A DNA stretch of 64,000 nt from Afipia sp. OHSU_II-C1 (lineage in GTDB: Bacteria; Pseudomonadota; Alphaproteobacteria; Rhizobiales; Xanthobacteraceae). The stretch is from assembly GCF_000497575.1 (NCBI RefSeq), contig NZ_APJI01000016.1:248001-312000 (forward strand). Direction: 5' to 3'. The translations under genes and the position numbers were made by a program. Below the pieces are notes generated by a model. That model was not told the origin of the DNA. It worked only from the letters and a program-made list of their open reading frames with translations, and ran no database searches. How positions within the stretch are numbered: position 1 is the stretch's first letter; each line of letters starts with the position of its first letter. Positions 1 to 64,000 of this stretch are shown here, piece by piece.

Positions 1-240
1 CACATTGCGCCGGACCAGGGGCTCGCCGCCGGTCAGGCGCAGCTTGCGGACCCCCTTGGCGATAAATGCCGAACAGAGCCGGTCCAGTTCCTCCAGTGTG
101 AGAAGGTCGGATTTCGGCAGAAACGTCATGTCCTCGGACATGCAATAGAAGCAGCGCAGGTCGCAGCGGTCCGTCACCGAGACGCGCAGATAGCTGATCG
201 TCCGCCCGAATGGATCGGTCATTGCAGACGTCGTGGCCAT
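1..240 (-). CDS. moaA: GTP 3',8-cyclase MoaA, N-terminal part (runs off the window)
   Basis: This is the first 80 codons of the radical SAM enzyme that starts molybdenum cofactor synthesis by converting GTP to 3',8-cyclo-GTP. The reverse strand reads an N-terminus with [18 protein letters not shown] followed by the CxxxCxxC motif (CDLRCFYC) that binds the SAM-cleaving [4Fe-4S] cluster, and then LTGGEPLVR, the GGEP motif of radical SAM proteins. I chose the ATG at 238-240; an in-frame ATG at 220-222 is the alternative. The rest of the gene, including the C-terminal cysteines of the second cluster, lies outside the window. Confidence 0.93.
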
Positions 241-390
241 GGAACTTGAAAAGGGTCCGCTCATTCAGCGCCATGCTTATCGCTTCACCCGGCCGGCTAC
301 GCCGACCGTGGTATCCCAGACCCAATCTAGGCACGATGAGGCGTGCTTACAAATGAATCTCGCTGGGCAGACAGCGCTAATGGAACGGCG

Positions 391-831
391 TCAGCGGGCA
401 GGTGGGGGCGGGAACGGGGAGTCCTCTGCCGGTGCTGCGGCCGGTGCGGCGCGTTTGGCTTTAGGCGCCGCCTTGGGGGCTGCGCGGCCCTTCTTGGTGG
501 GAAGCGCCGGCTGCAGTTCCGCGTAAACCGGATTTGGGTCGACGGTGACGCTACCCGGGCTGCTTGGGTCCCTGATGATCTGCACCGGTACGGTTTCCGG
601 CTGATATTTCGGCAGCGAGAAGGTCACGGAAAGATTTTCAGCGGCGACCACCGAGAGCGAGCAGGGAGTTTTGCAGGTTTCGCCGCTGGAGGCCCGCGCC
701 TCAGCGCCAGCTGGCAGCGATTCAAGCTGAATCGTTGCGCTCGGCGGCGTTGATTTGAACATGTCAGGCATGGAGAACGATGAACAACCCGCCAGGCCAA
801 GACCCGCCGCGACGACAACAATGATACGCAT
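391..831 (-). CDS. Putative lipoprotein with PEGA-like domain
   Basis: A protein of about 146 residues starting MRIIVVVAAGLGLAGCSSF, a type II signal peptide with lipobox LAGC, so it is probably a membrane-anchored lipoprotein. The middle (SLPAGAEARASSGETCKTPC and the following beta-rich stretch ending in PETVPVQI) resembles a PEGA domain, a small surface module. The tail is a low-complexity Ala/Pro/Lys segment. I chose the internal ATG at 829-831 because it places the signal peptide at the N-terminus; a longer reading frame to 909 adds 26 residues without signal-like character. Its function is unknown. Confidence 0.75.
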   Translation of the reverse strand: MRIIVVVAAGLGLAGCSSFSMPDMFKSTPPSATIQLESLPAGAEARASSGETCKTPCSLSVVAAENLSVTFSLPKYQPETVPVQIIRDPSSPGSVTVDPNPVYAELQPALPTKKGRAAPKAAPKAKRAAPAAAPAEDSPFPPPPAR

Positions 832-984
832 GGTGCATCCGTCATGTGATGCGGTGATAGCCGCATAGTCCCCGCGCGGGACCTTAGGAGTGTCGATCCG
901 CGCGTGCAACGGGTCGCATCACAATCGTTAAGAGAAGGTTAATATTGCTGAAGAATCTGACGATAGCGAAAAAGCCATTAATCA

Positions 985-1671
985 TCAGTGGGTTGCCGAT
1001 GATGTCATCAGATTTTCAACGGCTTTCGGGAGTTCCCGCATATGACCGATGACGATGTCGGGTTTCAGTTCCGCGATAGGGATCTCGGTGTAGCCGAAGT
1101 CGACCCCAATCACCGGAATTCCGGCCCGGCGTGCAACCCCGACATCGGGGCCTGAATCGCCGATCATGATCGATCTGGAAATGTCCCCGCCGGCCCGCGC
1201 AATGGTCTGGCGCAGGATGGTGGGGTCCGGCTTTGCCACTCCAAAAGTGTCAGCCCCGCAAATCGCGGCAAACCGCGCCGTCATATCCAATTTTTCGAGC
1301 AGAAGCCGTGAGAGACCTTCCAGCTTGTTGGTGCAGACCGCGAACTTGAATCCGCATCCCTCCAGTTCGTCGAGAGCTGCATACAGGCCCTCAAACGGCT
1401 TGGAAGCGTCGGCGATGTGGTCCTTGTAATAGGCGATAAAGTCCCCGGTCAGTCGGTCGATATCCGCAACGCTCATGGCGCGGCCCTCGAGTTCGAGCCC
1501 GCGCTCGATCAGTTTTCTTGCTCCGGCGCCGATCATGTTTCGTGCGGATGCAACCGGTACGAGCGGCAGCCCCTCGCGCTGGAGTACGAAATTCAGCGCT
1601 CCGACCAGGTCGGGGGCCGTATCGACGAGAGTGCCATCGAGGTCGAAAACAATAAGGGGAGCTGGAGTCAT
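985..1671 (-). CDS. gph: HAD-family phosphatase, phosphoglycolate phosphatase-like
   Basis: A 228-residue HAD hydrolase. Motif I is [10 protein letters not shown] with the nucleophile Asp10 and Asp12, motif II includes VCTNK, and motif III/IV is [15 protein letters not shown]. The length, the helical cap after residue 15 and the PDP tripeptide in VAKPDPTIL fit phosphoglycolate phosphatase, which removes 2-phosphoglycolate made by Rubisco oxygenation or DNA repair. HAD substrate assignments are often imprecise, so another small sugar phosphate is possible. It is divergent from rpiA, with about 160 bp between the start codons. Confidence 0.8.
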
Positions 1672-1833
1672 GGCGGATCGCTAGCGGGCGGGGCGGCATC
1701 ATGCAAGGCCCGCGTCGGGATTGGTATCATGCCCGCCCTTTTTGGCAGTTTTTCCGCCCCAAAGCCGTATCCAGCAGCGCGGAAACCGCGCTATATGCCT
1801 CGCGTTCCACGAGAACGGAACGTCGAGGGTACG

Positions 1834-2532
1834 ATGTCGATGGACGATCTGAAGAGGCAAGCGGCGGCGCGCGCGGTCGAGCAGGTGCAGGACGGCATGA
1901 AGCTCGGACTCGGCACGGGCTCAACGGCCAAGCACTTCGTTGAACTTCTTGGCGAGCGCGTGAAGGCAGGTCTGAAGGTCGTCGGCGTTCCGACATCGGA
2001 AGCGACGCGGGCCGACGCGGAGCGCTGCGGAGTGCCGCTGACCACGCTGGAGGAGGTTGATCATCTCGATCTCACCGTGGACGGCGCAGACGAAATCGAT
2101 CCTGACCTCGCGCTCATCAAGGGCGGAGGCGGGGCGTTGCTCCGCGAGAAGATCGTCGCGGCGGCGTCAGATCGGATGATTGTGATCGCGGACGAGTCCA
2201 AATGGGTCCCGACCCTTGGGCGTTTCCCGCTTCCGATCGAAGTCATCCCATTCGGTCTCGGCGCAACCCGCCGGGCCATCGAGGCGGTTTTTGCGGAAAA
2301 TGGCGTTTCAGGACAAATGGATGTCCGCAAGACCAAGGATGGCCATGCTTTTGTCACCGATGGCGGCCACTGGATTATCGACGCCCATCTTGGGCGCATA
2401 CCGGAACCCCCCAGACTGGCGGCAGCATTGAGCTCGATTCCCGGCGTGGTGGAGCACGGCTTGTTTGTCGGTCTTGCGCGGACAGCTGTGCTCGCAGGCC
2501 CTCAGGGTATTCGCGTTGTTGAACGGCGCTAG
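1834..2532 (+). CDS. rpiA: Ribose-5-phosphate isomerase A
   Basis: This enzyme interconverts ribose 5-phosphate and ribulose 5-phosphate in the pentose phosphate pathway. The 232-residue protein has the RpiA signatures [14 protein letters not shown] near the N-terminus, [11 protein letters not shown] around the middle and [12 protein letters not shown] with the catalytic region. I use the ATG at 1834 ([15 protein letters not shown]). A much longer open frame upstream overlaps the divergent phosphatase gene and is not supported. The DUF2059 gene follows after 23 bp and may be co-transcribed. Confidence 0.95.
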
Positions 2533-2555
2533 CGCCGCAATTGAGGAGAATTGAT

Positions 2556-3062
2556 ATGAGGAATCTTTCGAACGTTCTGCTTGCGGCAGGCGCAGTGCTG
2601 GGCCTGATGCTGGGCAGCGCGATGGCGCAGGCTCCCAAGCCGCCATCCCCCGCCGCAATCGGTTATGCGAAGGAAATCCTGACGTCCAAGAATGTCAGCA
2701 CGATCTATCAGGGCGCCGTTCCCGGCCTCGTGCAGCGAACCAAGGACGTGCTGTTGCAGTCCAACCTGAACTATCAGAAGGATCTCAACGAAGTCGCCGT
2801 TCAGGTCGCGAAGGATCTCGCCGGCCGGGAAAAGGAAATCGGTGAGGAGATGGCGCGGATTTACGCCAATGCCTTCACCGAACAGGAACTGAAGGAGCTT
2901 GCTGCGTTCTACAAGTCGCCGCTTGGCATCAAGGTGATCGCGCAGGAGCCCGTGGCATTCAACGCTGCGCGTCAATATATGGATCAGTGGGCGCAGAAGT
3001 TCGGCGAAGAAATCAACGCGAAGTTTCGCGCTGAAATGAAGAAGCGCGGCAAGGACATCTAA
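2556..3062 (+). CDS. DUF2059 domain secreted protein
   Basis: A 168-residue protein with a signal peptide (MRNLSNVLLAAGAVLGLMLG, cleavage probably after AMAQ). It is followed by a helical DUF2059 domain containing ARIYANAFTEQELKELAAFY and SPLGIKVI, the conserved core of that family. The start ATG at 2556 lies 7 bp after a GAGGAG ribosome-binding site at 2543-2548, so the upstream in-frame start at 2541 is rejected. The family is periplasmic and of unknown function. It sits between rpiA and gor, 18 bp before the latter. Confidence 0.85.
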   Translation: MRNLSNVLLAAGAVLGLMLGSAMAQAPKPPSPAAIGYAKEILTSKNVSTIYQGAVPGLVQRTKDVLLQSNLNYQKDLNEVAVQVAKDLAGREKEIGEEMARIYANAFTEQELKELAAFYKSPLGIKVIAQEPVAFNAARQYMDQWAQKFGEEINAKFRAEMKKRGKDI

Positions 3063-3080
3063 GCAAGATCGGAATTCCAG

Positions 3081-4466
3081 ATGGCGGACCTGGACGTTGA
3101 TCTGTTCGTAATTGGCGGTGGCTCCGGCGGCGTACGCGCCGCCCGGATCGCCGCTGGTTACGGTGCAAGCGTTCTGGTCGCAGAGGAATACCGTATGGGC
3201 GGCACCTGCGTGATCCGCGGGTGCGTACCCAAGAAGCTCATGGTCTACGCGTCCCACGTCCGCCATGAACTGGATGACGCAGCGGGTTTCGGCTGGACCA
3301 TTCCGCCCGCGACTTTCGACTGGCCGACCCTGATCGCCAACAAGGACCGGGAGATTGCCCGGCTTGAAGCTGCCTATACCTTCAACGTCGAAAAGGCCGG
3401 CGCCAAAATTGTGAAGGCGCGAGCGACGTTCGAAGATCCGCACACGCTGCGCCTTTCCACGGGCCAAACCGTTAAAGCGAAATATGTGCTGATCGCCACC
3501 GGCGGCGCGCCGAACCACGGCGAAGCTATCCCGGGCATCGAGCACGTGATCTCGTCGAACGAGGTGTTTCACCTTCCGAAGTTTCCGAAGCGCATCGTGA
3601 TTCAGGGCGGCGGTTATATCGCGCTGGAATTCGCCTGCATCTTCGCCGGACTCGGCGCGGACGTCACAGTGATCTATCGCGGCGAGAACATTCTGCGCGG
3701 TTTCGATGAAGATGTGCGAAAGCACGTCCGAAGCGAAATGGAAAAGTCCGGCATCACGGTGCTCACCGGCTGTATTGTCACCAAGGTGGAAAAGCACGGC
3801 GAGACGTTCGCGACTCACCTTTCCAACGGATCGAGCATCGCGTCCGATCAGGTCATGTTTGCGATCGGCCGCCACCCGAATGTCAAAGGTCTCGGACTTG
3901 AGAAGGCGGGTGTCGAACTGAACCCTATCAACGGCGGCATTGCCGTCGACGGTTTTTCGCAGACCAACGTCCCACACATCTATGCGGTCGGCGACGTCAC
4001 GCACCGGATCAATCTGACGCCCGTTGCCATCCGCGAGGGACACGCGTTCGCCGATACGGTGTTCGGCAAGCGGCCGACACGGGTCGATCACGCTGACATT
4101 CCGACGGCGGTCTTTACCCAGCCAGAGGTCGGCACGGTGGGACTGAACGAAGCCGAGGCGCGGGCACAGTACACCCACGTCGACATCTACAAGACGGATT
4201 TCCGCTCGCTGAAGTCGACGCTGTCGGGAAGCGAGTCCCGGATCATGATGAAGCTGATTGTCGATGCCTCGACGGACCGGATTCTGGGCTGCCACATCGT
4301 AGGACCGGAGGCGGGTGAACTGATCCAGGTGGTCGGTATTGCCGTGAAGATGAAGGCCACCAAGGCCGACTTCGACGCGACCATGGCCGTGCATCCGACA
4401 GCGGCGGAAGAACTGGTGACCCTGCGCACGCCAAGCGCGCGCCACGTCCGTCAGGCCGCGGAATAG
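3081..4466 (+). CDS. gor: Glutathione-disulfide reductase
   Basis: A flavoenzyme of 461 residues that regenerates glutathione from its disulfide with NADPH. It shows the N-terminal FAD-binding IGGGSGGVRAAR, the redox-active disulfide GGTCVIRGCVPKK (Cys43 and Cys48), the NAD(P)-binding GGGYIALEFA, and the C-terminal HPTAAEE carrying the catalytic His-Glu pair. The length is normal for the family. The short gap after the DUF2059 gene suggests one transcript. Confidence 0.95.
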   Translation: MADLDVDLFVIGGGSGGVRAARIAAGYGASVLVAEEYRMGGTCVIRGCVPKKLMVYASHVRHELDDAAGFGWTIPPATFDWPTLIANKDREIARLEAAYTFNVEKAGAKIVKARATFEDPHTLRLSTGQTVKAKYVLIATGGAPNHGEAIPGIEHVISSNEVFHLPKFPKRIVIQGGGYIALEFACIFAGLGADVTVIYRGENILRGFDEDVRKHVRSEMEKSGITVLTGCIVTKVEKHGETFATHLSNGSSIASDQVMFAIGRHPNVKGLGLEKAGVELNPINGGIAVDGFSQTNVPHIYAVGDVTHRINLTPVAIREGHAFADTVFGKRPTRVDHADIPTAVFTQPEVGTVGLNEAEARAQYTHVDIYKTDFRSLKSTLSGSESRIMMKLIVDASTDRILGCHIVGPEAGELIQVVGIAVKMKATKADFDATMAVHPTAAEELVTLRTPSARHVRQAAE

Positions 4467-4633
4467 TATCTGCGCCCGGTTGCGGCATCAGGGCAGGCGG
4501 GTTGGCCGCCGGAGGCGCCCTCAGCCCAGACAAGCCCTTGATCCATTTTACTGATTTGCATCTGGCAAGACCGTACCCACCTGTGTATAACCCGGCGCAT
4601 CACAAGATTGCCGTTTCCTGAGGAGTTTCAGTC

Positions 4634-6022
4634 ATGTCCGAGCGGTGGACGCCCGACAGCTGGCGCAAGAAGCCAGTGATGCAAGTGCCAGACTATCCCG
4701 ATGCGAAGGCATTGGCCGATGTCGAGGCGCAGCTTGCGACATTTCCGCCGCTGGTTTTTGCCGGTGAGGCGCGCAATCTGAAGAAGTCTCTCGCCCGAGT
4801 CGCAAACGGTGAGGCTTTTCTCTTGCAGGGCGGCGATTGCGCCGAGAGCTTCGCCGAGCATGGCGCGAACAACATCCGCGACTTCTTCCGCGTGCTGCTT
4901 CAGATGGCAGTGGTGCTGACTTATGCCGGTGCGCTGCCGGTGGTGAAGGTCGGCCGCATCGCCGGTCAGTTTGCCAAGCCACGCTCATCGCCGACGGAAA
5001 AGCAGGGCGATATCGAATTGCCCAGCTATCGCGGCGATATCGTCAACGATAACGCCTTCACGAAGGAAGCGCGCACGCCCGATCCGCAGCGCCAGTTGAT
5101 GGCATACCGGCAGTCGGCTGCGACGCTGAATCTGCTGCGCGCCTTCGCGACCGGTGGCTTCGCCAACCTTGGCAGCGTGCATCAGTGGATGCTCGGCTTC
5201 CTGAAGGACTCACCGCAGTCGCGCCGTTACAAGGAACTGGCCGACCGGATCTCCGAGGCGCTCAACTTCATGCGCGCCTGCGGTCTCGATCTCGAGAGCC
5301 ATCCGGAACTGCGTTCGACCGACTTCTACACCAGCCATGAGGCGCTGCTGCTCGGTTACGAACAGGCGTTCACGCGCGTCGATTCCACAACCGGCGACTG
5401 GTACGCGACCACGGGTCATATGATCTGGATCGGCGACCGTACGCGCCAGCTCGATCACGGCCATATCGAATACTTCCGCGGCATCAAGAACCCGATCGGG
5501 CTGAAGTGCGGCCCGTCGCTGAAGCCGGACGAACTGCTCAAGCTGATCGACGTGCTCAATCCTGACAACGAGCCCGGCCGTCTCACGCTGATCAATCGGT
5601 TCGGTTCGGACAAGGTCGATGCGCATCTGCCGCAGCTCATCCGTGCGGTGAAGCGGGAAGGGCGCTCGGTGGTCTGGTCGTGCGATCCGATGCACGGCAA
5701 CACCATCACCTCGACGTCCGGCTACAAGACCCGGCCGTTCGACCGCGTGCTGTCGGAGGTGAAGTCGTTCTTCACCATCCATGCAGCCGAAGGCACCCAT
5801 GCGGGCGGCGTCCATCTGGAAATGACCGGACAGGACGTCACCGAATGCATCGGCGGCGCGCGCGCGATCACCGACGAGGATCTCAATGACCGCTATCACA
5901 CGGTCTGCGATCCGCGCCTGAACGCCGAGCAGTCCATCGATATGGCGTTCCTGATTGCCGAACTCCTCAAGCAGGATCGCTCCGGCAAATCGAAGCCAAT
6001 GCCGGCCGTCGCGGGCTTCTGA
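4634..6022 (+). CDS. aroG: 3-deoxy-7-phosphoheptulonate synthase, class II
   Basis: The first enzyme of the shikimate pathway, condensing phosphoenolpyruvate and erythrose 4-phosphate. The 462-residue protein is of the plant/mycobacterial class II type, with [12 protein letters not shown] early (a conserved metal-ligand Cys), [11 protein letters not shown], the NRFG and [10 protein letters not shown] motifs, and [15 protein letters not shown] near the end. It ends with the TGATG overlap that starts dgkA, so the two are translationally coupled. Confidence 0.93.
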
Positions 6023-6390
6023 TGCTCCGCAAGGTGCTGTCGCGGATGTGGAGCGCCACGATCAACAGCCGGAACGGACTGGCGTTTGCCTTCCGTTCCG
6101 AGCAGGCTTTCCGTGAAGAGGTCGTCGCACTTGTTATCGCCGTGCCGCTGGCTTTCCTGGTCGGTGTCTCGCCGGAACGCAAGATCCAGTTGATCTGTAT
6201 CGTGCTGCTGCTGATGGTGGTCGAATTGCTGAACACGGCCATCGAGAAACTGGCCGATCGCCTGACGACGGACCACGACAAGCAAATCGGCCGGGTCAAG
6301 GACATGGGGTCGGCGGCCGTAGGCGTCACGCTGGTGATCGCAGGAGGAGTCTGGCTGTTCGCCATCGCCGAGCGCATAGGTCTCATCTGA
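6022..6390 (+). CDS. dgkA: Diacylglycerol kinase (prokaryotic DgkA type)
   Basis: A 122-residue integral membrane kinase that phosphorylates diacylglycerol to phosphatidic acid. It has the DgkA signature VVELLNTAIEKLADR with the catalytic Glu and the preceding EEVVALVIA-type helix, and three predicted membrane segments (about residues 38-55, 57-75 and 100-118). The start ATG shares its A with the stop codon of the upstream DAHP synthase gene. Confidence 0.92.
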   Translation: MLRKVLSRMWSATINSRNGLAFAFRSEQAFREEVVALVIAVPLAFLVGVSPERKIQLICIVLLLMVVELLNTAIEKLADRLTTDHDKQIGRVKDMGSAAVGVTLVIAGGVWLFAIAERIGLI

Positions 6391-6445
6391 TTTATGCTCA
6401 TATTGAGCAATTGCGGACCTCTAGCGGAGCGGGCTAAATGCGGTC

Positions 6446-8200
6446 ATGACCAAAGCCACCCAGCTCACGATCACGCTCGCACAGCTCAATCCCGTCGTTG
6501 GTGACGTTACCGGCAATGCCGCGAAGGCCCGTGCTGCCCGGAAACAGGCGGTGTCCGACGGCGCTGATCTGCTGGTCCTGCCTGAGCTGTTCATCGCAGG
6601 CTATCCGCCGGAAGATCTGGTGCTGAAACCGGCATTCCAGGCTGCATGCCGCGCCGAGATCGAGATGCTGGCGCGCGAAACGTCCGACGGCGGTCCGGCT
6701 GTGCTGATCGGCACGCCCTGGGTCGAGGACGGCAAGCTCTACAACGCCTGCGCGTTGCTCGACGAGGGGCGGATAGTGGCGCTGCGCTTCAAGGCCAATC
6801 TGCCGAACTACGGCGTGTTCGACGAAAAACGCGTGTTCGCGCGCGGCCCGGCGGCGGGGCCGGTGACCATCCGCGGCGTGCGGGTCGGCGTTCCCATCTG
6901 TGAAGACACATGGATGGAAGAGTCAGAAGACTACGAGAACGTTGTCGAATGCCTCGCGGAGACCGGCGCGGAAATCCTGATCGTGCCGAACGGATCGCCC
7001 TATACGCGCGAAAAGAACGACATGCGCCTTTCGGTATCGGTCGCACGTGTGGCCGAAAGCGGATTGCCGCTGGTTTATCTCAATCAGGTCGGCGGACAGG
7101 ATGAACTGGTGTTTGACGGTTCGTCGTTCGCGTTGAATGCCGACCGCTCGCTGGCGTTCCAGTTGCCGGGGTTCGTTGAAAACATCACGACCGTCCGATG
7201 GACCAAGGGCGACGGCGGCTGGACCTGCAAGGGGCCGGTGACACCGGTGCTCGACGGCGACAAGGGCGACTATGCTGCCTGTGTGCTCGGCCTGCGCGAT
7301 TATGTGGGTAAGGCCGGTTTTCCCGGCGTGCTGCTCGGCATCTCAGGCGGTATCGATTCAGCGCTGTGCGCGGCCATCGCTGTCGATGCGCTTGGCGCGG
7401 ACAAGGTGCGCGGCGTGATGCTGCCGTTCCGTTTCACCGCGCAGGAATCACTCGATGATGCGGCGAAGCTGACAAAGCAACTCGGCATCCACTACGAGGT
7501 ATTGCCGATTGCCGCTGCGGTTCATGGCTTCGAGGATATTCTCAAGCCGGTCTTTGCGGGCCGGGAGCGGGACGTCACTGAGGAAAACCTGCAGGCGCGC
7601 ACCCGCGGCGTTCTGCTGATGGCTATTTCCAACAAGTTCGGCTCGATGGTGGTGACCACCGGCAACAAGTCGGAAATGTCAGTCGGCTATGCCACGCTCT
7701 ATGGCGACATGAACGGCGGCTACAATCCGATCAAGGACATCTACAAGACCGAGGTTTTCCGGCTTTCGACCCTGCGCAACTCATGGAAGCCCGAGGGCGC
7801 GCTTGGTCCGTCCGGCGAAGTCATTCCGCCAAACATCATCACGCGTCCTCCGACTGCCGAATTGCGCGAGAACCAGACCGATCAGGACTCGCTGCCGCCG
7901 TACGATGTGCTGGACGCCATTCTTGTCCGGCTGGTGGAGCGCGAAGACTCGGTCGCATCGATCGTGGCCGAAGGCTTCGACATCGACACGGTGACCCGCA
8001 TCGCGCGCTTGCTTAACATCGCAGAATACAAGCGCCGTCAGGCCGCGCCGGGCGTGAAGGTGACGCGCAAGAATTTCGGCCGCGATCGCCGCTATCCGAT
8101 CATCAACAAGTTTCGCGACAACGGAAAAGCGCCTGCTGCTCCGGATCATTCGCTGGTGACGCGATCGAGCCGCGGCTCGGCTGAAGCGTTCGAAGGCTGA
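6446..8200 (+). CDS. nadE: Glutamine-dependent NAD+ synthetase
   Basis: Makes NAD+ from deamido-NAD+ using ammonia released from glutamine. The 584-residue protein has an N-terminal nitrilase-type glutaminase domain (Glu in LPELFIAGYPPEDL, Cys in VGVPICEDTW) and a C-terminal ATP-pyrophosphatase domain with the P-loop LGISGGIDSAL. VTTGNKSEMSVGYATLYGD also fits the synthetase domain. A strong hairpin terminator follows. Confidence 0.95.
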   Translation: MTKATQLTITLAQLNPVVGDVTGNAAKARAARKQAVSDGADLLVLPELFIAGYPPEDLVLKPAFQAACRAEIEMLARETSDGGPAVLIGTPWVEDGKLYNACALLDEGRIVALRFKANLPNYGVFDEKRVFARGPAAGPVTIRGVRVGVPICEDTWMEESEDYENVVECLAETGAEILIVPNGSPYTREKNDMRLSVSVARVAESGLPLVYLNQVGGQDELVFDGSSFALNADRSLAFQLPGFVENITTVRWTKGDGGWTCKGPVTPVLDGDKGDYAACVLGLRDYVGKAGFPGVLLGISGGIDSALCAAIAVDALGADKVRGVMLPFRFTAQESLDDAAKLTKQLGIHYEVLPIAAAVHGFEDILKPVFAGRERDVTEENLQARTRGVLLMAISNKFGSMVVTTGNKSEMSVGYATLYGDMNGGYNPIKDIYKTEVFRLSTLRNSWKPEGALGPSGEVIPPNIITRPPTAELRENQTDQDSLPPYDVLDAILVRLVEREDSVASIVAEGFDIDTVTRIARLLNIAEYKRRQAAPGVKVTRKNFGRDRRYPIINKFRDNGKAPAAPDHSLVTRSSRGSAEAFEG

Positions 8201-8214
8201 CCAGCCATGCGTGC

Positions 8215-8240
8215 GCGCGGGAAAAATCCCGCGCATTTGA
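8215..8240 (+). terminator. Rho-independent terminator after nadE
   Basis: An 8-bp perfect stem GCGCGGGA / TCCCGCGC (8215-8222 and 8227-8234) with an AAAA loop is followed by ATTTGATTT. It begins 14 bp after the nadE stop codon. Confidence 0.8.
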
Positions 8241-8403
8241 TTTGCCGATAACGATCGGTCATTTCCGCACGAAGCTAAGTTTAAAACAGAATTCCCATCG
8301 ATCCGGATTGCGGCTATGCGTTTCGCCGCAATGGACTCATATGATTTTCGTCATTTAAATCGTTCGGATACTTCGGCGTTGCCGAGATTATCCGGGGGTG
8401 AAA

Positions 8404-9399
8404 ATGACGATCGATACCGTTCAACACAAGTTCGCTTACACAAATGGCATCCGCATGCATTACGTGGAGGCGGGAACGGGGCCGCTGGTGTTGCTGTGTC
8501 ATGGATGGCCGGAATCCTGGTATTCGTGGCGTCATCAGATTCCGGCGCTGGCCGCGGCCGGTTTTCGTGTGATTGCCCCCGATCTGCGCGGCTATGGCGA
8601 TACCGAAGCGCCAGCCTCTATCGAAGAGTATGACATTCTTCATCTCGCGAGCGATCTTGTCGGGCTTGTCCATGCCGTGGGCGAAGACAAGGCGATTCTG
8701 GTCGGCCATGACTGGGGCTCGATCATCGCGGGGCCAACCGCGCTGCTGCGTCCGGATATCTTTCACGCTGTCGCGCACCTGAGCGTCCCGTTTCTTCCGC
8801 GGCGGGCCGTGCGTCCGCTTGTCAGGTTCTTCAATCTGACGCGCGAGAAGCATTTCTATCAGGATTACTTCCAGCAGCCCGGACGCGTCGAGCGTGAGCT
8901 GGAGGAAGACGTGCGCCGTTCGCTGCTGGGCGTTCTCTATTCGGCATCGGGCGACTGCCGGCGAAGCGATGCGTCCTTCACGTTCGCGTCGTTTCCCAAG
9001 AACACGCGCATGGTCGACAACCTGGCGATCCCTGAGAAGATGCCAGCATGGCTCACCGATGCCGACATCGATTTCTTTGCCGCGCAATTCAGAAAATCTG
9101 GCTTTCGCGGGCCGATTAATTTCTATCGCAACTTCGATCGCAACTGGCTGCTGACACCGTTTCTCGACAAGGCCAAGTTGCGGCAGCCGTCGATTTTCAT
9201 CGCCGGCTCCCTCGATGGCGTGCTGCTGATGGCGGCGGAAGAGGTCAAGTCGATGGAGGAGAACGTGCCCAATCTGTCCGGCAAGCATATCATCGACGGT
9301 GCGGGACACTGGATTCAGCAGGAGCGGCCGGAAGAGGTCAACAAGCTGCTGGTCGATTTCGCCGAGGCCAATCGCAACCCGCGGCAGCTTTTCGGGTGA
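8404..9399 (+). CDS. Alpha/beta-fold hydrolase, epoxide hydrolase-like
   Basis: A 331-residue alpha/beta hydrolase. The oxyanion motif is HGWPESWYSW, the nucleophile elbow is VGHDWGS with Asp rather than Ser as nucleophile, and the catalytic His is in GAGHWIQQERPEEV. An Asp nucleophile and the HGWPE sequence point to epoxide hydrolases or haloalkane dehalogenases, and the cap region with tyrosines favours an epoxide hydrolase. I use the ATG at 8404, six bases inside an in-frame GTG. The true substrate cannot be read from sequence. Confidence 0.85.
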   Translation: MTIDTVQHKFAYTNGIRMHYVEAGTGPLVLLCHGWPESWYSWRHQIPALAAAGFRVIAPDLRGYGDTEAPASIEEYDILHLASDLVGLVHAVGEDKAILVGHDWGSIIAGPTALLRPDIFHAVAHLSVPFLPRRAVRPLVRFFNLTREKHFYQDYFQQPGRVERELEEDVRRSLLGVLYSASGDCRRSDASFTFASFPKNTRMVDNLAIPEKMPAWLTDADIDFFAAQFRKSGFRGPINFYRNFDRNWLLTPFLDKAKLRQPSIFIAGSLDGVLLMAAEEVKSMEENVPNLSGKHIIDGAGHWIQQERPEEVNKLLVDFAEANRNPRQLFG

Positions 9400-9431
9400 A
9401 CCAGGTTTCCGCCGCCGCGGCCGTCTGAGGG

Positions 9432-10562
9432 CTAGCGGGCCGGAATAAACGTCGGCCCAACCGAGCGGATCGGCTTGTCACCTGAAGCAGGGGGCGTTTC
9501 CGGCGCAGCACCGGTCGGCAACGGTTGTGCGTTCGCGGGCGTTGCGACGGTGCCTGATTTCTTCTGCGCCGATGCCGGAGCCGCCTTTTGCGGCTGTGAC
9601 ATCCGCTTGGAGCTTTCATCGGTCACGATGATGTCGCCCTGCTGGGCGGCTGCCGCCTTGTCGTCGATGTTCTTCAGTGCGTCGGACCAGGTCTGGCCGA
9701 CGGCCTTGCAACTGCACGACTTGTCGAATGCCTGGCGATACTTGAACGCATTCGGCGATTGCGAATAGGGCTGACCGCTGATCGAGACCGCCTGATTCAT
9801 GTCTTCACCGGGATTGCGGTAGGTGAACAACGTCGCGTCCGCTGCGGGGCAAAGTGCCTTGCAGGTGCGTTCGTCGTCCGCGAAGCGGCTCGGCACTGTC
9901 GCAAATGAGATCGGGAAATAGAATCCATCGCAGCTTCGCGCACAGACCGTGCGATAGGTGCCGGACGCCGCGCCGTTGTCCATCGGCGCGCCACCGGGGT
10001 TGTTGTTGCCGCCAAACAGATTGTCGAGGAAACCGCCGCCACCGCTGTTGCGCAGTTGAGCCGCATACTGCGGGCCGCAATTGTTCTGGGCCAGCGCCAT
10101 CAACACCGAGCGGCGCTGGTTCTCGCGCTCCGAGCCGCCGAATCCGCCGCCGCGCAGCCGCTCGAGGTTGCCGGTGATCTGGTCGAGATTCGAGCGCATC
10201 TGCTGAATGCGTGTGTTGATCGGTCCGCACTGTGCGGATGGCCCGGTGAACAGCGAGAAAAATCCTGAACTATCGCAGCCCTGCCGCTTGGCCTGATCCT
10301 GCACGCGCTCCAGTTCGGCCTGCTGCCGGCTCTGCGCTTCGACATAACGCTGGATCTGCTCCGCCTTGGCGTTGTCGCCGCCGCCGCCGTCGATGGCCGA
10401 TAACTGCCCAACCAGCCGCTGGCAGATCGGATTTGCGGTTCCGGGCTGGGCCGCCGGTGGGGGCGGAAAACCCTGTTGTCCCATCGCGCCATGGGTCAAC
10501 AGCGCCGCGCTTACAAGCGCAGCGGTGGCAAAAGTCCGTCGCAAGAACGTAGAATTCGGCAA
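9432..10562 (-). CDS. DUF2865 domain secreted protein
   Basis: A 376-residue exported protein with an N-terminal signal peptide (AALVSAALLTHGAMGQQ). The centre contains the DUF2865 core, recognised from VCARSCDGFYFPISFAT and CKALCPAADATLF with several cysteines. A Gln/Arg-rich coiled-coil-like stretch precedes it, then a Gly/Asn-rich linker, and the C-terminus is Pro/Ala-rich. The family is typical of Rhizobiales and has no known function. The best start is a TTG at 10560-10562 because no in-frame ATG precedes the signal peptide. Confidence 0.8.
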   Translation of the reverse strand: MPNSTFLRRTFATAALVSAALLTHGAMGQQGFPPPPAAQPGTANPICQRLVGQLSAIDGGGGDNAKAEQIQRYVEAQSRQQAELERVQDQAKRQGCDSSGFFSLFTGPSAQCGPINTRIQQMRSNLDQITGNLERLRGGGFGGSERENQRRSVLMALAQNNCGPQYAAQLRNSGGGGFLDNLFGGNNNPGGAPMDNGAASGTYRTVCARSCDGFYFPISFATVPSRFADDERTCKALCPAADATLFTYRNPGEDMNQAVSISGQPYSQSPNAFKYRQAFDKSCSCKAVGQTWSDALKNIDDKAAAAQQGDIIVTDESSKRMSQPQKAAPASAQKKSGTVATPANAQPLPTGAAPETPPASGDKPIRSVGPTFIPAR

Positions 10563-10670
10563 GCTGTCACGATCCTGGCTGACCGCGGCGCGGCCGACGG
10601 GCTCACATACAAGCTTCCGGCGGCAAGGTCACGTCGATTCAGGGGCGCAGATAAGGCAGAGAATCGTGAC

Positions 10671-10693
10671 GAAAAGAAGCCCCGGAACCGGGG
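10671..10693 (-). terminator. Rho-independent terminator after the small Cys-rich gene
   Basis: The hairpin CCCCGG-AA-CCGGGG (10680-10693) is followed on the reverse strand by CTTCTTTTC. It lies immediately downstream of the gene ending at 10696. Confidence 0.65.
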
Positions 10694-10695
10694 TC

Positions 10696-10995
10696 TTAGC
10701 GCTGGCAGGTGATGGCGATGAATTCGCCGTTGTTCCTGGCGCCGCCGGTGGAGGCCGGGATCGCGCCGGTCACCTCATCGGGATCGACGCGGCGGTAACC
10801 GGTGGCCTGCGCAAAATCCCGCGACTGGCAATAAGCCCGCGCAGCTGGAGCCCCGCATTTCTCACCCTTGGCGAGACACTCGTCGACGCCATAGCCGTCC
10901 GATTGATTGGCGACGATGAAAACACGGCTGTCGGCACGGGTCTCGGTCGCGGAAATCAGGCATACGCAGGCAGTCAGTGTGAGCAGAAATCGCAT
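10696..10995 (-). CDS. Small secreted Cys-containing protein of unknown function
   Basis: A 99-residue protein with a signal peptide (MRFLLTLTACVCLISA) and a mature part with cysteines in ECLAKGEKCG, AYCQSRDF and the C-terminal ITCQR. These probably form disulfides in the periplasm. No known domain is recognised. It may form an expression unit with the DUF2865 gene, which is on the same strand about 130 bp further on, but the terminator between them argues against full read-through. Confidence 0.7.
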   Translation of the reverse strand: MRFLLTLTACVCLISATETRADSRVFIVANQSDGYGVDECLAKGEKCGAPAARAYCQSRDFAQATGYRRVDPDEVTGAIPASTGGARNNGEFIAITCQR

Positions 10996-11285
10996 GGTGG
11001 CACCGGTTCGGGAGAAGCACAGGCGCCTCCATCAATAAACCCGAACGGTTAAGAATGATTAAGGGCGGCAATTCCGTGGCAATTGGGGCTGTGGACGCCG
11101 AAATCCATGAGGTGTGACCTTGACGCGGTCCCCCCGGCTGGACCATTGTGCGGCCCATGAACGGCTCACTCTCCATTTTCGGCATCTGCCGCGAGATTAT
11201 TAGCTAGCGATTCGCTGGCTGGAGCCGTCTTTTCTCAATCGAGATCATGGGACGACCCGGCCGCAAGGCAAGGGATTCTATTTCC

Positions 11286-12698
11286 ATGGAGCTTAAGCTC
11301 TACGACACGCTGATGAAGGAGAAGCAGCCGTTCCGGCCGCTCGATCCGAAGAACGTGCGCATGTATGTGTGCGGGCCGACGGTCTACGACTTCGCGCATA
11401 TCGGCAATGCGCGCCCGGTCATCGTGTTCGATGTGCTGTTTCGCCTGCTAAGGCACACCTACGGCGCCGATCACGTCAAATACGTCCGCAATATCACTGA
11501 CGTGGACGACAAGATCAACGATCGCGCCGCGCGGGATTTTCCGGGATTGCCGCTGAACGAGGCGATCCGCAAAGTCACCGAAGAGACGGAAAAGCAGTTT
11601 CATGCTGACGTCGATGCCCTCGGCTGCCTGCGGCCGACGGTTGAGCCGCGCGCGACTGAACATATCGCGGAGATGCGTGCGATCATCGAGAAGCTGATCG
11701 CGGGCGGCAATGCCTATGTCGAGCAGGACCACGTTCTGTTCAATGTTGCGTCCGATCCGAACTATGGAAAGCTTGCGCGGCGATCGCTCGACGAGATGCT
11801 GGCGGGCGCGCGCGTCGATGTCGCTCCCTACAAGCGCGAGCCGATGGATTTTGTGCTGTGGAAGCCCTCGAAGCCGGGTGAGCCGTCGTGGCCGTCGCCG
11901 GGCGGTATCGCAGCCCAAGGACGTCCGGGCTGGCACATCGAGTGCTCGGCGATGTCATGGAAGCACCTCGGCGAACAATTCGATATTCACGGCGGCGGCA
12001 TCGATCTCGTGTTTCCGCATCACGAGAACGAACTCGCACAATCCTGCTGCGCATTTCACAAAGAGCGCATGGCCAACGTCTGGATGCACAACGGCTTCCT
12101 GCAAGTCGAAGGCGAGAAGATGTCGAAGAGTCTCGGCAACTTCGTCACGATCAGGGAATTGCTGACGGGCTGGCGCGGACGCTCCTGGCCCGGCGATGCG
12201 CTGCGGTTTGCGATGATGCAGACGCAATATCGGTCGCCAATCGACTGGTCTTTGGCAGCCTGTGACAATGCCTTCAACACTCTGAAGGATTTTTTCAGCG
12301 TGGCCGCAACTCCGACCTCGGGAGAACCGCCTTCTTCAGTTATCGAAGCCTTGGCCGATGATCTGAATACCCCCAAGGCGGTTGCCGAATTGCACGCCTT
12401 GCGCAAGCAGGTTCGCAATTCCGGCGACGAGGCTTCGGTTGCGCTTGGCAATGCACTTGCGTTCCTTGGTCTCGATGCCGCGCGGTTTGAGACATGGGTT
12501 GCCAAGGCTGACGCCAAGGCCGTCTCCAAAGCGGGCAATGTCGATGATCTGATTGCGGATCGCGCCGCCGCGCGGGCGCGGAAGGATTTCAAGGAATCCG
12601 ACCGCATCCGCGACGAACTGGCTGCCAGAGGCATCGTGCTGAAGGACGGCAAGGATGCCGACGGCAAGCCTGTGACCACATGGGAGATTGCGCGATGA
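11286..12698 (+). CDS. cysS: Cysteinyl-tRNA synthetase
   Basis: Charges tRNA-Cys. The protein has 470 residues from the chosen ATG ([10 protein letters not shown]). Class I signatures are the HIGH-like motif in [11 protein letters not shown] and the KMSKS motif in [11 protein letters not shown]. Zinc-binding residues include the Cys of YVCGPTV and those around HIECSAMSW and [16 protein letters not shown] longer frame starting at 11247 adds 13 residues not typical of the family. The last codons overlap the start of a membrane microprotein. Confidence 0.95.
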
Positions 12699-12808
12699 CA
12701 AAGCCTGACACGCCTTTTCCCAAGCACTGGCGTTACTATATCGCGATCAAGTGGCTGCTCATCGTTGCCGCCATCGCGCTTGCGCTCAAACTCGTCAATA
12801 TCTGGTAA
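12695..12808 (+). CDS. 37-residue single-pass membrane microprotein
   Basis: The frame starts at an ATG that overlaps the cysS stop codon (ATGA, 12695-12698) and encodes [20 protein letters not shown] followed by a hydrophobic helix rich in Leu, Ile, Val and Ala, ending VNIW. The layout, with a charged/aromatic N-terminus and one transmembrane helix of about 18 residues, is that of a genuine small membrane protein. The stop-start overlap implies translational coupling to cysS, and the GNAT gene starts 4 bp after its stop. Its function is unknown. Confidence 0.6.
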
Positions 12809-12812
12809 GGCA

Positions 12813-13337
12813 ATGGGCCAATCCATACCCCAAGTCGGCTTGCGGCCGTTTCTTCCCGAGGACACACCGGTGCTCGCGGCGATCTTCGTCGCCAGCATCG
12901 ATGAACTGGCCGAGGACGACTATTCGGATGCGCAGCGCGAGGCCTGGGCCAGCGCCGCCGAAGACGAAAGCAAATTCGGCAAGCGTCTTGCGGGGCAGTT
13001 GACGCTGGTGGCAACCATCGAGAGTTCTCCTGTTGGCTTTGCATCGCTGAAGGGCAAGGACCACCTCGATCTGCTCTACGTGCATCCGGGCTTTGCGCGG
13101 CAGGGCGTCGCCACAGCACTCTGCGAGGCGCTCGAGAAGCTTGCCGGCGCGCGAGGTGCGACCGCCCTGACAGTCGAAGCGAGCGATACGGCGGAGCCCT
13201 TTTTTGCGGGTCGTGGCTATACGGGCCAGCAGCGCAGCACGGTCACCGTCGGCGACGAATGGCTCGCCAACACCACAATGAAGAAGTCACTGGGCGGCGA
13301 AGCGCCGCGCGGCGAGATGCCGGGAAGATCATCATGA
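12813..13337 (+). CDS. GNAT family N-acetyltransferase
   Basis: A 174-residue acetyltransferase with the acetyl-CoA pyrophosphate-binding motif in YVHPGFARQGVATALCEALE and the beta-strand DHLDLLYV before it. The start ATG at 12813 lies 4 bp after the microprotein stop. The stop codon overlaps the start of cimA (ATGA), so the four genes from cysS look like one transcript. The substrate is unknown; the GNAT fold covers amines, amino acids and protein N-termini. Confidence 0.85.
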   Translation: MGQSIPQVGLRPFLPEDTPVLAAIFVASIDELAEDDYSDAQREAWASAAEDESKFGKRLAGQLTLVATIESSPVGFASLKGKDHLDLLYVHPGFARQGVATALCEALEKLAGARGATALTVEASDTAEPFFAGRGYTGQQRSTVTVGDEWLANTTMKKSLGGEAPRGEMPGRSS

Positions 13338-14932
13338 ACCGCGAGCGCCTCTATCTGTTCGACACGACGCTGCGCGATGGTGCGCAGACCAATGGCGTTG
13401 ATTTCACGCTGCACGACAAGCAAATCATCGCCAACATGCTTGACGATCTCGGCATCGATTACATCGAGGGCGGTTATCCAGGCGCGAACCCATCGGATAC
13501 AGAATTTTTTTCCTCCAGGCCGAAATTCGATCATGCGAAGTTCACCGCCTTCGGCATGACACGCCGTCCGGGCCGTTCGGTGTCGAATGACCCCGGCATC
13601 GCAGGATTGCTTGAAGCCAAGGCCGATGCGATCTGCTTTGTGGCAAAATCGTCTGAATATCAGGTGCGGGTCGCGCTTGAGACCACCAACGAGGAAAACC
13701 TCGCTTCGATCCGCGACAGTGTCGGCGCTGCGAAGGCGGCAGGCCGCGAGGTCATGCTCGATTGCGAGCATTTCTTTGACGGCTACAAGGAGAACCCGCA
13801 ATTCGCGCTCGCCTGCGCCAAGGCGGCGTATGATTCAGGCGCGCGCTGGGTGGTGCTGTGCGACACCAACGGTGGCACCATGCCGAACGAAATCGAGACC
13901 ATCGTCGGCGAGGTGGTGAAGCATATCCCCGGCGATCACATCGGCATCCATACCCATAACGACACCGAGCAGGCGGTTGCAAACACACTTGCGGCGGTGC
14001 GAGCGGGTGCGCGGCAGATTCAGGGCACGCTCAATGGGCTGGGGGAGCGCTGCGGCAACGCAAATCTTTGCTCGTTGATCCCGACGCTGAAGCTGAAGAA
14101 AGAATTTGCCGACAGGTTCGAAATCGGCGTTTCGCAGGAGAAGCTCACGACGCTGGTGCATGCTTCGCGCGCGCTGGACGATATTCTCAACCGCGCGCCG
14201 GATCGTCACGCGCCCTATGTCGGGGAAAGCGCGTTCGTTACCAAGACAGGCATCCACGCGTCGGCGGTTCTGAAGGACCCGCAGACTTACGAGCACATCA
14301 CGCCGGAGGCTGTCGGCAACCACCGCAAGGTGCTGGTTTCGGATCAGGCGGGGCGCTCCAACGTCATCGCCGAACTGGAGCGGGCCGGTATTCCGTTCGA
14401 CAAGAACGATCCGAAGCTGACCCGTCTGGTCGAGGAAATGAAGGAGAAGGAAGCAGCGGGCTATGCCTACGAATCCGCGGATGCTTCCTTCGATTTGCTG
14501 GCGCGCCGCACCCTCGGCAAGGTGCCGGATTATTTCAAGGTTGTGCAGTTCGATGTGAACGTCGAACAACGTTACAATGCGTTGGGCCAACATGTCACTG
14601 TCGCGATGGCGGTGGTAAAGGTCGACGTCGCGGGAGAAATGCTGATCTCGGCGGCGGAGGGCAACGGCCCGGTCAATGCGCTCGACGTCGCCTTGCGCAA
14701 GGACCTTGGCAAATATCAGAAGTACATCGAAGGCCTGAAGCTGGTCGATTATCGCGTGCGTATCCTCAATGGAGGCACGGGGGCCATCACCCGCGTGCTG
14801 ATCGAGAGCGAGGATGAGGCAGGCGATCGTTGGACCACGGTGGGCGTATCGCCCAACATCATTGATGCATCATTCCAGGCCCTGATGGATTCGGTCGTCT
14901 ACAAGCTGGTGAAATCCAACGCGCCTGCGTGA
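13334..14932 (+). CDS. cimA: (R)-citramalate synthase
   Basis: Condenses pyruvate and acetyl-CoA to citramalate, the threonine-independent route to 2-oxobutyrate and isoleucine. The 532-residue protein has the DRE-TIM metallolyase motif LFDTTLRDGAQTNGVDF, the metal-binding HTHNDTEQAVAN, and GLGERCGNANLCSLIPTL. The C-terminal LeuA dimerisation/regulatory domain starts at about residue 390. The NGVDFT sequence after DGAQ favours citramalate synthase over isopropylmalate synthase. It overlaps the GNAT gene by 4 bp. Confidence 0.9.
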   Translation: MNRERLYLFDTTLRDGAQTNGVDFTLHDKQIIANMLDDLGIDYIEGGYPGANPSDTEFFSSRPKFDHAKFTAFGMTRRPGRSVSNDPGIAGLLEAKADAICFVAKSSEYQVRVALETTNEENLASIRDSVGAAKAAGREVMLDCEHFFDGYKENPQFALACAKAAYDSGARWVVLCDTNGGTMPNEIETIVGEVVKHIPGDHIGIHTHNDTEQAVANTLAAVRAGARQIQGTLNGLGERCGNANLCSLIPTLKLKKEFADRFEIGVSQEKLTTLVHASRALDDILNRAPDRHAPYVGESAFVTKTGIHASAVLKDPQTYEHITPEAVGNHRKVLVSDQAGRSNVIAELERAGIPFDKNDPKLTRLVEEMKEKEAAGYAYESADASFDLLARRTLGKVPDYFKVVQFDVNVEQRYNALGQHVTVAMAVVKVDVAGEMLISAAEGNGPVNALDVALRKDLGKYQKYIEGLKLVDYRVRILNGGTGAITRVLIESEDEAGDRWTTVGVSPNIIDASFQALMDSVVYKLVKSNAPA

Positions 14933-14956
14933 TCCGGCCCGGAAAGGGAGCGTCAA

Positions 14957-15346
14957 ATGCTCGATCATGTTTCGGTGGGGGTTGCCGATCTTGAACGGGC
15001 GGCGCGCTTCTATGAGGCCTTGCTCGCGCCACTTGGACTGACAAAACTGATCGTGCGGCCTGCAACGATCGGGTTCGGAAAAGGCTATCCAGAATTCTGG
15101 ATCAATCTGCGTCCGAACATGACGCGCGTGTCGCCGGACAGCGGGACGCATATCTGCCTGCGCGCCAGAACAATAAACGAGGTCGAGACGTTTTATGCTG
15201 CAGCCTTGGGGACAGGCGGCACAGACGATGGTCCGCCCGGCGTACGTCCGCATGATCGCGTAAGATACTTTGCCGCCTTCGTTGCCGACCCGGACGGAAA
15301 CCGGATCGAAGCGGTGACCTTTCTCAGAGACGATAAGTCGGCCTGA
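14957..15346 (+). CDS. VOC family (glyoxalase-like) protein
   Basis: A 129-residue protein of the vicinal oxygen chelate fold. It starts MLDHVSVGVADLERAARFYE, typical of the first beta-alpha-beta unit, and ends with VADPDGNRIEAV, where the Glu is a usual metal ligand. It lies 24 bp after cimA. The family includes glyoxalase I and dioxygenase-like enzymes, and the substrate cannot be assigned. Confidence 0.85.
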   Translation: MLDHVSVGVADLERAARFYEALLAPLGLTKLIVRPATIGFGKGYPEFWINLRPNMTRVSPDSGTHICLRARTINEVETFYAAALGTGGTDDGPPGVRPHDRVRYFAAFVADPDGNRIEAVTFLRDDKSA

Positions 15347-15352
15347 GCCGGA

Positions 15353-15958
15353 TTACAGCCGGCTCGCGACCTGGTCGTCCATCAGCTTTTCCGCTTCCGG
15401 CACCTGCGCGGCGACCTTCTGAAGCGTCGGGAGAATGTCCTCGACGCGATCAGCGGTGAGAACATCGACCCACAGGTTGGCGCGGATGAATTCCGTCCGC
15501 TTCATGTGATCGATCAGCACGAGCAGGGGATTCCAGAATCCATCGATATTCGCGAGCAGGATCGGCTTGCTGTGGCGGCCGAGCTGCGACCACGTCATCT
15601 GTTCGACCAGTTCCTCCAGCGTGCCGACACCACCGGGAAACGCGACGAACGCGTCGGAGTGCTCGAACATCAGTTGCTTGCGCTCGTGCATGTCCTTGGT
15701 GACGATGAGCTCTTGCGCGTCCTTCAGGACGTGCTCCCGCTTCGTCAGGAAGGTGGGGATGATGCCGGTGACCTTGCCGCCATGCGCCAGCGCGCCGGCC
15801 GCAACGGCACCCATCAGGCCGATGGAGCCGCCGCCATAGACCAAACCGACGCCGTTTTCGGCAAGGGTCTTGCCGAAAGCTGTGGCTGCATTGACGAATT
15901 CGGGATTGGTGCCGGGGCCGGAACCGCAATAAACACAGACATTCTTGATAGTATTCAT
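15353..15958 (-). CDS. LOG family protein (TIGR00730, cytokinin riboside monophosphate phosphoribohydrolase-like)
   Basis: A 201-residue Rossmann-fold protein with the LOG signatures VYGGGSIGLMGAVA and FPGGVGTLEELVEQMTW (PGGxGTxxE). Such proteins hydrolyse nucleoside 5'-monophosphates at the N-glycosidic bond and can release active cytokinins; in bacteria the substrate may be AMP. I start at ATG 15956-15958 (MNTIKNVCVYCGSGPG), as in homologues, although an in-frame extension of 19 residues is open. It converges on the VOC gene. Confidence 0.88.
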   Translation of the reverse strand: MNTIKNVCVYCGSGPGTNPEFVNAATAFGKTLAENGVGLVYGGGSIGLMGAVAAGALAHGGKVTGIIPTFLTKREHVLKDAQELIVTKDMHERKQLMFEHSDAFVAFPGGVGTLEELVEQMTWSQLGRHSKPILLANIDGFWNPLLVLIDHMKRTEFIRANLWVDVLTADRVEDILPTLQKVAAQVPEAEKLMDDQVASRL

Positions 15959-16178
15959 CTTATGCGATGTGGCATCGCATTGCGACATCGTCAAGACGCG
16001 TATCTTGCGGCGCACAGTCGATTGTTTCTTGAATCGCGATATTTAAGGAAAACCACCCCCGGGCAGGGTGCGAAAAGGGCGGGAACGCTCTATATAACGC
16101 TTATGACTCCACCATGCGACATGGCGGCATCCGCCGCCCTCGGCCGCGTCAGGCAGCCCCAAGGCGACCCACGCTAAA

Positions 16179-18146
16179 ATGGCCGACCTCTATCCCGCCG
16201 GACCCGCGGAGGCGCCGAAAGACGCCCAGCCGTCCCCTGATGTAACTGCCGAGAAAGCTACGCTGTTCGGAACGCTGGCGCATCTGTGGCCGTATATCTG
16301 GCCGGGCGATCGTGCCGATCTGAAGATGCGCGTTGTCTGGTCGATGGTGCTGTTGCTCATCGCCAAGATCGCGACGCTGTTTGTCCCCTTCACGTTCAAA
16401 TGGGCCGTCGATGCGCTGACCGGCGCAGACACCGCGCCTGTGCAATCGTCGAACTGGGCGCTGTGGTTGATCGCGTCTCCGCTCATCATGACGCTCAGTT
16501 ATGGCGCCATCCGCATTGTCATGATGGTGCTGACGCAGTGGCGCGACGGCCTCTTTGCCAAGGTGGCGATGCATGCGGTGCGCAAGCTTGCGTTTCTTAC
16601 ATTCGTTCATATGCACGAGTTGTCGCTGCGCTTTCATCTGGAGCGCAAGACCGGTGGTCTGACCCGTGTGCTGGAGCGAGGACGTACCGGCATCGAGACC
16701 ATGGTGCGCATGGTCATCCTTCAGCTTGCGCCGACCATTGTCGAATTGGCTCTGATGATGGGCGTGCTGCTCTGGCAGTTCGACTGGCGTTACGTGCTTG
16801 TGACGTTCGTCACCGTCGTCGTGTACATGCTTTACACCTACTACGCGACTGAATGGCGGATCGAGATCCGCAGGCGGATGAACGATTCCGACACCGAGGC
16901 CAACACCAAGGCCATCGACTCGCTGCTCAACTACGAGACGGTGAAGTACTTCAGCGCCGAGGAGCGGGAAGCGCGTCGCTACGACAAATCCATGGAGCGC
17001 TATGAGCGCGCCAGCGTTCATACCTACACATCCCTCGCTGTGCTCAACACGGGCCAGGCTGTGATCTTCACGTTCGGCCTCACCGCAACCATGCTGATGT
17101 GCGCCGTCGGAATCCGCAACGGCACCAATACGGTCGGCGATTTCGTCATGATCAACGCCATGATGATCCAGCTTTATCAGCCGCTGAACTTCATGGGCAT
17201 GGTGTATCGCGAAATCAAGCAGGCGATCATCGACATCGAAAAGATGTTCGGCGTGCTGTCGCGCAATCCGGAAGTGAAGGATGTTCGCGGCGCGGAGCCG
17301 TTGCAGATTTCAGCAGGCACGGTTCGTTTCGAGGATGTGAAGTTCGCCTATGACCCGGACCGGCCGATTCTGAAGGGTCTTTCGTTCGAGGTGCCCGCGG
17401 GGAAGACCGTCGCGATCGTTGGGCCGTCGGGTGCGGGCAAGTCGACCATCTCCCGCCTGCTGTTCAGGTTGTACGATGTCAGCGGCGGCAAGATCACCAT
17501 CGATGGTCAGAACATTCGTGACGTCACGCAATCGTCCTTGCGTGCCTCGATCGGCATGGTGCCGCAGGACACCGTGCTGTTCAACGACACCATCCGTTAC
17601 AACATCCGCTACGGCCGGTGGGATGCAACCGACGCGGAGGTCGAGGCCGCCGCGACGATGGCGCAGATCGACGGCTTCATCCGCATGTCGCCGGACGGTT
17701 ATGAGACCGAGGTCGGCGAGCGCGGACTGAAACTGTCCGGCGGCGAGAAGCAGCGGGTCGCGATTGCGCGCACGATCCTGAAGGGGCCGCCAATTCTGGT
17801 GCTCGACGAGGCGACATCGGCGCTCGACAGCCATACGGAGCGCGAAATCCAGGATCAGCTGGAGAAGGTTGCACGCGGCCGAACGTCGCTGGTGATCGCG
17901 CACCGGCTGTCTACCATCGTCGGTGCCGACGAAATTATCGTGCTGGATCAGGGTCGCATTTCCGAGCGCGGCACCCACGCGCAGCTTCTGGCGGCAAACG
18001 GCCTTTACGCCAGCATGTGGAACAGGCAACGTGAGGCTCAGGAAGCGCGGGAAAAGCTGGCCATGATGGCCGACGAGAACATCGCGCCCAATCGCGCGCC
18101 GCCGCCGGTCGACGATCCGCTGGCTGCGCCGGAAGCCGCCGAATAG
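16179..18146 (+). CDS. Atm1/HMT1-type ABC exporter (half transporter)
   Basis: A 655-residue half-transporter with an N-terminal six-helix membrane domain (about residues 55-340) fused to an ATPase domain. Walker A is GPSGAGKST, the signature is [15 protein letters not shown] and Walker B is [12 protein letters not shown]. The sequence NSLL-type region [20 protein letters not shown] is characteristic of the Atm1/ABCB7/HMT1 family, which exports glutathione-linked sulfur or metal-glutathione species. A role in Fe-S homeostasis or metal detoxification is inferred from the family. Confidence 0.88.
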
Positions 18147-18180
18147 TCTTAGGTCCAATTCAACGCAGGTTCTTGAACGC

Positions 18181-18879
18181 ATGTCCGTCGTTAAGTCCAT
18201 TCGCGACCAGATTCCGCCGATCCATCCGGAGGGCTACCCGTTCATCGGAGCTTTTGCCTTCGCCAGCCTGATCCTGTTCTGGATCTGGACGCCGCTCGGC
18301 TGGATCGGGGCCGGATTGACAGTCTGGTGCGCTCTGTTCTTTCGCGATCCGGTGAGGGTGACGCCGGTACGTGAAGGTATCGTGGTCTCGCCGGCCGATG
18401 GCCGGGTCTCGATGGTGGTGCAGTCTGTGCCGCCGGCAGAACTCGGTCTCGGCGACAAGCCGCTGCCGCGCATTTCGATCTTCATGAGCGTGTTCAACTG
18501 CCACGTGAACCGCAGTCCGGTTGCTGGCCGTATCGACCGCATCGCCTACCGTCCCGGAAAATTCCTCAATGCTGATCTCGACAAGGCGAGCGAAGACAAC
18601 GAGCGCAACTCGCTGGTCATCTCGACGCCGGCTGGCCGGATCGGCGTGATCCAGATCGCGGGGCTGGTGGCCCGGCGTATTGTGTCGTTCGTAAAGGAGG
18701 GGCAGGTCCTCGGGGCAGGCGAGCGCTTTGGGCTCATCCGCTTCGGCTCGCGGCTTGACGTCTTCCTGCCGGAAGGCGCCAAGGCGCTGGTGTCGGAAGG
18801 CCAGACGGCCATTGCGGGCGAAACCGTGCTGGCCGACTTCAAGCTTGGCGACGGGGGGCGCAGCTACCGGGTGGATTAA
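18181..18879 (+). CDS. psd: Phosphatidylserine decarboxylase proenzyme
   Basis: Forms phosphatidylethanolamine from phosphatidylserine. This is the short archaeal/alphaproteobacterial type (232 residues) with an N-terminal membrane hairpin (about residues 22-55), [24 protein letters not shown], and the self-cleavage site at Gly-Ser in [12 protein letters not shown], where the Ser becomes the pyruvoyl group. It is followed after about 70 bp by pssA, the preceding pathway enzyme. Confidence 0.93.
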
Positions 18880-18952
18880 CCAAGCCCGCGATCATCCTCC
18901 TGCCGTTTCGCCACAATGGCGAAGCATTGAGGGGATTGCTATATAAGGGCTT

Positions 18953-19837
18953 ATGGACATGCCTTCCGATACCAGAACGCCTGATCTGCGCCGCCGCCGG
19001 TTTCGCCAGATTCCGATCCGGATGCTTGTACCCAACGTCATAACGTTGCTGGCGATCTGTGCGGGTCTGACTGCGATCCGGCTGTCGATCGAAGGCCGCA
19101 ACGAACTGGCGCTTGCCGCGATCGTGTTCGCGGCGGTGCTCGATGGCATCGACGGCCGCGTGGCGCGTATGATCAAGGGCCAGTCGCGGTTTGGTGCGGA
19201 ACTCGACAGCCTTGCGGACTTTGTCAACTTCGGCGTTGCGCCTGCGCTCATCCTGTATTTCTGGCAGTTGCACGATCTGAAGAACGTCGGCTGGATCGCC
19301 GCGATGATCTTTGCAATCAGTGGTGGTCTGCGGCTGGCGCGGTTCAATGCCACTATGGACGATCCGAACAAGCCAGCCTTTGCCGGAAACTATTTTACCG
19401 GCGTTCCGGCGCCGCTGGGCGCACTTTGCGTGTTGTTGCCGATGTATCTGGTGTTCATTGGCGCGCCTCAACTGCCGGCCCCGATTACGGCAGTGTTCAC
19501 CTTGTCGATCGCGTTCCTGATGGTGTCACGGCTGCCGGTGTTCTCGGGCAAGATGATCGGCGGCAGGATCGCACCCGACATGGTTCTGCCGGTCGTCGTG
19601 CTGGTGGTGTTGTTCATCGCCGTCTTGATCAGTTATCCGTGGCATCTTCTGACCGGCGGCTCGCTGATCTATCTGCTCAGTCTTCCTCTCGGGTGGGCGT
19701 CCTATCGCGCACATGAGCGCCGCGCGCGCGAAGAAGCCGCCGCCGCAAGCGAACCAAGTTATTCGAGCCCTGGGACGGCAGATTTCAACGTTGTTGCCGA
19801 TCCCGTTGAGAATGACCGGCCGCCACGGCTGAATTGA
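18953..19837 (+). CDS. pssA: CDP-diacylglycerol-serine O-phosphatidyltransferase
   Basis: Makes phosphatidylserine from CDP-diacylglycerol and serine. The 294-residue membrane protein carries the CDP-alcohol phosphatidyltransferase motif DGIDGRVARMIKGQSRFGAE followed by LDSLAD, with the conserved Asp residues that bind metal and substrate, and about eight hydrophobic segments. The C-terminal tail is short, charged and not conserved. With psd it supplies phosphatidylethanolamine. Confidence 0.93.
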   Translation: MDMPSDTRTPDLRRRRFRQIPIRMLVPNVITLLAICAGLTAIRLSIEGRNELALAAIVFAAVLDGIDGRVARMIKGQSRFGAELDSLADFVNFGVAPALILYFWQLHDLKNVGWIAAMIFAISGGLRLARFNATMDDPNKPAFAGNYFTGVPAPLGALCVLLPMYLVFIGAPQLPAPITAVFTLSIAFLMVSRLPVFSGKMIGGRIAPDMVLPVVVLVVLFIAVLISYPWHLLTGGSLIYLLSLPLGWASYRAHERRAREEAAAASEPSYSSPGTADFNVVADPVENDRPPRLN

Positions 19838-20085
19838 GCGTAAGCCTGCTGGTCGGGCGCGCTTATGGTTAACGAACTCCTGAGATTTTTCACGATTGCA
19901 TCCATCAGACTGCGGATAATCGCTCCGATATTCGCTGTTTGAGCCAGATTTTGCCTTGTTCACGGCAATCTTGTCGCAAGCCAGCATCAATTCGATAACC
20001 TTTACCCGAACTTAATTGCACCGACGCTAGTGTTCCAATGCGCGCTCAGAACGGGCCGCGCCGTGTTGTTGCGTCGGAGTTTGAA

Positions 20086-20859
20086 ATGGATATCGCCACC
20101 GGGGCAGGCCTGCTCGCTGGTATTGCTGTTCTCGTCACCCTGATCCTGATGGGCGGCGATTTCCGGATTTTCTACGACATTCACGCCATCATCATCATTG
20201 GAGGTGGCTCGTTTGCCGCAACGCTGATCCGTTTTCCTTTTGTAGCCATTCTTCATGGCATGCCGATGGGGCTGAAGTACGCGTTCACGATGCGGCAAAC
20301 GACATCGCGCGAACTGGTCGACGAACTGGCGCAACTTGCGGAAGTCGCCCGGAAGCAGGGGCCCGTGGGGCTTGAAAAAGTTGAAACCGATGATCCGTTC
20401 CTTGCCAAGGGAATCCGCTACGTCGCCGACGGCTACGACATGGATTTTATCCGCGACAACCTTGAGCGCGACCGCGACAATTTCCTGATGCATCTCGACG
20501 AGGGACAAAAAATCTATCGCGCCATCGGCGACTGCGCGCCGGCCTTCGGCATGATCGGCACCCTGATCGGCATGGTGCAGATGTTCTCGAACATGTCCGA
20601 TCCGTCGAAGCTGGGTCCTTTCATGGCGGTGGCGCTGCTCGCGACGCTGTACGGTGCGCTTGTGGCGAACCTGTTCTGTTTGCCGATCGCCGACAAACTG
20701 CATGTCAAACTGACGGACGAAGATACCAATCGCACCCTGATCATCGACGGAATCCTGATGATCCGCGACGCGAAGTCGCCGACGCTGGTCCGCGAAATGC
20801 TGCTGGCCTATCTGCCTGAAAAGCATCGCCATGAAGAGGGCGAGCCGGTCCCGGCTTGA
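20086..20859 (+). CDS. motA: MotA/PomA-type stator subunit
   Basis: A 257-residue protein with four membrane segments and the MotA/ExbB channel core GDCAPAFGMIGTLIGMVQMF, then GPFMAVALLATLYGALVANL near the end. The cytoplasmic loop between helices 2 and 3 carries charged residues. The size and the FGMIGTLIG motif favour PomA-like sodium or proton stators. I start at ATG 20086, preceded by GGAG, rather than at 20038. It pairs with the MotB-like gene 31 bp downstream, and no flagellar genes are in the window. Confidence 0.85.
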   Translation: MDIATGAGLLAGIAVLVTLILMGGDFRIFYDIHAIIIIGGGSFAATLIRFPFVAILHGMPMGLKYAFTMRQTTSRELVDELAQLAEVARKQGPVGLEKVETDDPFLAKGIRYVADGYDMDFIRDNLERDRDNFLMHLDEGQKIYRAIGDCAPAFGMIGTLIGMVQMFSNMSDPSKLGPFMAVALLATLYGALVANLFCLPIADKLHVKLTDEDTNRTLIIDGILMIRDAKSPTLVREMLLAYLPEKHRHEEGEPVPA

Positions 20860-20890
20860 TCTTTCGCGCTGACGTAAGGCGGCATAGGCC

Positions 20891-21721
20891 ATGGCCAAGA
20901 AAAAGAAGGGTGCAGCACACGGGGGAGGTCACGGCTGGTTCGTGACCTTCGCCGATCTCATGGCGCTCCTGATGAGCTTCTTCGTGATGCTCGTCGCGTT
21001 CTCAACCCAGGATCAGCAAAAGCTTAAAATCGTTGCGGGTTCGATGCGGGATGCCTTTGGCGTCCAGAACGCATCGCGCTTCTCGGGCCTCATCGAGTCC
21101 GATGGTTTGCCGACACGTCCCAAGATGCGGAACGTTGCTCACATTCCGCCGGAGGAGGCTTCCAACAATCCGACGCCGGATCAGGAAGACAAGAACAAGA
21201 CGGCCGGCGCGCGCATGAAGACCGACCGCGAATTCGCGCTCGCCTCCGCCTCGCTGCGCCAGGCGTTGCAGGATCTGCCGGAGATTTCCGAGCTGTCCAA
21301 ACACATCATGTTCGAGGAGACCAAGCAGGGGCTCAACCTAGAAATCGTCGATCAGGACGGCCGGTCGATGTTCGCCGATGGGTCCAAACAGCCGCTGGAA
21401 CGGACCCGGCGCCTGCTTCAGAAGCTGGCGGCGCCGCTCAAGGCCACTCCGCTGCGCGTCGCCATTGTTGGCCACACCTCGGCCGGCTTCCTGCCAACGC
21501 GGTCCGGATATGACGGGTTTGATCTGTCCGCGGACCGCGCCAACGTCGTTCGCCAGATCCTGGAGCAGGAAGGCTTGCCGGCCTCCCACGTGTTCTCTGT
21601 CGCGGGCAAGGCCGATACCCAGCCGTTGTTTCCAGACGATCCCTCGCTGGCCGCAAACCGGCGCGTGACCATTACGTTGATGCGGGAGGACCCGCCGTTG
21701 CCTCCTAATCTGAAGCCTTGA
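20891..21721 (+). CDS. motB: MotB/PomB-type stator subunit with OmpA-like domain
   Basis: A 276-residue protein with a basic N-terminus (MAKKKKG), a single membrane helix containing the ion-binding Asp in FADLMALLMSFFVMLVAFS, and a C-terminal OmpA-like peptidoglycan-binding domain (VGHTSAGFLPTR, LSADRANVVRQIL and NRRVTITLMRE). It anchors the MotA-like channel to the cell wall. The pair may serve flagellar rotation or another motility or envelope function. Confidence 0.85.
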   Translation: MAKKKKGAAHGGGHGWFVTFADLMALLMSFFVMLVAFSTQDQQKLKIVAGSMRDAFGVQNASRFSGLIESDGLPTRPKMRNVAHIPPEEASNNPTPDQEDKNKTAGARMKTDREFALASASLRQALQDLPEISELSKHIMFEETKQGLNLEIVDQDGRSMFADGSKQPLERTRRLLQKLAAPLKATPLRVAIVGHTSAGFLPTRSGYDGFDLSADRANVVRQILEQEGLPASHVFSVAGKADTQPLFPDDPSLAANRRVTITLMREDPPLPPNLKP

Positions 21722-21873
21722 TCTTGGCGTATTATTATACCTTTGCCACAACGCGGGTTCCCTGTGGATGCGTCGCAGTGGACTTCGGATGGCAGTGATA
21801 TAAGAAGCGCCACTCAAAAGTGATCGCCGGGCTTGCCGGGATCAAAAGACACCGTCAGGGCGTTCCTTCGATC

Positions 21874-23775
21874 ATGGCTGCCAGCGATACATCCGCCGAT
21901 ACGCCCCAAGAGGTGCCGGTAACAACCGGATTTTGGGCCCTTACTCTTGGCAGCATCGGCGTGGTGTTCGGGGACATCGGCACATCGCCTTTGTATGCCT
22001 TTCGCGAAGCCGTTCACAATGCGACCCATGGCGGCCCCGTCTCGCGGGAGATCGTGCTTGGCGTTCTGTCGCTAATCCTTTGGTCGCTGATCGTCGTCGT
22101 CACCATCAAATACGTGCTGCTGCTGCTGCGCGCCGACAACAACGGCGAAGGCGGAACGTTGTCGCTTATGGCTCTCGGCCAGCGCGCGCTGGGCAGGCGC
22201 AGTTGGGTGCTCCTGGCGCTTGGCGTGATCGGGGGCGCGATGTTCCTTGGCGACGCGATGATTACGCCGGCCATTTCCGTGCTTTCCGCGGTCGAAGGTC
22301 TGAAGATCGCCGCGCCGGCGCTGGAGCACTATGTCGTCCCGCTGGCGATTGTGATTCTCGTCTGTCTGTTTGCTCTGCAAAGCCGTGGAACCGCCATGGT
22401 CGCCAGCGCCTTCGGTCCCGTCATGATCATCTGGTTCCTGACCCTTGGCGTGATGGGATTGATGCACATCAGTGACGATCCGGGCATCGTGCACGCCATC
22501 AACCCCATATTTGCCGTCCAGTTCTTGCTGACGCACGGCATGATCGGGCTGGTGATTTTGGGTGCGGTGTTTCTGGCCGTGACCGGCGGTGAGGCGTTAT
22601 ACGCCGACCTTGGCCACTTCGGCCGCAAGCCAATTCAGGCCGCCTGGTTTTATTTCGTTCTACCTTGCCTGCTGCTGAATTATTTCGGCCAGGGCGCTTT
22701 GGTTCTGGCGCATCCGGAAGCCATCGAAAATCCATTCTATCGCATGGTGCCGGAAAACGTGCTGGTGCCCCTGATCTGTCTTGCGACAGCGGCGACCGTC
22801 ATCGCCAGTCAGGCAGTAATCACCGGCGCATTCTCACTGGTGCGTCAGGCCATTCAGCTCGGACTGCTTCCCCGGTTTGAGGTTCGCTATACGTCCGAAA
22901 CCCACGCCGGGCAGATCTATCTGCCGCGGGTCAATATGATGCTGTTGATCGGCGTGTTGCTGCTCGTCGGACTGTTCCGCACGTCAAGCAATCTGGCGTC
23001 GGCTTACGGCATCGCCGTATCCACCACCATGGTTTGCGACGGCTTGATGTGTTTCGTCGTGATCTGGAAGCTCTGGAACTGGCGGGCCGCGACTGCGGCC
23101 GCGCTGATCGTACCTCTGGTGATCGTCGATCTGACCTTCCTGACCGCCAATCTCCTTAAGCTGCTTCAGGGCGCTTGGGTGCCGGTGTTGTTCGGGATTT
23201 TGATGGCTGGTCTGGTCTGGACGTGGCGCCGCGGTACCGTGATCCTCATCAACAAGACCCGGCGCACCGAAGTGCCGTTAGGCGATCTCATCAAGAGTCT
23301 CGAAAAACGGCCGCCGCACATCGTGAAGGGCACCGCTATTTTCCTCACCAGCGATCCCGCATACGTGCCGACCGCCTTGCTGCACAACCTCAAGCACAAC
23401 AAGGTTCTCCACGAACACAACGTCATATTGACCATCCACACCGCCGAGACACCGCGTGTCGACGTGGCCGACCGCGTGCGGATGGAGAAGATCAGCGACA
23501 AGTTCTCGACCGTCCGGCTCACCTTCGGCTTCATGGAGTCACCGAACGTGCCAAAGGCGCTGGCAATCGCGCGCAAGCTCGGCTGGCAGTTCGACATCAT
23601 GTCGACGTCGTTTTTCGTGTCCCGACGCTCGCTAAAGCCTTCCGCCCAATCCGGTATGCCGCTGTGGCAGGACCATCTGTTCATTGCCATGAGCCGGTCC
23701 GCGAACGATGCCACCGACTATTTCCAAATTCCGACCGGGCGCGTGGTGGAAGTTGGCACTCAGGTAACTATCTGA
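21874..23775 (+). CDS. kup: Kup potassium uptake transporter, first of a tandem pair
   Basis: A 633-residue proton-coupled K+ symporter of the Kup/HAK/KT family. The signature [15 protein letters not shown] is in the first helix, followed by [18 protein letters not shown] and about 12 membrane segments, then a cytoplasmic C-terminal domain of about 170 residues. I use the ATG at 21874 ([14 protein letters not shown]). An in-frame GTG at 21820 adds 18 residues and is less likely. The neighbour at 23924 is a paralogue. Confidence 0.92.
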
Positions 23776-23923
23776 TTAGTCTTGTTAAATCCAGATCTGC
23801 CCTGGATGGTATATGCGTTTAGGACATGCCTGTGGCATGAAAACAGTTTAACGTGTGCGCGAAGCGCGGGGTATAGGCCTGCTGCGCTGCAATTGTGCAG
23901 TGAATTTCGAGGCAATTTTCCTG

Positions 23924-25846
23924 ATGACCGATACGACATCAGCCGCGGCGGACACGCCGGCGGCAAACGGACATGGTGAGACGCATTCCACCGCGTCCTT
24001 CAAGGGACTGATGCTTGGGAGTATCGGCGTTGTCTACGGCGATATCGGCACCAGCCCGCTGTACGCGTTCCGGGAAGCTGTGACAGCAGCCGGCGCGACG
24101 GCCGCGACGGCCAGCACGCAAGCCGTGCTCGGCGTATTGTCGCTGATTCTATGGGCCCTTATTGTCGTGGTCACGCTCAAATACGTGGTGATCCTGCTGC
24201 GCGCCGATAACAACGGCGAGGGTGGAACGCTTGCATTGATGGCGCTGGCGCAGCGCGCGCTGGGCACCAGCGGCGGCGTTGTTGTTCTGCTCGGCATCAT
24301 CAGCGGTGCGCTTTTCTACGGTGATGCGGTCATCACGCCGGCGCTGTCGGTGTTGTCTGCGGTCGAAGGCATCAAGCTCGTGACGTCCGCGCTCGACCAC
24401 TACGTCGTTCCTATCACGATTGTCATTCTCGTCGCATTGTTTGCTGTCCAGTCGCGCGGCACGGCCCGCGTCGCCGCTTTCTTCGGCCCTATCATGTGTA
24501 TCTGGTTCGCCGTTATGGCGATGGCGGCGCTTCCATTGATTGCACAACAGCCAAGCGTGCTACTCGCATTCAATCCCGTATATGCGGTTTCATTCCTGCT
24601 CAATCACGGGATCATTGGTCTGGTCACGCTCGGTGCGGTTTTCCTCGCCGTGACCGGCGCCGAAGCGCTCTATGCCGATCTTGGTCATTTCGGCAAACGT
24701 CCCATCCAGACGGCATGGCTGTTTCTGGTGTTACCCTCGCTGGCGCTGAACTATCTCGGGCAGGGCGCACTGGTCATCGGCAATCCTCACACGATCGAGA
24801 ATCCGTTTTTTCTAATGTTTCCTGAATGGGCGCTGGTTCCGATGGTTGTGCTCGCCACGGTCGCGACCGTGATCGCGAGCCAGGCCGTCATTACGGGGGC
24901 TTATTCTTTGACGCGGCAGGCCATTCAGCTCGGTCTGATGCCACGTTTCGAGATCACTCACACATCCGAAGCGCATTCAGGCCAGATTTACATTCCGCGT
25001 ATCAACACGCTGCTGCTTGTTGGCGTTCTGATGCTGGTCGTGATGTTTCGCTCTTCCAGTTCGCTGGCGTCGGCCTACGGCATCTCGGTCACTGGCACGA
25101 TGGTGGTCACGGCGATGATGGGTTTCGTCGTCATCTGGAAAGTGTGGAGGTGGTCACCGTTCGCTGCGGCCGCTTTGATCTTGCCGTTTCTAGCGATCGA
25201 CCTGACATTCCTGACGGCAAACCTGCTCAAGGTTTTCGAAGGCGGCTGGGTGCCGCTGGCGCTTGGCGGCGCGGTCATGCTTTTAATGTACACGTGGCGG
25301 CGCGGGAGCAGGCTGCTCTATGAAAAGTCGCATCGGCAGGAAATTCCTCTCACCGATCTGATTACGATGCTGGAGAAGAAGCCGCCGCAGCGCGTGCCCG
25401 GCACGGCTGTCTTTCTGACAAGCAATCCGGATTATGCTCCGACCGCATTGATGCACAGTCTGAAACACTACAAGGTGCTGCATCAGAAGAATGTCATTCT
25501 CACCATCGAGATCGCGTCGACACCGCGCGTGGATATCGCAGAGCGGGTACGGCTAGAGGATGTCGGGGAGATGTTCTCCAAGGTCACGCTTAGGTTCGGT
25601 TTTATGGAATCGCCGAACGTTCCGAAAGCGCTCGCCATTGCCCGTAAGCTCGGCTGGCAGTTCGACATCATGTCGACATCGTTCTTCCTGTCGCGCCGCG
25701 CGTTGAAGCCCGCTGCGCAGTCTGGAATGCCGCGCTGGCAGGATCATCTGTTCATCGGCATGAGCCGTTCGGCGAACGATGCCACGGACTACTTTCAGAT
25801 CCCGACCGGTCGTGTGGTCGAAGTCGGCACGCAGGTCACGATTTAG
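23924..25846 (+). CDS. kup: Kup potassium uptake transporter, second of a tandem pair
   Basis: A 640-residue Kup paralogue with [34 protein letters not shown] and the same topology as its upstream neighbour. The last 70 residues are almost identical in the two copies (both end [20 protein letters not shown]), while the N-termini and the membrane core differ more. The ATG at 23924 is chosen by alignment with the first copy. The 148-bp gap between the genes may hold its own promoter. Confidence 0.92.
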
Positions 25847-25938
25847 GGATAACCGGCGGCCCGCCAAGCTTGATTTTCTTGTCACAAAAAGAGAGGTTGT
25901 GCGCCGTTCGCGCTTAATCTTGGGGGCCGATCTTTTGG

Positions 25939-26292
25939 ATGACCCTCGTGGAGGTCGATGTGTCACAGGCTGAGAAAGTTCACGATTTGACGGCGGAAGA
26001 GGTGGCCGCCGGAATTGCACAGGGGCGCTATCTCCTGATCGATGTGCGTGAGCCGAATGAGGTCGCGGCCGAGGCCTATCCGGACGCGGTGGTCCTGCCG
26101 CTCTCGACGTTCGATCCGGCCGAAATTCCCGATCCTCAGGGCAAGACGGTGGTTTTTGCCTGCCGGTCGGGCAAGCGTTCGGTAACGGCATCATTGGCCG
26201 CTCAAGCGGGCGGCAAGCCGTACGACTCGCATCTCGCGGGGGGCATGCTGGCGTGGAAGGCTGCCGGACTGCCGTCCAAAACAGGCGGCTGA
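25939..26292 (+). CDS. Rhodanese-like sulfurtransferase
   Basis: A single rhodanese domain of 117 residues with YLLIDVREPNEVA and the active-site loop FACRSGKRSV, in which Cys carries the persulfide. The in-frame GTG at 25960 has a GGAGG sequence at 25950-25954 at good spacing and is a realistic alternative start that shortens the protein by 7 residues. It lies 5 bp before the aminotransferase start codon, so the two are probably co-transcribed. Confidence 0.87.
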   Translation: MTLVEVDVSQAEKVHDLTAEEVAAGIAQGRYLLIDVREPNEVAAEAYPDAVVLPLSTFDPAEIPDPQGKTVVFACRSGKRSVTASLAAQAGGKPYDSHLAGGMLAWKAAGLPSKTGG

Positions 26293-26297
26293 TCCTC

Positions 26298-27449
26298 GTG
26301 AACCGGATTTTTGCGGACCTGCCAAACACCATTTTTGACGTCATGTCGCAGGCTGCACGCGACCTCAACGCGATAAATCTCGGCCAAGGCTTCCCAGAAG
26401 ATCCCGGTCCGCTCGATGTCAGGGAGAAGGCCGCCGACGCCGTCCTGAACGGCTATAACCAGTACCCCTCGATGATGGGGATCCCGGAACTGCGCCAGGC
26501 CATCGCCACCCATTATTCGCACTGGCACGGCTTGCAACTCGATCCCATGAGCGAGGTGATGGTGACGTCGGGCGCCACCGAGGCGCTGACAGGATCGATC
26601 CTCGGCCTCGTGCAGCCGGGCGATGAAGTGCTGCTGTTCCAGCCGATGTACGATTCCTATGTGCCGATCATCCGGCTCGCGGGTGGCATTCCCAAATTTC
26701 TGCGTCTGGAGCCGCCACACTGGCGGTTACCGGAAGAGGCGATCCGCGCTGCCATTACTCCAAAGACGCGTTACGTCATTCTCAACAATCCGCTGAATCC
26801 GGCTGCCGTGGTCTATCCGCGCGAGGACCTCGAGATGCTCGGGCGGATTTGTCAGGAGCACAACCTGATCGCCATTTGCGATGAGGTCTGGGAACATGTG
26901 GTGTTCGACGGCCGCGAACACATTCCGCTGATCTCAATTCCGGGTATGCGTGATCGCACGGTGAAGATCGGATCGGCCGGGAAGATTTTTGGCCTGACCG
27001 GCTGGAAGATCGGTTTCGTCTGCGCCGCGCCGCATATCCTGCGTGTGCTTGCGAAGGCGCATCAGTTCATCACCTTCACGACGGCGCCCAGCCTCCAGGT
27101 TGCAGTCGCCTACGGCCTCGGCAAGCCGGATGATTATTTCCTGCAAATGCGGGCGGGTCTGGCGCGCAGCCGCGATCGTTTGAGCAAAGGTCTCGCCAGC
27201 CTTGGATTCCCGGTGCTGCAATCGCAGGGGACCTATTTTCTGAATGTCGATCTTGCGCCGCTTGGATTGAATGAAAGCGACGTGGCGTTCTGCAAGCGCA
27301 TCGTGCATGAGCATAAGGTCGCGGCCATTCCCGTGTCGGCCTTCTACGAAGAGAACCATGTCACGTCGGTCGTGAGATTCTGCTTCTCGAAGAAAGATGA
27401 AACGCTCGACACGGCGCTTGAGCGGTTGACGCACGTTCTTCACGGTTGA
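26298..27449 (+). CDS. Class I/II PLP-dependent aminotransferase
   Basis: A 383-residue fold-type I aminotransferase with INLGQGFPEDPGP near the N-terminus, NNPLNPAAVVYPREDL, DEVWEHVVFDG and the PLP lysine in GSAGKIFGLTGWKIG. It resembles methionine or kynurenine/glutamine transaminases (YbdL/KAT type). The start is a GTG at 26298, 5 bp after the rhodanese stop. NNPLNPAAV departs from the more usual NNPHNPTG. The amino donor is not determined. Confidence 0.85.
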   Translation: MNRIFADLPNTIFDVMSQAARDLNAINLGQGFPEDPGPLDVREKAADAVLNGYNQYPSMMGIPELRQAIATHYSHWHGLQLDPMSEVMVTSGATEALTGSILGLVQPGDEVLLFQPMYDSYVPIIRLAGGIPKFLRLEPPHWRLPEEAIRAAITPKTRYVILNNPLNPAAVVYPREDLEMLGRICQEHNLIAICDEVWEHVVFDGREHIPLISIPGMRDRTVKIGSAGKIFGLTGWKIGFVCAAPHILRVLAKAHQFITFTTAPSLQVAVAYGLGKPDDYFLQMRAGLARSRDRLSKGLASLGFPVLQSQGTYFLNVDLAPLGLNESDVAFCKRIVHEHKVAAIPVSAFYEENHVTSVVRFCFSKKDETLDTALERLTHVLHG

Positions 27450-27459
27450 GGAGAATACG

Positions 27460-28572
27460 GTGATTGCTGGTGGGAAAAGGGGGCTGACCCTTGCTGCAAT
27501 CGTTGCAGGTGGTCTTTTGGCTTGGACGCCACTCGCGCAGGCGCAGCAGCGCACTGTGAATTTCTACAACTGGTCGAACTATATGGCGCCCGGTGTCCTA
27601 GAACAGTTCACCAAGGAAACCGGGATCAAGGTCACCTACGACACGTTCGATGCCAACGAGACCGTCGAGACGCGGCTCCTGGCGGGCAAGTCGGGTTACG
27701 ACGTGGTCGTGCCGACGGCGTATTTCCTGCAGCGTCAGATCGCGGCCAACATTTTCCAGAAGCTCGACAAGACGAAACTGCCTAACCTTGCCAATGCATG
27801 GCCAGAAGTAACCAAACGCCTTGCGATTTATGATCCCGGCAACGCATTTGCCGCCAATTACATGTGGGGCACCACCGGCATCGGCTACAACGTCAAGAAG
27901 GTGCAGGACATTCTCGGCGCTGACGCCAAGATCGATTCATGGTCGGCTGTTTTCGTTCCCGAGAACCTTGCAAAGTTCAAGGATTGCGGCATCCACATGC
28001 TGGATTCCGCGGATGATATCCTACCGGCCGCGCTGAACTATCTGGGCCTCGATCCGAATTCGACCAAGCAGGCTGATCTTGAAAAGGCTGCCGATCTTGT
28101 CAGCAAGGTGCGGCCTTATGTGCGCAAGTTTCACTCATCAGAGTATCTGAACGCACTGGCCACCGGCGAAATCTGTTTCGTTGTCGGCTGGTCGGGCGAT
28201 ATCAAGCAGGCGCAGAGCCGCGCGGCGGAAGCCAAGAACGGCGTCGAAATCGGATATGCTATTCCGAAGGAGGGGGCGCAGATGTTCTTCGATAATTTTG
28301 CGATCCCTGCGGACGCGAAGAATGTCGCCGAGGCCCACGAGTTGATCAACTACCTTTACAGGCCGGATGTCGCTGCCAAGAACTCGGATTTCCTGTCTTA
28401 TGCCAACGGCAATCTTGCCAGCCAGAAGCTGATCGATCCGAAGGTCATGAATGACAAGACGGTTTATCCGGACGAAGCGACTTTGAGCCGCTTGTTTGTG
28501 ATCACGGCGCGCGATCCGGCGACCCAGCGCATCATCAACCGGCTATGGACGCGGGTGAAGACGGGTCGCTAA
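27460..28572 (+). CDS. potF: Polyamine (putrescine) ABC transporter substrate-binding protein
   Basis: A 370-residue periplasmic binding protein of the PotD/PotF family, with a signal peptide (LAAIVAGGLLAWTPLAQAQQ), then VNFYNWSNYMAPGVL and VTYDTFDANETVETRL, both hallmarks of PotF. The GTG start at 27460 follows a GAGGAG site. No PotG, PotH or PotI gene accompanies it, so either it works with a transporter elsewhere or it has a sensing role. A short hairpin at 28574-28590 lies at the junction with the convergent lpxXL gene. Confidence 0.87.
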   Translation: MIAGGKRGLTLAAIVAGGLLAWTPLAQAQQRTVNFYNWSNYMAPGVLEQFTKETGIKVTYDTFDANETVETRLLAGKSGYDVVVPTAYFLQRQIAANIFQKLDKTKLPNLANAWPEVTKRLAIYDPGNAFAANYMWGTTGIGYNVKKVQDILGADAKIDSWSAVFVPENLAKFKDCGIHMLDSADDILPAALNYLGLDPNSTKQADLEKAADLVSKVRPYVRKFHSSEYLNALATGEICFVVGWSGDIKQAQSRAAEAKNGVEIGYAIPKEGAQMFFDNFAIPADAKNVAEAHELINYLYRPDVAAKNSDFLSYANGNLASQKLIDPKVMNDKTVYPDEATLSRLFVITARDPATQRIINRLWTRVKTGR

Positions 28573-29508
28573 TCACCGCCACCGGCGGTGGAGCCAGAGC
28601 CATTGTTCGGGATGTTCGCGGACCCATCCCTCGATCACGCTGTTGATGGCCTGCGTGGTGGCTTGAACGTCGATCTTGCCTTCGGCATCGCGTACCGGCG
28701 TCACCTCGTCTGACACCTCGATGCGAAAGCGATGGTTTGGGAGACGGATGATGCGCACGCCGTGGATCGGCACTTCGATCTGCCGCGCAAGGCGCGCGAG
28801 CAATGGATTGGCTTTCGTCTTTCGTCCAAAGAATGTGACATCGACGCCCCGGCCGAAGTGCTGGTCTACCAGCATGCCGACGTGGATGCCGTTCTGCAGG
28901 GCCTGCGCTAGCCGCAGCGGTGCGTCATGGGTGGTGGCGACCATCGTGCCCATGTTGACGGCACGAATGTCCTGGATCGCGCGATCGACAGCGGCGATGT
29001 TCGGGCGGCGGAACAGTACGGCGGATTCGAGACCGTAGGCCGGAGCGGCGAGGGCCGGCAATTCCCAATTGGCGAGGTGGGACGCGAAGATCAGCGCGCC
29101 CTTGCCGTCGTCGCGAAGCGCAAGAAATTTCTCTATGCTGCCCGGAGCAGGCTCGATGCGTCCACTCTCCCAGCTCTCTGGATTGAGATCCCAGAGGTGG
29201 TCGATATGCGCGAACTCCGCGCCGACGCGGCCGAGATTCTCCCAGACGCCCATCAGGATCGTATCGATCTCGGCCGGTGATTTTTCAGGGAAGGCCGCTG
29301 TCAGGTTGGCGCGGCCGATCTTGTGCTCTCGCAGCCAGGGACCGATTGTCCGCGTGACCGAGCCGAAGAAATTCGCGGTCTTGTCGGGATCGAAATAGCG
29401 GGTCGCGCGCAAAAGCCCGACCGCAATCGCGCCGACGATGGCCCCTGTCACAGGCTTGAGCGCGTCGCGCAGAATAGCCCTGGTGCGGAGGAACAGGCGG
29501 CGCATCAC
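28573..29508 (-). CDS. lpxXL: Lipid A very-long-chain acyltransferase LpxXL
   Basis: A 311-residue member of the LpxL/LpxM/HtrB lysophospholipid acyltransferase family, with the catalytic HxxxxE motif in FASHLANWELPALA and DQHFGRGVDVTFFG. Its position at the end of the acpXL cluster indicates that it transfers the very-long-chain (about C28) hydroxy fatty acid from AcpXL to lipid A, as established in Rhizobium. Its start overlaps the end of the adh2XL gene by 4 bp. Confidence 0.87.
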   Translation of the reverse strand: MMRRLFLRTRAILRDALKPVTGAIVGAIAVGLLRATRYFDPDKTANFFGSVTRTIGPWLREHKIGRANLTAAFPEKSPAEIDTILMGVWENLGRVGAEFAHIDHLWDLNPESWESGRIEPAPGSIEKFLALRDDGKGALIFASHLANWELPALAAPAYGLESAVLFRRPNIAAVDRAIQDIRAVNMGTMVATTHDAPLRLAQALQNGIHVGMLVDQHFGRGVDVTFFGRKTKANPLLARLARQIEVPIHGVRIIRLPNHRFRIEVSDEVTPVRDAEGKIDVQATTQAINSVIEGWVREHPEQWLWLHRRWR

Positions 29509-30527
29509 AGTGTGACGATGATCTTGCCGAATACCTGCCGGCTTTCCATTCGCTTCAACGCCGTCTCAACATCGTTGATCGGCACTTCGGTGTCGATGAC
29601 GGGCTTCATGCCGGCGGCCATTTTGTCGAGGCTCTCGGCGATGTTCTTGATGGTCGCGCCGAACGATCCGAAGATGCGGTACTGCTGCTGGAACAACTGC
29701 ATCAGGTTGATCGTGGTCGTCGGGCCGGAGGTCGAGCCGCAGGTGACCAGCCGCCCGCCGCGCTTCAGGACCAGCAGCGAGCCGTTGAAGGTATCTGCGC
29801 CGACATGCTCGAACACCACGTCGACACCTTTTTTCCTGGTGATCTTCCGCGTCTCGCCTTCGAAGCGGTCCTTGCGGTAGTTAATGACATGGTCCGCGCC
29901 GAGCACTTTCACGCCTTCAATCTTGGAGTCGTCGCCGACCGTAGTGATGACGGTGCAGCCGATGGCTTTTGCCATCATGATTGCGACGGTGCCGATGCCC
30001 GAGCCGCCGGCGTGTACCAGCACTGTCTCGCCTGGCAGCAGCTTGGCGTTGTCGAACAGCATGTGTTGCACGGTCGAGTAGGCGATCGGAGCGCAGGCGG
30101 CGTCGCGGTCCGAGACGCCATCCGGAACGGGAATGACCAACCGCTCGCTGAGGTTCATCAGCTCGCGCGCAAAGCCGTCGACATGAAATCCCATGATGCC
30201 GGCGACGTTCTCGCAGAGATTGTCACGGCCGGCCCGACATGCGGGGCAGGTGCCGCAGGTCAGCGCGCCGTACATCACGACTTTCTGTCCCGGCTTGAAG
30301 CGGGTTACGCCGTCGCCGATGGCTGCAATCTCGCCGGAGGCTTCCGCGCCGACCACAAGCGGCAGCCTGCGTTTGGCGAATGCCATGCCGCGATAGCCCC
30401 ACACGTCGATGTGGTTGAGGGCGACAGCCTTGACGCGGATTTGCACTTCGCCCGCGCCGGGCGGCGGCGGCGGTGGTGCATCCGCGACCACGAGTTGGCG
30501 GTCGGCAACGAGGGTGAGCGCGCGCAT
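29505..30527 (-). CDS. adh2XL: Zinc-type alcohol dehydrogenase of the VLCFA cluster
   Basis: A 340-residue medium-chain dehydrogenase/reductase with four cysteines of the structural zinc site in CGTCPACRAGRDNLC and the cofactor-binding VLVHAGGSGIGTVAIMMAK. Membership of the acpXL-lpxXL cluster is conserved in rhizobia, where it is thought to act in making or modifying the long acyl chain; the exact reaction is not established. About 100 bp separate it from fabF1XL. Confidence 0.85.
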   Translation of the reverse strand: MRALTLVADRQLVVADAPPPPPPGAGEVQIRVKAVALNHIDVWGYRGMAFAKRRLPLVVGAEASGEIAAIGDGVTRFKPGQKVVMYGALTCGTCPACRAGRDNLCENVAGIMGFHVDGFARELMNLSERLVIPVPDGVSDRDAACAPIAYSTVQHMLFDNAKLLPGETVLVHAGGSGIGTVAIMMAKAIGCTVITTVGDDSKIEGVKVLGADHVINYRKDRFEGETRKITRKKGVDVVFEHVGADTFNGSLLVLKRGGRLVTCGSTSGPTTTINLMQLFQQQYRIFGSFGATIKNIAESLDKMAAGMKPVIDTEVPINDVETALKRMESRQVFGKIIVTL

Positions 30528-30627
30528 TAATGCGTCCTGAAGGGCTGTTTTTGCTTGCAGATTTAGGCGTGGGTATCGCTGGTTCGGGGGAAGCCGTCAA
30601 CCGCCGAACACCCCGGACCGGGAGCCT

Positions 30628-31911
30628 TTAGACGGGCTCGCGGGCCAGGATCAGGGACGCGTTCTGACCGCCAAAGCCGAATGAGTTCGACATCACTGCT
30701 GTCACGCGCGCATCGCGCGCCTTGTTCGGAACCACATCGAACGGGATTGCCGGATCGGGCACGTCGTAGTTGATGGTCGGCGGAATGCGCTGGTTTTCCA
30801 GCGTGAGCAGCGAGAACACGGCTTCCACCGCGCCCGCAGCCGAAAGCGTATGTCCGATCATCGATTTGTTGGACGAGACCGGAATCTGCTGTGCGCGATC
30901 GCCGAACACCGTGGAGATGCCAAGATATTCCATCTTGTCGTTCTCCGGAGTGCTGGTGCCGTGGGCATTGATGTAGTCGATCTGCTCGATACCCATTCCG
31001 GCATCGGACAGTGCATTCTTCACGCAGCCCACGATCGGTTTGCCGTCAGGGCTCGAACGCGTGCGATGGAATGAGTCGGCGAGCTCACCGCATCCAGCGA
31101 CGATGCCGAGAATCTTCGCGCCGCGTGCAGTGGCGGCTTCAAGGCTTTCCAACACCAGCGCACCGGCGCCTTCCGCCATGACAAAGCCGTCCCGATTCTT
31201 CGAGAACGGGCGTGCCGCCGCATGTGGCGGTTCGTTGTTGGTGGACAGTGCGGACAGAAGTGAGAAGCGAATAAGCGCCTCGGCGTTAACTGACCCGTCG
31301 GTTGCGACGCACAGCGCCGCATCGGTTTCGCCGCGGCGGATCGCTTCGACACCGAGCTGGATCGCGGTCGCGCCGGAGGCACATGCCGTCGACAGCGAAA
31401 TCGGAGATCCCTTGGTGCCGAAAGTCTCGATCAGATGATCGGCGACGGAGCCGAACAGAAAGCGGCGGTGCAAGCCGGTGAAACGGCCGTTACCACTGGC
31501 CTTGAGCAGCGCGTCGTAATCGATACCCGCGCTCATCCCCGTCGCGCGGGCGATGTCGTTGCGGGGTTCCCATTCGAGTTCGATAGGGGCGACCGCCAAA
31601 AAAAGCGGGCCGGGGAAGTCACCCTTGCTGCCGATGCTGGACTGCGCAACGGCTTCCTCGACAGCCACATCGGCCAGCCGCTCGGAGAGCGTTGTCGACG
31701 AAAAGGGTTCGACCGGGATGAAGTCGACGGTGCCGGCTATTGTCGTCTTGAGGCCGTTGGTCGGGAAACGGGTAATGGTCCGGATGCCGGATTCACCCGC
31801 GGTCAATTTGGCCCAGTTGTCGGCCTTGCCTGCGCCGAGGGATGTGACAACACCCATGCCGGTGACGACTACGATGGGTCGTCCGAACTTGTCGCGAGTC
31901 GTCGTCGTCAT
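30628..31911 (-). CDS. fabF1XL: 3-oxoacyl-ACP synthase of the VLCFA cluster, catalytically complete
   Basis: A 427-residue KAS II-like enzyme. The Cys-His-His triad is visible: Cys in STACASGATAIQ, His in NAHGTSTPEND and His in MIGHTLSAAGAVEA. It elongates acyl chains on AcpXL toward C28. I chose ATG 31909-31911 (MTTTTRDKFGRP); an in-frame start at 31938 adds 9 residues overlapping the gap to fabF2XL. It forms a tight pair with the next gene upstream (13-bp gap). Confidence 0.9.
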   Translation of the reverse strand: MTTTTRDKFGRPIVVVTGMGVVTSLGAGKADNWAKLTAGESGIRTITRFPTNGLKTTIAGTVDFIPVEPFSSTTLSERLADVAVEEAVAQSSIGSKGDFPGPLFLAVAPIELEWEPRNDIARATGMSAGIDYDALLKASGNGRFTGLHRRFLFGSVADHLIETFGTKGSPISLSTACASGATAIQLGVEAIRRGETDAALCVATDGSVNAEALIRFSLLSALSTNNEPPHAAARPFSKNRDGFVMAEGAGALVLESLEAATARGAKILGIVAGCGELADSFHRTRSSPDGKPIVGCVKNALSDAGMGIEQIDYINAHGTSTPENDKMEYLGISTVFGDRAQQIPVSSNKSMIGHTLSAAGAVEAVFSLLTLENQRIPPTINYDVPDPAIPFDVVPNKARDARVTAVMSNSFGFGGQNASLILAREPV

Positions 31912-31924
31912 GGTTTTTCCCCGC

Positions 31925-33124
31925 TTAGACGGCCTCAACCAGCGCCATGCCTTCGCCGCGCCAGTGACCGGCCCCGATCACCACAATCTGGGATGGGGCC
32001 TTGGTCATTTCAATCTCGACGCCGGTTTTATCGTTCGGCGGAAACAGCGCACCGCGCGAGATCGACAGCGCCGCGAGCGCCAGACCGAGCGGGAACTGAG
32101 CCTCTACGACATGGCCGAAAGAAGTGGCGGTGCCGCGCGCAGGGATGTTGCGGTGCTTGTCGAGAAATGCACGCTCTTCCGCGGTCACGGGCGCCGCGCC
32201 GGTTGCGCCTGTGATAATCGCGCTGTTTTCGCCGATCGCTCCGATCTTTGACCACAGTCCCTCGAGGACTGCCGTCACGGCACCAGGGTTCTTTCGCCGT
32301 GCATGGTCGGAAACGACCTTGGTCAGCTTTGCATAAGGCTTTGCGCCGCGCGCCTGGGCGTGTTCCTTCGACTCGATGACGAGGAACACGCCGCCCGCCC
32401 CGAGTGCGAAGCCATTGTCGCGCTCCCAGACAGGCAAAAACTTGTTCTTCAGGTTGAAATCGCCGAACTCGTAGAGCATCAGCATTTCCTTGCGCTCGCT
32501 GTTCTGGGCAGCGCCGACAAGGGCAATGTCGCTTTGTCCGTCGAGGATGCGCGCCAGTGCGATACGTGCCGCATCAACGCCTGCGGCTTCCTCGCCCATG
32601 AAGGTCCGGGATGATCCGGTGACGCCGTGAACGATGGCTATGTTGCCGGCGAGGAGGTTCGAGAGTTGCGCCAGGAATAGGGTGGGGCGCAGATCGTTCA
32701 TCAGCCGTTCGTTGAGCAGGGCCGGGTCGGCGTTGCCCTGGATGTTGGCGTTGACGATCGAGGAATCCACCGCGAGGTCGCGTTCGCCACCACCTGCGGC
32801 AACGATCATGTCCATGCGCGAGAGGATCTCGCTATTGCCCTTCACGCCGGCGGAGTCGAGCGCGAGACCTGCTGCATACGTACCGATGCGCTGCCACGCT
32901 TCCATCTGGCGCTGGTCACCCTTCTTGGGGATCTGCCCGTCGAAGCTCAGTTTGGTCATCGGATGGACGATGTAGGGCGCGAAGGTTGTCTCGTCGACGT
33001 TGATCGTCTTGGCGTTAAGCGCGTCCCAATGCGCATCCAGCCCTTCGCCGAGCGATGTGGCGAGGCCGATGCCCGTGATCCAGGCTTCGCGCGGTCCGCC
33101 TTTTGATGAAGGGATCTCAGTCAT
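31925..33124 (-). CDS. fabF2XL: 3-oxoacyl-ACP synthase-like protein lacking the catalytic Cys
   Basis: A 399-residue KAS-fold protein, with ITGIGLATSLGEGLDAHWDA at the N-terminus. At the position of the nucleophilic Cys it reads GVTGSSRTFMGEEAAGVDAA, so a Glu replaces Cys. The first His motif (NAHGT in the partner) reads ITGATGAA. Only the second His region (SFGHVVEAQF) retains His. It therefore resembles a chain-length-factor partner for FabF1XL rather than an independent synthase. Its start overlaps the fabZXL stop by 8 bp. Confidence 0.87.
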   Translation of the reverse strand: MTEIPSSKGGPREAWITGIGLATSLGEGLDAHWDALNAKTINVDETTFAPYIVHPMTKLSFDGQIPKKGDQRQMEAWQRIGTYAAGLALDSAGVKGNSEILSRMDMIVAAGGGERDLAVDSSIVNANIQGNADPALLNERLMNDLRPTLFLAQLSNLLAGNIAIVHGVTGSSRTFMGEEAAGVDAARIALARILDGQSDIALVGAAQNSERKEMLMLYEFGDFNLKNKFLPVWERDNGFALGAGGVFLVIESKEHAQARGAKPYAKLTKVVSDHARRKNPGAVTAVLEGLWSKIGAIGENSAIITGATGAAPVTAEERAFLDKHRNIPARGTATSFGHVVEAQFPLGLALAALSISRGALFPPNDKTGVEIEMTKAPSQIVVIGAGHWRGEGMALVEAV

Positions 33125-33590
33125 GAGCGATTGCCTGTTGAGGAAAGCCGATACGCTTCGCCATCGCTTCCATATGCACGCGCAAGTCCGGGTGTGGGAA
33201 TGGCGTATGGCGGAAGGTTAGTGTCGCGTTGCATTTCAACTTGCCACCGATACGGACGTTGGCGTCGGTGACAGCGAAACCCGAGCCGTCATGAACGAGG
33301 CTCGCGTTGATCGTTAGCAGCTCGCCAGGCTTCACGAAGTCGCGCATCTTGGCTTCCTTGACGCTGGCAAGGAATGGCATGCGCTCGAACTTCAGGAGCG
33401 CGATCAGGAGCCACCCGGACGTCTGCGCCATCGTCTCGGTCAGCAGCACGCCCGGCATCAGCGGATAGCCGGGGAAGTGCCCCTCGAAGACGGTACTGGT
33501 TTCGGGGACCTGCGACTCGACCGTAATCGTCCGCTTACCGACGTCGAGATCGGTGATGCGGTCAACCATCTGGAAGTATTCGATCTGCAT
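33117..33590 (-). CDS. fabZXL: 3-hydroxyacyl-ACP dehydratase of the VLCFA cluster
   Basis: A 157-residue hot-dog-fold dehydratase with FEGHFPGYPLMPGVLLTETM, containing the catalytic His and Glu of FabZ. It removes water during elongation of AcpXL-bound chains. I start at ATG 33588-33590; an in-frame GTG at 33606-33608 overlapping acpXL would add 6 residues. It is part of the overlapping run from acpXL to fabF1XL. Confidence 0.87.
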   Translation of the reverse strand: MQIEYFQMVDRITDLDVGKRTITVESQVPETSTVFEGHFPGYPLMPGVLLTETMAQTSGWLLIALLKFERMPFLASVKEAKMRDFVKPGELLTINASLVHDGSGFAVTDANVRIGGKLKCNATLTFRHTPFPHPDLRVHMEAMAKRIGFPQQAIAHD

Positions 33591-33600
33591 GGCAGGGGCG

Positions 33601-33882
33601 TCAGGCACCCTTGGCGGCGACCAGTTCGTCGATGCGCGCGCTGAGGTTCTTCAGGACAAAGTACTGCTCGGTCGTGGCCTTGCCGTCGTTGACCTCCTGC
33701 GTCCACTTCTCCAGCGGCAGCTTGATGCCGAAGGCCTTGTCGATGGCGAAGGCGATATCGAGAAAGTCGAGGCTGTCGATGCCCAGATCGTCGATCGCGT
33801 GGCTTTCCGGGGTGATCGTGTCGCGAGGAATGTCGCACGTTTCCGCAATGATCGTGGCGACCTGATCGAATGTAGACGACAT
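33601..33882 (-). CDS. acpXL: Acyl carrier protein AcpXL
   Basis: A 93-residue acyl carrier protein specialised for very-long-chain hydroxy fatty acids of lipid A. The phosphopantetheine Ser lies in [15 protein letters not shown]. The [20 protein letters not shown] start and the acidic helix II match rhizobial AcpXL. It is the first gene of the cluster and is preceded by a gap of about 160 bp that should contain the promoter. Confidence 0.9.
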
Positions 33883-34043
33883 GCTAAACCTTTGAGATTT
33901 TTGAGGTAAATGCCATTTCTGGCATGGGGCGCTGGGCTCGAAACCGTGCCACAAGCCCCTTTGGACGGGTTGAACCCCGTATATCGGAGCCATGATCCGA
34001 GTTCAATGGCGCAACGTGACAGCGAAATGACCCGTTTCCGACC

Positions 34044-34358
34044 CTAGTTGTGGCGAATCGGATCGGTTTTCTGTGCTGAAATGTGCGCGCAATCCCGTCG
34101 GCCCATCAGGACGCAGTCCTGCGTGTTCCGGAGATCGGCAAGGGTCATGGCGAGCCAGACGCCGACCCCCGTCAACGCTGCCGTAAAGGCAATGGCAGCG
34201 GCATTGGCGATCATGCGATGACGATAGTCGTCGGGACTTTCGTTCGCCCGTTCGTAGCGGGACAGGTCGGGCGCGAGTTTGCCGGCCGGATTTGCCGTCG
34301 GGGACCGTGCCCGTGTGCGCGGGCGGAATTTCAGCACGCGATGATCGCCGTCAGTCAT
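34044..34358 (-). CDS. Small single-pass membrane protein of unknown function
   Basis: A 104-residue protein with a basic N-terminal half (KFRPRTRARS, DLSRYERANE), a membrane helix at about residues 50-70 (ANAAAIAFTAALTGVGVWLA) and a short C-terminal tail with two cysteines (NTQDCVLMGRRDCAH). No domain is recognised. It lies between acpXL and the ParB-like gene, on the same strand as the VLCFA cluster, about 160 bp upstream of acpXL. Confidence 0.65.
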   Translation of the reverse strand: MTDGDHRVLKFRPRTRARSPTANPAGKLAPDLSRYERANESPDDYRHRMIANAAAIAFTAALTGVGVWLAMTLADLRNTQDCVLMGRRDCAHISAQKTDPIRHN

Positions 34359-34533
34359 GAAAGACAGTCCAAATCAGCAAAGGTATCCTAAGTCGGTCGC
34401 ACAACTATATCTTCGGCGAAGTAAGGTATTCCTGTGATGCCGAAAAGAATAGGCTGGAATCGATCCAGCCGAGTATCGGCCCGAAGCACGGTCGTGGCCT
34501 GTAAAATAATGCCTCGAAAGTGATGTTATCGGG

Positions 34534-34551
34534 CCGCGCTTCTTTGCGCGG
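34534..34551 (+). other. Hairpin before the ParB-like gene
   Basis: A perfect 6-bp stem CCGCGC/GCGCGG with a 6-nt loop ends 2 bp before an ATG at 34554. It would hinder initiation there and supports the downstream ATG at 34593. It could also be a regulatory or terminator-like structure; no T-run follows. Confidence 0.4.
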
Positions 34552-34592
34552 GGATGGCTAAGGTCTGGGAACCTCCACCGGAGTGCCGTCCA

Positions 34593-35216
34593 ATGGCCAA
34601 CAAACGCGAACCGATCCTTGTGCCCGTTTCAATTCTGTCCCTGCGGCCGACCCAGATGACTGTCGGCATGCGGGAGGTCGGCGAGAAGCGCAAGCGATGG
34701 CGCGCTCACAAATCGAAGAAGAAGGCCGAGCTTCTGGGGCGCCACATGATCCCGGTCGTAGTCGGGCCCGATAAGCGAAACTATGTGATCGACCATCACC
34801 ACCTGGCACGCGCGCTTCATGAGGAAGGTGAAAAAGAAGTCCTCGTCTCGGTGGTCGCTGACCTGACGATGGTCGATCCGAAAGCGTTCTGGATCGTGCT
34901 CGACAATCACCGGTGGGTTTATCCCTATGACGCGAAAGGCGAGCGCCGTAACTACAGGGATTTGCCGAAAGATGTGACTGGGTTGAAGAATGATCCATTC
35001 CGGAGTCTTGCAGGTGAATTGCGCCGGGCCGGTGGCTTCGCAAAGGATACAACGCCATTCAGCGAGTTCCTGTGGGCGGACTTCCTGCGCCGGAGAATGT
35101 CGCGCAAGACGGTCGACAATGATTTTGCAAAGGCAATCGAGCAAGCGCTGTCGCTGGGCAAGAGCAAGGACGCGATCTATCTGCCGGGCTGGTGCGGGCC
35201 GGCGAGCGACGACTAG
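34593..35216 (+). CDS. ParB-like protein (ParB-like_2 family)
   Basis: A 207-residue basic protein starting MANKREPILVPVSILSLRPT with VVVGPDKRNYVIDHHHLARA, a pattern of the ParB/Srx-like_2 family (PF08857) in which the ParB GxxRhxA-type loop is replaced by DHHHLARAL. The rest (LPGWCGPAS at the end) is conserved within this family only. It is not the chromosomal ParB, since no helix-turn-helix or ParA neighbour is seen. The molecular role is unknown. ATG 34554 is an alternative start. Confidence 0.75.
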   Translation: MANKREPILVPVSILSLRPTQMTVGMREVGEKRKRWRAHKSKKKAELLGRHMIPVVVGPDKRNYVIDHHHLARALHEEGEKEVLVSVVADLTMVDPKAFWIVLDNHRWVYPYDAKGERRNYRDLPKDVTGLKNDPFRSLAGELRRAGGFAKDTTPFSEFLWADFLRRRMSRKTVDNDFAKAIEQALSLGKSKDAIYLPGWCGPASDD

Positions 35217-35241
35217 GCCGGCGCTCAATGAAATCGTGTTG

Positions 35242-35706
35242 TTAGTTCGGCGGCGGTTCGTCAGGGCTGCCGCGAAGAGCACGATGGAGCGCGCGCTCGA
35301 AGGGGCCGCCAAAGGCGAGGACGATAAGCGCAATTGCGAGGGCGATTGTCACCAGCCGCCATTGTCCGAGACCGCACACGATTCCAATACAGGCCGTGAA
35401 CCACACGCAGGCTGCGCTGGTCAGGCCTCTTACCTTTGCCTGCTCGCTGTGAACGATGACCCCTGCGCCGAGAAAGCCGATGCCGGTGAGTAGTCCCTGG
35501 ATGACGCGGCTGGTTGCATCGGATAGCCGGCCTGCTTCCAGAGCCACCGGATTGGCAAGCAGGACGACGGTTGCAGTGGCGAGACCCACCAAGCTCAGCG
35601 TGCGCAGGCCAATCGGCTTTCCATGCAGATCCCGGTTCAGGCCAATGACGCCGGAGGCGACCGTCGCGACCCCGAGCCGCAAAATGATGTCCCACCAGTC
35701 AAGCAA
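35242..35706 (-). CDS. MgtC/SapB family membrane protein
   Basis: A 154-residue protein with four to five membrane helices and the MgtC signatures GLNRDLHGKPIGLRTLSLVG and GIGFLGAGVIVHSE, followed by VRGLTSAACVWFTACIGI. The N-terminus LDWWDIILRLG points to a TTG start at 35704-35706, which has AAAGG upstream at good spacing. A longer open frame to 36066 overlaps the AhpD-like gene and is not real. MgtC proteins act in survival at low Mg2+ and in ATP synthase regulation in some pathogens. Confidence 0.8.
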   Translation of the reverse strand: MLDWWDIILRLGVATVASGVIGLNRDLHGKPIGLRTLSLVGLATATVVLLANPVALEAGRLSDATSRVIQGLLTGIGFLGAGVIVHSEQAKVRGLTSAACVWFTACIGIVCGLGQWRLVTIALAIALIVLAFGGPFERALHRALRGSPDEPPPN

Positions 35707-35732
35707 CGCAGTCGCCTTTCTGAACAGGCTGA

Positions 35733-36314
35733 TCAGGCCTTCGGCACGCGGCCCATCATATAGAATTCGTCGTTGGGCCGCATCTCTGTAACGCTGGCCA
35801 TCCGGTTCGACAGGGCAAAGAACGCTGCAATCGCCGCAATGTCCCAGATATCGTCGTCGCTGAAACCGTGGCCCCGCAATACCTCGAAGTCCTGCGCCGA
35901 TGTTTTTTGCGATTCCAGGCAAACCTTGACCGCGAAATCGAGCATGGCGCGCTGCCGGGGCGTGATGTCGGCTTTGCGGTAGTTGTTGGCGATCTGATCC
36001 GCGATCAATGGATTCTTCGCACGAATGCGCAGCACGGCGCCGTGCGAGACGACACAGTAATGGCACTGATTGGCGGCGCTGGTCGCAACCACAATCATTT
36101 CGCGCTCGGCCTTGCTCAGGCCGCCGTCCTTTTCCATCACCGCATCGTTGTAGGCGAAAAAGGCCCGGAATTCGTCCGGACGATAGGCCAGCGCGAGAAA
36201 CACATTCGGCACAAAGCCCGACTTCTCCTGCACGCCGAGAATGCGCGTGCGGATGTCGTCGGGCAGCGAATTCAGGGCAGGAACGGGAAAGCGGCTGATG
36301 GCAGGCATGGTCAT
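35733..36314 (-). CDS. Peroxidase-related, AhpD/carboxymuconolactone decarboxylase-like protein
   Basis: A 193-residue protein of the AhpD-like fold with the redox CxxC and downstream His in NQCHYCVVSHGAVLR. This is typical of the peroxidase-related enzyme group (TIGR01926), which reduces peroxides using the CxxC pair. The start ATG 36312-36314 (MTMPAISRFPVP) is chosen over a 22-residue extension. The MgtC gene follows 26 bp downstream on the same strand, so they may be co-transcribed. Confidence 0.83.
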   Translation of the reverse strand: MTMPAISRFPVPALNSLPDDIRTRILGVQEKSGFVPNVFLALAYRPDEFRAFFAYNDAVMEKDGGLSKAEREMIVVATSAANQCHYCVVSHGAVLRIRAKNPLIADQIANNYRKADITPRQRAMLDFAVKVCLESQKTSAQDFEVLRGHGFSDDDIWDIAAIAAFFALSNRMASVTEMRPNDEFYMMGRVPKA

Positions 36315-36419
36315 GTCAGGTCCGATGCAGAAAGTGGGAGCGTCACGGGACAACCATAGTCGAGGACAACCCTCGCGCAAAGCTGAGGCTGTGCACGGCT
36401 GTCCCGCGGAGGGCTGCGA

Positions 36420-38180
36420 TCAGCGCAAGGGCTTTTTCAGTAACGAGAAGCGATCGGGATCGAGTCCGAGCGAGGGTTGCAGCATCGGCGCTTCCGGCAC
36501 GCGGGGAACGGGACGCTCCGCGATGCCCCGGTCGAATATTGGATCGTTCGGCGTTTCGCGATGGGATGTCGCGCCGCGCCATCGCTCCAGCACCGAGCCG
36601 ACAAAGGTGATGTCGTGGCCACTGAGCGCCGAAGGCGTGGTCGCAATGGTCGCTTCGCTGCGCGGCAATTGATGCGCCGGAACCTCCTTGAAGCGCAGCC
36701 GGGTCGGGAGAGCAACGCCTTCGCCGAACGCCAGCACTTCGCGCGTTCCGAGCGAGGGCACGAACGACAGAAGGTTTGCGGCGGCATCGGAAACTGCGGA
36801 GCGCAACAGCATCTGGTCACGCTCGTTTGCAAGCCGCATCGCAAACAGCGTGTTGCACTGGGAGATGATCGTTGCGTCGAGTTCGGCGGGGCGCTGCGTG
36901 ACCAGCGCAAGATAGACGCCGTATTTGCGGCCTTCCTTGGCGATGCGCGACACGGCCTTGCGTGTCGGTCCGAAACCTACGCCGCGATCCGCGGATGCAT
37001 AGCGATGTGCTTCCTCGCAGACGAACAGCATCGGTGACGCGCCATCGCTCCACAATCCGAAATCGAACGCCATCCGGCACAGCACGGACACGACGGAGTC
37101 CACGACTTCCGCCGGGAAGCCAGCGAGCTGCATGACCGTCATTGGCCGGCCATTCGCCGGCATGCGAAACAGGAGGCTGATAACCTCGGCCATCGTATCG
37201 CCGCCGACGTTGGCATTCTCGAACATGAAGGCGTAACGCGGATCGTTCTTGACGGTTTCGATACGCGTAATCAGCTTGTGATAGACGATACGGGAGGAGC
37301 GGTTTTCCAGTTTGCCCATGCGCTCGTCGATCAGCGAAATCAGATCGACCAAACGATATGGTACCGGCGTATCGGCCGTGTATCCGACGGTCTTGGCGTC
37401 GACGCGTTTCAGGCCAAGTCGATCCGTGTTTTGGTATTGCGTGTAGGTCGCCTTTGCCACTGGAATAAGTTCGATGAGAACCTCGAGTTCTTCTGGAACG
37501 CCGGGGCGCCCGCCGAAAATGACGTCGACGAATTCCTCGAAATTGAAAAGCCAGAACGGCAGCTTGAGATTCCGGGGATTGAGAACGAGCGCCTTGTCGC
37601 CGAAGCATCGGCCGTATTCGTTATGCACGTCGAGCAGGAACACGCGCAGATTCGGCCGTACGCGCAGGATCTCATTCAGCAGCAACGAGACACCGCTGGA
37701 TTTACCGACGCCGGTGGAGCCCAGAACCGCAAAGTGCTTGCTCAGCATGTCCTCGACATCGACATAGGCGATAACGGATGGATCCTGTTGCAGCGTGCCG
37801 ATGTTGATCTGTTCGGCCTTTGACGGCGCGTATACAGTCCGCAGTTGCTGGTTGGTCAGGACGTCCACCATGTCGCCGATTGTCGGGTAGCTGGTGACGC
37901 CCCGCTGGAAGCGACCGGAAGGGCCAGTCCCGATTTCCCCCAAAAGATCGACTGAGGCAATTGCGATGTAATTGTCGGTTGCCGGCAGGTTTTCGCGGCT
38001 GACCTCGGTGATCATCGCAACGATGATAGTGGTAGCGGTCCGGATACCGAAAAACTGGCCGACAGTGGCGCGGACGTTGGCATCATTGATCTGGCTCGTC
38101 GCCATAAGGCCGACGCGTGCCTGCGAGCCGCGTACCGAAATGATGCGCCCGAGCGAGGCTGGCTGCGGAGAAGTCAACAT
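36420..38180 (-). CDS. HerA/DUF87-type P-loop ATPase
   Basis: A 586-residue hexameric-type ATPase. After an N-terminal beta-barrel-like HAS domain (residues 10-120) comes Walker A in LGSTGVGKSSGVSLLL (about 154-161) and later LFVCEEAHRYASAD as Walker B, then LALVTQRPAELDATIISQC, typical of FtsK/HerA proteins. HerA is a DNA translocase that in archaea works with NurA in end resection; no nuclease partner is visible here. The start ATG 38178-38180 excludes an unsupported 42-residue extension. Confidence 0.85.
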   Translation of the reverse strand: MLTSPQPASLGRIISVRGSQARVGLMATSQINDANVRATVGQFFGIRTATTIIVAMITEVSRENLPATDNYIAIASVDLLGEIGTGPSGRFQRGVTSYPTIGDMVDVLTNQQLRTVYAPSKAEQINIGTLQQDPSVIAYVDVEDMLSKHFAVLGSTGVGKSSGVSLLLNEILRVRPNLRVFLLDVHNEYGRCFGDKALVLNPRNLKLPFWLFNFEEFVDVIFGGRPGVPEELEVLIELIPVAKATYTQYQNTDRLGLKRVDAKTVGYTADTPVPYRLVDLISLIDERMGKLENRSSRIVYHKLITRIETVKNDPRYAFMFENANVGGDTMAEVISLLFRMPANGRPMTVMQLAGFPAEVVDSVVSVLCRMAFDFGLWSDGASPMLFVCEEAHRYASADRGVGFGPTRKAVSRIAKEGRKYGVYLALVTQRPAELDATIISQCNTLFAMRLANERDQMLLRSAVSDAAANLLSFVPSLGTREVLAFGEGVALPTRLRFKEVPAHQLPRSEATIATTPSALSGHDITFVGSVLERWRGATSHRETPNDPIFDRGIAERPVPRVPEAPMLQPSLGLDPDRFSLLKKPLR

Positions 38181-38613
38181 AGAGAGGTGTAGCCTGTCTG
38201 AATGGGCCGAATTTCTCCCGATTGTACAAAGGCTTGTTGCAGGAATGTTAAACGGTCCGGAAGAACTCTTCCGATTCCCAAAGGTGGTTGTCGGCAGACG
38301 CTGCAACCGCTGAAATCCCGTGATGGGGTAAGGTCCCGTAGTTCAAGGGGTATTTTCGTCCTGACAGACCGAGCCGTTCAGTTGTCTCTCGAATGCGATT
38401 AAGCCTTTGTTTACCTTGGATTAATGGATGGCACCCGGCACCCGGCCAGGGACCGGCGGTCATCTTCCGAGCGTCGCGATCAGGGGATAGGGCAAGGCAG
38501 GGGTAGACCGCGGCGCAGCACCGCTTTATATCCAGCGCGCGATATCGATTTGCTGATTTGGACAGCGATCCGCCGGTGCCACACCGTGTGTCAGATCAAG
38601 GTCCGCAATCGAT
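38181..38613. other. Gene-poor spacer between the HerA-like gene and tRNA-Gln
   Basis: About 430 bp with no convincing coding frame; the short open frames lack recognisable products. It should contain the promoters of the HerA-like gene on the reverse strand and of tRNA-Gln on the forward strand, but I cannot point to clear elements. Confidence 0.5.
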
Positions 38614-38687
38614 TGGGGAATGGTGTAACGGTAGCACAACAGACTCTGACTCTGTTTGTCTAGGTTCGAATCCTAGTTCCCCAGCCA
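38614..38687 (+). tRNA. tRNA-Gln (anticodon CTG)
   Basis: The cloverleaf can be folded by eye. Acceptor TGGGGAA (38614-38620) pairs with TTCCCCA (38677-38683). The anticodon stem ACAGA/TCTGT surrounds the loop CTCTGAC with anticodon CTG, and the T arm CTAGG-TTCGAAT-CCTAG is perfect. The discriminator is G and CCA is encoded at 38685-38687. Confidence 0.95.
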
Positions 38688-39147
38688 GCCAGTCCGATAA
38701 TCAGAACGTCCTCCTTATGCGGTTGATAGGCCGGCCAACAGCGGGCTTTTTCGACGTCGCAGGGTCTCTGCGCGGGCAAGATTCGAAATTTTCGAGCGAA
38801 AATTCCCCACAGTCTCCGCTTAACCATTGAATAATTCCCGTTTTCTAGAGACGTCGTTTGGAGACCGGAGAATAATCCACTGCGCTGTGACCGGGCAGTG
38901 TAGAGCGCGCCATGGCCAGACCAGTCGGGCGCCGTCCTCGCAGTTCGAATCCCATTCCCTCCGCCACCCAATTTTCGCAAAATCTATTAGACGCCTCCAA
39001 AGAGTGAGAAATCCCCCTTATTTGCAGACTCACTCTTACCTTCAATTGTCAGTGGACTGGCGATTGCCCTACAAAAATGCCTTGAGACGCGAAATTCTCT
39101 GAAGCCTAGGACCGCGGTACGGTTTGTACGAAGACCAAAGACTGCTC
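38688..39147. other. Spacer downstream of tRNA-Gln without recognisable genes
   Basis: About 460 bp with lower GC stretches than the flanks and only short open frames. It includes the tRNA-end-like sequence at 38938-38966. It appears to be part of a decayed insertion next to tRNA-Gln. Confidence 0.45.
38938..38966 (+). other. Degenerate tRNA 3'-end-like sequence
   Basis: A T-loop TTCGAAT (38944-38950) followed by CCCATTCCCTCCGCCA resembles the 3' end of a tRNA-Ser, but the T stem (GCAG against CCCAT) does not pair and no 5' half is present. It may be a relic attachment sequence left by an integrated element. Confidence 0.3.
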
Positions 39148-39570
39148 TTACGGCCACTTTTCTCGTAAGCAGGTGTCAGCAGTTTTGAATTCAGTTGGGT
39201 ATCGCACACCTTTCTTGGTGGAGTAGCTCGGACCCATACGGTTATCGCGGTCGTCGAACAGTTTGCCCATCAGCAGCGCGCCGCTCTCTGATCGTCGATT
39301 TTTTCGCGACACTGAGTTGGCGGCCAGTTTCGTCTGAACGGCATCAAACGTAGCTTTTGCAATGATCCGCGGATGTTCTCCCGGATGCCATTTGTCTTTG
39401 TGAGGAACCTCGCCAATATAAAGTCGGTTGTTCAATAGGTAGGCCAGGGGACCGTAGGTAAAGGGCGATGTCACGCGAGCGTCTGACTTTTTTGCTTTTT
39501 TTGTTCTTGACCGGATGCCCTTTGCATCGAGGTTCAAGCACCAGCAAGCCGAAACTGCCGAGTTCAGCGG
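39148..39570 (-). pseudogene. Serine recombinase remnant (frameshifted and truncated)
   Basis: The reverse strand reads PFTYGPLAYLLNNRLYIGEV then HPGEHPRIIAKATFDAVQ and LMGKLFDDRDNRMGPSYSTK, which is the recombinase (PF07508) and start of the zinc-ribbon part of large serine recombinases. The preceding homologous segment ELGSFGLLVL is in another frame from DAKGIRSRTKK, so a 1-base frameshift lies at about 39530. The N-terminal catalytic resolvase domain and the C-terminus are missing. It cannot be active. Confidence 0.75.
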
Positions 39571-40161
39571 AACGATGGTCCGCCAAGTTCGCCACCTTCT
39601 TCGGATTGCCGCAGCGCTGCAGCCAGGCTCTCAGGGTAACCCGCAGGCGGAATGAAGCCCATTCCGTTGCGGATCGCTGCCGAAACGGCGCGATCGGTCG
39701 CGACATGCGCATCGGAGAACACCCAAAGATGAAAGGTATCAGCCTCGCTGGAATGCGGGTGGAGATCAGGACTCATGCGCTGGGTTTCTTTCAGGCAAAT
39801 TGGAATTATAGCGTCGGTTGACGAGCTGTTTTGCTTGACGATGCGCCATCGCAGCTGTGCGGAATTTGTATGCAGCGCAACGGCAAGAAGCAATTAATTT
39901 CCGACGCATGCACTACGGAAGCGGGACGTCCGTGCGTTCAGAAATAACGCGAAGGAGACCGGAGCATGGTCGCCACACACGCGAGGTGCAGTTTGTTCTC
40001 TGGTTCAGGCCTGGTGGAGGCTTATGTTCTCGAATTTTAGTTCGCGGCAGCCGGATGATTGTGTTTCTCGTTGTCAGAACAAATTCTGCAATTAATTGCT
40101 GCATCGCGCAGATGCCGAAGCCTATCCATGACTTGCTGATGCAAGAAAATGGAAGCCGCAT
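39571..40161. other. Spacer before the amidase gene with no supported genes
   Basis: About 590 bp in which open frames up to 122 residues exist but show no recognisable domains and overlap in several frames. AT-rich stretches (for example 40040-40100) suggest either foreign remnants or the promoter region of the amidase/transport operon. Confidence 0.4.
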
Positions 40162-41613
40162 ATGCCGACACAAAATGCCACCGCATCTTCATTCGTGCCT
40201 TCGAACGACGCGAACTATTCGGTCCATGATGATGTCGCCTATCTTTCGGCCGTTGAGCTGGTGGAGCTTTACCGGACGAAGAAGCTTTCGCCGGTCGATC
40301 TTACCCGCTTGATTCTCGATCGCATCCACAAGATTGATCCGCACATAAATGCCTTCGCATTGCTTGATGCAGAGGCCGCACTTGCGTCGGCAAAGGAATC
40401 CGAGAAACGATGGTCGCGGGGCGAGCCGCTGGGCCTCGTGGATGGCGTCCCTGTCGCGCTGAAAGATCTTGTCCTGGCGAAGGGATGGCCAACGCTACGC
40501 GGCAGCCGGGCTGTCGATCCGGATCAGGACTGGACCGAGGACTCTCCGGCAACGGCCCGTTTGCGTGAGCACGGGGCTGTCTTGCTCGGCAAGACAACGA
40601 CATCGGAGTTTGGCTGGAAAGGACTTGGCGACAGCCTTCTAACGGGCATCACACGTAATCCATGGAATGTGGCGCACACGCCGGGCGGCAGCAGCGGTGG
40701 TTCCGGTGCGGCGGCGGCCATCGGGTTCGGGCCGCTTCATGTCGCGACGGATGGCGGCGGCTCCACGCGGCTTCCTGCCGCGCACAGCGGCGCCTTTGGC
40801 TTTAAGCAGACGTTCGGGCGCGTGCCCGTCTATCCTCCATCGCAGAATGGAACGCTCTTTCACGTCACGCCGCTGACGCGTTCGGTGCGCGATGCGGCAT
40901 TGCTGCTCGATGTGATCGCGCGTCAGGATCTGAGGGACTGGAATGCGTTGCCGCCCGCGGACATTTCATGGAGCAAGGGACTTGAGGACGGGATCAAAGG
41001 CCTTCGCATCGCCTACAGTCCCGCTCTCGGATATGCGCAGGTTGATCCCGAAATCGAGAAGATCGTTGCTGACGCGGTCAAGGTGTTCGCTGATCATGGA
41101 GCGATCGTCGAACTGGTCGATCCCGGAATCGAAGATCCGCTTCCGATCTTTCTGACGTTCTGGCAAGCCGGGGCTGCAAAGCTGCTTGCAAGCTTCGCCC
41201 CGGATCGGCGCGCGTTGACCGAGCCAGGCCTTCAGGCTGCCGCCGAGCAGGGGTGCGCGATCGATGCCGTAACCTATCTTCAGGCTGTAGATCGGCGTGA
41301 GGCGCTTGGCCGCCACTTCAGCCAGTTTCATCAGACATGGGATCTTCTTATCACGCCAACAACGGCGCACCCGGCATCTGCCATCAATGCGTCGCAGGCT
41401 GATCTTGCTGATCGGCCCATCCGTTCGCCGTTTACGTATCCTTTCAACCTGACCCAGCAACCGGCGGCTTCCATATCCGCCGGACTGACGAAGGCAGGTT
41501 TGCCTGTCGGACTCCAGATCATCGGAGCAAAGTTCGCGGATGCGACGGTGCTGCGCGCAGCTCGTGCCTTTGAAATCGCCCGTCCGCTGGCAAGGCCCAC
41601 TAATCCATCATGA
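40162..41613 (+). CDS. Amidase signature family enzyme
   Basis: A 483-residue amidase with the Ser-cisSer-Lys catalytic pattern: Lys in GVPVALKDLVLAKG, the Gly/Ser-rich TPGGSSGGSGAAAAIG, and the nucleophile region TDGGGSTRLPAAHSGAFGFK. It hydrolyses a C-N amide bond to acid and ammonia or amine; the substrate is unknown. It is the first gene of a run of overlapping genes, and its stop overlaps the start of the second amidase (ATGA). A GGAAG site lies just before the ATG. Confidence 0.87.
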   Translation: MPTQNATASSFVPSNDANYSVHDDVAYLSAVELVELYRTKKLSPVDLTRLILDRIHKIDPHINAFALLDAEAALASAKESEKRWSRGEPLGLVDGVPVALKDLVLAKGWPTLRGSRAVDPDQDWTEDSPATARLREHGAVLLGKTTTSEFGWKGLGDSLLTGITRNPWNVAHTPGGSSGGSGAAAAIGFGPLHVATDGGGSTRLPAAHSGAFGFKQTFGRVPVYPPSQNGTLFHVTPLTRSVRDAALLLDVIARQDLRDWNALPPADISWSKGLEDGIKGLRIAYSPALGYAQVDPEIEKIVADAVKVFADHGAIVELVDPGIEDPLPIFLTFWQAGAAKLLASFAPDRRALTEPGLQAAAEQGCAIDAVTYLQAVDRREALGRHFSQFHQTWDLLITPTTAHPASAINASQADLADRPIRSPFTYPFNLTQQPAASISAGLTKAGLPVGLQIIGAKFADATVLRAARAFEIARPLARPTNPS

Positions 41614-43052
41614 GCGGCAGGTCTTCAACTATAGAGCTCGACCTTCCACGCCTGACTAGGGCCTACAAGGATGGATCACTCGCGCCGTCAACTGTTGTCG
41701 AAGCGATCTTCGACGTCATCGCGCAACGGGGAGACGACGGTGTCTGGATCAGTCTGGTTGGCCGGGATGCTGCCCTGTCGCGAGCGCGGGAGCTCGAAGC
41801 TCTGAATGCACTGGAGCAGGGAGGTTTGCCGCTGTGGGGAGTTCCGTTCAGTGTCAAGGATTGTATTGATGTGGCCGGTTTGCCGACGACATCGGCCTGC
41901 CCGGACTATTCCTATGTGCCCGCTGAGAGCAGTCCATCGGTCGAGCGGCTTCTGGCCGCGGGCGCCATTCTTATCGGCAAGACCAACATGGATCAGTTCG
42001 CCACCGGCGTTGTGGGCGTAAGATCGCCCTATGGCGTGGCGCAGAATCCCTTCAACGCGGATTACATCCCGGGCGGATCAAGCTCGGGTGCGGCGGTGTC
42101 GGTCGCAGAAGGTCTCGTGAGCTTTGCATTGGGGACGGATACCGGGGGGTCGGGCCGTGTACCGGCGGCTTTCAACAATGTTGTGGGCTTGAAACCGACG
42201 CGGGGCCTGATCAGCCGCGTTGGGACGGTGTCGGCCTGCAGGTCCATCGAAACGATTTCGGTGTTCGCGCTGACGGTGACAGATGCACAGGCGGCGTTCG
42301 ATGTCATCCGCGCCCATGACAGGCGGGACCCCTTTTCGCGGGCGGTGGCATTGCAGCCATCTGGCCATTTCCCCAGCCGCTTTCGCTTTGGCGTGCCTGC
42401 TGCGCGCCAGCTGGATTTCTTTGGAGATGTCGAAGCCGCGAAACAGTTCGATGGCGCAGTCCGTCGTCTTGAGCGGCTCGGCGGGACGCGTGTTGAGGTC
42501 GATTTTACGCCGTTCCTCGAAATCAATGACATGCTGTTTCGTGGCCCATGGCTTGCGGAGCGTTACGGCGCGCTGAAAGAATTTCTCGAACAGCGGGCAG
42601 ACTCGGTTCTGCCGGTGACTCGCGAGATTCTTCTTGGCGGCGCGCGCATATCGGGTGCGGATGTGTTTGCCGGCCAGCAGCGGCTTAACACGCTCAAGCG
42701 CGGGGTCGACGATCTCTGGCACGATATCGACGTGTTTATCGTACCGACCACGGGGACCATTTATAAGATCTCCGAGCTTGAAGCCGATCCGGTCAATCTC
42801 AATACCCGCATCGGCAGATACACAACATTCGCAAATCTCGCAGATCTGTCCGCCCTGGCTGTGCCCAATGGTTTTTTGCCAAATGGTCTTCCGCAGGGCG
42901 TATCGCTCCTCGGCCCGGCTTTTGCTGACAACAAGATTGCCAGCCTCGCTGACAGGCTTCACCGCGACGGCGGCTTACCTCTCGGCGCGCGGGCTGTCCG
43001 GCACCTCGCAGAATCTCAATATCCAGAAACACAAACGGAGTTGGTGACTTGA
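41610..43052 (+). CDS. Allophanate hydrolase-like amidase (amidase domain only)
   Basis: A 480-residue amidase-signature protein. Lys is in GVPFSVKDCIDVAGLPT, the Ser motif is IPGGSSSGAAVSVAEG, and the nucleophile region is LGTDTGGSGRVPAAFNNVVG followed by LKPTRG. These sequences, especially GSGRVPAAFNN, match the amidase domain of AtzF-type allophanate hydrolases, which split allophanate toward ammonia and CO2. The C-terminal domain of about 120 residues of full AtzF is absent. No urea carboxylase is present nearby. The substrate may be a related ureido compound. Confidence 0.8.
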   Translation: MSGRSSTIELDLPRLTRAYKDGSLAPSTVVEAIFDVIAQRGDDGVWISLVGRDAALSRARELEALNALEQGGLPLWGVPFSVKDCIDVAGLPTTSACPDYSYVPAESSPSVERLLAAGAILIGKTNMDQFATGVVGVRSPYGVAQNPFNADYIPGGSSSGAAVSVAEGLVSFALGTDTGGSGRVPAAFNNVVGLKPTRGLISRVGTVSACRSIETISVFALTVTDAQAAFDVIRAHDRRDPFSRAVALQPSGHFPSRFRFGVPAARQLDFFGDVEAAKQFDGAVRRLERLGGTRVEVDFTPFLEINDMLFRGPWLAERYGALKEFLEQRADSVLPVTREILLGGARISGADVFAGQQRLNTLKRGVDDLWHDIDVFIVPTTGTIYKISELEADPVNLNTRIGRYTTFANLADLSALAVPNGFLPNGLPQGVSLLGPAFADNKIASLADRLHRDGGLPLGARAVRHLAESQYPETQTELVT

Positions 43053-44035
43053 AGAAGGCGTATGGAATGGGGCATTCGGCCAATCGGTTCGCAAAATCCA
43101 CTGCGGTGTTGCTGGCAGCGCTGCTGGGCGCGGTCTCAACGCATGCACGTGCCCAGGATATCACAATCGGCGAAGGTCTGGCCGTTGGTTGGGGACAGTT
43201 CTTCGTTGCCGATCAATCCAAGGGTTGGGAGAAGCAAGGGCTGTCGCCCAAGGTCACGACGTTCCCCAGCGGCCGGCTTGTGCTGGATGCGCTGGTCGGA
43301 GGCGGGGTGGTGATCGGCACCGCTGCGGAAACGCCGGTGCTGTTTGCAAATCTCAATGGATTGCCCGTCCGCGTGATCGGGACGTTGAACCGGCAGGAGT
43401 CATTCGATCTCGTTGCCAAAACCGACATCAAAACCATCAAGGACATCAAGGGTCGCAAGATTGGCTACTCACAGGGCACGAATGCCCATTACTACCTTTC
43501 CAAGGTGCTGAAGGAAGCAAACCTGACATTTGCCGATATTACCGCCGTCAGTCTCAATCCCGGTGATTTCGTCGGCAGCCTGTCGAGCGGCGCCATTGAT
43601 GGCTTCATCTGGACTGAGCCGCACATCTCGCTTGCGGTAAAGCAAGGCGGCGGCAAGTTTCATGTAATTCGATCGCCCGGACTTTATGTCGGCTTCTCAA
43701 CCATTATCGCCCTGCAATCGACGATTGACAGCAAGCCGGAGCTTCTCGTGAAGGCGCTCAGGGCCCTGGTCGATGCCGATGAGGTCATCAAGAAAGATCC
43801 CAATGCAGCGGCAAACCTGATTGCCGAACGGATCAAGATCGACCCGGAAATCGTCCGCAACTTCCTGCCTCGGACGAAGTTCGATCTTGCAAACAACAAG
43901 CAGGATCTGGTCGCTGAATTCGAAGCGCAGGCGAAGTGGGCGATCGAAAACAAGCTGGTACGCCCGGATGTCAAGGTGCCTGACTTCAACACCATTGTGG
44001 TCACGACCCTGCTGGATCAGGCCCGCAAGAAATAG
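43049..44035 (+). CDS. ABC transporter substrate-binding protein (NMT1/SsuA/TauA type), first transporter
   Basis: A 328-residue exported binding protein with a signal peptide (AVLLAALLGAVSTHARAQ) and the fold of the nitrate/sulfonate/taurine group (LPVRVIGTLNRQESFDLVAK, IKGRKIGYSQGTNAHYYL). The best start is a TTG at 43049 that overlaps the stop of the amidase gene and follows GGAG at 43037-43040; an ATG at 43067 is the alternative. The overlap ties the transporter to the two amidases in one operon. Confidence 0.87.
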   Translation: MKKAYGMGHSANRFAKSTAVLLAALLGAVSTHARAQDITIGEGLAVGWGQFFVADQSKGWEKQGLSPKVTTFPSGRLVLDALVGGGVVIGTAAETPVLFANLNGLPVRVIGTLNRQESFDLVAKTDIKTIKDIKGRKIGYSQGTNAHYYLSKVLKEANLTFADITAVSLNPGDFVGSLSSGAIDGFIWTEPHISLAVKQGGGKFHVIRSPGLYVGFSTIIALQSTIDSKPELLVKALRALVDADEVIKKDPNAAANLIAERIKIDPEIVRNFLPRTKFDLANNKQDLVAEFEAQAKWAIENKLVRPDVKVPDFNTIVVTTLLDQARKK

Positions 44036-44059
44036 CTGCTGTCTAGCTGGAGTCACCGC

Positions 44060-44857
44060 ATGAATGCACGAGTTGATATTCCGGCCACGGAGGCGGCAGA
44101 GCGCCCGCTGATTGCCTGCAACGATCTTGGCCACGTCTATGATTCAGGTCGTGGCAAGACCTTTGCCTTGGGCAACGTGTCGCTCACTATTGCGCCCGGA
44201 GAATTTGTCTGTGTACTCGGGCCGAGCGGATGCGGCAAGACCACGCTGCTGAATATCCTCGCGGGGTTCGTCGCTCCGTCTCATGGCGAGGTATTTGTCA
44301 ATGATCGCCGCGTGACGGGGCCAAGTTCGGAGCGTGGCGTTGTCTTTCAGGATTATTCGCTGTTTCCATGGCTGACAGCGCAGGCCAATGTGGAGTTCGG
44401 GCTTCGCATGGCGGGCTATCCGGCTTCCAGGCGCCGGGGCGTGGCAGAAGAGTTGCTCCGGCAGGTTGGATTGCCCGATGCCGGAGCGAAATATCCGTTC
44501 GAACTGTCCGGAGGGATGAAGCAGCGAGTGGCGATCGCACGCGCACTGGCAACAAGGCCAGCTCTGCTGCTGATGGATGAACCTTTCGCTGCACTTGACG
44601 CGATGACGCGCAATTCACTGCAGTCAAAACTGATCGATATTCAGAAGCAGGGCGCGCAGACGATTCTGTTTGTTACGCACAACATTGCGGAAGCCCTTGT
44701 TCTCGGCAGCCGTCTCATTGTGATGTCCCCCAATCCCGGGCGCGTGGTGGAGGACATTCCAATCCAGCTCAAGCGGCCGCGGCGGCGGACCTCGGCGGCT
44801 TTCAATGAGCTTTATGATCGCGTGGCACGCGCCATCGGTCTCGACACCGCGGAGTGA
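44060..44857 (+). CDS. ABC transporter ATP-binding protein (SsuB/TauB type)
   Basis: A 265-residue ATPase with Walker A GPSGCGKTTLLN, the Q-loop in FQDYSLFPWLTAQANVEFGL, signature [15 protein letters not shown] and Walker B ALLLMDEPFAALDA. It powers the permease encoded 3 bp downstream. Family membership indicates import of a small anion such as a sulfonate, nitrate or a pyrimidine-like compound. Confidence 0.9.
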   Translation: MNARVDIPATEAAERPLIACNDLGHVYDSGRGKTFALGNVSLTIAPGEFVCVLGPSGCGKTTLLNILAGFVAPSHGEVFVNDRRVTGPSSERGVVFQDYSLFPWLTAQANVEFGLRMAGYPASRRRGVAEELLRQVGLPDAGAKYPFELSGGMKQRVAIARALATRPALLLMDEPFAALDAMTRNSLQSKLIDIQKQGAQTILFVTHNIAEALVLGSRLIVMSPNPGRVVEDIPIQLKRPRRRTSAAFNELYDRVARAIGLDTAE

Positions 44858-44860
44858 GGA

Positions 44861-45679
44861 ATGACATTCCAACCGAGCTACCGCGCAGCTGCCGGTATTG
44901 CCGGAACACTGGCTTTCTTCGGCGCATGGGAGGTGCTGAGCCATAGCGGCCTCGTCAATGAGGTGATGCTTCCTGCGCCGACCACCATCATCAAGGCGGG
45001 CTGGTCACTCCTGACGTCCGGTGAGCTGCAGCGGCATTTTGGGGCAAGCCTGTTCAGGTCGATTGCCGGATTTGTCAGCGGCTCGGTCTTTGCGATTCTG
45101 CTCGGTGTCGCAATGGCGCAGTTGCCGTGGCTGCATGCGACGATCAATCCGCTGGTGCAGATGTTCCGTGCGATCCCTGCGCTCGCGTTCGTGCCGCTTG
45201 CGGTTTTCTGGTTCGGCATTGGAGAGACATCCAAGATATTCCTGATCGCATGGGGCGTATTCTTTCCGGTCTGGGTGAACACATATATCGGCGTGCGCGA
45301 CACGAATCCGCTGCTGGGGAGGGCGGCGGCCAGTCTCGGCGCGAGCGGGTGGCGGAACTTCACGTTTGTCGTCATCCCGGGAGCGCTGCCCTTCATTATC
45401 GCGGGATTGCGTGTAAGTCTCGCGGTTGCGCTGGTTCTGCTTGTGGCGTCCGAGCTGGCAGGCGCCGCCTTCGGTGTCGGCTACCTCATTCAGATGTCCC
45501 AGCAGGTCTTCCGTGTCGACTACATGTTCGTCGGCCTCATCGTTCTCGGACTGATGGGGGTCGTCGCGGACTTTCTCTTTGAAGGCGCGATCCGGCGTCT
45601 GTTGCCCTGGTATGGCGCTGAAAAAGCGCTTCGCGGACGACCGGGCCAGACAGATAGAAAGGCTGGGCAGGCCGGCTAG
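44861..45679 (+). CDS. ABC transporter permease (SsuC/TauC type)
   Basis: A 272-residue membrane protein with about six helices and the BPD permease loop with conserved Gly in RAAASLGASGWRNFTFVVIP and GALPFIIAGLRVSLAVA. It follows the ATPase gene after 3 bp. Together with the two genes before it, it forms a complete importer. Confidence 0.9.
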   Translation: MTFQPSYRAAAGIAGTLAFFGAWEVLSHSGLVNEVMLPAPTTIIKAGWSLLTSGELQRHFGASLFRSIAGFVSGSVFAILLGVAMAQLPWLHATINPLVQMFRAIPALAFVPLAVFWFGIGETSKIFLIAWGVFFPVWVNTYIGVRDTNPLLGRAAASLGASGWRNFTFVVIPGALPFIIAGLRVSLAVALVLLVASELAGAAFGVGYLIQMSQQVFRVDYMFVGLIVLGLMGVVADFLFEGAIRRLLPWYGAEKALRGRPGQTDRKAGQAG

Positions 45680-45754
45680 GCCGAAAGCAATTTATTGCGA
45701 GCCTGTCATGGCAACCGCGGAATACAACGCAGCGAAGCCCGCAAAGGAATCGAC

Positions 45755-46048
45755 ATGCAACCAGCAGAAATCGCGTTGATCGAGGATCAGACTGCTCTGA
45801 CCATCACATGGCGGGATGGCGAAGTCAGCCGTCTCGATGCGGATGTGTTGCGGCGCGCAAGCCGTGCAGCCAGCGAAGTCCGCCGGCAGTCGGATGGAGT
45901 AGGATTGAATTTGCCGGACGGCGTTCGCGTCGATGCGGTTCAGCTTGTCGGATCGTATGCTCTACGCCTGTTTTTCTCTGATGGACACGACCGCGGCATC
46001 TATCCGTGGGCCTACCTGCGTGAGCTGTCCACGCCATCGGCGGCTTAG
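45755..46048 (+). CDS. DUF971 (GBBH-like N-terminal domain) protein
   Basis: A 97-residue protein made of one DUF971/PF06155 domain, recognised from ALTITWRDGEVSRLDADVLR, VGSYALRLFFSDGHDRGIYP and WAYLREL. The domain occurs at the N-terminus of gamma-butyrobetaine hydroxylase and as a stand-alone protein near Fe-S assembly genes. Its position, 10 bp before the flavoprotein gene, suggests a partner of the redox pair. The start ATG 45755 is preceded by AAAGGAA. Confidence 0.85.
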   Translation: MQPAEIALIEDQTALTITWRDGEVSRLDADVLRRASRAASEVRRQSDGVGLNLPDGVRVDAVQLVGSYALRLFFSDGHDRGIYPWAYLRELSTPSAA

Positions 46049-46058
46049 GAATCATACG

Positions 46059-47795
46059 ATGGACGAAATCAGAAACGGCTTATCCGAGATCGAATGCGAC
46101 GTGCTGGTGATAGGCGGCGGAACTGCCGGTCCGATGGCGGCGTACAAGGCGAAGCGGCGCAATCCAGGTGCGCGTGTAATTTTGCTCGAGAAAGCCAACG
46201 TAAAGCGTTCCGGCGCCATCGCCATGGGCATGGACGGGCTGAACAATGCAGTTGTGCCCGGCTTTGCGACACCGGAGCAATACACAAAGGAAATCACCAT
46301 CGCCAACGATGGAATTTGCGATCAGGCGCCCGTTTATAAATATGCTTCACGATGCTTTGACGTGATTCAGGAACTGGATAGCTTTGGCATCAAGTTCCAG
46401 AAGACTGAGAACGGCGATTTTGACGTAAAGAAAGTTCACCACCTTGGCTCATATGTCTTGCCGATGCCGAACGGGGACACCGTCAAAAAAGCTCTATACC
46501 GGCAGCTTCGGCGCGAACGGGTGCTGATCTCCAATCGGTATATGGCCACCCGCCTGCTGACGGCGAAAGATGGACGAATCGCCGGTGCGATTGCCGTGAA
46601 TACGCGAACGGCGGAATTTCTGGTGCTCAGGGCCAAGGCAGTCATTCTGTGCACAGGCGCTGCAGGTCGCCTTGGTCTTCCGCAGTCGGGCTATCTGTGG
46701 GGCACCTATGAGAATGCGACGAACTCCGGCGATGGATACGCCATGGCCTATCACGCGGGAGCAGGCCTTGCGAATATCGAATGCTATCAGATTAATCCGC
46801 TGATCAAGGACTACAACGGGCCGGCTTGCGCCTATGTGGCAGGCCCTTTCGGCGCCTACACAGCGAATAGCGAAGGTAATCGCTTCATCGAATGCGATTA
46901 CTGGTCCGGTCAGATGATGCAGGAGTTCTACAACGAGTTGCAGTCAGGGAAGGGACCGGTCTTCCTGAAGCTCAATCATCTGCACAGCGATACGATCGGC
47001 CAGATTGAGGCTGTACTGCACAAGGTCGAGCGGCCGTCGCGCGGGCGTTTCCATGAGAGCCGTGGAACGGACTATCGCGACCGCATGATCGAAATGCATA
47101 TTTCAGAAATCGGTTTGTGTTCGGGGCACAGCGCGTCGGGCGTGTTTGTCGACGAGTTCGCGCGGACCACGGTGACGGGTCTTTATGCCGCGGGCGACAT
47201 GGCGAGCGTGCCGCACAACTACATGCTAGGTGCGTTCACCAATGGAGTGGTTGCCGGTGAGCATGCTATCGACTTTACCGCCGATGTCGATCTTCCGGAG
47301 TATGACCGTAGCGAGGTTGCGCGCGAGCAGGAGCGTGTCCTTGCGCCGACACATCGCGACGACGGAATTCCACCCAACCAGCTTGAATACAAGGCCAGGC
47401 GCCTTGTGAATGACTATCTGCAGCCGCCAAAGGTGACCGCGAAGATGCAGATCGGTCAGGCGCGGCTCGCGGAGGTGCGTGATGATCTCGAAAACAGGAT
47501 GGTTGCGCGCGATTCGCATGAATTGATGCGGGCGCTGGAAGTCTCATCCATTCTGGATTGCTCGGACATGGCAGCCTTCGCGTCCCTGTTCAGGACTGAA
47601 AGCCGCTGGGGGCTTTATCATCAGCGCGTCGATTATCCCGAAAAAAATGATGATGAGTGGTTCTCCCACAGTATTCTTCGCAAACAGAACGAATGTATGA
47701 CTGCCGAGAAACGCGCCGTCGCGCCATATATCGTGCCGATCGCGGAGACAGAACGCTCGGCCTACAGCCGTCAGCGCATTCGTCAGCACGCCTGA
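46059..47795 (+). CDS. FAD-dependent AprA-like flavoprotein (APS reductase alpha/fumarate reductase family)
   Basis: A 578-residue flavoprotein with the FAD-binding VLVIGGGTAGPMAA (GGGTAG at residues 19-24) and EKANVKRSGAIAMGMDGLN, closest to the AprA subunit of dissimilatory adenylylsulfate reductase. A capping domain and GLYAAGDMASVPHNYMLGAF follow, then an AprA-like C-terminal region ending in AVAPYIVP. It lacks the usual succinate/fumarate dehydrogenase active-site context. The adjacent ferredoxin is the probable electron partner. No sulfate adenylyltransferase or dsr genes are nearby, so dissimilatory sulfate reduction is unlikely. Confidence 0.83.
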   Translation: MDEIRNGLSEIECDVLVIGGGTAGPMAAYKAKRRNPGARVILLEKANVKRSGAIAMGMDGLNNAVVPGFATPEQYTKEITIANDGICDQAPVYKYASRCFDVIQELDSFGIKFQKTENGDFDVKKVHHLGSYVLPMPNGDTVKKALYRQLRRERVLISNRYMATRLLTAKDGRIAGAIAVNTRTAEFLVLRAKAVILCTGAAGRLGLPQSGYLWGTYENATNSGDGYAMAYHAGAGLANIECYQINPLIKDYNGPACAYVAGPFGAYTANSEGNRFIECDYWSGQMMQEFYNELQSGKGPVFLKLNHLHSDTIGQIEAVLHKVERPSRGRFHESRGTDYRDRMIEMHISEIGLCSGHSASGVFVDEFARTTVTGLYAAGDMASVPHNYMLGAFTNGVVAGEHAIDFTADVDLPEYDRSEVAREQERVLAPTHRDDGIPPNQLEYKARRLVNDYLQPPKVTAKMQIGQARLAEVRDDLENRMVARDSHELMRALEVSSILDCSDMAAFASLFRTESRWGLYHQRVDYPEKNDDEWFSHSILRKQNECMTAEKRAVAPYIVPIAETERSAYSRQRIRQHA

Positions 47796-47808
47796 TTTTG
47801 GAGTTGTC

Positions 47809-48042
47809 ATGCCTCTTGCTCTTTCACCCACAACCGTTCCGGTCGTTGTCGACGACGCAAAGTGCATTGCCGACAAAGGCTGCACAGTCTGTGTTGACGT
47901 CTGTCCGCTGGATGTGTTGCGCATCAGTGATCTGACCGGAAAGGCCTACATGAAATATGATGAATGCTGGTACTGCATGCCATGCGAGACCGATTGCCCG
48001 ACGGGCGCGGTGACGGTCAACATTCCATATCTGCTGCGCTGA
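47809..48042 (+). CDS. AprB-like 2x[4Fe-4S] ferredoxin
   Basis: A 77-residue protein with eight cysteines in two cluster motifs. One set is Cys19, Cys25, Cys28 and Cys32 (C-x5-C-x2-C-x3-C, in CIADKGCTVCVDVCP). The other is Cys53, Cys56, Cys59 and Cys63 (CWYCMPCETDCP). The spacing of the first motif and the CWxCxxC sequence resemble the N-terminal half of AprB, but the long AprB tail that wraps AprA is missing. It lies 13 bp after the AprA-like gene and presumably carries electrons to or from it. Confidence 0.87.
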   Translation: MPLALSPTTVPVVVDDAKCIADKGCTVCVDVCPLDVLRISDLTGKAYMKYDECWYCMPCETDCPTGAVTVNIPYLLR

Positions 48043-48043
48043 C

Positions 48044-49006
48044 ATGTCTGCGTTCGAGCCGTTTGAGTCGTTCGGCGATCTCGAGGAGGTTGCCAAGGGT
48101 TTGACAAGTCCAGATTCGTCTGTCCGCCGGCTGGCCGTCATCGAGATTGCCGAGACGGCAAGTCCGGATGCGGTGGAGTATCTCGCGTCTGCGATCTCTG
48201 ATGCTGCATCCGATGTCAGATTTCAGGCGGTTCGTGCACTGGGCGAGTTTGATGGACCGATCGTCGCGGAGGCTCTGGTGAAAGGGATCGTGGACTGCGA
48301 TCCGGATGTCGCCGGTGCATCGGCCGAAAGCCTTGCGGAAATCCGTGATCCGGAAGCTGGCCCGGCGCTCCTGCCGCTTGTCTCGCACGATTCAGCCTTT
48401 GTGCGGGCGTCAATCTTTCGGTCGCTGAAGGCGCTTCGCATTCCGGAGTCGTTGGGGCCAGCCGTCGCGGCGCTGGGCGATCCGGACCCCGCTGTCCGAG
48501 TCCAGTCGGTCGGTGTAATCGGCTATTTGAAGCGTGTTGAATCCCTGCCGTCGCTGATCGGGGCTGCGCGCGATGCCAATCCGGATGTGCGACTCGCTGC
48601 GATCAATGCGTTGGCCTTTGCGCGCAACGCCGCCGCTGCTCAAGCTGCATCGGATGCGCTGAAGGATTCGGAATGGCAGGTGCGGGCTGCCGCGGCCGAG
48701 GCAATTGCGAAAATCGGACTGACATCTGCGGTATCTGCTGTACGCACCGTTCTAAGCGACGACTATTGGCAAGTCCGGCAGAAGGCCCTGCAGTCGCTGG
48801 GCAAACTGAAGGCACGGGATGCGGTTGCCGATATTGTGCCTCTACTCGATGCGCAATTGCCGTCGTTGCGCAAGGAAGCTGCGGCTGCGTTGGGCGACAT
48901 CGCGGACCCGCGCGCACGCGAGGCATTGACAGCAAGGGTCACAGATCCAGATCCGGATGTGCGTAAAACGATCGTCTGGGCTCTCGGTCAATTGAACGCG
49001 GCGTAA
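48044..49006 (+). CDS. HEAT-repeat (PBS lyase-type) protein
   Basis: A 320-residue protein made of about nine helical repeats of roughly 31 residues with the pattern DPDPAVRVQSVGVIGYLKR, DANPDVRLAAINALAFARN and DPDPDVRKTIVWALGQL. Such alpha-solenoids are scaffolds or maturation factors. The start is 1 bp after the ferredoxin stop, so it belongs to the AprAB-like unit. It may assemble or tether the redox complex. Confidence 0.85.
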   Translation: MSAFEPFESFGDLEEVAKGLTSPDSSVRRLAVIEIAETASPDAVEYLASAISDAASDVRFQAVRALGEFDGPIVAEALVKGIVDCDPDVAGASAESLAEIRDPEAGPALLPLVSHDSAFVRASIFRSLKALRIPESLGPAVAALGDPDPAVRVQSVGVIGYLKRVESLPSLIGAARDANPDVRLAAINALAFARNAAAAQAASDALKDSEWQVRAAAAEAIAKIGLTSAVSAVRTVLSDDYWQVRQKALQSLGKLKARDAVADIVPLLDAQLPSLRKEAAAALGDIADPRAREALTARVTDPDPDVRKTIVWALGQLNAA

Positions 49007-49029
49007 CCTAGGAAGCGCCGCCGCAGACT

Positions 49030-49722
49030 CTATTCCTTGAAAAGAATCTGTTCGAGTAGATCGATGCGCTCGATGCGTATGACGCTGCCCTCGATCGAAA
49101 CGATTCGCTTGGCCTGGAACCGCTTCAGCATCATGGTAACCCATTGCCGCGTCGAGCCGACCATGGCTGCGATCTGGTCGTGCGTTACCTTGCGATTAAT
49201 GACGGTCGCCTCTCCATCCTGTGAGCCGTACAATTTCGAGAGATTGAGCAGATATTGTGCAAGGCGCTCGATTACAGAGCGGGTACCCAGCATCTGCGCC
49301 ATGGACGAATAGCATTTACCCTTGGCAACGAGACCGTCGATTAGAGCCATTGCAAAGCTGGGCATATTTGCCAGCAGCCTCTGAAGGGTCGCGCTGGAGA
49401 GAAGCATGATTTCGCAGTCATCTACAGCGACGCCAGACCACATGTGGACGCCGCCACCTGAAATCTCAGGGCCCCCAATGAAGTGTCCGGGTGTCCAGTA
49501 AGCCAAGGTAATCTCGCGGCCGGAAGGCGCGGTATAAAAAACCCGAACCTGGCCGCGTTCGATAATGAAGATGCCGTCGTGGTTTTCGCCTTGGTTGAAG
49601 ACGCTTTCGCCGGGCTGGAACGCGATCTGACGACCCAGCTCGCGGATGTGTGCTTTCTCCTCTTTCGACAGGCGATCCTGAAAGTGCGCGCCGATATTCA
49701 GATCGTCTATCGATTCGCTCAT
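49030..49722 (-). CDS. Crp/Fnr family transcriptional regulator
   Basis: A cyclic-nucleotide-binding-fold regulator of 230 residues from ATG 49720-49722 (MSESIDDLNIGAHF). The sensor domain contains FQPGESVFNQGENHDGIFII, and the C-terminal HTH reads VTHDQIAAMVGSTRQWVTMM. The N-terminal cysteine set of FNR is absent, so it does not bind an oxygen-sensing cluster in that manner. In-frame starts at 49917 or 49956 would add an N-terminal extension of 65-78 residues. It converges on the HEAT gene and is divergent from the second transporter, so it probably controls the cluster. Confidence 0.85.
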   Translation of the reverse strand: MSESIDDLNIGAHFQDRLSKEEKAHIRELGRQIAFQPGESVFNQGENHDGIFIIERGQVRVFYTAPSGREITLAYWTPGHFIGGPEISGGGVHMWSGVAVDDCEIMLLSSATLQRLLANMPSFAMALIDGLVAKGKCYSSMAQMLGTRSVIERLAQYLLNLSKLYGSQDGEATVINRKVTHDQIAAMVGSTRQWVTMMLKRFQAKRIVSIEGSVIRIERIDLLEQILFKE

Positions 49723-50257
49723 GAACAGGGCGGATATTTCAGGCGTGTCCGCAGGTGTGCTCCGGCCTGGATTCCTATTGAGCGAGTCGTCGCGAAGCGT
49801 CCGGATTGACCCCGCCTCAGGCGTTAGATTCCGGGACCAGTCGGCGCGAAACGGTGCTTGCGCTGTGTTGAAATAGGGAGGTGCACTCGTTTTCTGAATT
49901 GATTTGAGCGTAGTCATGACCCGTTCATTCGTGATAGCGCGCCGTCGACAGGACACGAGCTAAGTGCGTTGCGAAAGCAAAGTCTACTCTTTTGATTCAT
50001 TTTAATGATAGTTGGAAAAGGTCATGCGCGAACCACGTGCGGGCTGGAATGACTAATCTGCGCGGATGAAACAGGCGGTAAAAAATTCTCAACCTGATTT
50101 GCTGCCAATGCGTCTTTCGATGAGTGCTCAGCTCTTCTGCTTCAATGCGGGCAAGTAATTGCTTCTGCGCGACAAGCTGTTGATCCAGAGTTTTGCCGGA
50201 CAATTCGCTTTGTGTTGGCCGCAATGTGCCGCCGACCATCCATGCAGGGGCCGAGCA
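49723..50257. promoter_or_regulatory. Divergent intergenic region between the Crp/Fnr gene and the second transporter
   Basis: About 535 bp if the short form of the regulator is correct, otherwise 340 bp (49918-50257). It is AT-richer than its surroundings at 49980-50110 and should contain promoters for both directions. I could not identify a clear palindrome. Confidence 0.45.
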
Positions 50258-51670
50258 ATGAATCGTTTCAGGTTGTCAGGTATTATTGTCGCAATGGCCG
50301 TCGGGCTTTCCAGCGCGGCGGATGCAGACGTCATTCGTGTCGCAGTCGGAACCCAGGATACGACGATCAACTGTGCAACTGGTGGACTGCTCATTCGCGA
50401 GTTGAAACTGCTTGAAAAGCATCTTCCGCGTGACGGGAAATACACAGGCGTCACCTATGATATTCAATGGAAGAACTTCACCAGCGGAGCACCACTCACC
50501 AATGAAATGGTGGCGGGCAAGCTGGATTTCGGCGCGATGGCGGATTTTCCGGGCTCGCTGAACGGCGTCGCTTTTCAGAAAGCCGGACGCCGGAGCCTGT
50601 TTATCGCCACGCTGTCAGGCAGCACGAAAGGCAGCGGCAACGGTATCGTCGTCCCCACGAACTCGCCTGTGCAGTCGATCGCAGAGCTCAAGGGCAAGAC
50701 CATCTCCGTGCCGTTTGCGTCGACGTCGCACGGCATGCTGCTGCGGGCGATCAAGGCGCAGGGCTGGAATCCTGAAACCGATGTCAACATTATCACGCAG
50801 GCGCCTGAGGTTGCCGGGCCGGCCCTGCAGGCCAGCAAGATCGAAGCGCATGCGGACTTCGTGCCCTTCGCCGAGCTATTCCCATGGCGCGGCTTTGCCC
50901 GGAAAATTTTCGACGGTTCACAGGCTAATGCGCCCACGTTTCACGGTGGTCTTGTCGATGCCGAATACGCTGAGAAGTATCCCGAGATCGTTGTTGCATA
51001 CCTTCGCGCCGCGCTCGAAGCAGACAGCCTGATCGCTGCTGAGCCGGAGAAGTACAGCGAGCTGATTTCGCGGGTGACCGGGATTGAGCCCGAGGTGAAC
51101 TACCTGTTTCACGGACCGCTGGGTCTGCAGACGCGTGACATGACATGGAAGCCGGAATATCGTCAGGCCGTGCAGACCTCGATTGAGACCTTCAAGTTCC
51201 TCAAGCGCGCGGACAGCGATCTCGATATCAACAAGTTCGTGACCGACAAGTATATCCGCACGGCGTTGTCACAGGCTGGACGCGACTATGATGCCGAGCT
51301 GAAGAATTATTCTCAGCTTCAGCTGAAGGCCAAGGACGCTGTGACCGGCGCTGATATCGTGGATGCAACTCGTCTCGCGCAGATCTGGGTCAAGGGCGAG
51401 CCTGTCGTCCGGCACTATGCATCGCCCGAGAATGCATTGAAGGCGCTTGCTGCAATCGAAAAAGAGGGCAAGAGCGTACGCGTTGTCTATGCACAGGATC
51501 GCGAAAGCGGCATCAAGCTGTTCGCGCAGCAAGCCTGGTTCGTACGCGCATCCAATGGAGAACTGAGTGCATTCCTATCGAAGGGCGTGGCGGAAGACTG
51601 GGCGAAAGCCAAGGGCGGACAGGTTGTTGATTATGCGGGTGCGAGGGAACCCCTCGTTGTGAGCCGCTGA
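50258..51670 (+). CDS. ABC transporter substrate-binding protein with NosL-like C-terminal extension, second transporter
   Basis: A 470-residue exported protein, unusually long for the family. Residues 25-340 form an NMT1/SsuA-type binding domain (VAVGTQDTTINCATGGLLIR, NGIVVPTNSPVQSIAELKGK). From about residue 355 an extra region follows, with AWFVRASNGELSAFLSKGVA and AKAKGGQVVDYAGA, whose order of elements resembles NosL, a periplasmic copper-binding chaperone fold. I start at ATG 50258, giving the signal peptide ending in SSAADA. Its permease gene overlaps the stop codon. Confidence 0.82.
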   Translation: MNRFRLSGIIVAMAVGLSSAADADVIRVAVGTQDTTINCATGGLLIRELKLLEKHLPRDGKYTGVTYDIQWKNFTSGAPLTNEMVAGKLDFGAMADFPGSLNGVAFQKAGRRSLFIATLSGSTKGSGNGIVVPTNSPVQSIAELKGKTISVPFASTSHGMLLRAIKAQGWNPETDVNIITQAPEVAGPALQASKIEAHADFVPFAELFPWRGFARKIFDGSQANAPTFHGGLVDAEYAEKYPEIVVAYLRAALEADSLIAAEPEKYSELISRVTGIEPEVNYLFHGPLGLQTRDMTWKPEYRQAVQTSIETFKFLKRADSDLDINKFVTDKYIRTALSQAGRDYDAELKNYSQLQLKAKDAVTGADIVDATRLAQIWVKGEPVVRHYASPENALKALAAIEKEGKSVRVVYAQDRESGIKLFAQQAWFVRASNGELSAFLSKGVAEDWAKAKGGQVVDYAGAREPLVVSR

Positions 51671-52473
51671 TGGTGGAGAAGTCTGGTGACGGCGGGTCGC
51701 GCGGCACCCGTCTTCTAATACGGATTGCATCGATCGCCGCCTGTATCGCGCTATGGCAGCTGGCTTCGTCGTTGCGGCTCAATCTGGGTGTTGTGACGTT
51801 CCGCAATGTCCCGCCGCCGACGGAGGTTTTCCAGGCCATATTCGCCTTGCTGCGCTCGCCAAAGCTGCTGTCCCATATTAGCAGTAGTCTTTGGCGCGTT
51901 TTTGCAGGCTACGGCGCAGCGGCATTGTCTGGCATCATGCTCGGATTCGCAATCGGTCAGTCGCGCTTTGCCAGTGATGTCTTGCTGCCTCCGCTGGAAC
52001 TGCTTCGGCCGATTCCAGCCGTAGCGTGGATACCGCTGTCCATCCTGATGTTTCCTTCATCGGAACTGTCGATGATCTTTATCACGTTCATCGGAGCGCT
52101 GTTTCCGATTATTCTCAACACGGTTCATGGCGTGGCGAATGTCGATCGCCGTCTTGTGGCGTCGGCGCGAAGTCTTGGAGGGACTAGCAGAGCAATCCTG
52201 CGTGAGATCGTTCTGCCGGGGGCGGCGCCAAGTATCGTGACAGGTCTTGCCATAGGCATGGGTACATCGTGGTTTTGCCTTGTGACTGCTGAAATGATCT
52301 CCGGCCAGTTCGGTGTCGGCTACTACACCTGGGAAGCTTATACGCTGCAAAATTATGCCGACATTATCGTGGGCATGCTGGTTATCGGCTTGTTTGGTAT
52401 GGGCAGCAGCTGGCTTTTGACAACATCCGGCCATGTTCTGATGCCCTGGCGGCAGCCTGCAGTCGCGCGATGA
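51670..52473 (+). CDS. ABC transporter permease (SsuC/TauC type), second transporter
   Basis: A 267-residue membrane permease with about six helices and the conserved loop ASARSLGGTSRAILREIVLP followed by GAAPSIVTGLAIG. The start ATG overlaps the stop of the binding-protein gene by one base, and its stop overlaps the start of the ATPase gene (ATGA). It is a paralogue of the permease at 44861. Confidence 0.9.
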   Translation: MVEKSGDGGSRGTRLLIRIASIAACIALWQLASSLRLNLGVVTFRNVPPPTEVFQAIFALLRSPKLLSHISSSLWRVFAGYGAAALSGIMLGFAIGQSRFASDVLLPPLELLRPIPAVAWIPLSILMFPSSELSMIFITFIGALFPIILNTVHGVANVDRRLVASARSLGGTSRAILREIVLPGAAPSIVTGLAIGMGTSWFCLVTAEMISGQFGVGYYTWEAYTLQNYADIIVGMLVIGLFGMGSSWLLTTSGHVLMPWRQPAVAR

Positions 52474-53306
52474 GCGTTGCGCACATCCTGACACAGGCCG
52501 CACCACCGGGCCGGATCGAGGTCGATCAGGTATCGATCTCACTTGGACATGGCGCGGATGCCTTTGAAGCGGTGCGAGAGCTCGATTTCTCCGTTGCTCC
52601 CGGAGAACTGATCTGCATTCTCGGGCCCTCCGGTTGCGGAAAGTCGACGCTTCTCGGAGCGCTGGCCGGACATCTGTCGATCAGCGCTGGGAGCCTGACT
52701 GTTGACGGTGAGACGGTCGCAGGTCCAAGTCCCCATCGTGGCATGGTCTTCCAGCAGCACACGTTGTTCCCGTGGAAGAAAGTCCGCGAGAATGTCGCGT
52801 TCGGTCCAAAGATGCGCGGGATCAGCAAGAACGAGCGGTTGCGATCAGCGGAGGAAATTCTTGCACTGGTCGGCCTGTCGGGTTTCGAGGGATTTTATCC
52901 TTCGCAACTGTCCGGTGGGATGCAGCAACGTGTCGAGATTGCGCGGGTTTTGATCAACCGGCCGTATGTGTTGCTGATGGATGAGCCGTTCGGTGCGCTT
53001 GATGCGCAAACGCGTTCCATGATGCACGGAATTCTGCTCGACATCTGGACCAAAATTCCGACCACCACGTTGTTCGTTACCCATGACATCGATGAGGCCT
53101 TGTTTCTGGCTGATCGGGTCATTGTGATGAGTGCACGGCCCGGCAGGGTGATCGAAGACATTCGTGTGCCGTTCGCGCGGCCACGGCGTCCGGAACTGGT
53201 GGCGGAAATCGAGTTTACTCGCTTGAAGCGTCACTTCATTGAGTTACTTAGAATTCCCAATGCGTCGGAGCCGTTGCCGCGGTTGAATCCGCTCGGCGAG
53301 GTCTGA
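52470..53306 (+). CDS. ABC transporter ATP-binding protein (SsuB/TauB type), second transporter
   Basis: A 278-residue ATPase with Walker A GPSGCGKSTLLGAL, FQQHTLFPWKKVRENVAFG at the Q-loop, signature LSGGMQQRVEIARVL and Walker B VLLMDEPFGALDAQT. It completes the second importer. The C-terminal tail of about 40 residues is longer than in the first ATPase. Confidence 0.9.
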   Translation: MSVAHILTQAAPPGRIEVDQVSISLGHGADAFEAVRELDFSVAPGELICILGPSGCGKSTLLGALAGHLSISAGSLTVDGETVAGPSPHRGMVFQQHTLFPWKKVRENVAFGPKMRGISKNERLRSAEEILALVGLSGFEGFYPSQLSGGMQQRVEIARVLINRPYVLLMDEPFGALDAQTRSMMHGILLDIWTKIPTTTLFVTHDIDEALFLADRVIVMSARPGRVIEDIRVPFARPRRPELVAEIEFTRLKRHFIELLRIPNASEPLPRLNPLGEV

Positions 53307-53665
53307 GAATACCCTCGGTACAAGAGTGGAAACCATCCTCATTCATTGCGACGGATTCGCTCTGCCATCTCCATTTCTGAAGACATGCTGGATTGCGGGT
53401 TGAAACCGCCGCATCCATTGTGTTCTTTCTGTATGGATTGAAAGAACAGTGTTTGCGCCGGAAACCATAGTTAAGGCTTCGCGTAATGAGCCGTTATGGA
53501 ATGAGGCGGAGTATCGTTTGAAGGTGCCGCCAGCCTATTCCGACCATCGAATATAGAAACGGTCAACCAGGAGTGTGTTTCGGAAAGCGTCGCGGGCGTT
53601 ATCCATCACCGTTTCAGTTTCATTTGACGCGACGGCATTAACAGAGCCTGCCAATGGCGCCGCGC
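53307..53665. other. Spacer without supported genes
   Basis: About 360 bp between the second transporter and the truncated Hsp20. It shows short frames only and nothing recognisable. Confidence 0.45.
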
Positions 53666-53824
53666 CTAAGACGGCGCATGCAGGAATCCGGTCTGAAAAT
53701 CATGAAACAGCCGGTCTACCTGATTGCGCAGGTTTTCGAACGGTTGCCAGTCTGAGAATTTGGTGGCCTGAGCAACCGGAGTTTCATCGGTCTTAATGGG
53801 CAGCTTGTTAGCAGCTTCCGCCAT
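53666..53824 (-). pseudogene. Truncated small heat-shock protein (Hsp20), N-terminal part only
   Basis: A 52-residue frame starting MAEAANKLPIKTDETPVAQA and continuing with FSDWQPFENLRNQVDRLFHD, the conserved N-terminal arm of rhizobial Hsp20 proteins. It stops at TAG (53666-53668) before the alpha-crystallin domain, and no continuation is seen in the neighbouring sequence. AGAGGAG lies 8 bp before the ATG and a FixK-type box 70 bp upstream, so expression signals are intact although the chaperone domain is gone. Confidence 0.7.
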
Positions 53825-53887
53825 GACAGATACTCCTCTGAGCTTGTTAAGTTCGAAAAGCATATGCCCGGCTGATGAGGCCTCTCC

Positions 53888-53901
53888 TTGATCTCAATCA
53901 A
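53888..53901 (-). promoter_or_regulatory. FixK/FNR box, perfect palindrome
   Basis: TTGAT-CTCA-ATCAA matches the TTGATnnnnATCAA consensus exactly. The centre lies about 70 bp upstream of the truncated hsp20 start codon on the reverse strand. Confidence 0.75.
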
Positions 53902-54097
53902 GCATCACTCGATAAAGAATAGTCGCATACAAAAGGACAGCGATAGAACTCGCGATGACAACTGTCCTGGGACCTCCGAAGGCCGGTGAACATGATGACA
54001 CTTGGTGCAGACGAGGCTGTCACCAGTAGAAAGGTGGTCGCGGAGCAAGAAAGGGGCCGCGTGAGGCAGTCGCGCGGGGCGGCTCTGGATTGTCGTC

Positions 54098-54262
54098 CTA
54101 TATATAGACGGATGGTTTTAAGCTCGACCGGATTGTGTGCTGTTGGGATGGCAGCCGCGCCGCAACGCGTGCAAAATTAAGGGCATGGCGTGCCACGAAC
54201 AACGCCGTAATCGGAGCCGCGATATAGAGCAGTATGCGCAGGATCCAGATCATAATCGACAT
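54098..54262 (-). CDS. Possible 54-residue membrane microprotein
   Basis: A frame starting at ATG 54260-54262 reads MSIMIWILRILLYIAAPITA and continues into a short basic tail (FARVAARLPSQQ). The hydrophobic N-terminus could be one membrane helix. There is no clear ribosome-binding site, and the frame lies in a gene-poor spacer. It is reported because of its membrane-like composition only. Confidence 0.3.
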   Translation of the reverse strand: MSIMIWILRILLYIAAPITALFVARHALNFARVAARLPSQQHTIRSSLKPSVYI

Positions 54263-54380
54263 TCTTTTTTTGAGGACTGCCGATCACTCGATACAAAAGA
54301 ACGAGGACTGTCGATTTTTTTGCGTCAAACTGGCCGTCTCATTGTCCGCCAACGCGTCTTTGTGATCGTCTGCTGATCGT

Positions 54381-55647
54381 TCAAATCCATCCGGAAATTT
54401 GCCACGTCGTCGCGGCAAGCCCCGTTGCAAGGGCAAGACCACTGATCGCGCCTACCAGCATTCCGATGTCTCGCCCTCCGGTCCACCCGGCAATCATGGC
54501 TTTCGAGATTGTGTTGACACTAACCGCAAGCATGATTGCCCGAGCAGCTATAATTAGATCGAGATCTCCCCCGCCCAAGCAAGGCCATCGAAATGGTCAA
54601 GGCATCGACGTCAGCCACACCGGACAGAGCGGCGACCATCAGGACGCCTGTGCCTCCGAATGTCTGGCGGGTGATTTCGGCGGTCAGCATCAGAGCGCCG
54701 ATAAAGGCAGCCGATTTGAGTGCCGTTCCGAACGCCAGTGGATTCTGTATCAAGAGTCTTGGGGTGTGCCGCTCGCTGCTGCCCAAGAGGAGGATCAAAG
54801 CTCCCGCCGACAGGATTGCGGCGGCGCTGCCAAGCGGCAGGACAAGCGGACCCAACAGCGCTCGATTTAGCGCTACGGCGACGACCGCGACGCGTGCCAT
54901 CATGACGGCACCGGCGATCAGGATGCCGGCACTCAGGAGTCTGAAAGCGCCGGGATGCTCGCGGTTGAGTCTGGCGAAGGTCAGAGTCGTGACGGTCGAG
55001 GATGCCAAGCCGCCGGCGATAGCCGTTGTAACAATGCCGAGGCGGTCTCCAAGGGTCCGGACCGCGACATACCCAACAAAGGATATCCCAGCGGTCAAAA
55101 TGGCGAGAAGCCAGATTTCATAGAGGTTGACAGAATTCCAGGGATCAATGGTCTTGTTCGGCAGAATCGGCAGCAGCAGGAACGACATCGCGAGAAGAAT
55201 GAGAACTGCACGAAGCTCATGCCACGTGAGCGAAGCGATCCCGCTGTGAATCCATTCGCGAAAGGCCAGAAGGCTGGTCATTGCAACGGCGCAGGCGATT
55301 GCAATGTGAGGATCGCCTGTAACCGACATTGTTCCAAGCAGGAATGTCAGCATTCCGGCGACGACAGAAGTCACACTCAGGTTACGTTCAGCTTTGGCCT
55401 CCAGCCAATGAAACGCAGCGAATGCCGCTGTATGACCAAGAAAAACAATTCCAATGACTAGGCCGTTGGTTTGAAGTGCAACGGCGCCGGTCACGCCACC
55501 CAGTAGGCCCGATAGCGCAAACGTCCGGAACCCTGCGGCTCGTTGATGATCTTGCTCGTCGCGCGTGCGCCAGCCGCGCTCCAGGCCCACGAGCAGACCG
55601 ATGGCTAGCGAAATGGTAAGGCGGCTGAGAATTTGGCTCTGATCCAT
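54381..55647 (-). pseudogene. MgtC/DUF4010 membrane protein, interrupted by a frameshift
   Basis: The first frame (55647 to about 54580) encodes an MgtC-like N-terminus (RLTISLAIGLLVGLERGWRT) and a DUF4010 domain with VADVDALTISMALLG. It then shifts out of frame at a run of five Cs (54568-54572). The second frame continues the family sequence GGDLDLIIAARAIMLAVSVN to a stop at 54381. Removing one G of the run rejoins the two, giving about 420 residues with about twelve membrane helices. A recent mutation or a sequencing error is equally possible. Confidence 0.7.
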
Positions 55648-55817
55648 ACAGCGTTCACCTTATCACCCTCGTCTCAATGGGGCCGATCGCATCAATGTTC
55701 GGCAGGTACTTGTCGGTCAAACGGCCTTCTTCGCGCTTTGATTGACTCAACTCCTCAGTTCCGTGCCCGTTCGTTACGCTCGGTGTTTAGAAAGTGCCCG
55801 AAAGCATGAGTCCATGT

Positions 55818-55831
55818 TTGAGATGGATCAA
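55818..55831 (+). promoter_or_regulatory. FixK/FNR box upstream of the phasin gene
   Basis: TTGA-GATGGA-TCAA fits the TTGA-N6-TCAA pattern. The centre is about 61 bp before the phasin ATG, as expected for a class II activator site with a short leader. Confidence 0.7.
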
Positions 55832-55885
55832 TGGGTCTCTAACGCAGACAGGTACCTTTAGATTTCCAAATGGTGGAGGCATCCC

Positions 55886-56254
55886 ATGTCTGACGCACAG
55901 AATGTCGAAAAGTCCGCGAACGGAAACGGGACCAGCAGGATTGCCGATCAGCTTGTCGGCATGAACACACGATCTATCAATCTGCTTTTTAATGTTCAGA
56001 AGGCGGTTCTTGAAGAACTGATCGATGTGGGAAACGATGCGCTTGAGCGCACCAGTGCTGAGTTCTCGATTGCGAATGAATTCGCGTCCAAGATTGCAGA
56101 GGCTCACTCGGCAAATGGCCTCAAACAGGTTTACGAGGAATGCGGCAAGCATCAGGCCGATTTTATCCGTCGCGACAGTGAACGGGCTTTCAAGCACTGG
56201 CAACGTCTTCTCGACCGAACCTCGAAGGTCCTTTTCAATCAGCCACCGGAATAG
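55886..56254 (+). CDS. Phasin family protein
   Basis: A 122-residue all-helical protein with RIADQLVGMNTRSINLLFNV and VLEELIDVGNDALERTSAEF, amphipathic repeats typical of the phasin_2 family that coats polyhydroxyalkanoate granules. The C-terminus is rich in charged residues. It stands alone, with a FixK-type box upstream, suggesting induction at low oxygen, when PHA accumulation is common. Confidence 0.8.
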   Translation: MSDAQNVEKSANGNGTSRIADQLVGMNTRSINLLFNVQKAVLEELIDVGNDALERTSAEFSIANEFASKIAEAHSANGLKQVYEECGKHQADFIRRDSERAFKHWQRLLDRTSKVLFNQPPE

Positions 56255-56298
56255 TTTTTGGCGCAGTGCAACTGTTGATCGTTTTTCGGTCGTTTCGC

Positions 56299-57933
56299 TC
56301 AAGGCGTAGACCAAGCTTTCGTCGGCTGGATATCTGAGGCGAACAGCGCAGCACTGCGGTCGAACGTCCGTTCGGGTGGCCCGGAAGCATCAACGATGGT
56401 CCAGTCTATTGCTCCCAAATCATATGTTTCCTGCCGTGCTGCAACTTCAGGTGTGGCGTCGGATGCGTCGCCAGACCGCTGACCAACCCGTTTAATCCGC
56501 GTTTCGAGGTCGGCCGTCAGAAAGATTCCGACAAAGTTGCAGTTCATGTTTCCAGCAGCGCTGCGGATTGCAGATCGTTCAGACTCGCGGGCAAATACAG
56601 CATCGACGATCACGGAGTAGCCCTGTTCGAGAATGCGAACGGCCTTGTTGGCCATCATTTGGTAAACCGCCTCTGCAGTTCCCGAGTGGTAGGCAGCAAC
56701 AGGTAGTGGATCGATTTCGTTGACGTGAAACAGCATCTTTCGCATCACGTCCGAGCGCAGGAGGATGGCGCCTGCCGGTGGCCGGATCGCGCCGGCTAGC
56801 ATACGCCCGAGAGTGGACTTGCCGGTCCCCGATAGACCTCCGATTGCAACAAGACAAGGCGGCGAGGGAGAGATGAGACGCCGCGCGAGGTCATAATAAG
56901 CCTGCGCTTGCTTCCTTATGTCCTTTGGATGGCCCTGATCATCGAGCCTGGTGAGCAGAACGTTCGCCCGGATGGCCGCGCGCATGGACATGAAGAGCGG
57001 TAGAAGTGAAAGCGCGTCAAAATTGTCTTCAGGCGTTCTGGCAAGATATTCATTGAGGACCCGATTCGCTGCGGCGTCTGATCCGTGTCGGATGAGGTCC
57101 ATGAGCACGAATGCGAGGTCGTAAAGGACATCGACCGAGGCTATATCCGTATCGAACTCGATCGCATCGAAAAGAACCGGCCTGCCGTCGATTAGAACGA
57201 TATTTGCCAGATGAAGATCCCCGTGGCATCGCCGAACAAATCCAAGCCGCCCGCGCTGTTCCAGCAACCCGCGGCGACGCTCAAAAATGCGGAGGCTTGC
57301 GTGTTCCAGTTCATCGATCTCGCTGGACGCGAGATGGCCGTGGTAGTGGAATGCGGCACTGTTGCGCGTGACAATCAACTGTATGGATTGGATCCATGGA
57401 TCGTACGGAGCAAGGGTCGATTCTGAATGGGCGTTGGCGATGACGTCGGCGATCGCTGTGGCGGTGCCGGGATTGATCGGCCCGGCTTCTGCGACATGAT
57501 CGAGCGTCAGACGCTCGTTGAAACGAACCATATCGACGGCCCATTCGACCGGAAACCCGTCGCCATCAATGTGAAGCCTTCCATTCTTGTCGCGTGTAAT
57601 GGGAATAACGCGTCGATAGATCTGCGGCGCAAACTTCCGGTTAACGTTCATCTCTTCTTCGCAGGCTGTCTTCCGCTTGCTCAATGTCGAGTAGTCGAGG
57701 AAAGGAAAGCGGATGGCCCGCTTGATTTTCAGCGCGCGATTGCCCGACAGGAATACATAGGCGGCGTGGGTATCGAATCGTTTGACGGATGTGCCGCCGT
57801 GTGTCGCAGGGTTTGCCAGGAATTTCAGCACTTCGTCCTGCGAAGTCCGGTGCTGTATCGTCATACTGGGCATATCCTGTGATGCGACAATTTCGCCATC
57901 GTGCTCGATGCTCGGCATCGCCGTGTCAATCAC
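56299..57933 (-). CDS. Aminoglycoside phosphotransferase-like/AAA ATPase bifunctional protein
   Basis: A 544-residue fusion of two domains. The N-terminal half (to about residue 330) is an aminoglycoside phosphotransferase-like kinase fold with RRCHGDLHLANIVL and FDAIEFDTD. The C-terminal half is a P-loop kinase-like domain with GGLSGTGKSTLGRML and VIVDAVFARESERSA. This COG2187-COG0645 architecture is common in proteobacteria near stress genes, and the substrate is unknown. The start is a GTG at 57931-57933; in-frame ATGs at 57918, 57873 and 57864 are alternatives. A FixK-type box lies just upstream. Confidence 0.8.
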   Translation of the reverse strand: MIDTAMPSIEHDGEIVASQDMPSMTIQHRTSQDEVLKFLANPATHGGTSVKRFDTHAAYVFLSGNRALKIKRAIRFPFLDYSTLSKRKTACEEEMNVNRKFAPQIYRRVIPITRDKNGRLHIDGDGFPVEWAVDMVRFNERLTLDHVAEAGPINPGTATAIADVIANAHSESTLAPYDPWIQSIQLIVTRNSAAFHYHGHLASSEIDELEHASLRIFERRRGLLEQRGRLGFVRRCHGDLHLANIVLIDGRPVLFDAIEFDTDIASVDVLYDLAFVLMDLIRHGSDAAANRVLNEYLARTPEDNFDALSLLPLFMSMRAAIRANVLLTRLDDQGHPKDIRKQAQAYYDLARRLISPSPPCLVAIGGLSGTGKSTLGRMLAGAIRPPAGAILLRSDVMRKMLFHVNEIDPLPVAAYHSGTAEAVYQMMANKAVRILEQGYSVIVDAVFARESERSAIRSAAGNMNCNFVGIFLTADLETRIKRVGQRSGDASDATPEVAARQETYDLGAIDWTIVDASGPPERTFDRSAALFASDIQPTKAWSTP

Positions 57934-57961
57934 AACCTAACCGGCCAATTCCTGCCGGGGA

Positions 57962-57975
57962 TTGAGGCAGGTCAA
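57962..57975. promoter_or_regulatory. FixK/FNR box between the divergent APH/AAA and STAS genes
   Basis: TTGA-GGCAGG-TCAA fits TTGA-N6-TCAA. Its centre is 67 bp before the STAS ATG at 58036 and within 35-105 bp of the possible starts of the divergent gene, so it could serve either or both. Confidence 0.7.
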
Positions 57976-58035
57976 GAGGTGTTGTCCGGAGTGGCCTAGG
58001 AAATATCCAGCCATGGCCTTGAACGGATATCCAAC

Positions 58036-58284
58036 TTGAGCTCCGAACCTGTCCTGAATATCGCAAGTGAGGGTGATGCCCTTAATCTCCGCCCGGGCGG
58101 ATCGTGGACAGCGACGCATGCCTCTGCCCTCGAGCATCTTTACGAGACCGTCTCGCCCAAACTCAGTCGAGCAGGGGCGATAAGGGTCGATCTGAGCAAT
58201 GTCGGCGAGCTCGACACGCTCGGAGCATGGCTGCTTGAGAAGATCGTGCGACACGCCCCGCGGTTGGGCCCCCCGCAGACGTGA
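58036..58284 (+). CDS. STAS domain protein (N-terminal part of an STAS-MlaE fusion, or separate subunit)
   Basis: An 82-residue STAS-like domain with GAIRVDLSNVGELDTLGAWL and LEKIVRHA. In most rhizobial homologues this domain is fused to the MlaE-type permease. Here the frame ends at a TGA (58282-58284) overlapping a GTG start (58281) for the permease, just after a run of six Cs (58269-58274). Adding one C would fuse the two frames. Either a 4-bp overlapping gene pair or a frameshift explains it. Confidence 0.75.
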   Translation: MSSEPVLNIASEGDALNLRPGGSWTATHASALEHLYETVSPKLSRAGAIRVDLSNVGELDTLGAWLLEKIVRHAPRLGPPQT

Positions 58285-59171
58285 TTGGGATATCCGACCG
58301 TTATGCTGGATTGATTGCCGAAGTGAACCAGGTCAATCGCCGCAAGCCTGCGGCGGAAAAGCCCGAAAACCCGATCATTGTTCGGCTGGAACAGCTCGGC
58401 CGCTACGCCGCGGGTATCACCGAAGACGTAGCCATCTTTCTTCAGATGCTGGGGGCGTTGGGTCTTGCTTTGTTCGGTGTTCTACGCCGGCCGCGGTCTC
58501 TTCGGCTGACTTCACTTGCCTATCAGATCTATCGCGTCGGTTGGCAGGCCATACCGATCATCCTCCTCATCACTTTTCTCATCGGTGCGATCATTGCCCA
58601 GCAGGGCATCTTTCATTTCCGTAAATTCGGCGCGGAGTCCTATGTCGTGGACATGGTCGGCATCCTCGTGCTGCGGGAGCTTGGTGTCCTGATCGTCGCC
58701 ATCATGGTGGCGGGCCGTTCCGGCAGCGCCTATACCGCCGAACTCGGTTCGATGAAAATGCGTGAAGAAATCGACGCGCTGTCCACCATGGGCCTCGATG
58801 CGGTCGAGGTGCTGGTTCTGCCGCGAATTCTGGCACTCATCTGCTCCCTTCCTATCCTCGCATTCATCGGCTCGATGGCGGCACTCTATGGTGGCGGTCT
58901 GGTCGCCTGGCTTTACGGCGGAATGAGCCCGGCAATATTCATGGCAAGGCTGCATGATGCTGTATCGGTTACCAGCTTTGAAGTCGGGATCATCAAGGCG
59001 CCATTCATGGCGCTGGCAATCGGTATTGTTGCCTGCAGCGAAGGTCTCAGGGTTAAAGGAAGCGCAGAATCGCTTGGGCGGCAAACGACGACATCCGTGG
59101 TCAAATCGATTTTCCTCGTCATTGTGCTCGACGGCATCTTCGCCGTGTTCTTCGCGTCGATCGGAATGTGA
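58281..59171 (+). CDS. mlaE: MlaE-type lipid ABC transporter permease
   Basis: A 296-residue integral membrane protein of the MlaE/YrbE family. The conserved core is seen as ITFLIGAIIAQQGIFHFRKF, VLRELGVLIVAIMVAGRSGS, AELGSMKMREEIDALSTMGL and VVKSIFLVIVLDGIFAVFFA. It moves phospholipids between membranes together with the MlaF-type ATPase and MCE protein. The N-terminal region ISDRYAGLIAEVNQVNRR is the usual linker after an STAS domain, supporting an original fusion. Confidence 0.87.
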   Translation: MIGISDRYAGLIAEVNQVNRRKPAAEKPENPIIVRLEQLGRYAAGITEDVAIFLQMLGALGLALFGVLRRPRSLRLTSLAYQIYRVGWQAIPIILLITFLIGAIIAQQGIFHFRKFGAESYVVDMVGILVLRELGVLIVAIMVAGRSGSAYTAELGSMKMREEIDALSTMGLDAVEVLVLPRILALICSLPILAFIGSMAALYGGGLVAWLYGGMSPAIFMARLHDAVSVTSFEVGIIKAPFMALAIGIVACSEGLRVKGSAESLGRQTTTSVVKSIFLVIVLDGIFAVFFASIGM

Positions 59172-59173
59172 AG

Positions 59174-59950
59174 ATGGCGGAAGAGGTCGACCAGTTTGCG
59201 ATCCGTGTCAGCGAACTCGTTGTTGGCTTTGGCCGGCAGACGGTGCTCGATCACCTGACGCTAGATGTCCGCAAGGGAGAGATTCTCGGCCTTGTTGGTG
59301 CCTCGGGCGGCGGTAAATCCGTTCTGATGCGAACGATCATCGGTCTTATTCCCAGGCGGAGCGGCCGGATCGAGGTGATGGGCGCCGAAATAAGTGAGGC
59401 ACGTCATGTCACGCACACGGCTGCCGGCAAGTGGGGTATCCTCTTCCAGCAAGGGGCGCTGTTTTCATCTCTGACCGTTCGCCAGAACGTTCAATTTCCG
59501 CTACGCGAGGAGTTGGATCTCTCCCAGGCATTAATGGATGAAGTTGCTACTGCGAAACTCGAGATGGTTGGGCTTGCGCCTGAGGATGGGGACAAATTTC
59601 CGTCGCAGCTTTCAGGCGGTATGACCAAGCGCGTCGCGTTGGCCCGCGCATTGGCGCTCGACCCCCCGATCGTTTTTCTCGATGAGCCGACATCGGGACT
59701 GGATCCAATCGCAGCGGGCGACTTCGATGTTCTGATCAAGACACTTCAGAAGACGCTGGGGCTGACTGTCTTCATGGTCACGCACGATCTCGCCAGTCTT
59801 AACACTGTATGCGATCGCGTCGCTGCGCTTGCGGAGGGAAAGATCGTAGCGATTGGCTCAATGAGCGAACTGCTCCGCTCCGAACATCCGTGGGTTAAGG
59901 CCTATTTTCACGGCAAGCGCTCCCAGATGCTCCAACCGAGAAAGATTTAG
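59174..59950 (+). CDS. mlaF: MlaF-type lipid ABC transporter ATP-binding protein
   Basis: A 258-residue ATPase with Walker A GASGGGKSVLMRTI (SVL instead of STL, as in MlaF), Q-loop FQQGALFSSLTVRQNVQFPL, signature LSGGMTKRVALARAL and Walker B IVFLDEPTSGLDP. The start ATG 59174 follows GGAA at good spacing; an in-frame GTG overlapping the permease stop at 59168 is possible. It is followed by the MCE gene after 4 bp. Confidence 0.9.
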   Translation: MAEEVDQFAIRVSELVVGFGRQTVLDHLTLDVRKGEILGLVGASGGGKSVLMRTIIGLIPRRSGRIEVMGAEISEARHVTHTAAGKWGILFQQGALFSSLTVRQNVQFPLREELDLSQALMDEVATAKLEMVGLAPEDGDKFPSQLSGGMTKRVALARALALDPPIVFLDEPTSGLDPIAAGDFDVLIKTLQKTLGLTVFMVTHDLASLNTVCDRVAALAEGKIVAIGSMSELLRSEHPWVKAYFHGKRSQMLQPRKI

Positions 59951-59954
59951 GATC

Positions 59955-61067
59955 ATGGAAACGCGTGCTCCCTTCGTTATCGTAGGTGCCTTCATTCTGG
60001 CAGCTATCGGCGCTGTTTTTGGCTTTGTCTATTGGTTGCACAATACCGGGGGGATCGGAGCGCGAACGTCGTATAACTTGCAGTTCAACGGCTCGGTGCC
60101 GGGGCTGCTGGTTGGAGCAGCGGTGCTGTTCAATGGAATTCGCGTTGGGGAGGTGACCAGTCTTGGCCTCGCGGCCGACAGCCCGCGTCGCGTCAATGCT
60201 GTAATTTCGGTTATGCCGGACACGCCGGTGCGCGCGGACACCAAAGTTGGTCTGGACTTTCAGGGGCTGACCGGCGTTCCGGTGGTTGCTCTGGAGGGTG
60301 GGGTGCAACTCGCAGCCTCAGGGCCGGTGCCGACGCTTATCGCCGAGCCCGGTGCGGGCCAGAGCATGACTCAGGCCGCCCGTGATGCGCTCAAGCGTGT
60401 CGATGCCGTACTGGCTGAAAACGCGGAGCCCCTGAAGAGCACGATTTCCAATCTGCAGATATTCTCTGATGGGCTGGCGAGAAATGCCGGCCGGCTTGAT
60501 GGTATCGTCGCGGGTCTTGAGCGAATGACGGGGGGAGGAGCTGCCGCCGCTCCCAAGGTCATTTATGATCTCGATGCTCCTCAGGATTTCGGGTCGTCCA
60601 GGAAGCGCATCAAGGCGCAGCTTGTCATTTCCGATCCTACATCGATCCTGATGTTCGATACGCAGCGTATCCTTTTCATGCCGCCTGGCGGGAGTCATCC
60701 CGAATTTTCCGACTTCCAGTGGAGCGACAGCCTGCCGAAACTTGTTCAGGCAAAGATCATTCAGAGTTTTGAGAACTATGATCCCGAACATGCACCGCTT
60801 CGCGCAATTGATGGCGTCGCAGCCGAATATCAGCTTCTGATCGACATTCGCGGCTTTCAGATCAGAACGAGTTCTGAGCCCGTCGCTGAGATTGACTTCT
60901 CGGCCAAGATTCTCGGTAAGGACGGCCGCGTCCTTGCATCAAGGCTCTTCGCTGAAAAAAGAAAGCTGGAAGAGCTGACCCCAGAATCGGCGTTGCGCGC
61001 CTTTAGCGGAGCATTCGGCAGCATTGCAAAGGACCTCATAAGCTGGACTCTGACCGTAATCGGATAG
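59955..61067 (+). CDS. MCE (MlaD-like) protein fused to a PqiC-like auxiliary domain
   Basis: A 370-residue protein with an N-terminal membrane anchor (IVGAFILAAIGAVFGFVYWL) and an MCE/MlaD domain (YNLQFNGSVPGLLVGAAVLF, FNGIRVGEVTSLGL, VGLDFQGLTGVPVVALEGG). After a helical linker, a C-terminal domain (about 190-365) with VIYDLDAPQDF, TQRILFMPPGG and LRAFSGAFGSIAKDLISWTL fits the ABC-transporter auxiliary component family (PF03886, PqiC-like). This puts two periplasmic lipid-transport parts in one chain. Confidence 0.83.
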   Translation: METRAPFVIVGAFILAAIGAVFGFVYWLHNTGGIGARTSYNLQFNGSVPGLLVGAAVLFNGIRVGEVTSLGLAADSPRRVNAVISVMPDTPVRADTKVGLDFQGLTGVPVVALEGGVQLAASGPVPTLIAEPGAGQSMTQAARDALKRVDAVLAENAEPLKSTISNLQIFSDGLARNAGRLDGIVAGLERMTGGGAAAAPKVIYDLDAPQDFGSSRKRIKAQLVISDPTSILMFDTQRILFMPPGGSHPEFSDFQWSDSLPKLVQAKIIQSFENYDPEHAPLRAIDGVAAEYQLLIDIRGFQIRTSSEPVAEIDFSAKILGKDGRVLASRLFAEKRKLEELTPESALRAFSGAFGSIAKDLISWTLTVIG

Positions 61068-61125
61068 ATAGGCGGTCGCCGGCCTAACCAAGGGAGGTTT
61101 CCTCGCATGAATTTGGGAATAGCAG

Positions 61126-63825
61126 ATGTCGACATACCGATTGAGCAGTCTTCTTTCACCGCGATCTGTCGCGCTTATAGGGGCCAGTCCACGGCCTGGA
61201 TCGGTCGGATTAGCGGTCCTCAAAAACTTTCGCGCTGCGAGATTCCGTGGCGAATTCGGCATCGTTAACCCGAACCACGCGGAAATTGGCGGGATGGCGA
61301 CGGTCCCAACTGTCGCCGATCTGCCATTCGTCCCCGAACTGATCATCATAACCGCGCCTGCGCGAGCAGTGCCCGGCATTATCGCTGATGCGGGAGGACG
61401 AGGTGTTGCAGGGGCCGTCATCATCAGCGCTGGACTTGGTCACGGAATTGGCTCTCTTGCAGAGGCGGCCGATCAGGCGGCGCGAGTCCATGGGATGCGG
61501 CTCATCGGTCCAAACTGCCTCGGAAGCATGATGCCGAGGGCCAGTTTGAATGCGAGCTTCGCAGCAAGCATGCCGGCCCCGGGACATCTGGCGCTTGTCT
61601 CGCAGTCGGGCGCGATTGCTGCAGGCATGGTGGATTGGGCGGCCAGAGAAGACGTTGGATTTTCCGGCATCGTGTCGATTGGCGATCAGCTTGACGTGGA
61701 CATCGCGGATTTGCTCGATTTCTTTGCACTCGACCCCGGGACGCACGCCATTCTCCTTTACGTCGAAGCAATCAAGGATGCCCGCAAGTTCATGTCGGCA
61801 GCTCGTGCTGCAGCGCGCGTTAAGCCGGTCGTCGTCCTCAAATCCGGTCGGATGGCCCAAGGAGCGAAAGCTGCTGCGACCCATACCGGAGCCCTTGCCG
61901 GTTCCGATGATGTCTACGATGCGGCCTTCCGTCGCGCCGGCATGCTGCGGGTATTCGATCTGCATGAACTGTTCGATTGCGCGGAAACACTCGGTCGCGC
62001 CATTCAGCCAGAGGGCAAGCGGCTCGCCATTTTGACGAATGGTGGCGGCATCGGCGTTCTTGCTGTTGATCGGCTGGTCGAGCTCGGCGGAATTCCGGCC
62101 GAGATCTCACCATCGGTGCAGGCGCAGCTTGATTCCGCTTTGCCCCCGACATGGTCCGGCGATAATCCGGTCGATATTGGCGGCGATGCTGATGCGGCCC
62201 GCTATGCAGCGGCGCTGAAAGTTTTGCTGGCTGATTTCGGCAACGATGCAATCCTCGTGATGAACGTGCAGACGGCAATCGCTTCTTCAAGCGACATTGC
62301 GAAGAGCGTTGTACGTGTCGTTGCCGCCGACCGTGAAAAGCGCTCGGTATCGAAGCCTGTTCTCGCGGCTTGGGTCGGGGCTGATGGCGATATTGCCAAG
62401 ACATTCAATGACGCGTCGATTCCCAGCTACTCCACCGAGGATGACGCCGCACGGGGCTTCATGTATCTGGTGCATCATCGTGAAGTTCGCGAGGAACTCG
62501 CCCAGGTTCCACCAAGCTTGCCGGCCGAGTTCGTCCCGGATGCTGCTACGGCACGCAAGGTTGTCGAGGACGCCGTTGCGGCGGGGCGCTCCTGGCTCGA
62601 CCCGATCGAGGTGAAACGGCTGTTCGATGCCTATCAAATTCCCATGGTGCCGACGCTTGCTGCCGCCGATGCCGATCAAGCAGCCGCGCTGGCTTCACCC
62701 TTCCTCGCGCAGCGAATGAAGGTCGTTGTGAAGGTCTTGTCTCGGGACATCACGCACAAGTCAGATGTTGGCGGTGTCGTGCTCAATCTCTCCGATGCAG
62801 ATAGCGTACGTACCGCCGCCGGGGGTATTCTGGCGAGGGCGAGGGCGAAGCGTCCGGATGCGAAACTAGCAGGCGTTATCGTGCAGCCGATGATATTGCG
62901 GCCAAACGCGCGAGAATTGATCCTGGGAATCGCGGACGATCCGACCTTCGGGCCGGTTATCGTGTTCGGGCATGGCGGAACAGCGGTTGAGGTCATTAAC
63001 GACAAGGCATTGGCTCTGCCACCTCTGGATCTGAGATTAGCTCACGATCTTATCGAACGGACACGCATCTCGCGGCTGCTTCATGCTTACCGAAATGTGC
63101 CGGCCGTCAATCGGGATGATGTCGCGCTCACGCTGGTCAAGCTGGCCCAGCTGGCAGCCGATCTACCGCAGGTGCGCGAACTTGATATCAATCCGCTGCT
63201 GGCTGACGACAGCGGCGTACTTGCGGTCGATGCACGGGTCGCTATTGGACCAACCCTGCGGAAGTTCGCCGGGCCGGGGAATGCGAGATTCGCAGTTCGG
63301 CCCTATCCGTCGGAATGGCAGCGGCACCTTGACCTCAAGGATGGCTCACAGGTTTTCGCTCGCCCGATCCAGCCAACCGATGAGCCGCTACTTCGCGAAT
63401 TTCTCCAGAATGTCAGCAAACACGATCTGCGGTTGCGATTTTTCGGCGCAATAAAGGAATTCACTCATCCGTTCATCGCCAGGTTGACCCAGATCGACTA
63501 TGCGCGCGCGATGGCGTTTGTAGCCTTCGATCAATCGGGCAAGGAAATTATCGGGGTCGTCCGGCTTCATTCCGATTCAGTTTACGACAATGGCGAATAT
63601 GCAATCCTCCTGAAATCGTGCCTCAAGGGACACGGACTTGGATGGGCGCTGATGCAGCTAATCATTACGTACGCTCGTTCCGAAGGCCTTAAGCGGATTT
63701 CCGGTGAAGTTCTTCAGGAAAATACTGCCATGCTGGAGATGTGCCGCGAGTTGGGATTCAGCATAAGGACGGCAGCCGGTGATCCAGACCTTTGCGATGT
63801 CACGTTGACGCTGGACACCCGGTAA
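61126..63825 (+). CDS. Acyl-CoA synthetase (ADP-forming)-like protein with C-terminal GNAT domain
   Basis: An 899-residue multidomain protein. A CoA-binding domain (VALIGASPRPGSVGLAVLKN) and a succinyl-CoA ligase-like domain (LVSQSGAIAAGMVDWA, KSGRMAQGAKAAATHTGALA) come first. An ATP-grasp domain follows (VVKVLSRDITHKSDVGGVVL). The chain ends in a GNAT acetyltransferase (about 735-899; LKGHGLGWALMQLIITYARS). This Pat/YfiQ-like architecture acetylates lysines in central enzymes, or forms acyl-CoA. It lies about 60 bp after the Mla-like operon. Confidence 0.87.
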   Translation: MSTYRLSSLLSPRSVALIGASPRPGSVGLAVLKNFRAARFRGEFGIVNPNHAEIGGMATVPTVADLPFVPELIIITAPARAVPGIIADAGGRGVAGAVIISAGLGHGIGSLAEAADQAARVHGMRLIGPNCLGSMMPRASLNASFAASMPAPGHLALVSQSGAIAAGMVDWAAREDVGFSGIVSIGDQLDVDIADLLDFFALDPGTHAILLYVEAIKDARKFMSAARAAARVKPVVVLKSGRMAQGAKAAATHTGALAGSDDVYDAAFRRAGMLRVFDLHELFDCAETLGRAIQPEGKRLAILTNGGGIGVLAVDRLVELGGIPAEISPSVQAQLDSALPPTWSGDNPVDIGGDADAARYAAALKVLLADFGNDAILVMNVQTAIASSSDIAKSVVRVVAADREKRSVSKPVLAAWVGADGDIAKTFNDASIPSYSTEDDAARGFMYLVHHREVREELAQVPPSLPAEFVPDAATARKVVEDAVAAGRSWLDPIEVKRLFDAYQIPMVPTLAAADADQAAALASPFLAQRMKVVVKVLSRDITHKSDVGGVVLNLSDADSVRTAAGGILARARAKRPDAKLAGVIVQPMILRPNARELILGIADDPTFGPVIVFGHGGTAVEVINDKALALPPLDLRLAHDLIERTRISRLLHAYRNVPAVNRDDVALTLVKLAQLAADLPQVRELDINPLLADDSGVLAVDARVAIGPTLRKFAGPGNARFAVRPYPSEWQRHLDLKDGSQVFARPIQPTDEPLLREFLQNVSKHDLRLRFFGAIKEFTHPFIARLTQIDYARAMAFVAFDQSGKEIIGVVRLHSDSVYDNGEYAILLKSCLKGHGLGWALMQLIITYARSEGLKRISGEVLQENTAMLEMCRELGFSIRTAAGDPDLCDVTLTLDTR

Positions 63826-63872
63826 TCCGATACAGGAACCGCTTCGTTTGGTCTCTGGTGCCTGTTTCGGTA

Positions 63873-63886
63873 TTGATGTGGGTCAA
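63873..63886 (+). promoter_or_regulatory. FixK/FNR box near the right edge
   Basis: TTGA-TGTGGG-TCAA fits TTGA-N6-TCAA. It lies about 107 bp before a possible start codon at 63987 and would serve a gene mainly outside the window. Confidence 0.55.
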
Positions 63887-63986
63887 TCGGCTGCGCTTTC
63901 CACACGGTACCAGATAATCCAGCCACTCAATACGACGGGCCTGCTGATCCGCTCGCCGTTGCCACATTTCGGCGAAAGGCTGCGTT

Positions 63987-64000
63987 ATGACCTACCGCAC
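63987..64000 (+). CDS. Possible first codons of the next gene (runs off the window)
   Basis: An ATG preceded by AAAGG (63975-63979) begins MTYR and runs off the edge. Four codons are too few to identify a product. The upstream FixK-type box makes a real gene start plausible. Confidence 0.3.

Follow-up and report, generated by a model that had tools for sequence, protein, structure and literature searches.

The PAPS reductase of Methanothermococcus thermolithotrophicus (MtPAPSR, structure 8a8o) belongs to the same superfamily as the dissimilatory APS reductases (AprAB). An FAD subunit is paired in these enzymes with a ferredoxin-like subunit whose eight cysteines serve two [4Fe-4S] clusters, and the parts of the MtPAPSR report used here propose that FAD N5 attacks sulfur in APS and PAPS reductases (PMC10322725). 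Other described systems bear on the locus reported below, namely the TauABC and SsuABC importers, the allophanate hydrolase AtzF, and the acesulfame clusters on plasmids from Bosea and Chelatococcus, which combine a distant TauA-type importer, amidases and a TauE-like exporter (as excerpted from PMC10413263). A search of the literature found no description of a cassette such as the one that we present here. It comprises 13 genes at 40162-53306 of the window, which is the whole 64,000-nucleotide stretch of Afipia sp. OHSU_II-C1 DNA that was analysed.

40162..41613, + strand: AmiA, amidase-signature enzyme of the PRK06169/NF004815 type (family scans, motifs, tree)
41610..43052, + strand: AmiB, single-domain allophanate-hydrolase-like amidase, motif Tyr replaced by Phe (family scans, motifs)
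43049..44035 (TTG at 43049), + strand: SBP1, SsuA/NMT1-type substrate-binding protein of importer 1 (family scans)
44060..44857, + strand: ATP1, ABC ATPase of importer 1 (family scans)
44861..45679, + strand: PERM1, ABC permease of importer 1 (family scans)
45755..46048 (ATG at 45755), + strand: DUF971 protein with GBBH-like N-terminal domain (family scans)
46059..47795, + strand: AprA-like FAD subunit, NF006131, Leu248 for the substrate Arg and Tyr217 for the FAD-contact Trp (models, alignment)
47809..48042, + strand: AprB-like ferredoxin subunit, 77 aa, 8 Cys, two [4Fe-4S] clusters predicted (Cys pattern)
48044..49006, + strand: HEAT-repeat partner, which in Tsukamurella forms a single protein with the AprA-like part (NF010374; family scans)
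49030..49722, - strand: Crp/Fnr-family regulator, divergent from importer 2 (family scans)
50258..51670 (ATG at 50258), + strand: SBP2, TauA/SsuA-type binding protein with putative NosL-like C-terminal domain (family scans, alignment)
51670..52473, + strand: PERM2, ABC permease of importer 2 (ORF, conserved beside SBP2)
52470..53306, + strand: ATP2, ABC ATPase of importer 2 (ORF, conserved beside SBP2)

Open reading frame (ORF) and family scans of the window recovered every gene named in the first-pass annotation, including the Crp/Fnr regulator and second importer at 49030-53306, and bore out its tight same-direction spacing, with a largest gap of 75 nt where it had given 76. AmiA and AmiB overlap by 4 nt, as do AmiB and SBP1 provided that the TTG at 43049 is the start. 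The gaps that follow are 24 nt (SBP1 to ATP1), 3 nt (ATP1 to PERM1), 75 nt (PERM1 to DUF971), 10 nt (DUF971 to AprA-like), 13 nt (AprA-like to AprB-like) and 1 nt (AprB-like to HEAT), and SBP2, PERM2 and ATP2 overlap successively by 1-4 nt. PERM2 and ATP2 were assigned from their ORFs and their conserved place beside SBP2 rather than from Pfam, and the start of the Crp/Fnr gene was chosen by us within an open frame that extends to 49956.

A flavoprotein pair related to APS reductases

The closest solved relatives of the AprA-like protein are MtPAPSR and AfAprA, and the pair shows the FAD_binding_2 and C-terminal domains together with a beta subunit of 8 Cys. By its predicted fold and cofactors it belongs to the APS/PAPS reductase superfamily. 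The eight-cysteine pattern expected for two [4Fe-4S] clusters recurs in all 26 AprB-like ORFs examined (25 when one locus present twice is counted once).

Judged from the alignment, however, the AprA-like protein is not an APS or PAPS reductase. The APS-binding Arg, which we take to be Arg265 of A. fulgidus AprA (position counted in the alignment), is Leu248 here and Leu in all 115 rows (110 of them distinct), whereas 8a8o retains it. The FAD-contact Trp, presumably Trp234 of A. fulgidus AprA, is Tyr217, again in 115/115 rows; the FAD-adjacent Trp of MtPAPSR is Trp206 in the portion of PMC10322725 that describes it. The protein falls below the cut-offs of the AprA models TIGR02061 (152 versus 641.75) and NF005331 (279 versus 557) and passes PRK08275/NF006131 (1068 versus 587 bits). 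Its annotated name, fumarate reductase or succinate dehydrogenase, was rejected on model scores (TIGR01812, 163 versus 567; TIGR01816, 118 versus 727). The earlier description of an AprAB-like redox pair holds for an FAD/8-Cys pair of this superfamily, but with Leu replacing the APS-binding Arg in every row it should not be taken to mean APS chemistry.

Compared with AprAB and 8a8o, the cassette enzyme combines these two substitutions with a 77-aa beta subunit, and the cassette adds HEAT and DUF971 partners and a dedicated ABC importer. HEAT and DUF971 look like a partner and an assembly protein, respectively, since four cyanobacterial loci have Mrp/NBP35 annotated and DUF971 not, and since a Tsukamurella protein has AprA-like and HEAT portions in a single chain (NF010374, 1568 versus 1196 bits). 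In the window, the two portions of this PRK13800 flavoprotein-HEAT fusion are encoded separately, on either side of the AprB-like gene.

Importers and amidases

The TauA residues that contact the sulfonate and the taurine amine were taken from the relevant portion of PMC6906117, and SBP2 was compared with them in 72 rows (70 distinct). Of the TauA sulfonate contacts, Gln30 is retained in 71 rows (one gap), Gly61 in 72 and the Ser that precedes Thr132 in 72. Gly79 is Gly in 59 and Ala in 13, and Thr132 is Thr in 14 and Ala in 58, both being positions for which that portion describes main-chain contacts. The holders of the taurine amine, Glu106 and Asp205, are Asn and His in 71/72 rows each, and a taurine-specific TauA identity was rejected on these replacements. 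The ligand of SBP2, as read from these residues, is probably a sulfonate-type anion with a far end unlike that of taurine. Neither binding protein reaches the 163.5-bit cut-off of the SsuA model TIGR01728 (SBP1, 139; SBP2, 113.5). Relative to TauABC and SsuABC, SBP2 keeps the sulfonate-gripping residues but has the amine-binding residues replaced and a putative NosL-like C-terminal domain added, and the 13 genes include no TauD or SsuD. An SsuD lies near the core in one Hyphomicrobium locus (L060). The NosL match scores 20.0 bits in the window, below the Pfam cut-off of 24; among relatives, two exceed it (25.1 and 25.4), one falls below (15.0) and one has no match. Three LysR regulators adjoining cyanobacterial clusters contain an SBP2-like domain, which suggests that the ligand reaches the cytosol and was counted in favour of the pathway proposed below.

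Both amidases have intact Lys and Ser-rich signature motifs. AmiB passes the allophanate hydrolase models TIGR02713 (555 versus 511) and NF006043 (587 versus 487) and aligns with AtzF across the amidase domain (431 bits to 4cp8). Unlike AtzF, however, it lacks the C-terminal domain, being 480 aa long against frames of ~600 aa for most homologues listed, and it reads MLFRGPW at the LLYxGPW motif, with Phe for a Tyr that we take to be a carboxylate ligand in allophanate hydrolase. A full-length paralogue is encoded elsewhere in the same genome (C15). AprA-adjacent AmiA proteins of four organisms form one tree group (support 93/96, not starred), in which the window's AmiA joins those of Tardiphaga, Nostoc and Methylocystis; other AmiA relatives lie near AprA-like genes in 0/20 cases, in 0/4 plasmid loci and in 0/1 at a locus ended by a contig edge. 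The acesulfame clusters, compared by description, share amidase-signature enzymes and a TauA-type importer and act on an N-sulfonate, whereas the present 13 genes have an AprAB-like enzyme and no MBL sulfatase, and the degraders of acesulfame reportedly leave their sulfamate unused (PMC10413263, in part).

Conservation and distribution

The complete set of 13 genes recurs, with its order unchanged, in a second genome of the same genus. A single DNA alignment (77%, 13,121 nt) spans window positions 40231-53296 and stops at the cluster edges, and no other part of that 16.8-kb locus aligned with the window at the same setting. For all 13 genes, agreement is 0.76-0.97, 0.81-1.0 and 0.44-0.56 at codon positions 1, 2 and 3, the proteins are 68-99% identical, and no match contains a stop, a pattern that argues for purifying selection acting on every gene, the two amidases among them. 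The identical set, in identical order, is present in Tardiphaga robiniae. The 13 genes behave as one unit, kept whole in three genomes.

More broadly, the cassette has two layers. The core consists of the AprA-like, AprB-like, HEAT and DUF971 proteins and importer 2, usually with Crp/Fnr in alphaproteobacteria, whereas the amidases and importer 1 make up an accessory layer. The core recurs both in named genomes and on plasmids, the hosts being proteobacteria, cyanobacteria and one actinobacterium. Among 80 named loci, HEAT is present in 79, AprB in 76, DUF971 and SBP2 in 72 each, PERM2 and ATP2 in 71 each and CRP in 69; three of the four loci in which AprB was not seen are Hyphomicrobium, as are both of the only two that lack SBP2 among 62 with full flanks. 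In 20 neighbourhoods from a 398-genome phylum sample, AprB, HEAT and DUF971 occur in 20/20 and SBP2 in 18/20, and the 16 plasmid loci opened (from 51 records) have AprB and HEAT in 16/16 and importer 2 in 13/16. The cassette is probably mobile as well as patchily distributed. Co-occurrence in other genomes, which the first-pass annotation had proposed as a check, did not refute its idea for the core and was mixed for the amidases (AmiA in 1/80, AmiB-type in 7/80). Its idea of a single pathway for an N- and/or S-containing substrate survives in part, in that the set is a unit in three genomes and the redox genes and importer 2 co-occur widely, but the amidases and importer 1 are only accessory elsewhere. 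The set probably serves a small anion containing S and, via the amidases, N.

Ferredoxin-NADP reductase and sulfate/sulfite exporters recur as neighbours. One sequence cluster of Fpr-type ferredoxin-NADP reductase ORFs is represented at 48/95 loci (two members scanned), FdxA-type ferredoxin ORFs at 6/95 and YeiH-type exporter ORFs at 32/95 (one member scanned each); in the 16 plasmid loci, fdxA is annotated in 2 and TauE/SafE, TSUP or YeiH in 5. The 13-gene cluster itself contains no Fpr, FdxA or sulfite exporter, and elsewhere in the genome there are three Fpr-like matches (all under the model cut-off), two YeiH and eight TauE genes. ORFs of the SCO1, PCuAC and TlpA types lie at 12, 6 and 5 of 95 loci, and cytochrome c at 9/95; the copper-chaperone partners were seen only at a subset of alphaproteobacterial loci and not in the window. 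Together with the NosL-like domain, these partners suggest copper or periplasmic redox chemistry that a desulfonation model does not explain.

Proposed pathway and alternatives

Our preferred reading, to which we tentatively give a probability of about 0.42, is that a small sulfonate-type anion is taken up and reductively cleaved with NADPH to yield sulfite, with the amidases freeing the anion from an amide or ureide precursor. Importer 2 would take in the anion, whose other end is unlike that of taurine, and electrons would pass from NADPH through ferredoxin-NADP reductase and FdxA to the cytosolic AprA-like (FAD) and AprB-like (two [4Fe-4S]) subunits. The enzyme would then cleave an S-X bond and release sulfite, plausibly via an FAD N5-sulfite adduct as proposed for APS and PAPS reductases, with a non-nucleotide leaving group. 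HEAT would be a bound partner, and DUF971 (or Mrp/NBP35) would aid Fe-S assembly. The accessory layer of this genome (importer 1, AmiA and AmiB) may add a precursor of that anion, an amide or a ureide, which the amidases would hydrolyse to feed the reductase; the grouping of the AprA-linked AmiA proteins and the pairing of importer and amidases on acesulfame plasmids were counted in favour of this role. The Crp/Fnr protein would control the set; a shared operator was looked for and not found. Inspection of its N-terminus in the window revealed no Fe-S cysteines, and an FNR-type oxygen sensor was rejected. The unit, its conservation and selection, the protein families and the residue substitutions are observed; we infer the electron flow, for which the Fpr- and FdxA-type neighbours speak, the sulfite product, for which the exporters and the Hyphomicrobium SsuD speak, the order of steps and the regulation. 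Counted against the pathway were the incomplete occurrence of Fpr-type ORFs (about half of the loci) and exporters (about a third), the lack of both in the cluster itself, the four loci in which AprB was not seen, the AmiA relatives that lie away from AprA-like genes, the presence of the core in Acidithiobacillus caldus and the poor leaving-group character of unstabilised carbon. A bolder version, which we consider a long shot, would make the AprAB-like/HEAT system a desulfonating reductase of a new class, independent of oxygen, fed by NADPH and acting on N-S or C-S bonds of small sulfonates, here completing N-acyl or carbamoyl sulfamate breakdown, with amidases freeing sulfamate and the reductase yielding amine or ammonia and sulfite.

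It is rather unlikely, though more likely than the other alternatives considered here, that AmiA, AmiB and importer 1 form a separate pathway (for example, with a ureide as N source) merely adjoining the AprAB core and inherited with it. The low amidase counts at core loci, the allophanate hydrolase scores of AmiB and the occurrence of a Bradyrhizobium AmiB/importer/CRP module away from the core (L242, L243 and L245) all fit, but the AprA-linked AmiA proteins of distant taxa cluster in one group, G012 and four Bradyrhizobium loci have an AmiB-type amidase and a further importer (complete or partial) next to the core, AmiB lacks the motif Tyr and the C-terminal domain in a genome with a full-length paralogue, and the 13 genes stay together in three genomes. 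A plain assimilatory APS or PAPS reductase, as the closest solved relatives might suggest, is very improbable given model scores far under cut-off, the two invariant substitutions, the dedicated sulfonate-type importer and the two PF01507 (CysH/CysD-type) genes already in the genome.

The enzyme might instead work oxidatively, converting sulfite or sulfinate (or forming a sulfo-adduct) and sending electrons to ferredoxin/NADP or outward to cytochrome c, with YeiH or TauE exporting the oxidised product. Acidithiobacillus caldus, a sulfur oxidiser, carries the core, so sulfur demand alone cannot explain its presence, and the cytochrome c and SCO1 ORFs agree with this direction; Fpr, however, is generally understood to carry electrons from NADPH to ferredoxin, and a dedicated importer for a sulfonate-type anion suits an incoming substrate better than sulfite from within the cell. 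Reversibility is described for dissimilatory APS reductases, but MtPAPSR, the closest solved relative, had no measurable reverse reaction (PMC10322725, in the portions used), and we regard oxidation as improbable. Alternatively, the importer could carry a Cu-bound or Cu-binding ligand for copper-enzyme maturation, the AprAB-like enzyme freeing metal or sulfur. The SCO1, PCuAC and TlpA-type neighbours and the NosL-like match in 4/5 SBP2 fragments (two above cut-off, the window's below) point that way, yet the limited distribution of the chaperone partners and an SBP2 ligand site resembling those of sulfonate binders render it quite improbable.

Bacterial desulfonation is known to proceed by oxygenases (TauD, SsuD) and glycyl-radical enzymes. 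A nitrogenase-like enzyme has also been described for isethionate (PMC11423573, in part). If the reductive reading is true, organosulfur turnover would gain a further route, through a flavin/[4Fe-4S] reductase that shares its ancestry with APS reductases and is served by a dedicated importer. Annotated plasmid records name the AprA-like protein a fumarate reductase/succinate dehydrogenase flavoprotein, and genome surveys of sulfur metabolism may therefore overlook it or take it for AprA.

Layout, conservation and distribution of the cluster

The 13 genes of the cluster are arranged in the order AmiA, AmiB, SBP1, ATP1, PERM1, DUF971, AprA-like, AprB-like, HEAT, Crp/Fnr, SBP2, PERM2 and ATP2, in which the genes numbered 1 form importer 1 and those numbered 2 form importer 2. 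The coordinates, directions and gaps given by the first-pass annotation are correct within about one base. The regulator has the following placement:

within 40162-53306, minus strand, Crp/Fnr gene

A genome of the same genus (G415) can be matched to the window by a single DNA alignment of 13,121 nt at 77% that spans window positions 40231-53296, and the rest of that locus (L252) yields no further DNA alignment at the setting used. In all 13 genes, third codon positions match between the two genomes at 0.44-0.56, whereas positions 1 and 2 match at 0.76-1.0. This pattern points to long maintenance of each gene by selection, the amidases included. The identical gene set in identical order is also present in Tardiphaga robiniae (L044, which is one locus with G289/L034), with DNA matches to window positions 40231-49734 and 50332-53187. 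Within the genus, 4 of 29 genomes carry the AprA family, counting the window's own.

Immediately before the cluster, a tRNA-Gln gene is followed by a serine-recombinase remnant (window 38614-39537), such that the cluster starts approximately 1.5 kb past the former and 0.6 kb past the latter. The G+C content beside the cluster start is low (0.546 at 38-40 kb), with a similar value of 0.548 also at 52-54 kb. We consider this tRNA and recombinase stretch to be a possible integration site, and the cluster is likely to be a mobile island. A second DUF971 gene resides on the same contig about 65 kb away, beyond the window (G000:C16:229034-229288). On plasmid pMLa of Mesorhizobium japonicum, an IS110 element (L129 13233-14342) lies between the HEAT and Crp/Fnr genes, and importer 2 is absent from the region shown.

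At least 514 stretches encode a relative of the AprA-like protein. Gene content was scored by tblastn (E <= 1e-6, coverage > 30%, overlap filter applied in the counts) in the best 80 of these, among which Bradyrhizobium is heavily represented. In this best-80 set, the core genes are nearly always detected (HEAT at 79 loci, AprB at 76, DUF971 and SBP2 at 72 each, PERM2 and ATP2 at 71 each, Crp/Fnr at 69) and the accessory genes are rare (SBP1 at 9, AmiB at 7, AmiA at 1). Full 10-kb flanks exist for 62 of those best 80 loci, among which SBP2 is absent only from L060 and L061, both Hyphomicrobium. Of 398 genomes sampled from the phylum, 21 carry the AprA family. With the window's own neighbourhood excluded, the remaining 20 all have AprB, HEAT and DUF971, 18 have importer 2, and one has both amidases.

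Plasmids also carry this core: 51 plasmid records match the AprA-like protein, and the 16 that were opened derive from alpha-, beta- and gammaproteobacteria, Acidithiobacillus, four cyanobacteria and Tsukamurella. AprB and HEAT are present in 16/16, a complete importer 2 in 13/16 and an AmiA-type amidase in 2/16. The Tsukamurella plasmid encodes AprA and HEAT fused in a single protein (NF010374, 1568 > 1196 bits), and the annotation of all four cyanobacterial clusters lists an Mrp/NBP35 Fe-S carrier and no DUF971. These arrangements suggest a role for HEAT as a bound partner and for DUF971 as an aid to Fe-S assembly.

At three Hyphomicrobium loci (L060, L061 and L065) the HEAT gene directly follows the AprA-like gene, and an AprB-like gene was not detected. 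In Acidithiobacillus caldus pTcM1, a 1153-aa FAD-dependent oxidoreductase is encoded directly behind FdxA in the cluster (L125 10574-14035). A Nostoc locus (L126 10695-13876) has genes for two HAD hydrolases, a methyltransferase, a GNAT protein and a VOC protein between its AprA-like and AprB-like genes. Another GNAT gene lies ahead of the Nostoc amidase, and the amidase of a Methylocystis locus (L131) likewise has an adjacent GNAT gene.

The AprA-like and AprB-like redox pair

The AprA-like protein is a member of PRK08275/NF006131 (1068 > 587 bits). Among proteins of solved structure, it is closest to the alpha subunit of the Methanothermococcus PAPS reductase (8a8o) and to Archaeoglobus AprA. 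In the numbering of the latter, the position of Arg265, which we take to be the substrate arginine, is Leu in 115/115 AprA-like rows (110 distinct, 5 duplicates), and that of Trp234, presumably the FAD-contact tryptophan, is Tyr in 115/115; the Asn62 and His357 positions are invariant across these rows. Trp234 corresponds to Mt Trp206, the FAD-contact residue of the Methanothermococcus enzyme according to the portion of PMC10322725 consulted. The eight cysteines of the AprB-like protein follow a two-[4Fe-4S] pattern.

On model scores and residues, identification of the AprA-like protein as an APS/PAPS reductase was rejected, as was identification as a fumarate reductase or L-aspartate oxidase. 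Given that both replacements are found in every row, the protein is a sister enzyme of the APS/PAPS reductases and most likely acts on another substrate. There is also less need for an APS-reductase role, given two genes of CysH or CysD type (PF01507) in the window's genome. The mechanism proposed for APS/PAPS reductases, as given in the consulted part of PMC10322725, is attack on sulfur by FAD-N5 with release of sulfite, and by analogy this would be a natural model for the AprA-like enzyme.

Recruitment of the amidases

Both AmiA and AmiB keep the Lys/Ser signature motifs. AmiA relatives are found in 129 plasmid records. The best of them, at 56%, is encoded within an AprA-like cluster of Nostoc; ranks three and four are from Methylocystis, and one opened plasmid of the species has an amidase beside AprA. 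In Mesorhizobium AR07, an AmiA relative and an AprA-like gene share one plasmid about 48 kb apart. Near other AmiA relatives, an AprA-like gene was found at 0/20 genome loci (43-55% identity), 0/4 plasmid loci and 0/1 short contig. In a tree of 28 AmiA rows built without AmiB, the four AprA-linked amidases fall on one side of a branch whose support of 93/96 is just under the program's star, two of the four proteins being close kin. This grouping recurs in 92% of bootstrap trees and in 0/500 label shuffles. With AmiB as a distant outgroup, whose long branch distorts the tree, a single origin is obtained in 65% of bootstraps.

AmiB corresponds to the amidase domain of allophanate hydrolase (4cp8, 431 bits) without the C-terminal domain, and it has Phe at the Tyr position of LLYxGPW, a residue that we take to be the carboxylate ligand in allophanate hydrolase. 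The window's genome also encodes a full-length allophanate hydrolase (contig C15). The Tyr-to-Phe change in the Bradyrhizobium type of AmiB has a separate origin on the tree. That type lies beside the core at L078, L080, L094 and L107 and also at L068, a locus from another Nitrobacteraceae genome; at L242, L243 and L245 it stands apart from the core. In genome G012 (L240), a single-domain AmiB that retains Tyr and a further importer adjoin the core. AmiB was rejected as a marker, since the Phe variant requires two changes on the tree and its AprA-linked forms thus do not make up a single group. Amidases have therefore been recruited to the core more than once, and AmiB may have ceased to act on allophanate.

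Importers, recurrent neighbours and a proposed pathway

SBP2 aligns with SsuA and TauA. At the sulfonate-ligand positions of TauA, as taken from the consulted part of PMC6906117, the 72 SBP2 rows (2 duplicates) have Gln in 71/72 (one gap), Gly in 72/72 and Ser in 72/72. The positions of the amine contacts Glu106/Asp205 are occupied by Asn (71/72) and His (71/72), and taurine was rejected as the ligand on these residues. The SBP2 C-terminus is NosL-like, with matches in 4/5 fragments, of which two are above the Pfam cut-off and the window's is below. In three cyanobacterial clusters, LysR regulators carry an extra SBP2-like C-terminal domain (L127 6388-8424, L130 6661-8661 and L135 7646-9661), an arrangement to be expected with intracellular sensing of the imported ligand, so this ligand fold would serve both outside and inside the cell in cyanobacteria. 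SBP1 has no plasmid relative at 1e-30. By the rule applied, no common palindromic operator was found upstream of AmiA, DUF971 and SBP2. The Crp/Fnr proteins conserve a GGxHxW stretch, with the His missing in one displayed relative (every third of 48 rows shown).

Additional neighbours were surveyed at 95 loci with called ORFs (two duplicates), one or two members being scanned per ORF cluster. Fpr-type ferredoxin-NADP reductases occur at 48/95 loci (47 without duplicates) and YeiH-type sulfate/sulfite exporters at 32/95 (31 without duplicates), followed by SCO1 (12), cytochrome c (9), PCuAC and FdxA-type ferredoxin (6 each) and TlpA-type proteins (5). TauE/SafE, TSUP or YeiH is annotated in 5/16 plasmid loci, and the alkanesulfonate monooxygenase SsuD is encoded near the core in Hyphomicrobium L060 (612 > 518 bits). 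The recurrent Fpr and exporter genes, together with SsuD, suggest an organosulfonate context, with NADPH as the reductant and sulfite as a product. The window's cluster has no Fpr or exporter of its own; elsewhere in its genome are three Fpr-like matches (under cut-off), two YeiH-type genes and eight TauE-type genes.

Our best reading is that importer 2 would take up a sulfonate-type anion, importer 1 an amide or ureide precursor from which AmiA and AmiB would free that anion, and the AprAB-like/HEAT enzyme would split the anion reductively to yield sulfite. The copper-type partners and the occurrence in Acidithiobacillus are not accounted for by this reading. At L053 (13798-20534) and similar loci, genes for TlpA, SCO1, PCuAC and a c-type cytochrome are interleaved with importer 2, as is a gene for a membrane-type protein with no Pfam match (L053 17156-17872). 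Our boldest guess is that sulfamate-type compounds are the substrates, because acesulfame plasmids, in the part of PMC10413263 consulted, show that amidases and TauA-type importers are able to handle N-sulfonates. On those plasmids a distant TauA-type importer is combined with amidases and a TauE-like exporter, and sulfamate is left over.

In the open literature searched, we found no description of the 13-gene assembly or of the AprA-like enzyme's substrate, and the consulted portions of PMC8557817 and PMC10708946 hold no account of the cluster. The component families are already known, and their context is that of sulfonate uptake and desulfonation. There is a real chance that the AprA-like enzyme represents a new enzyme class.
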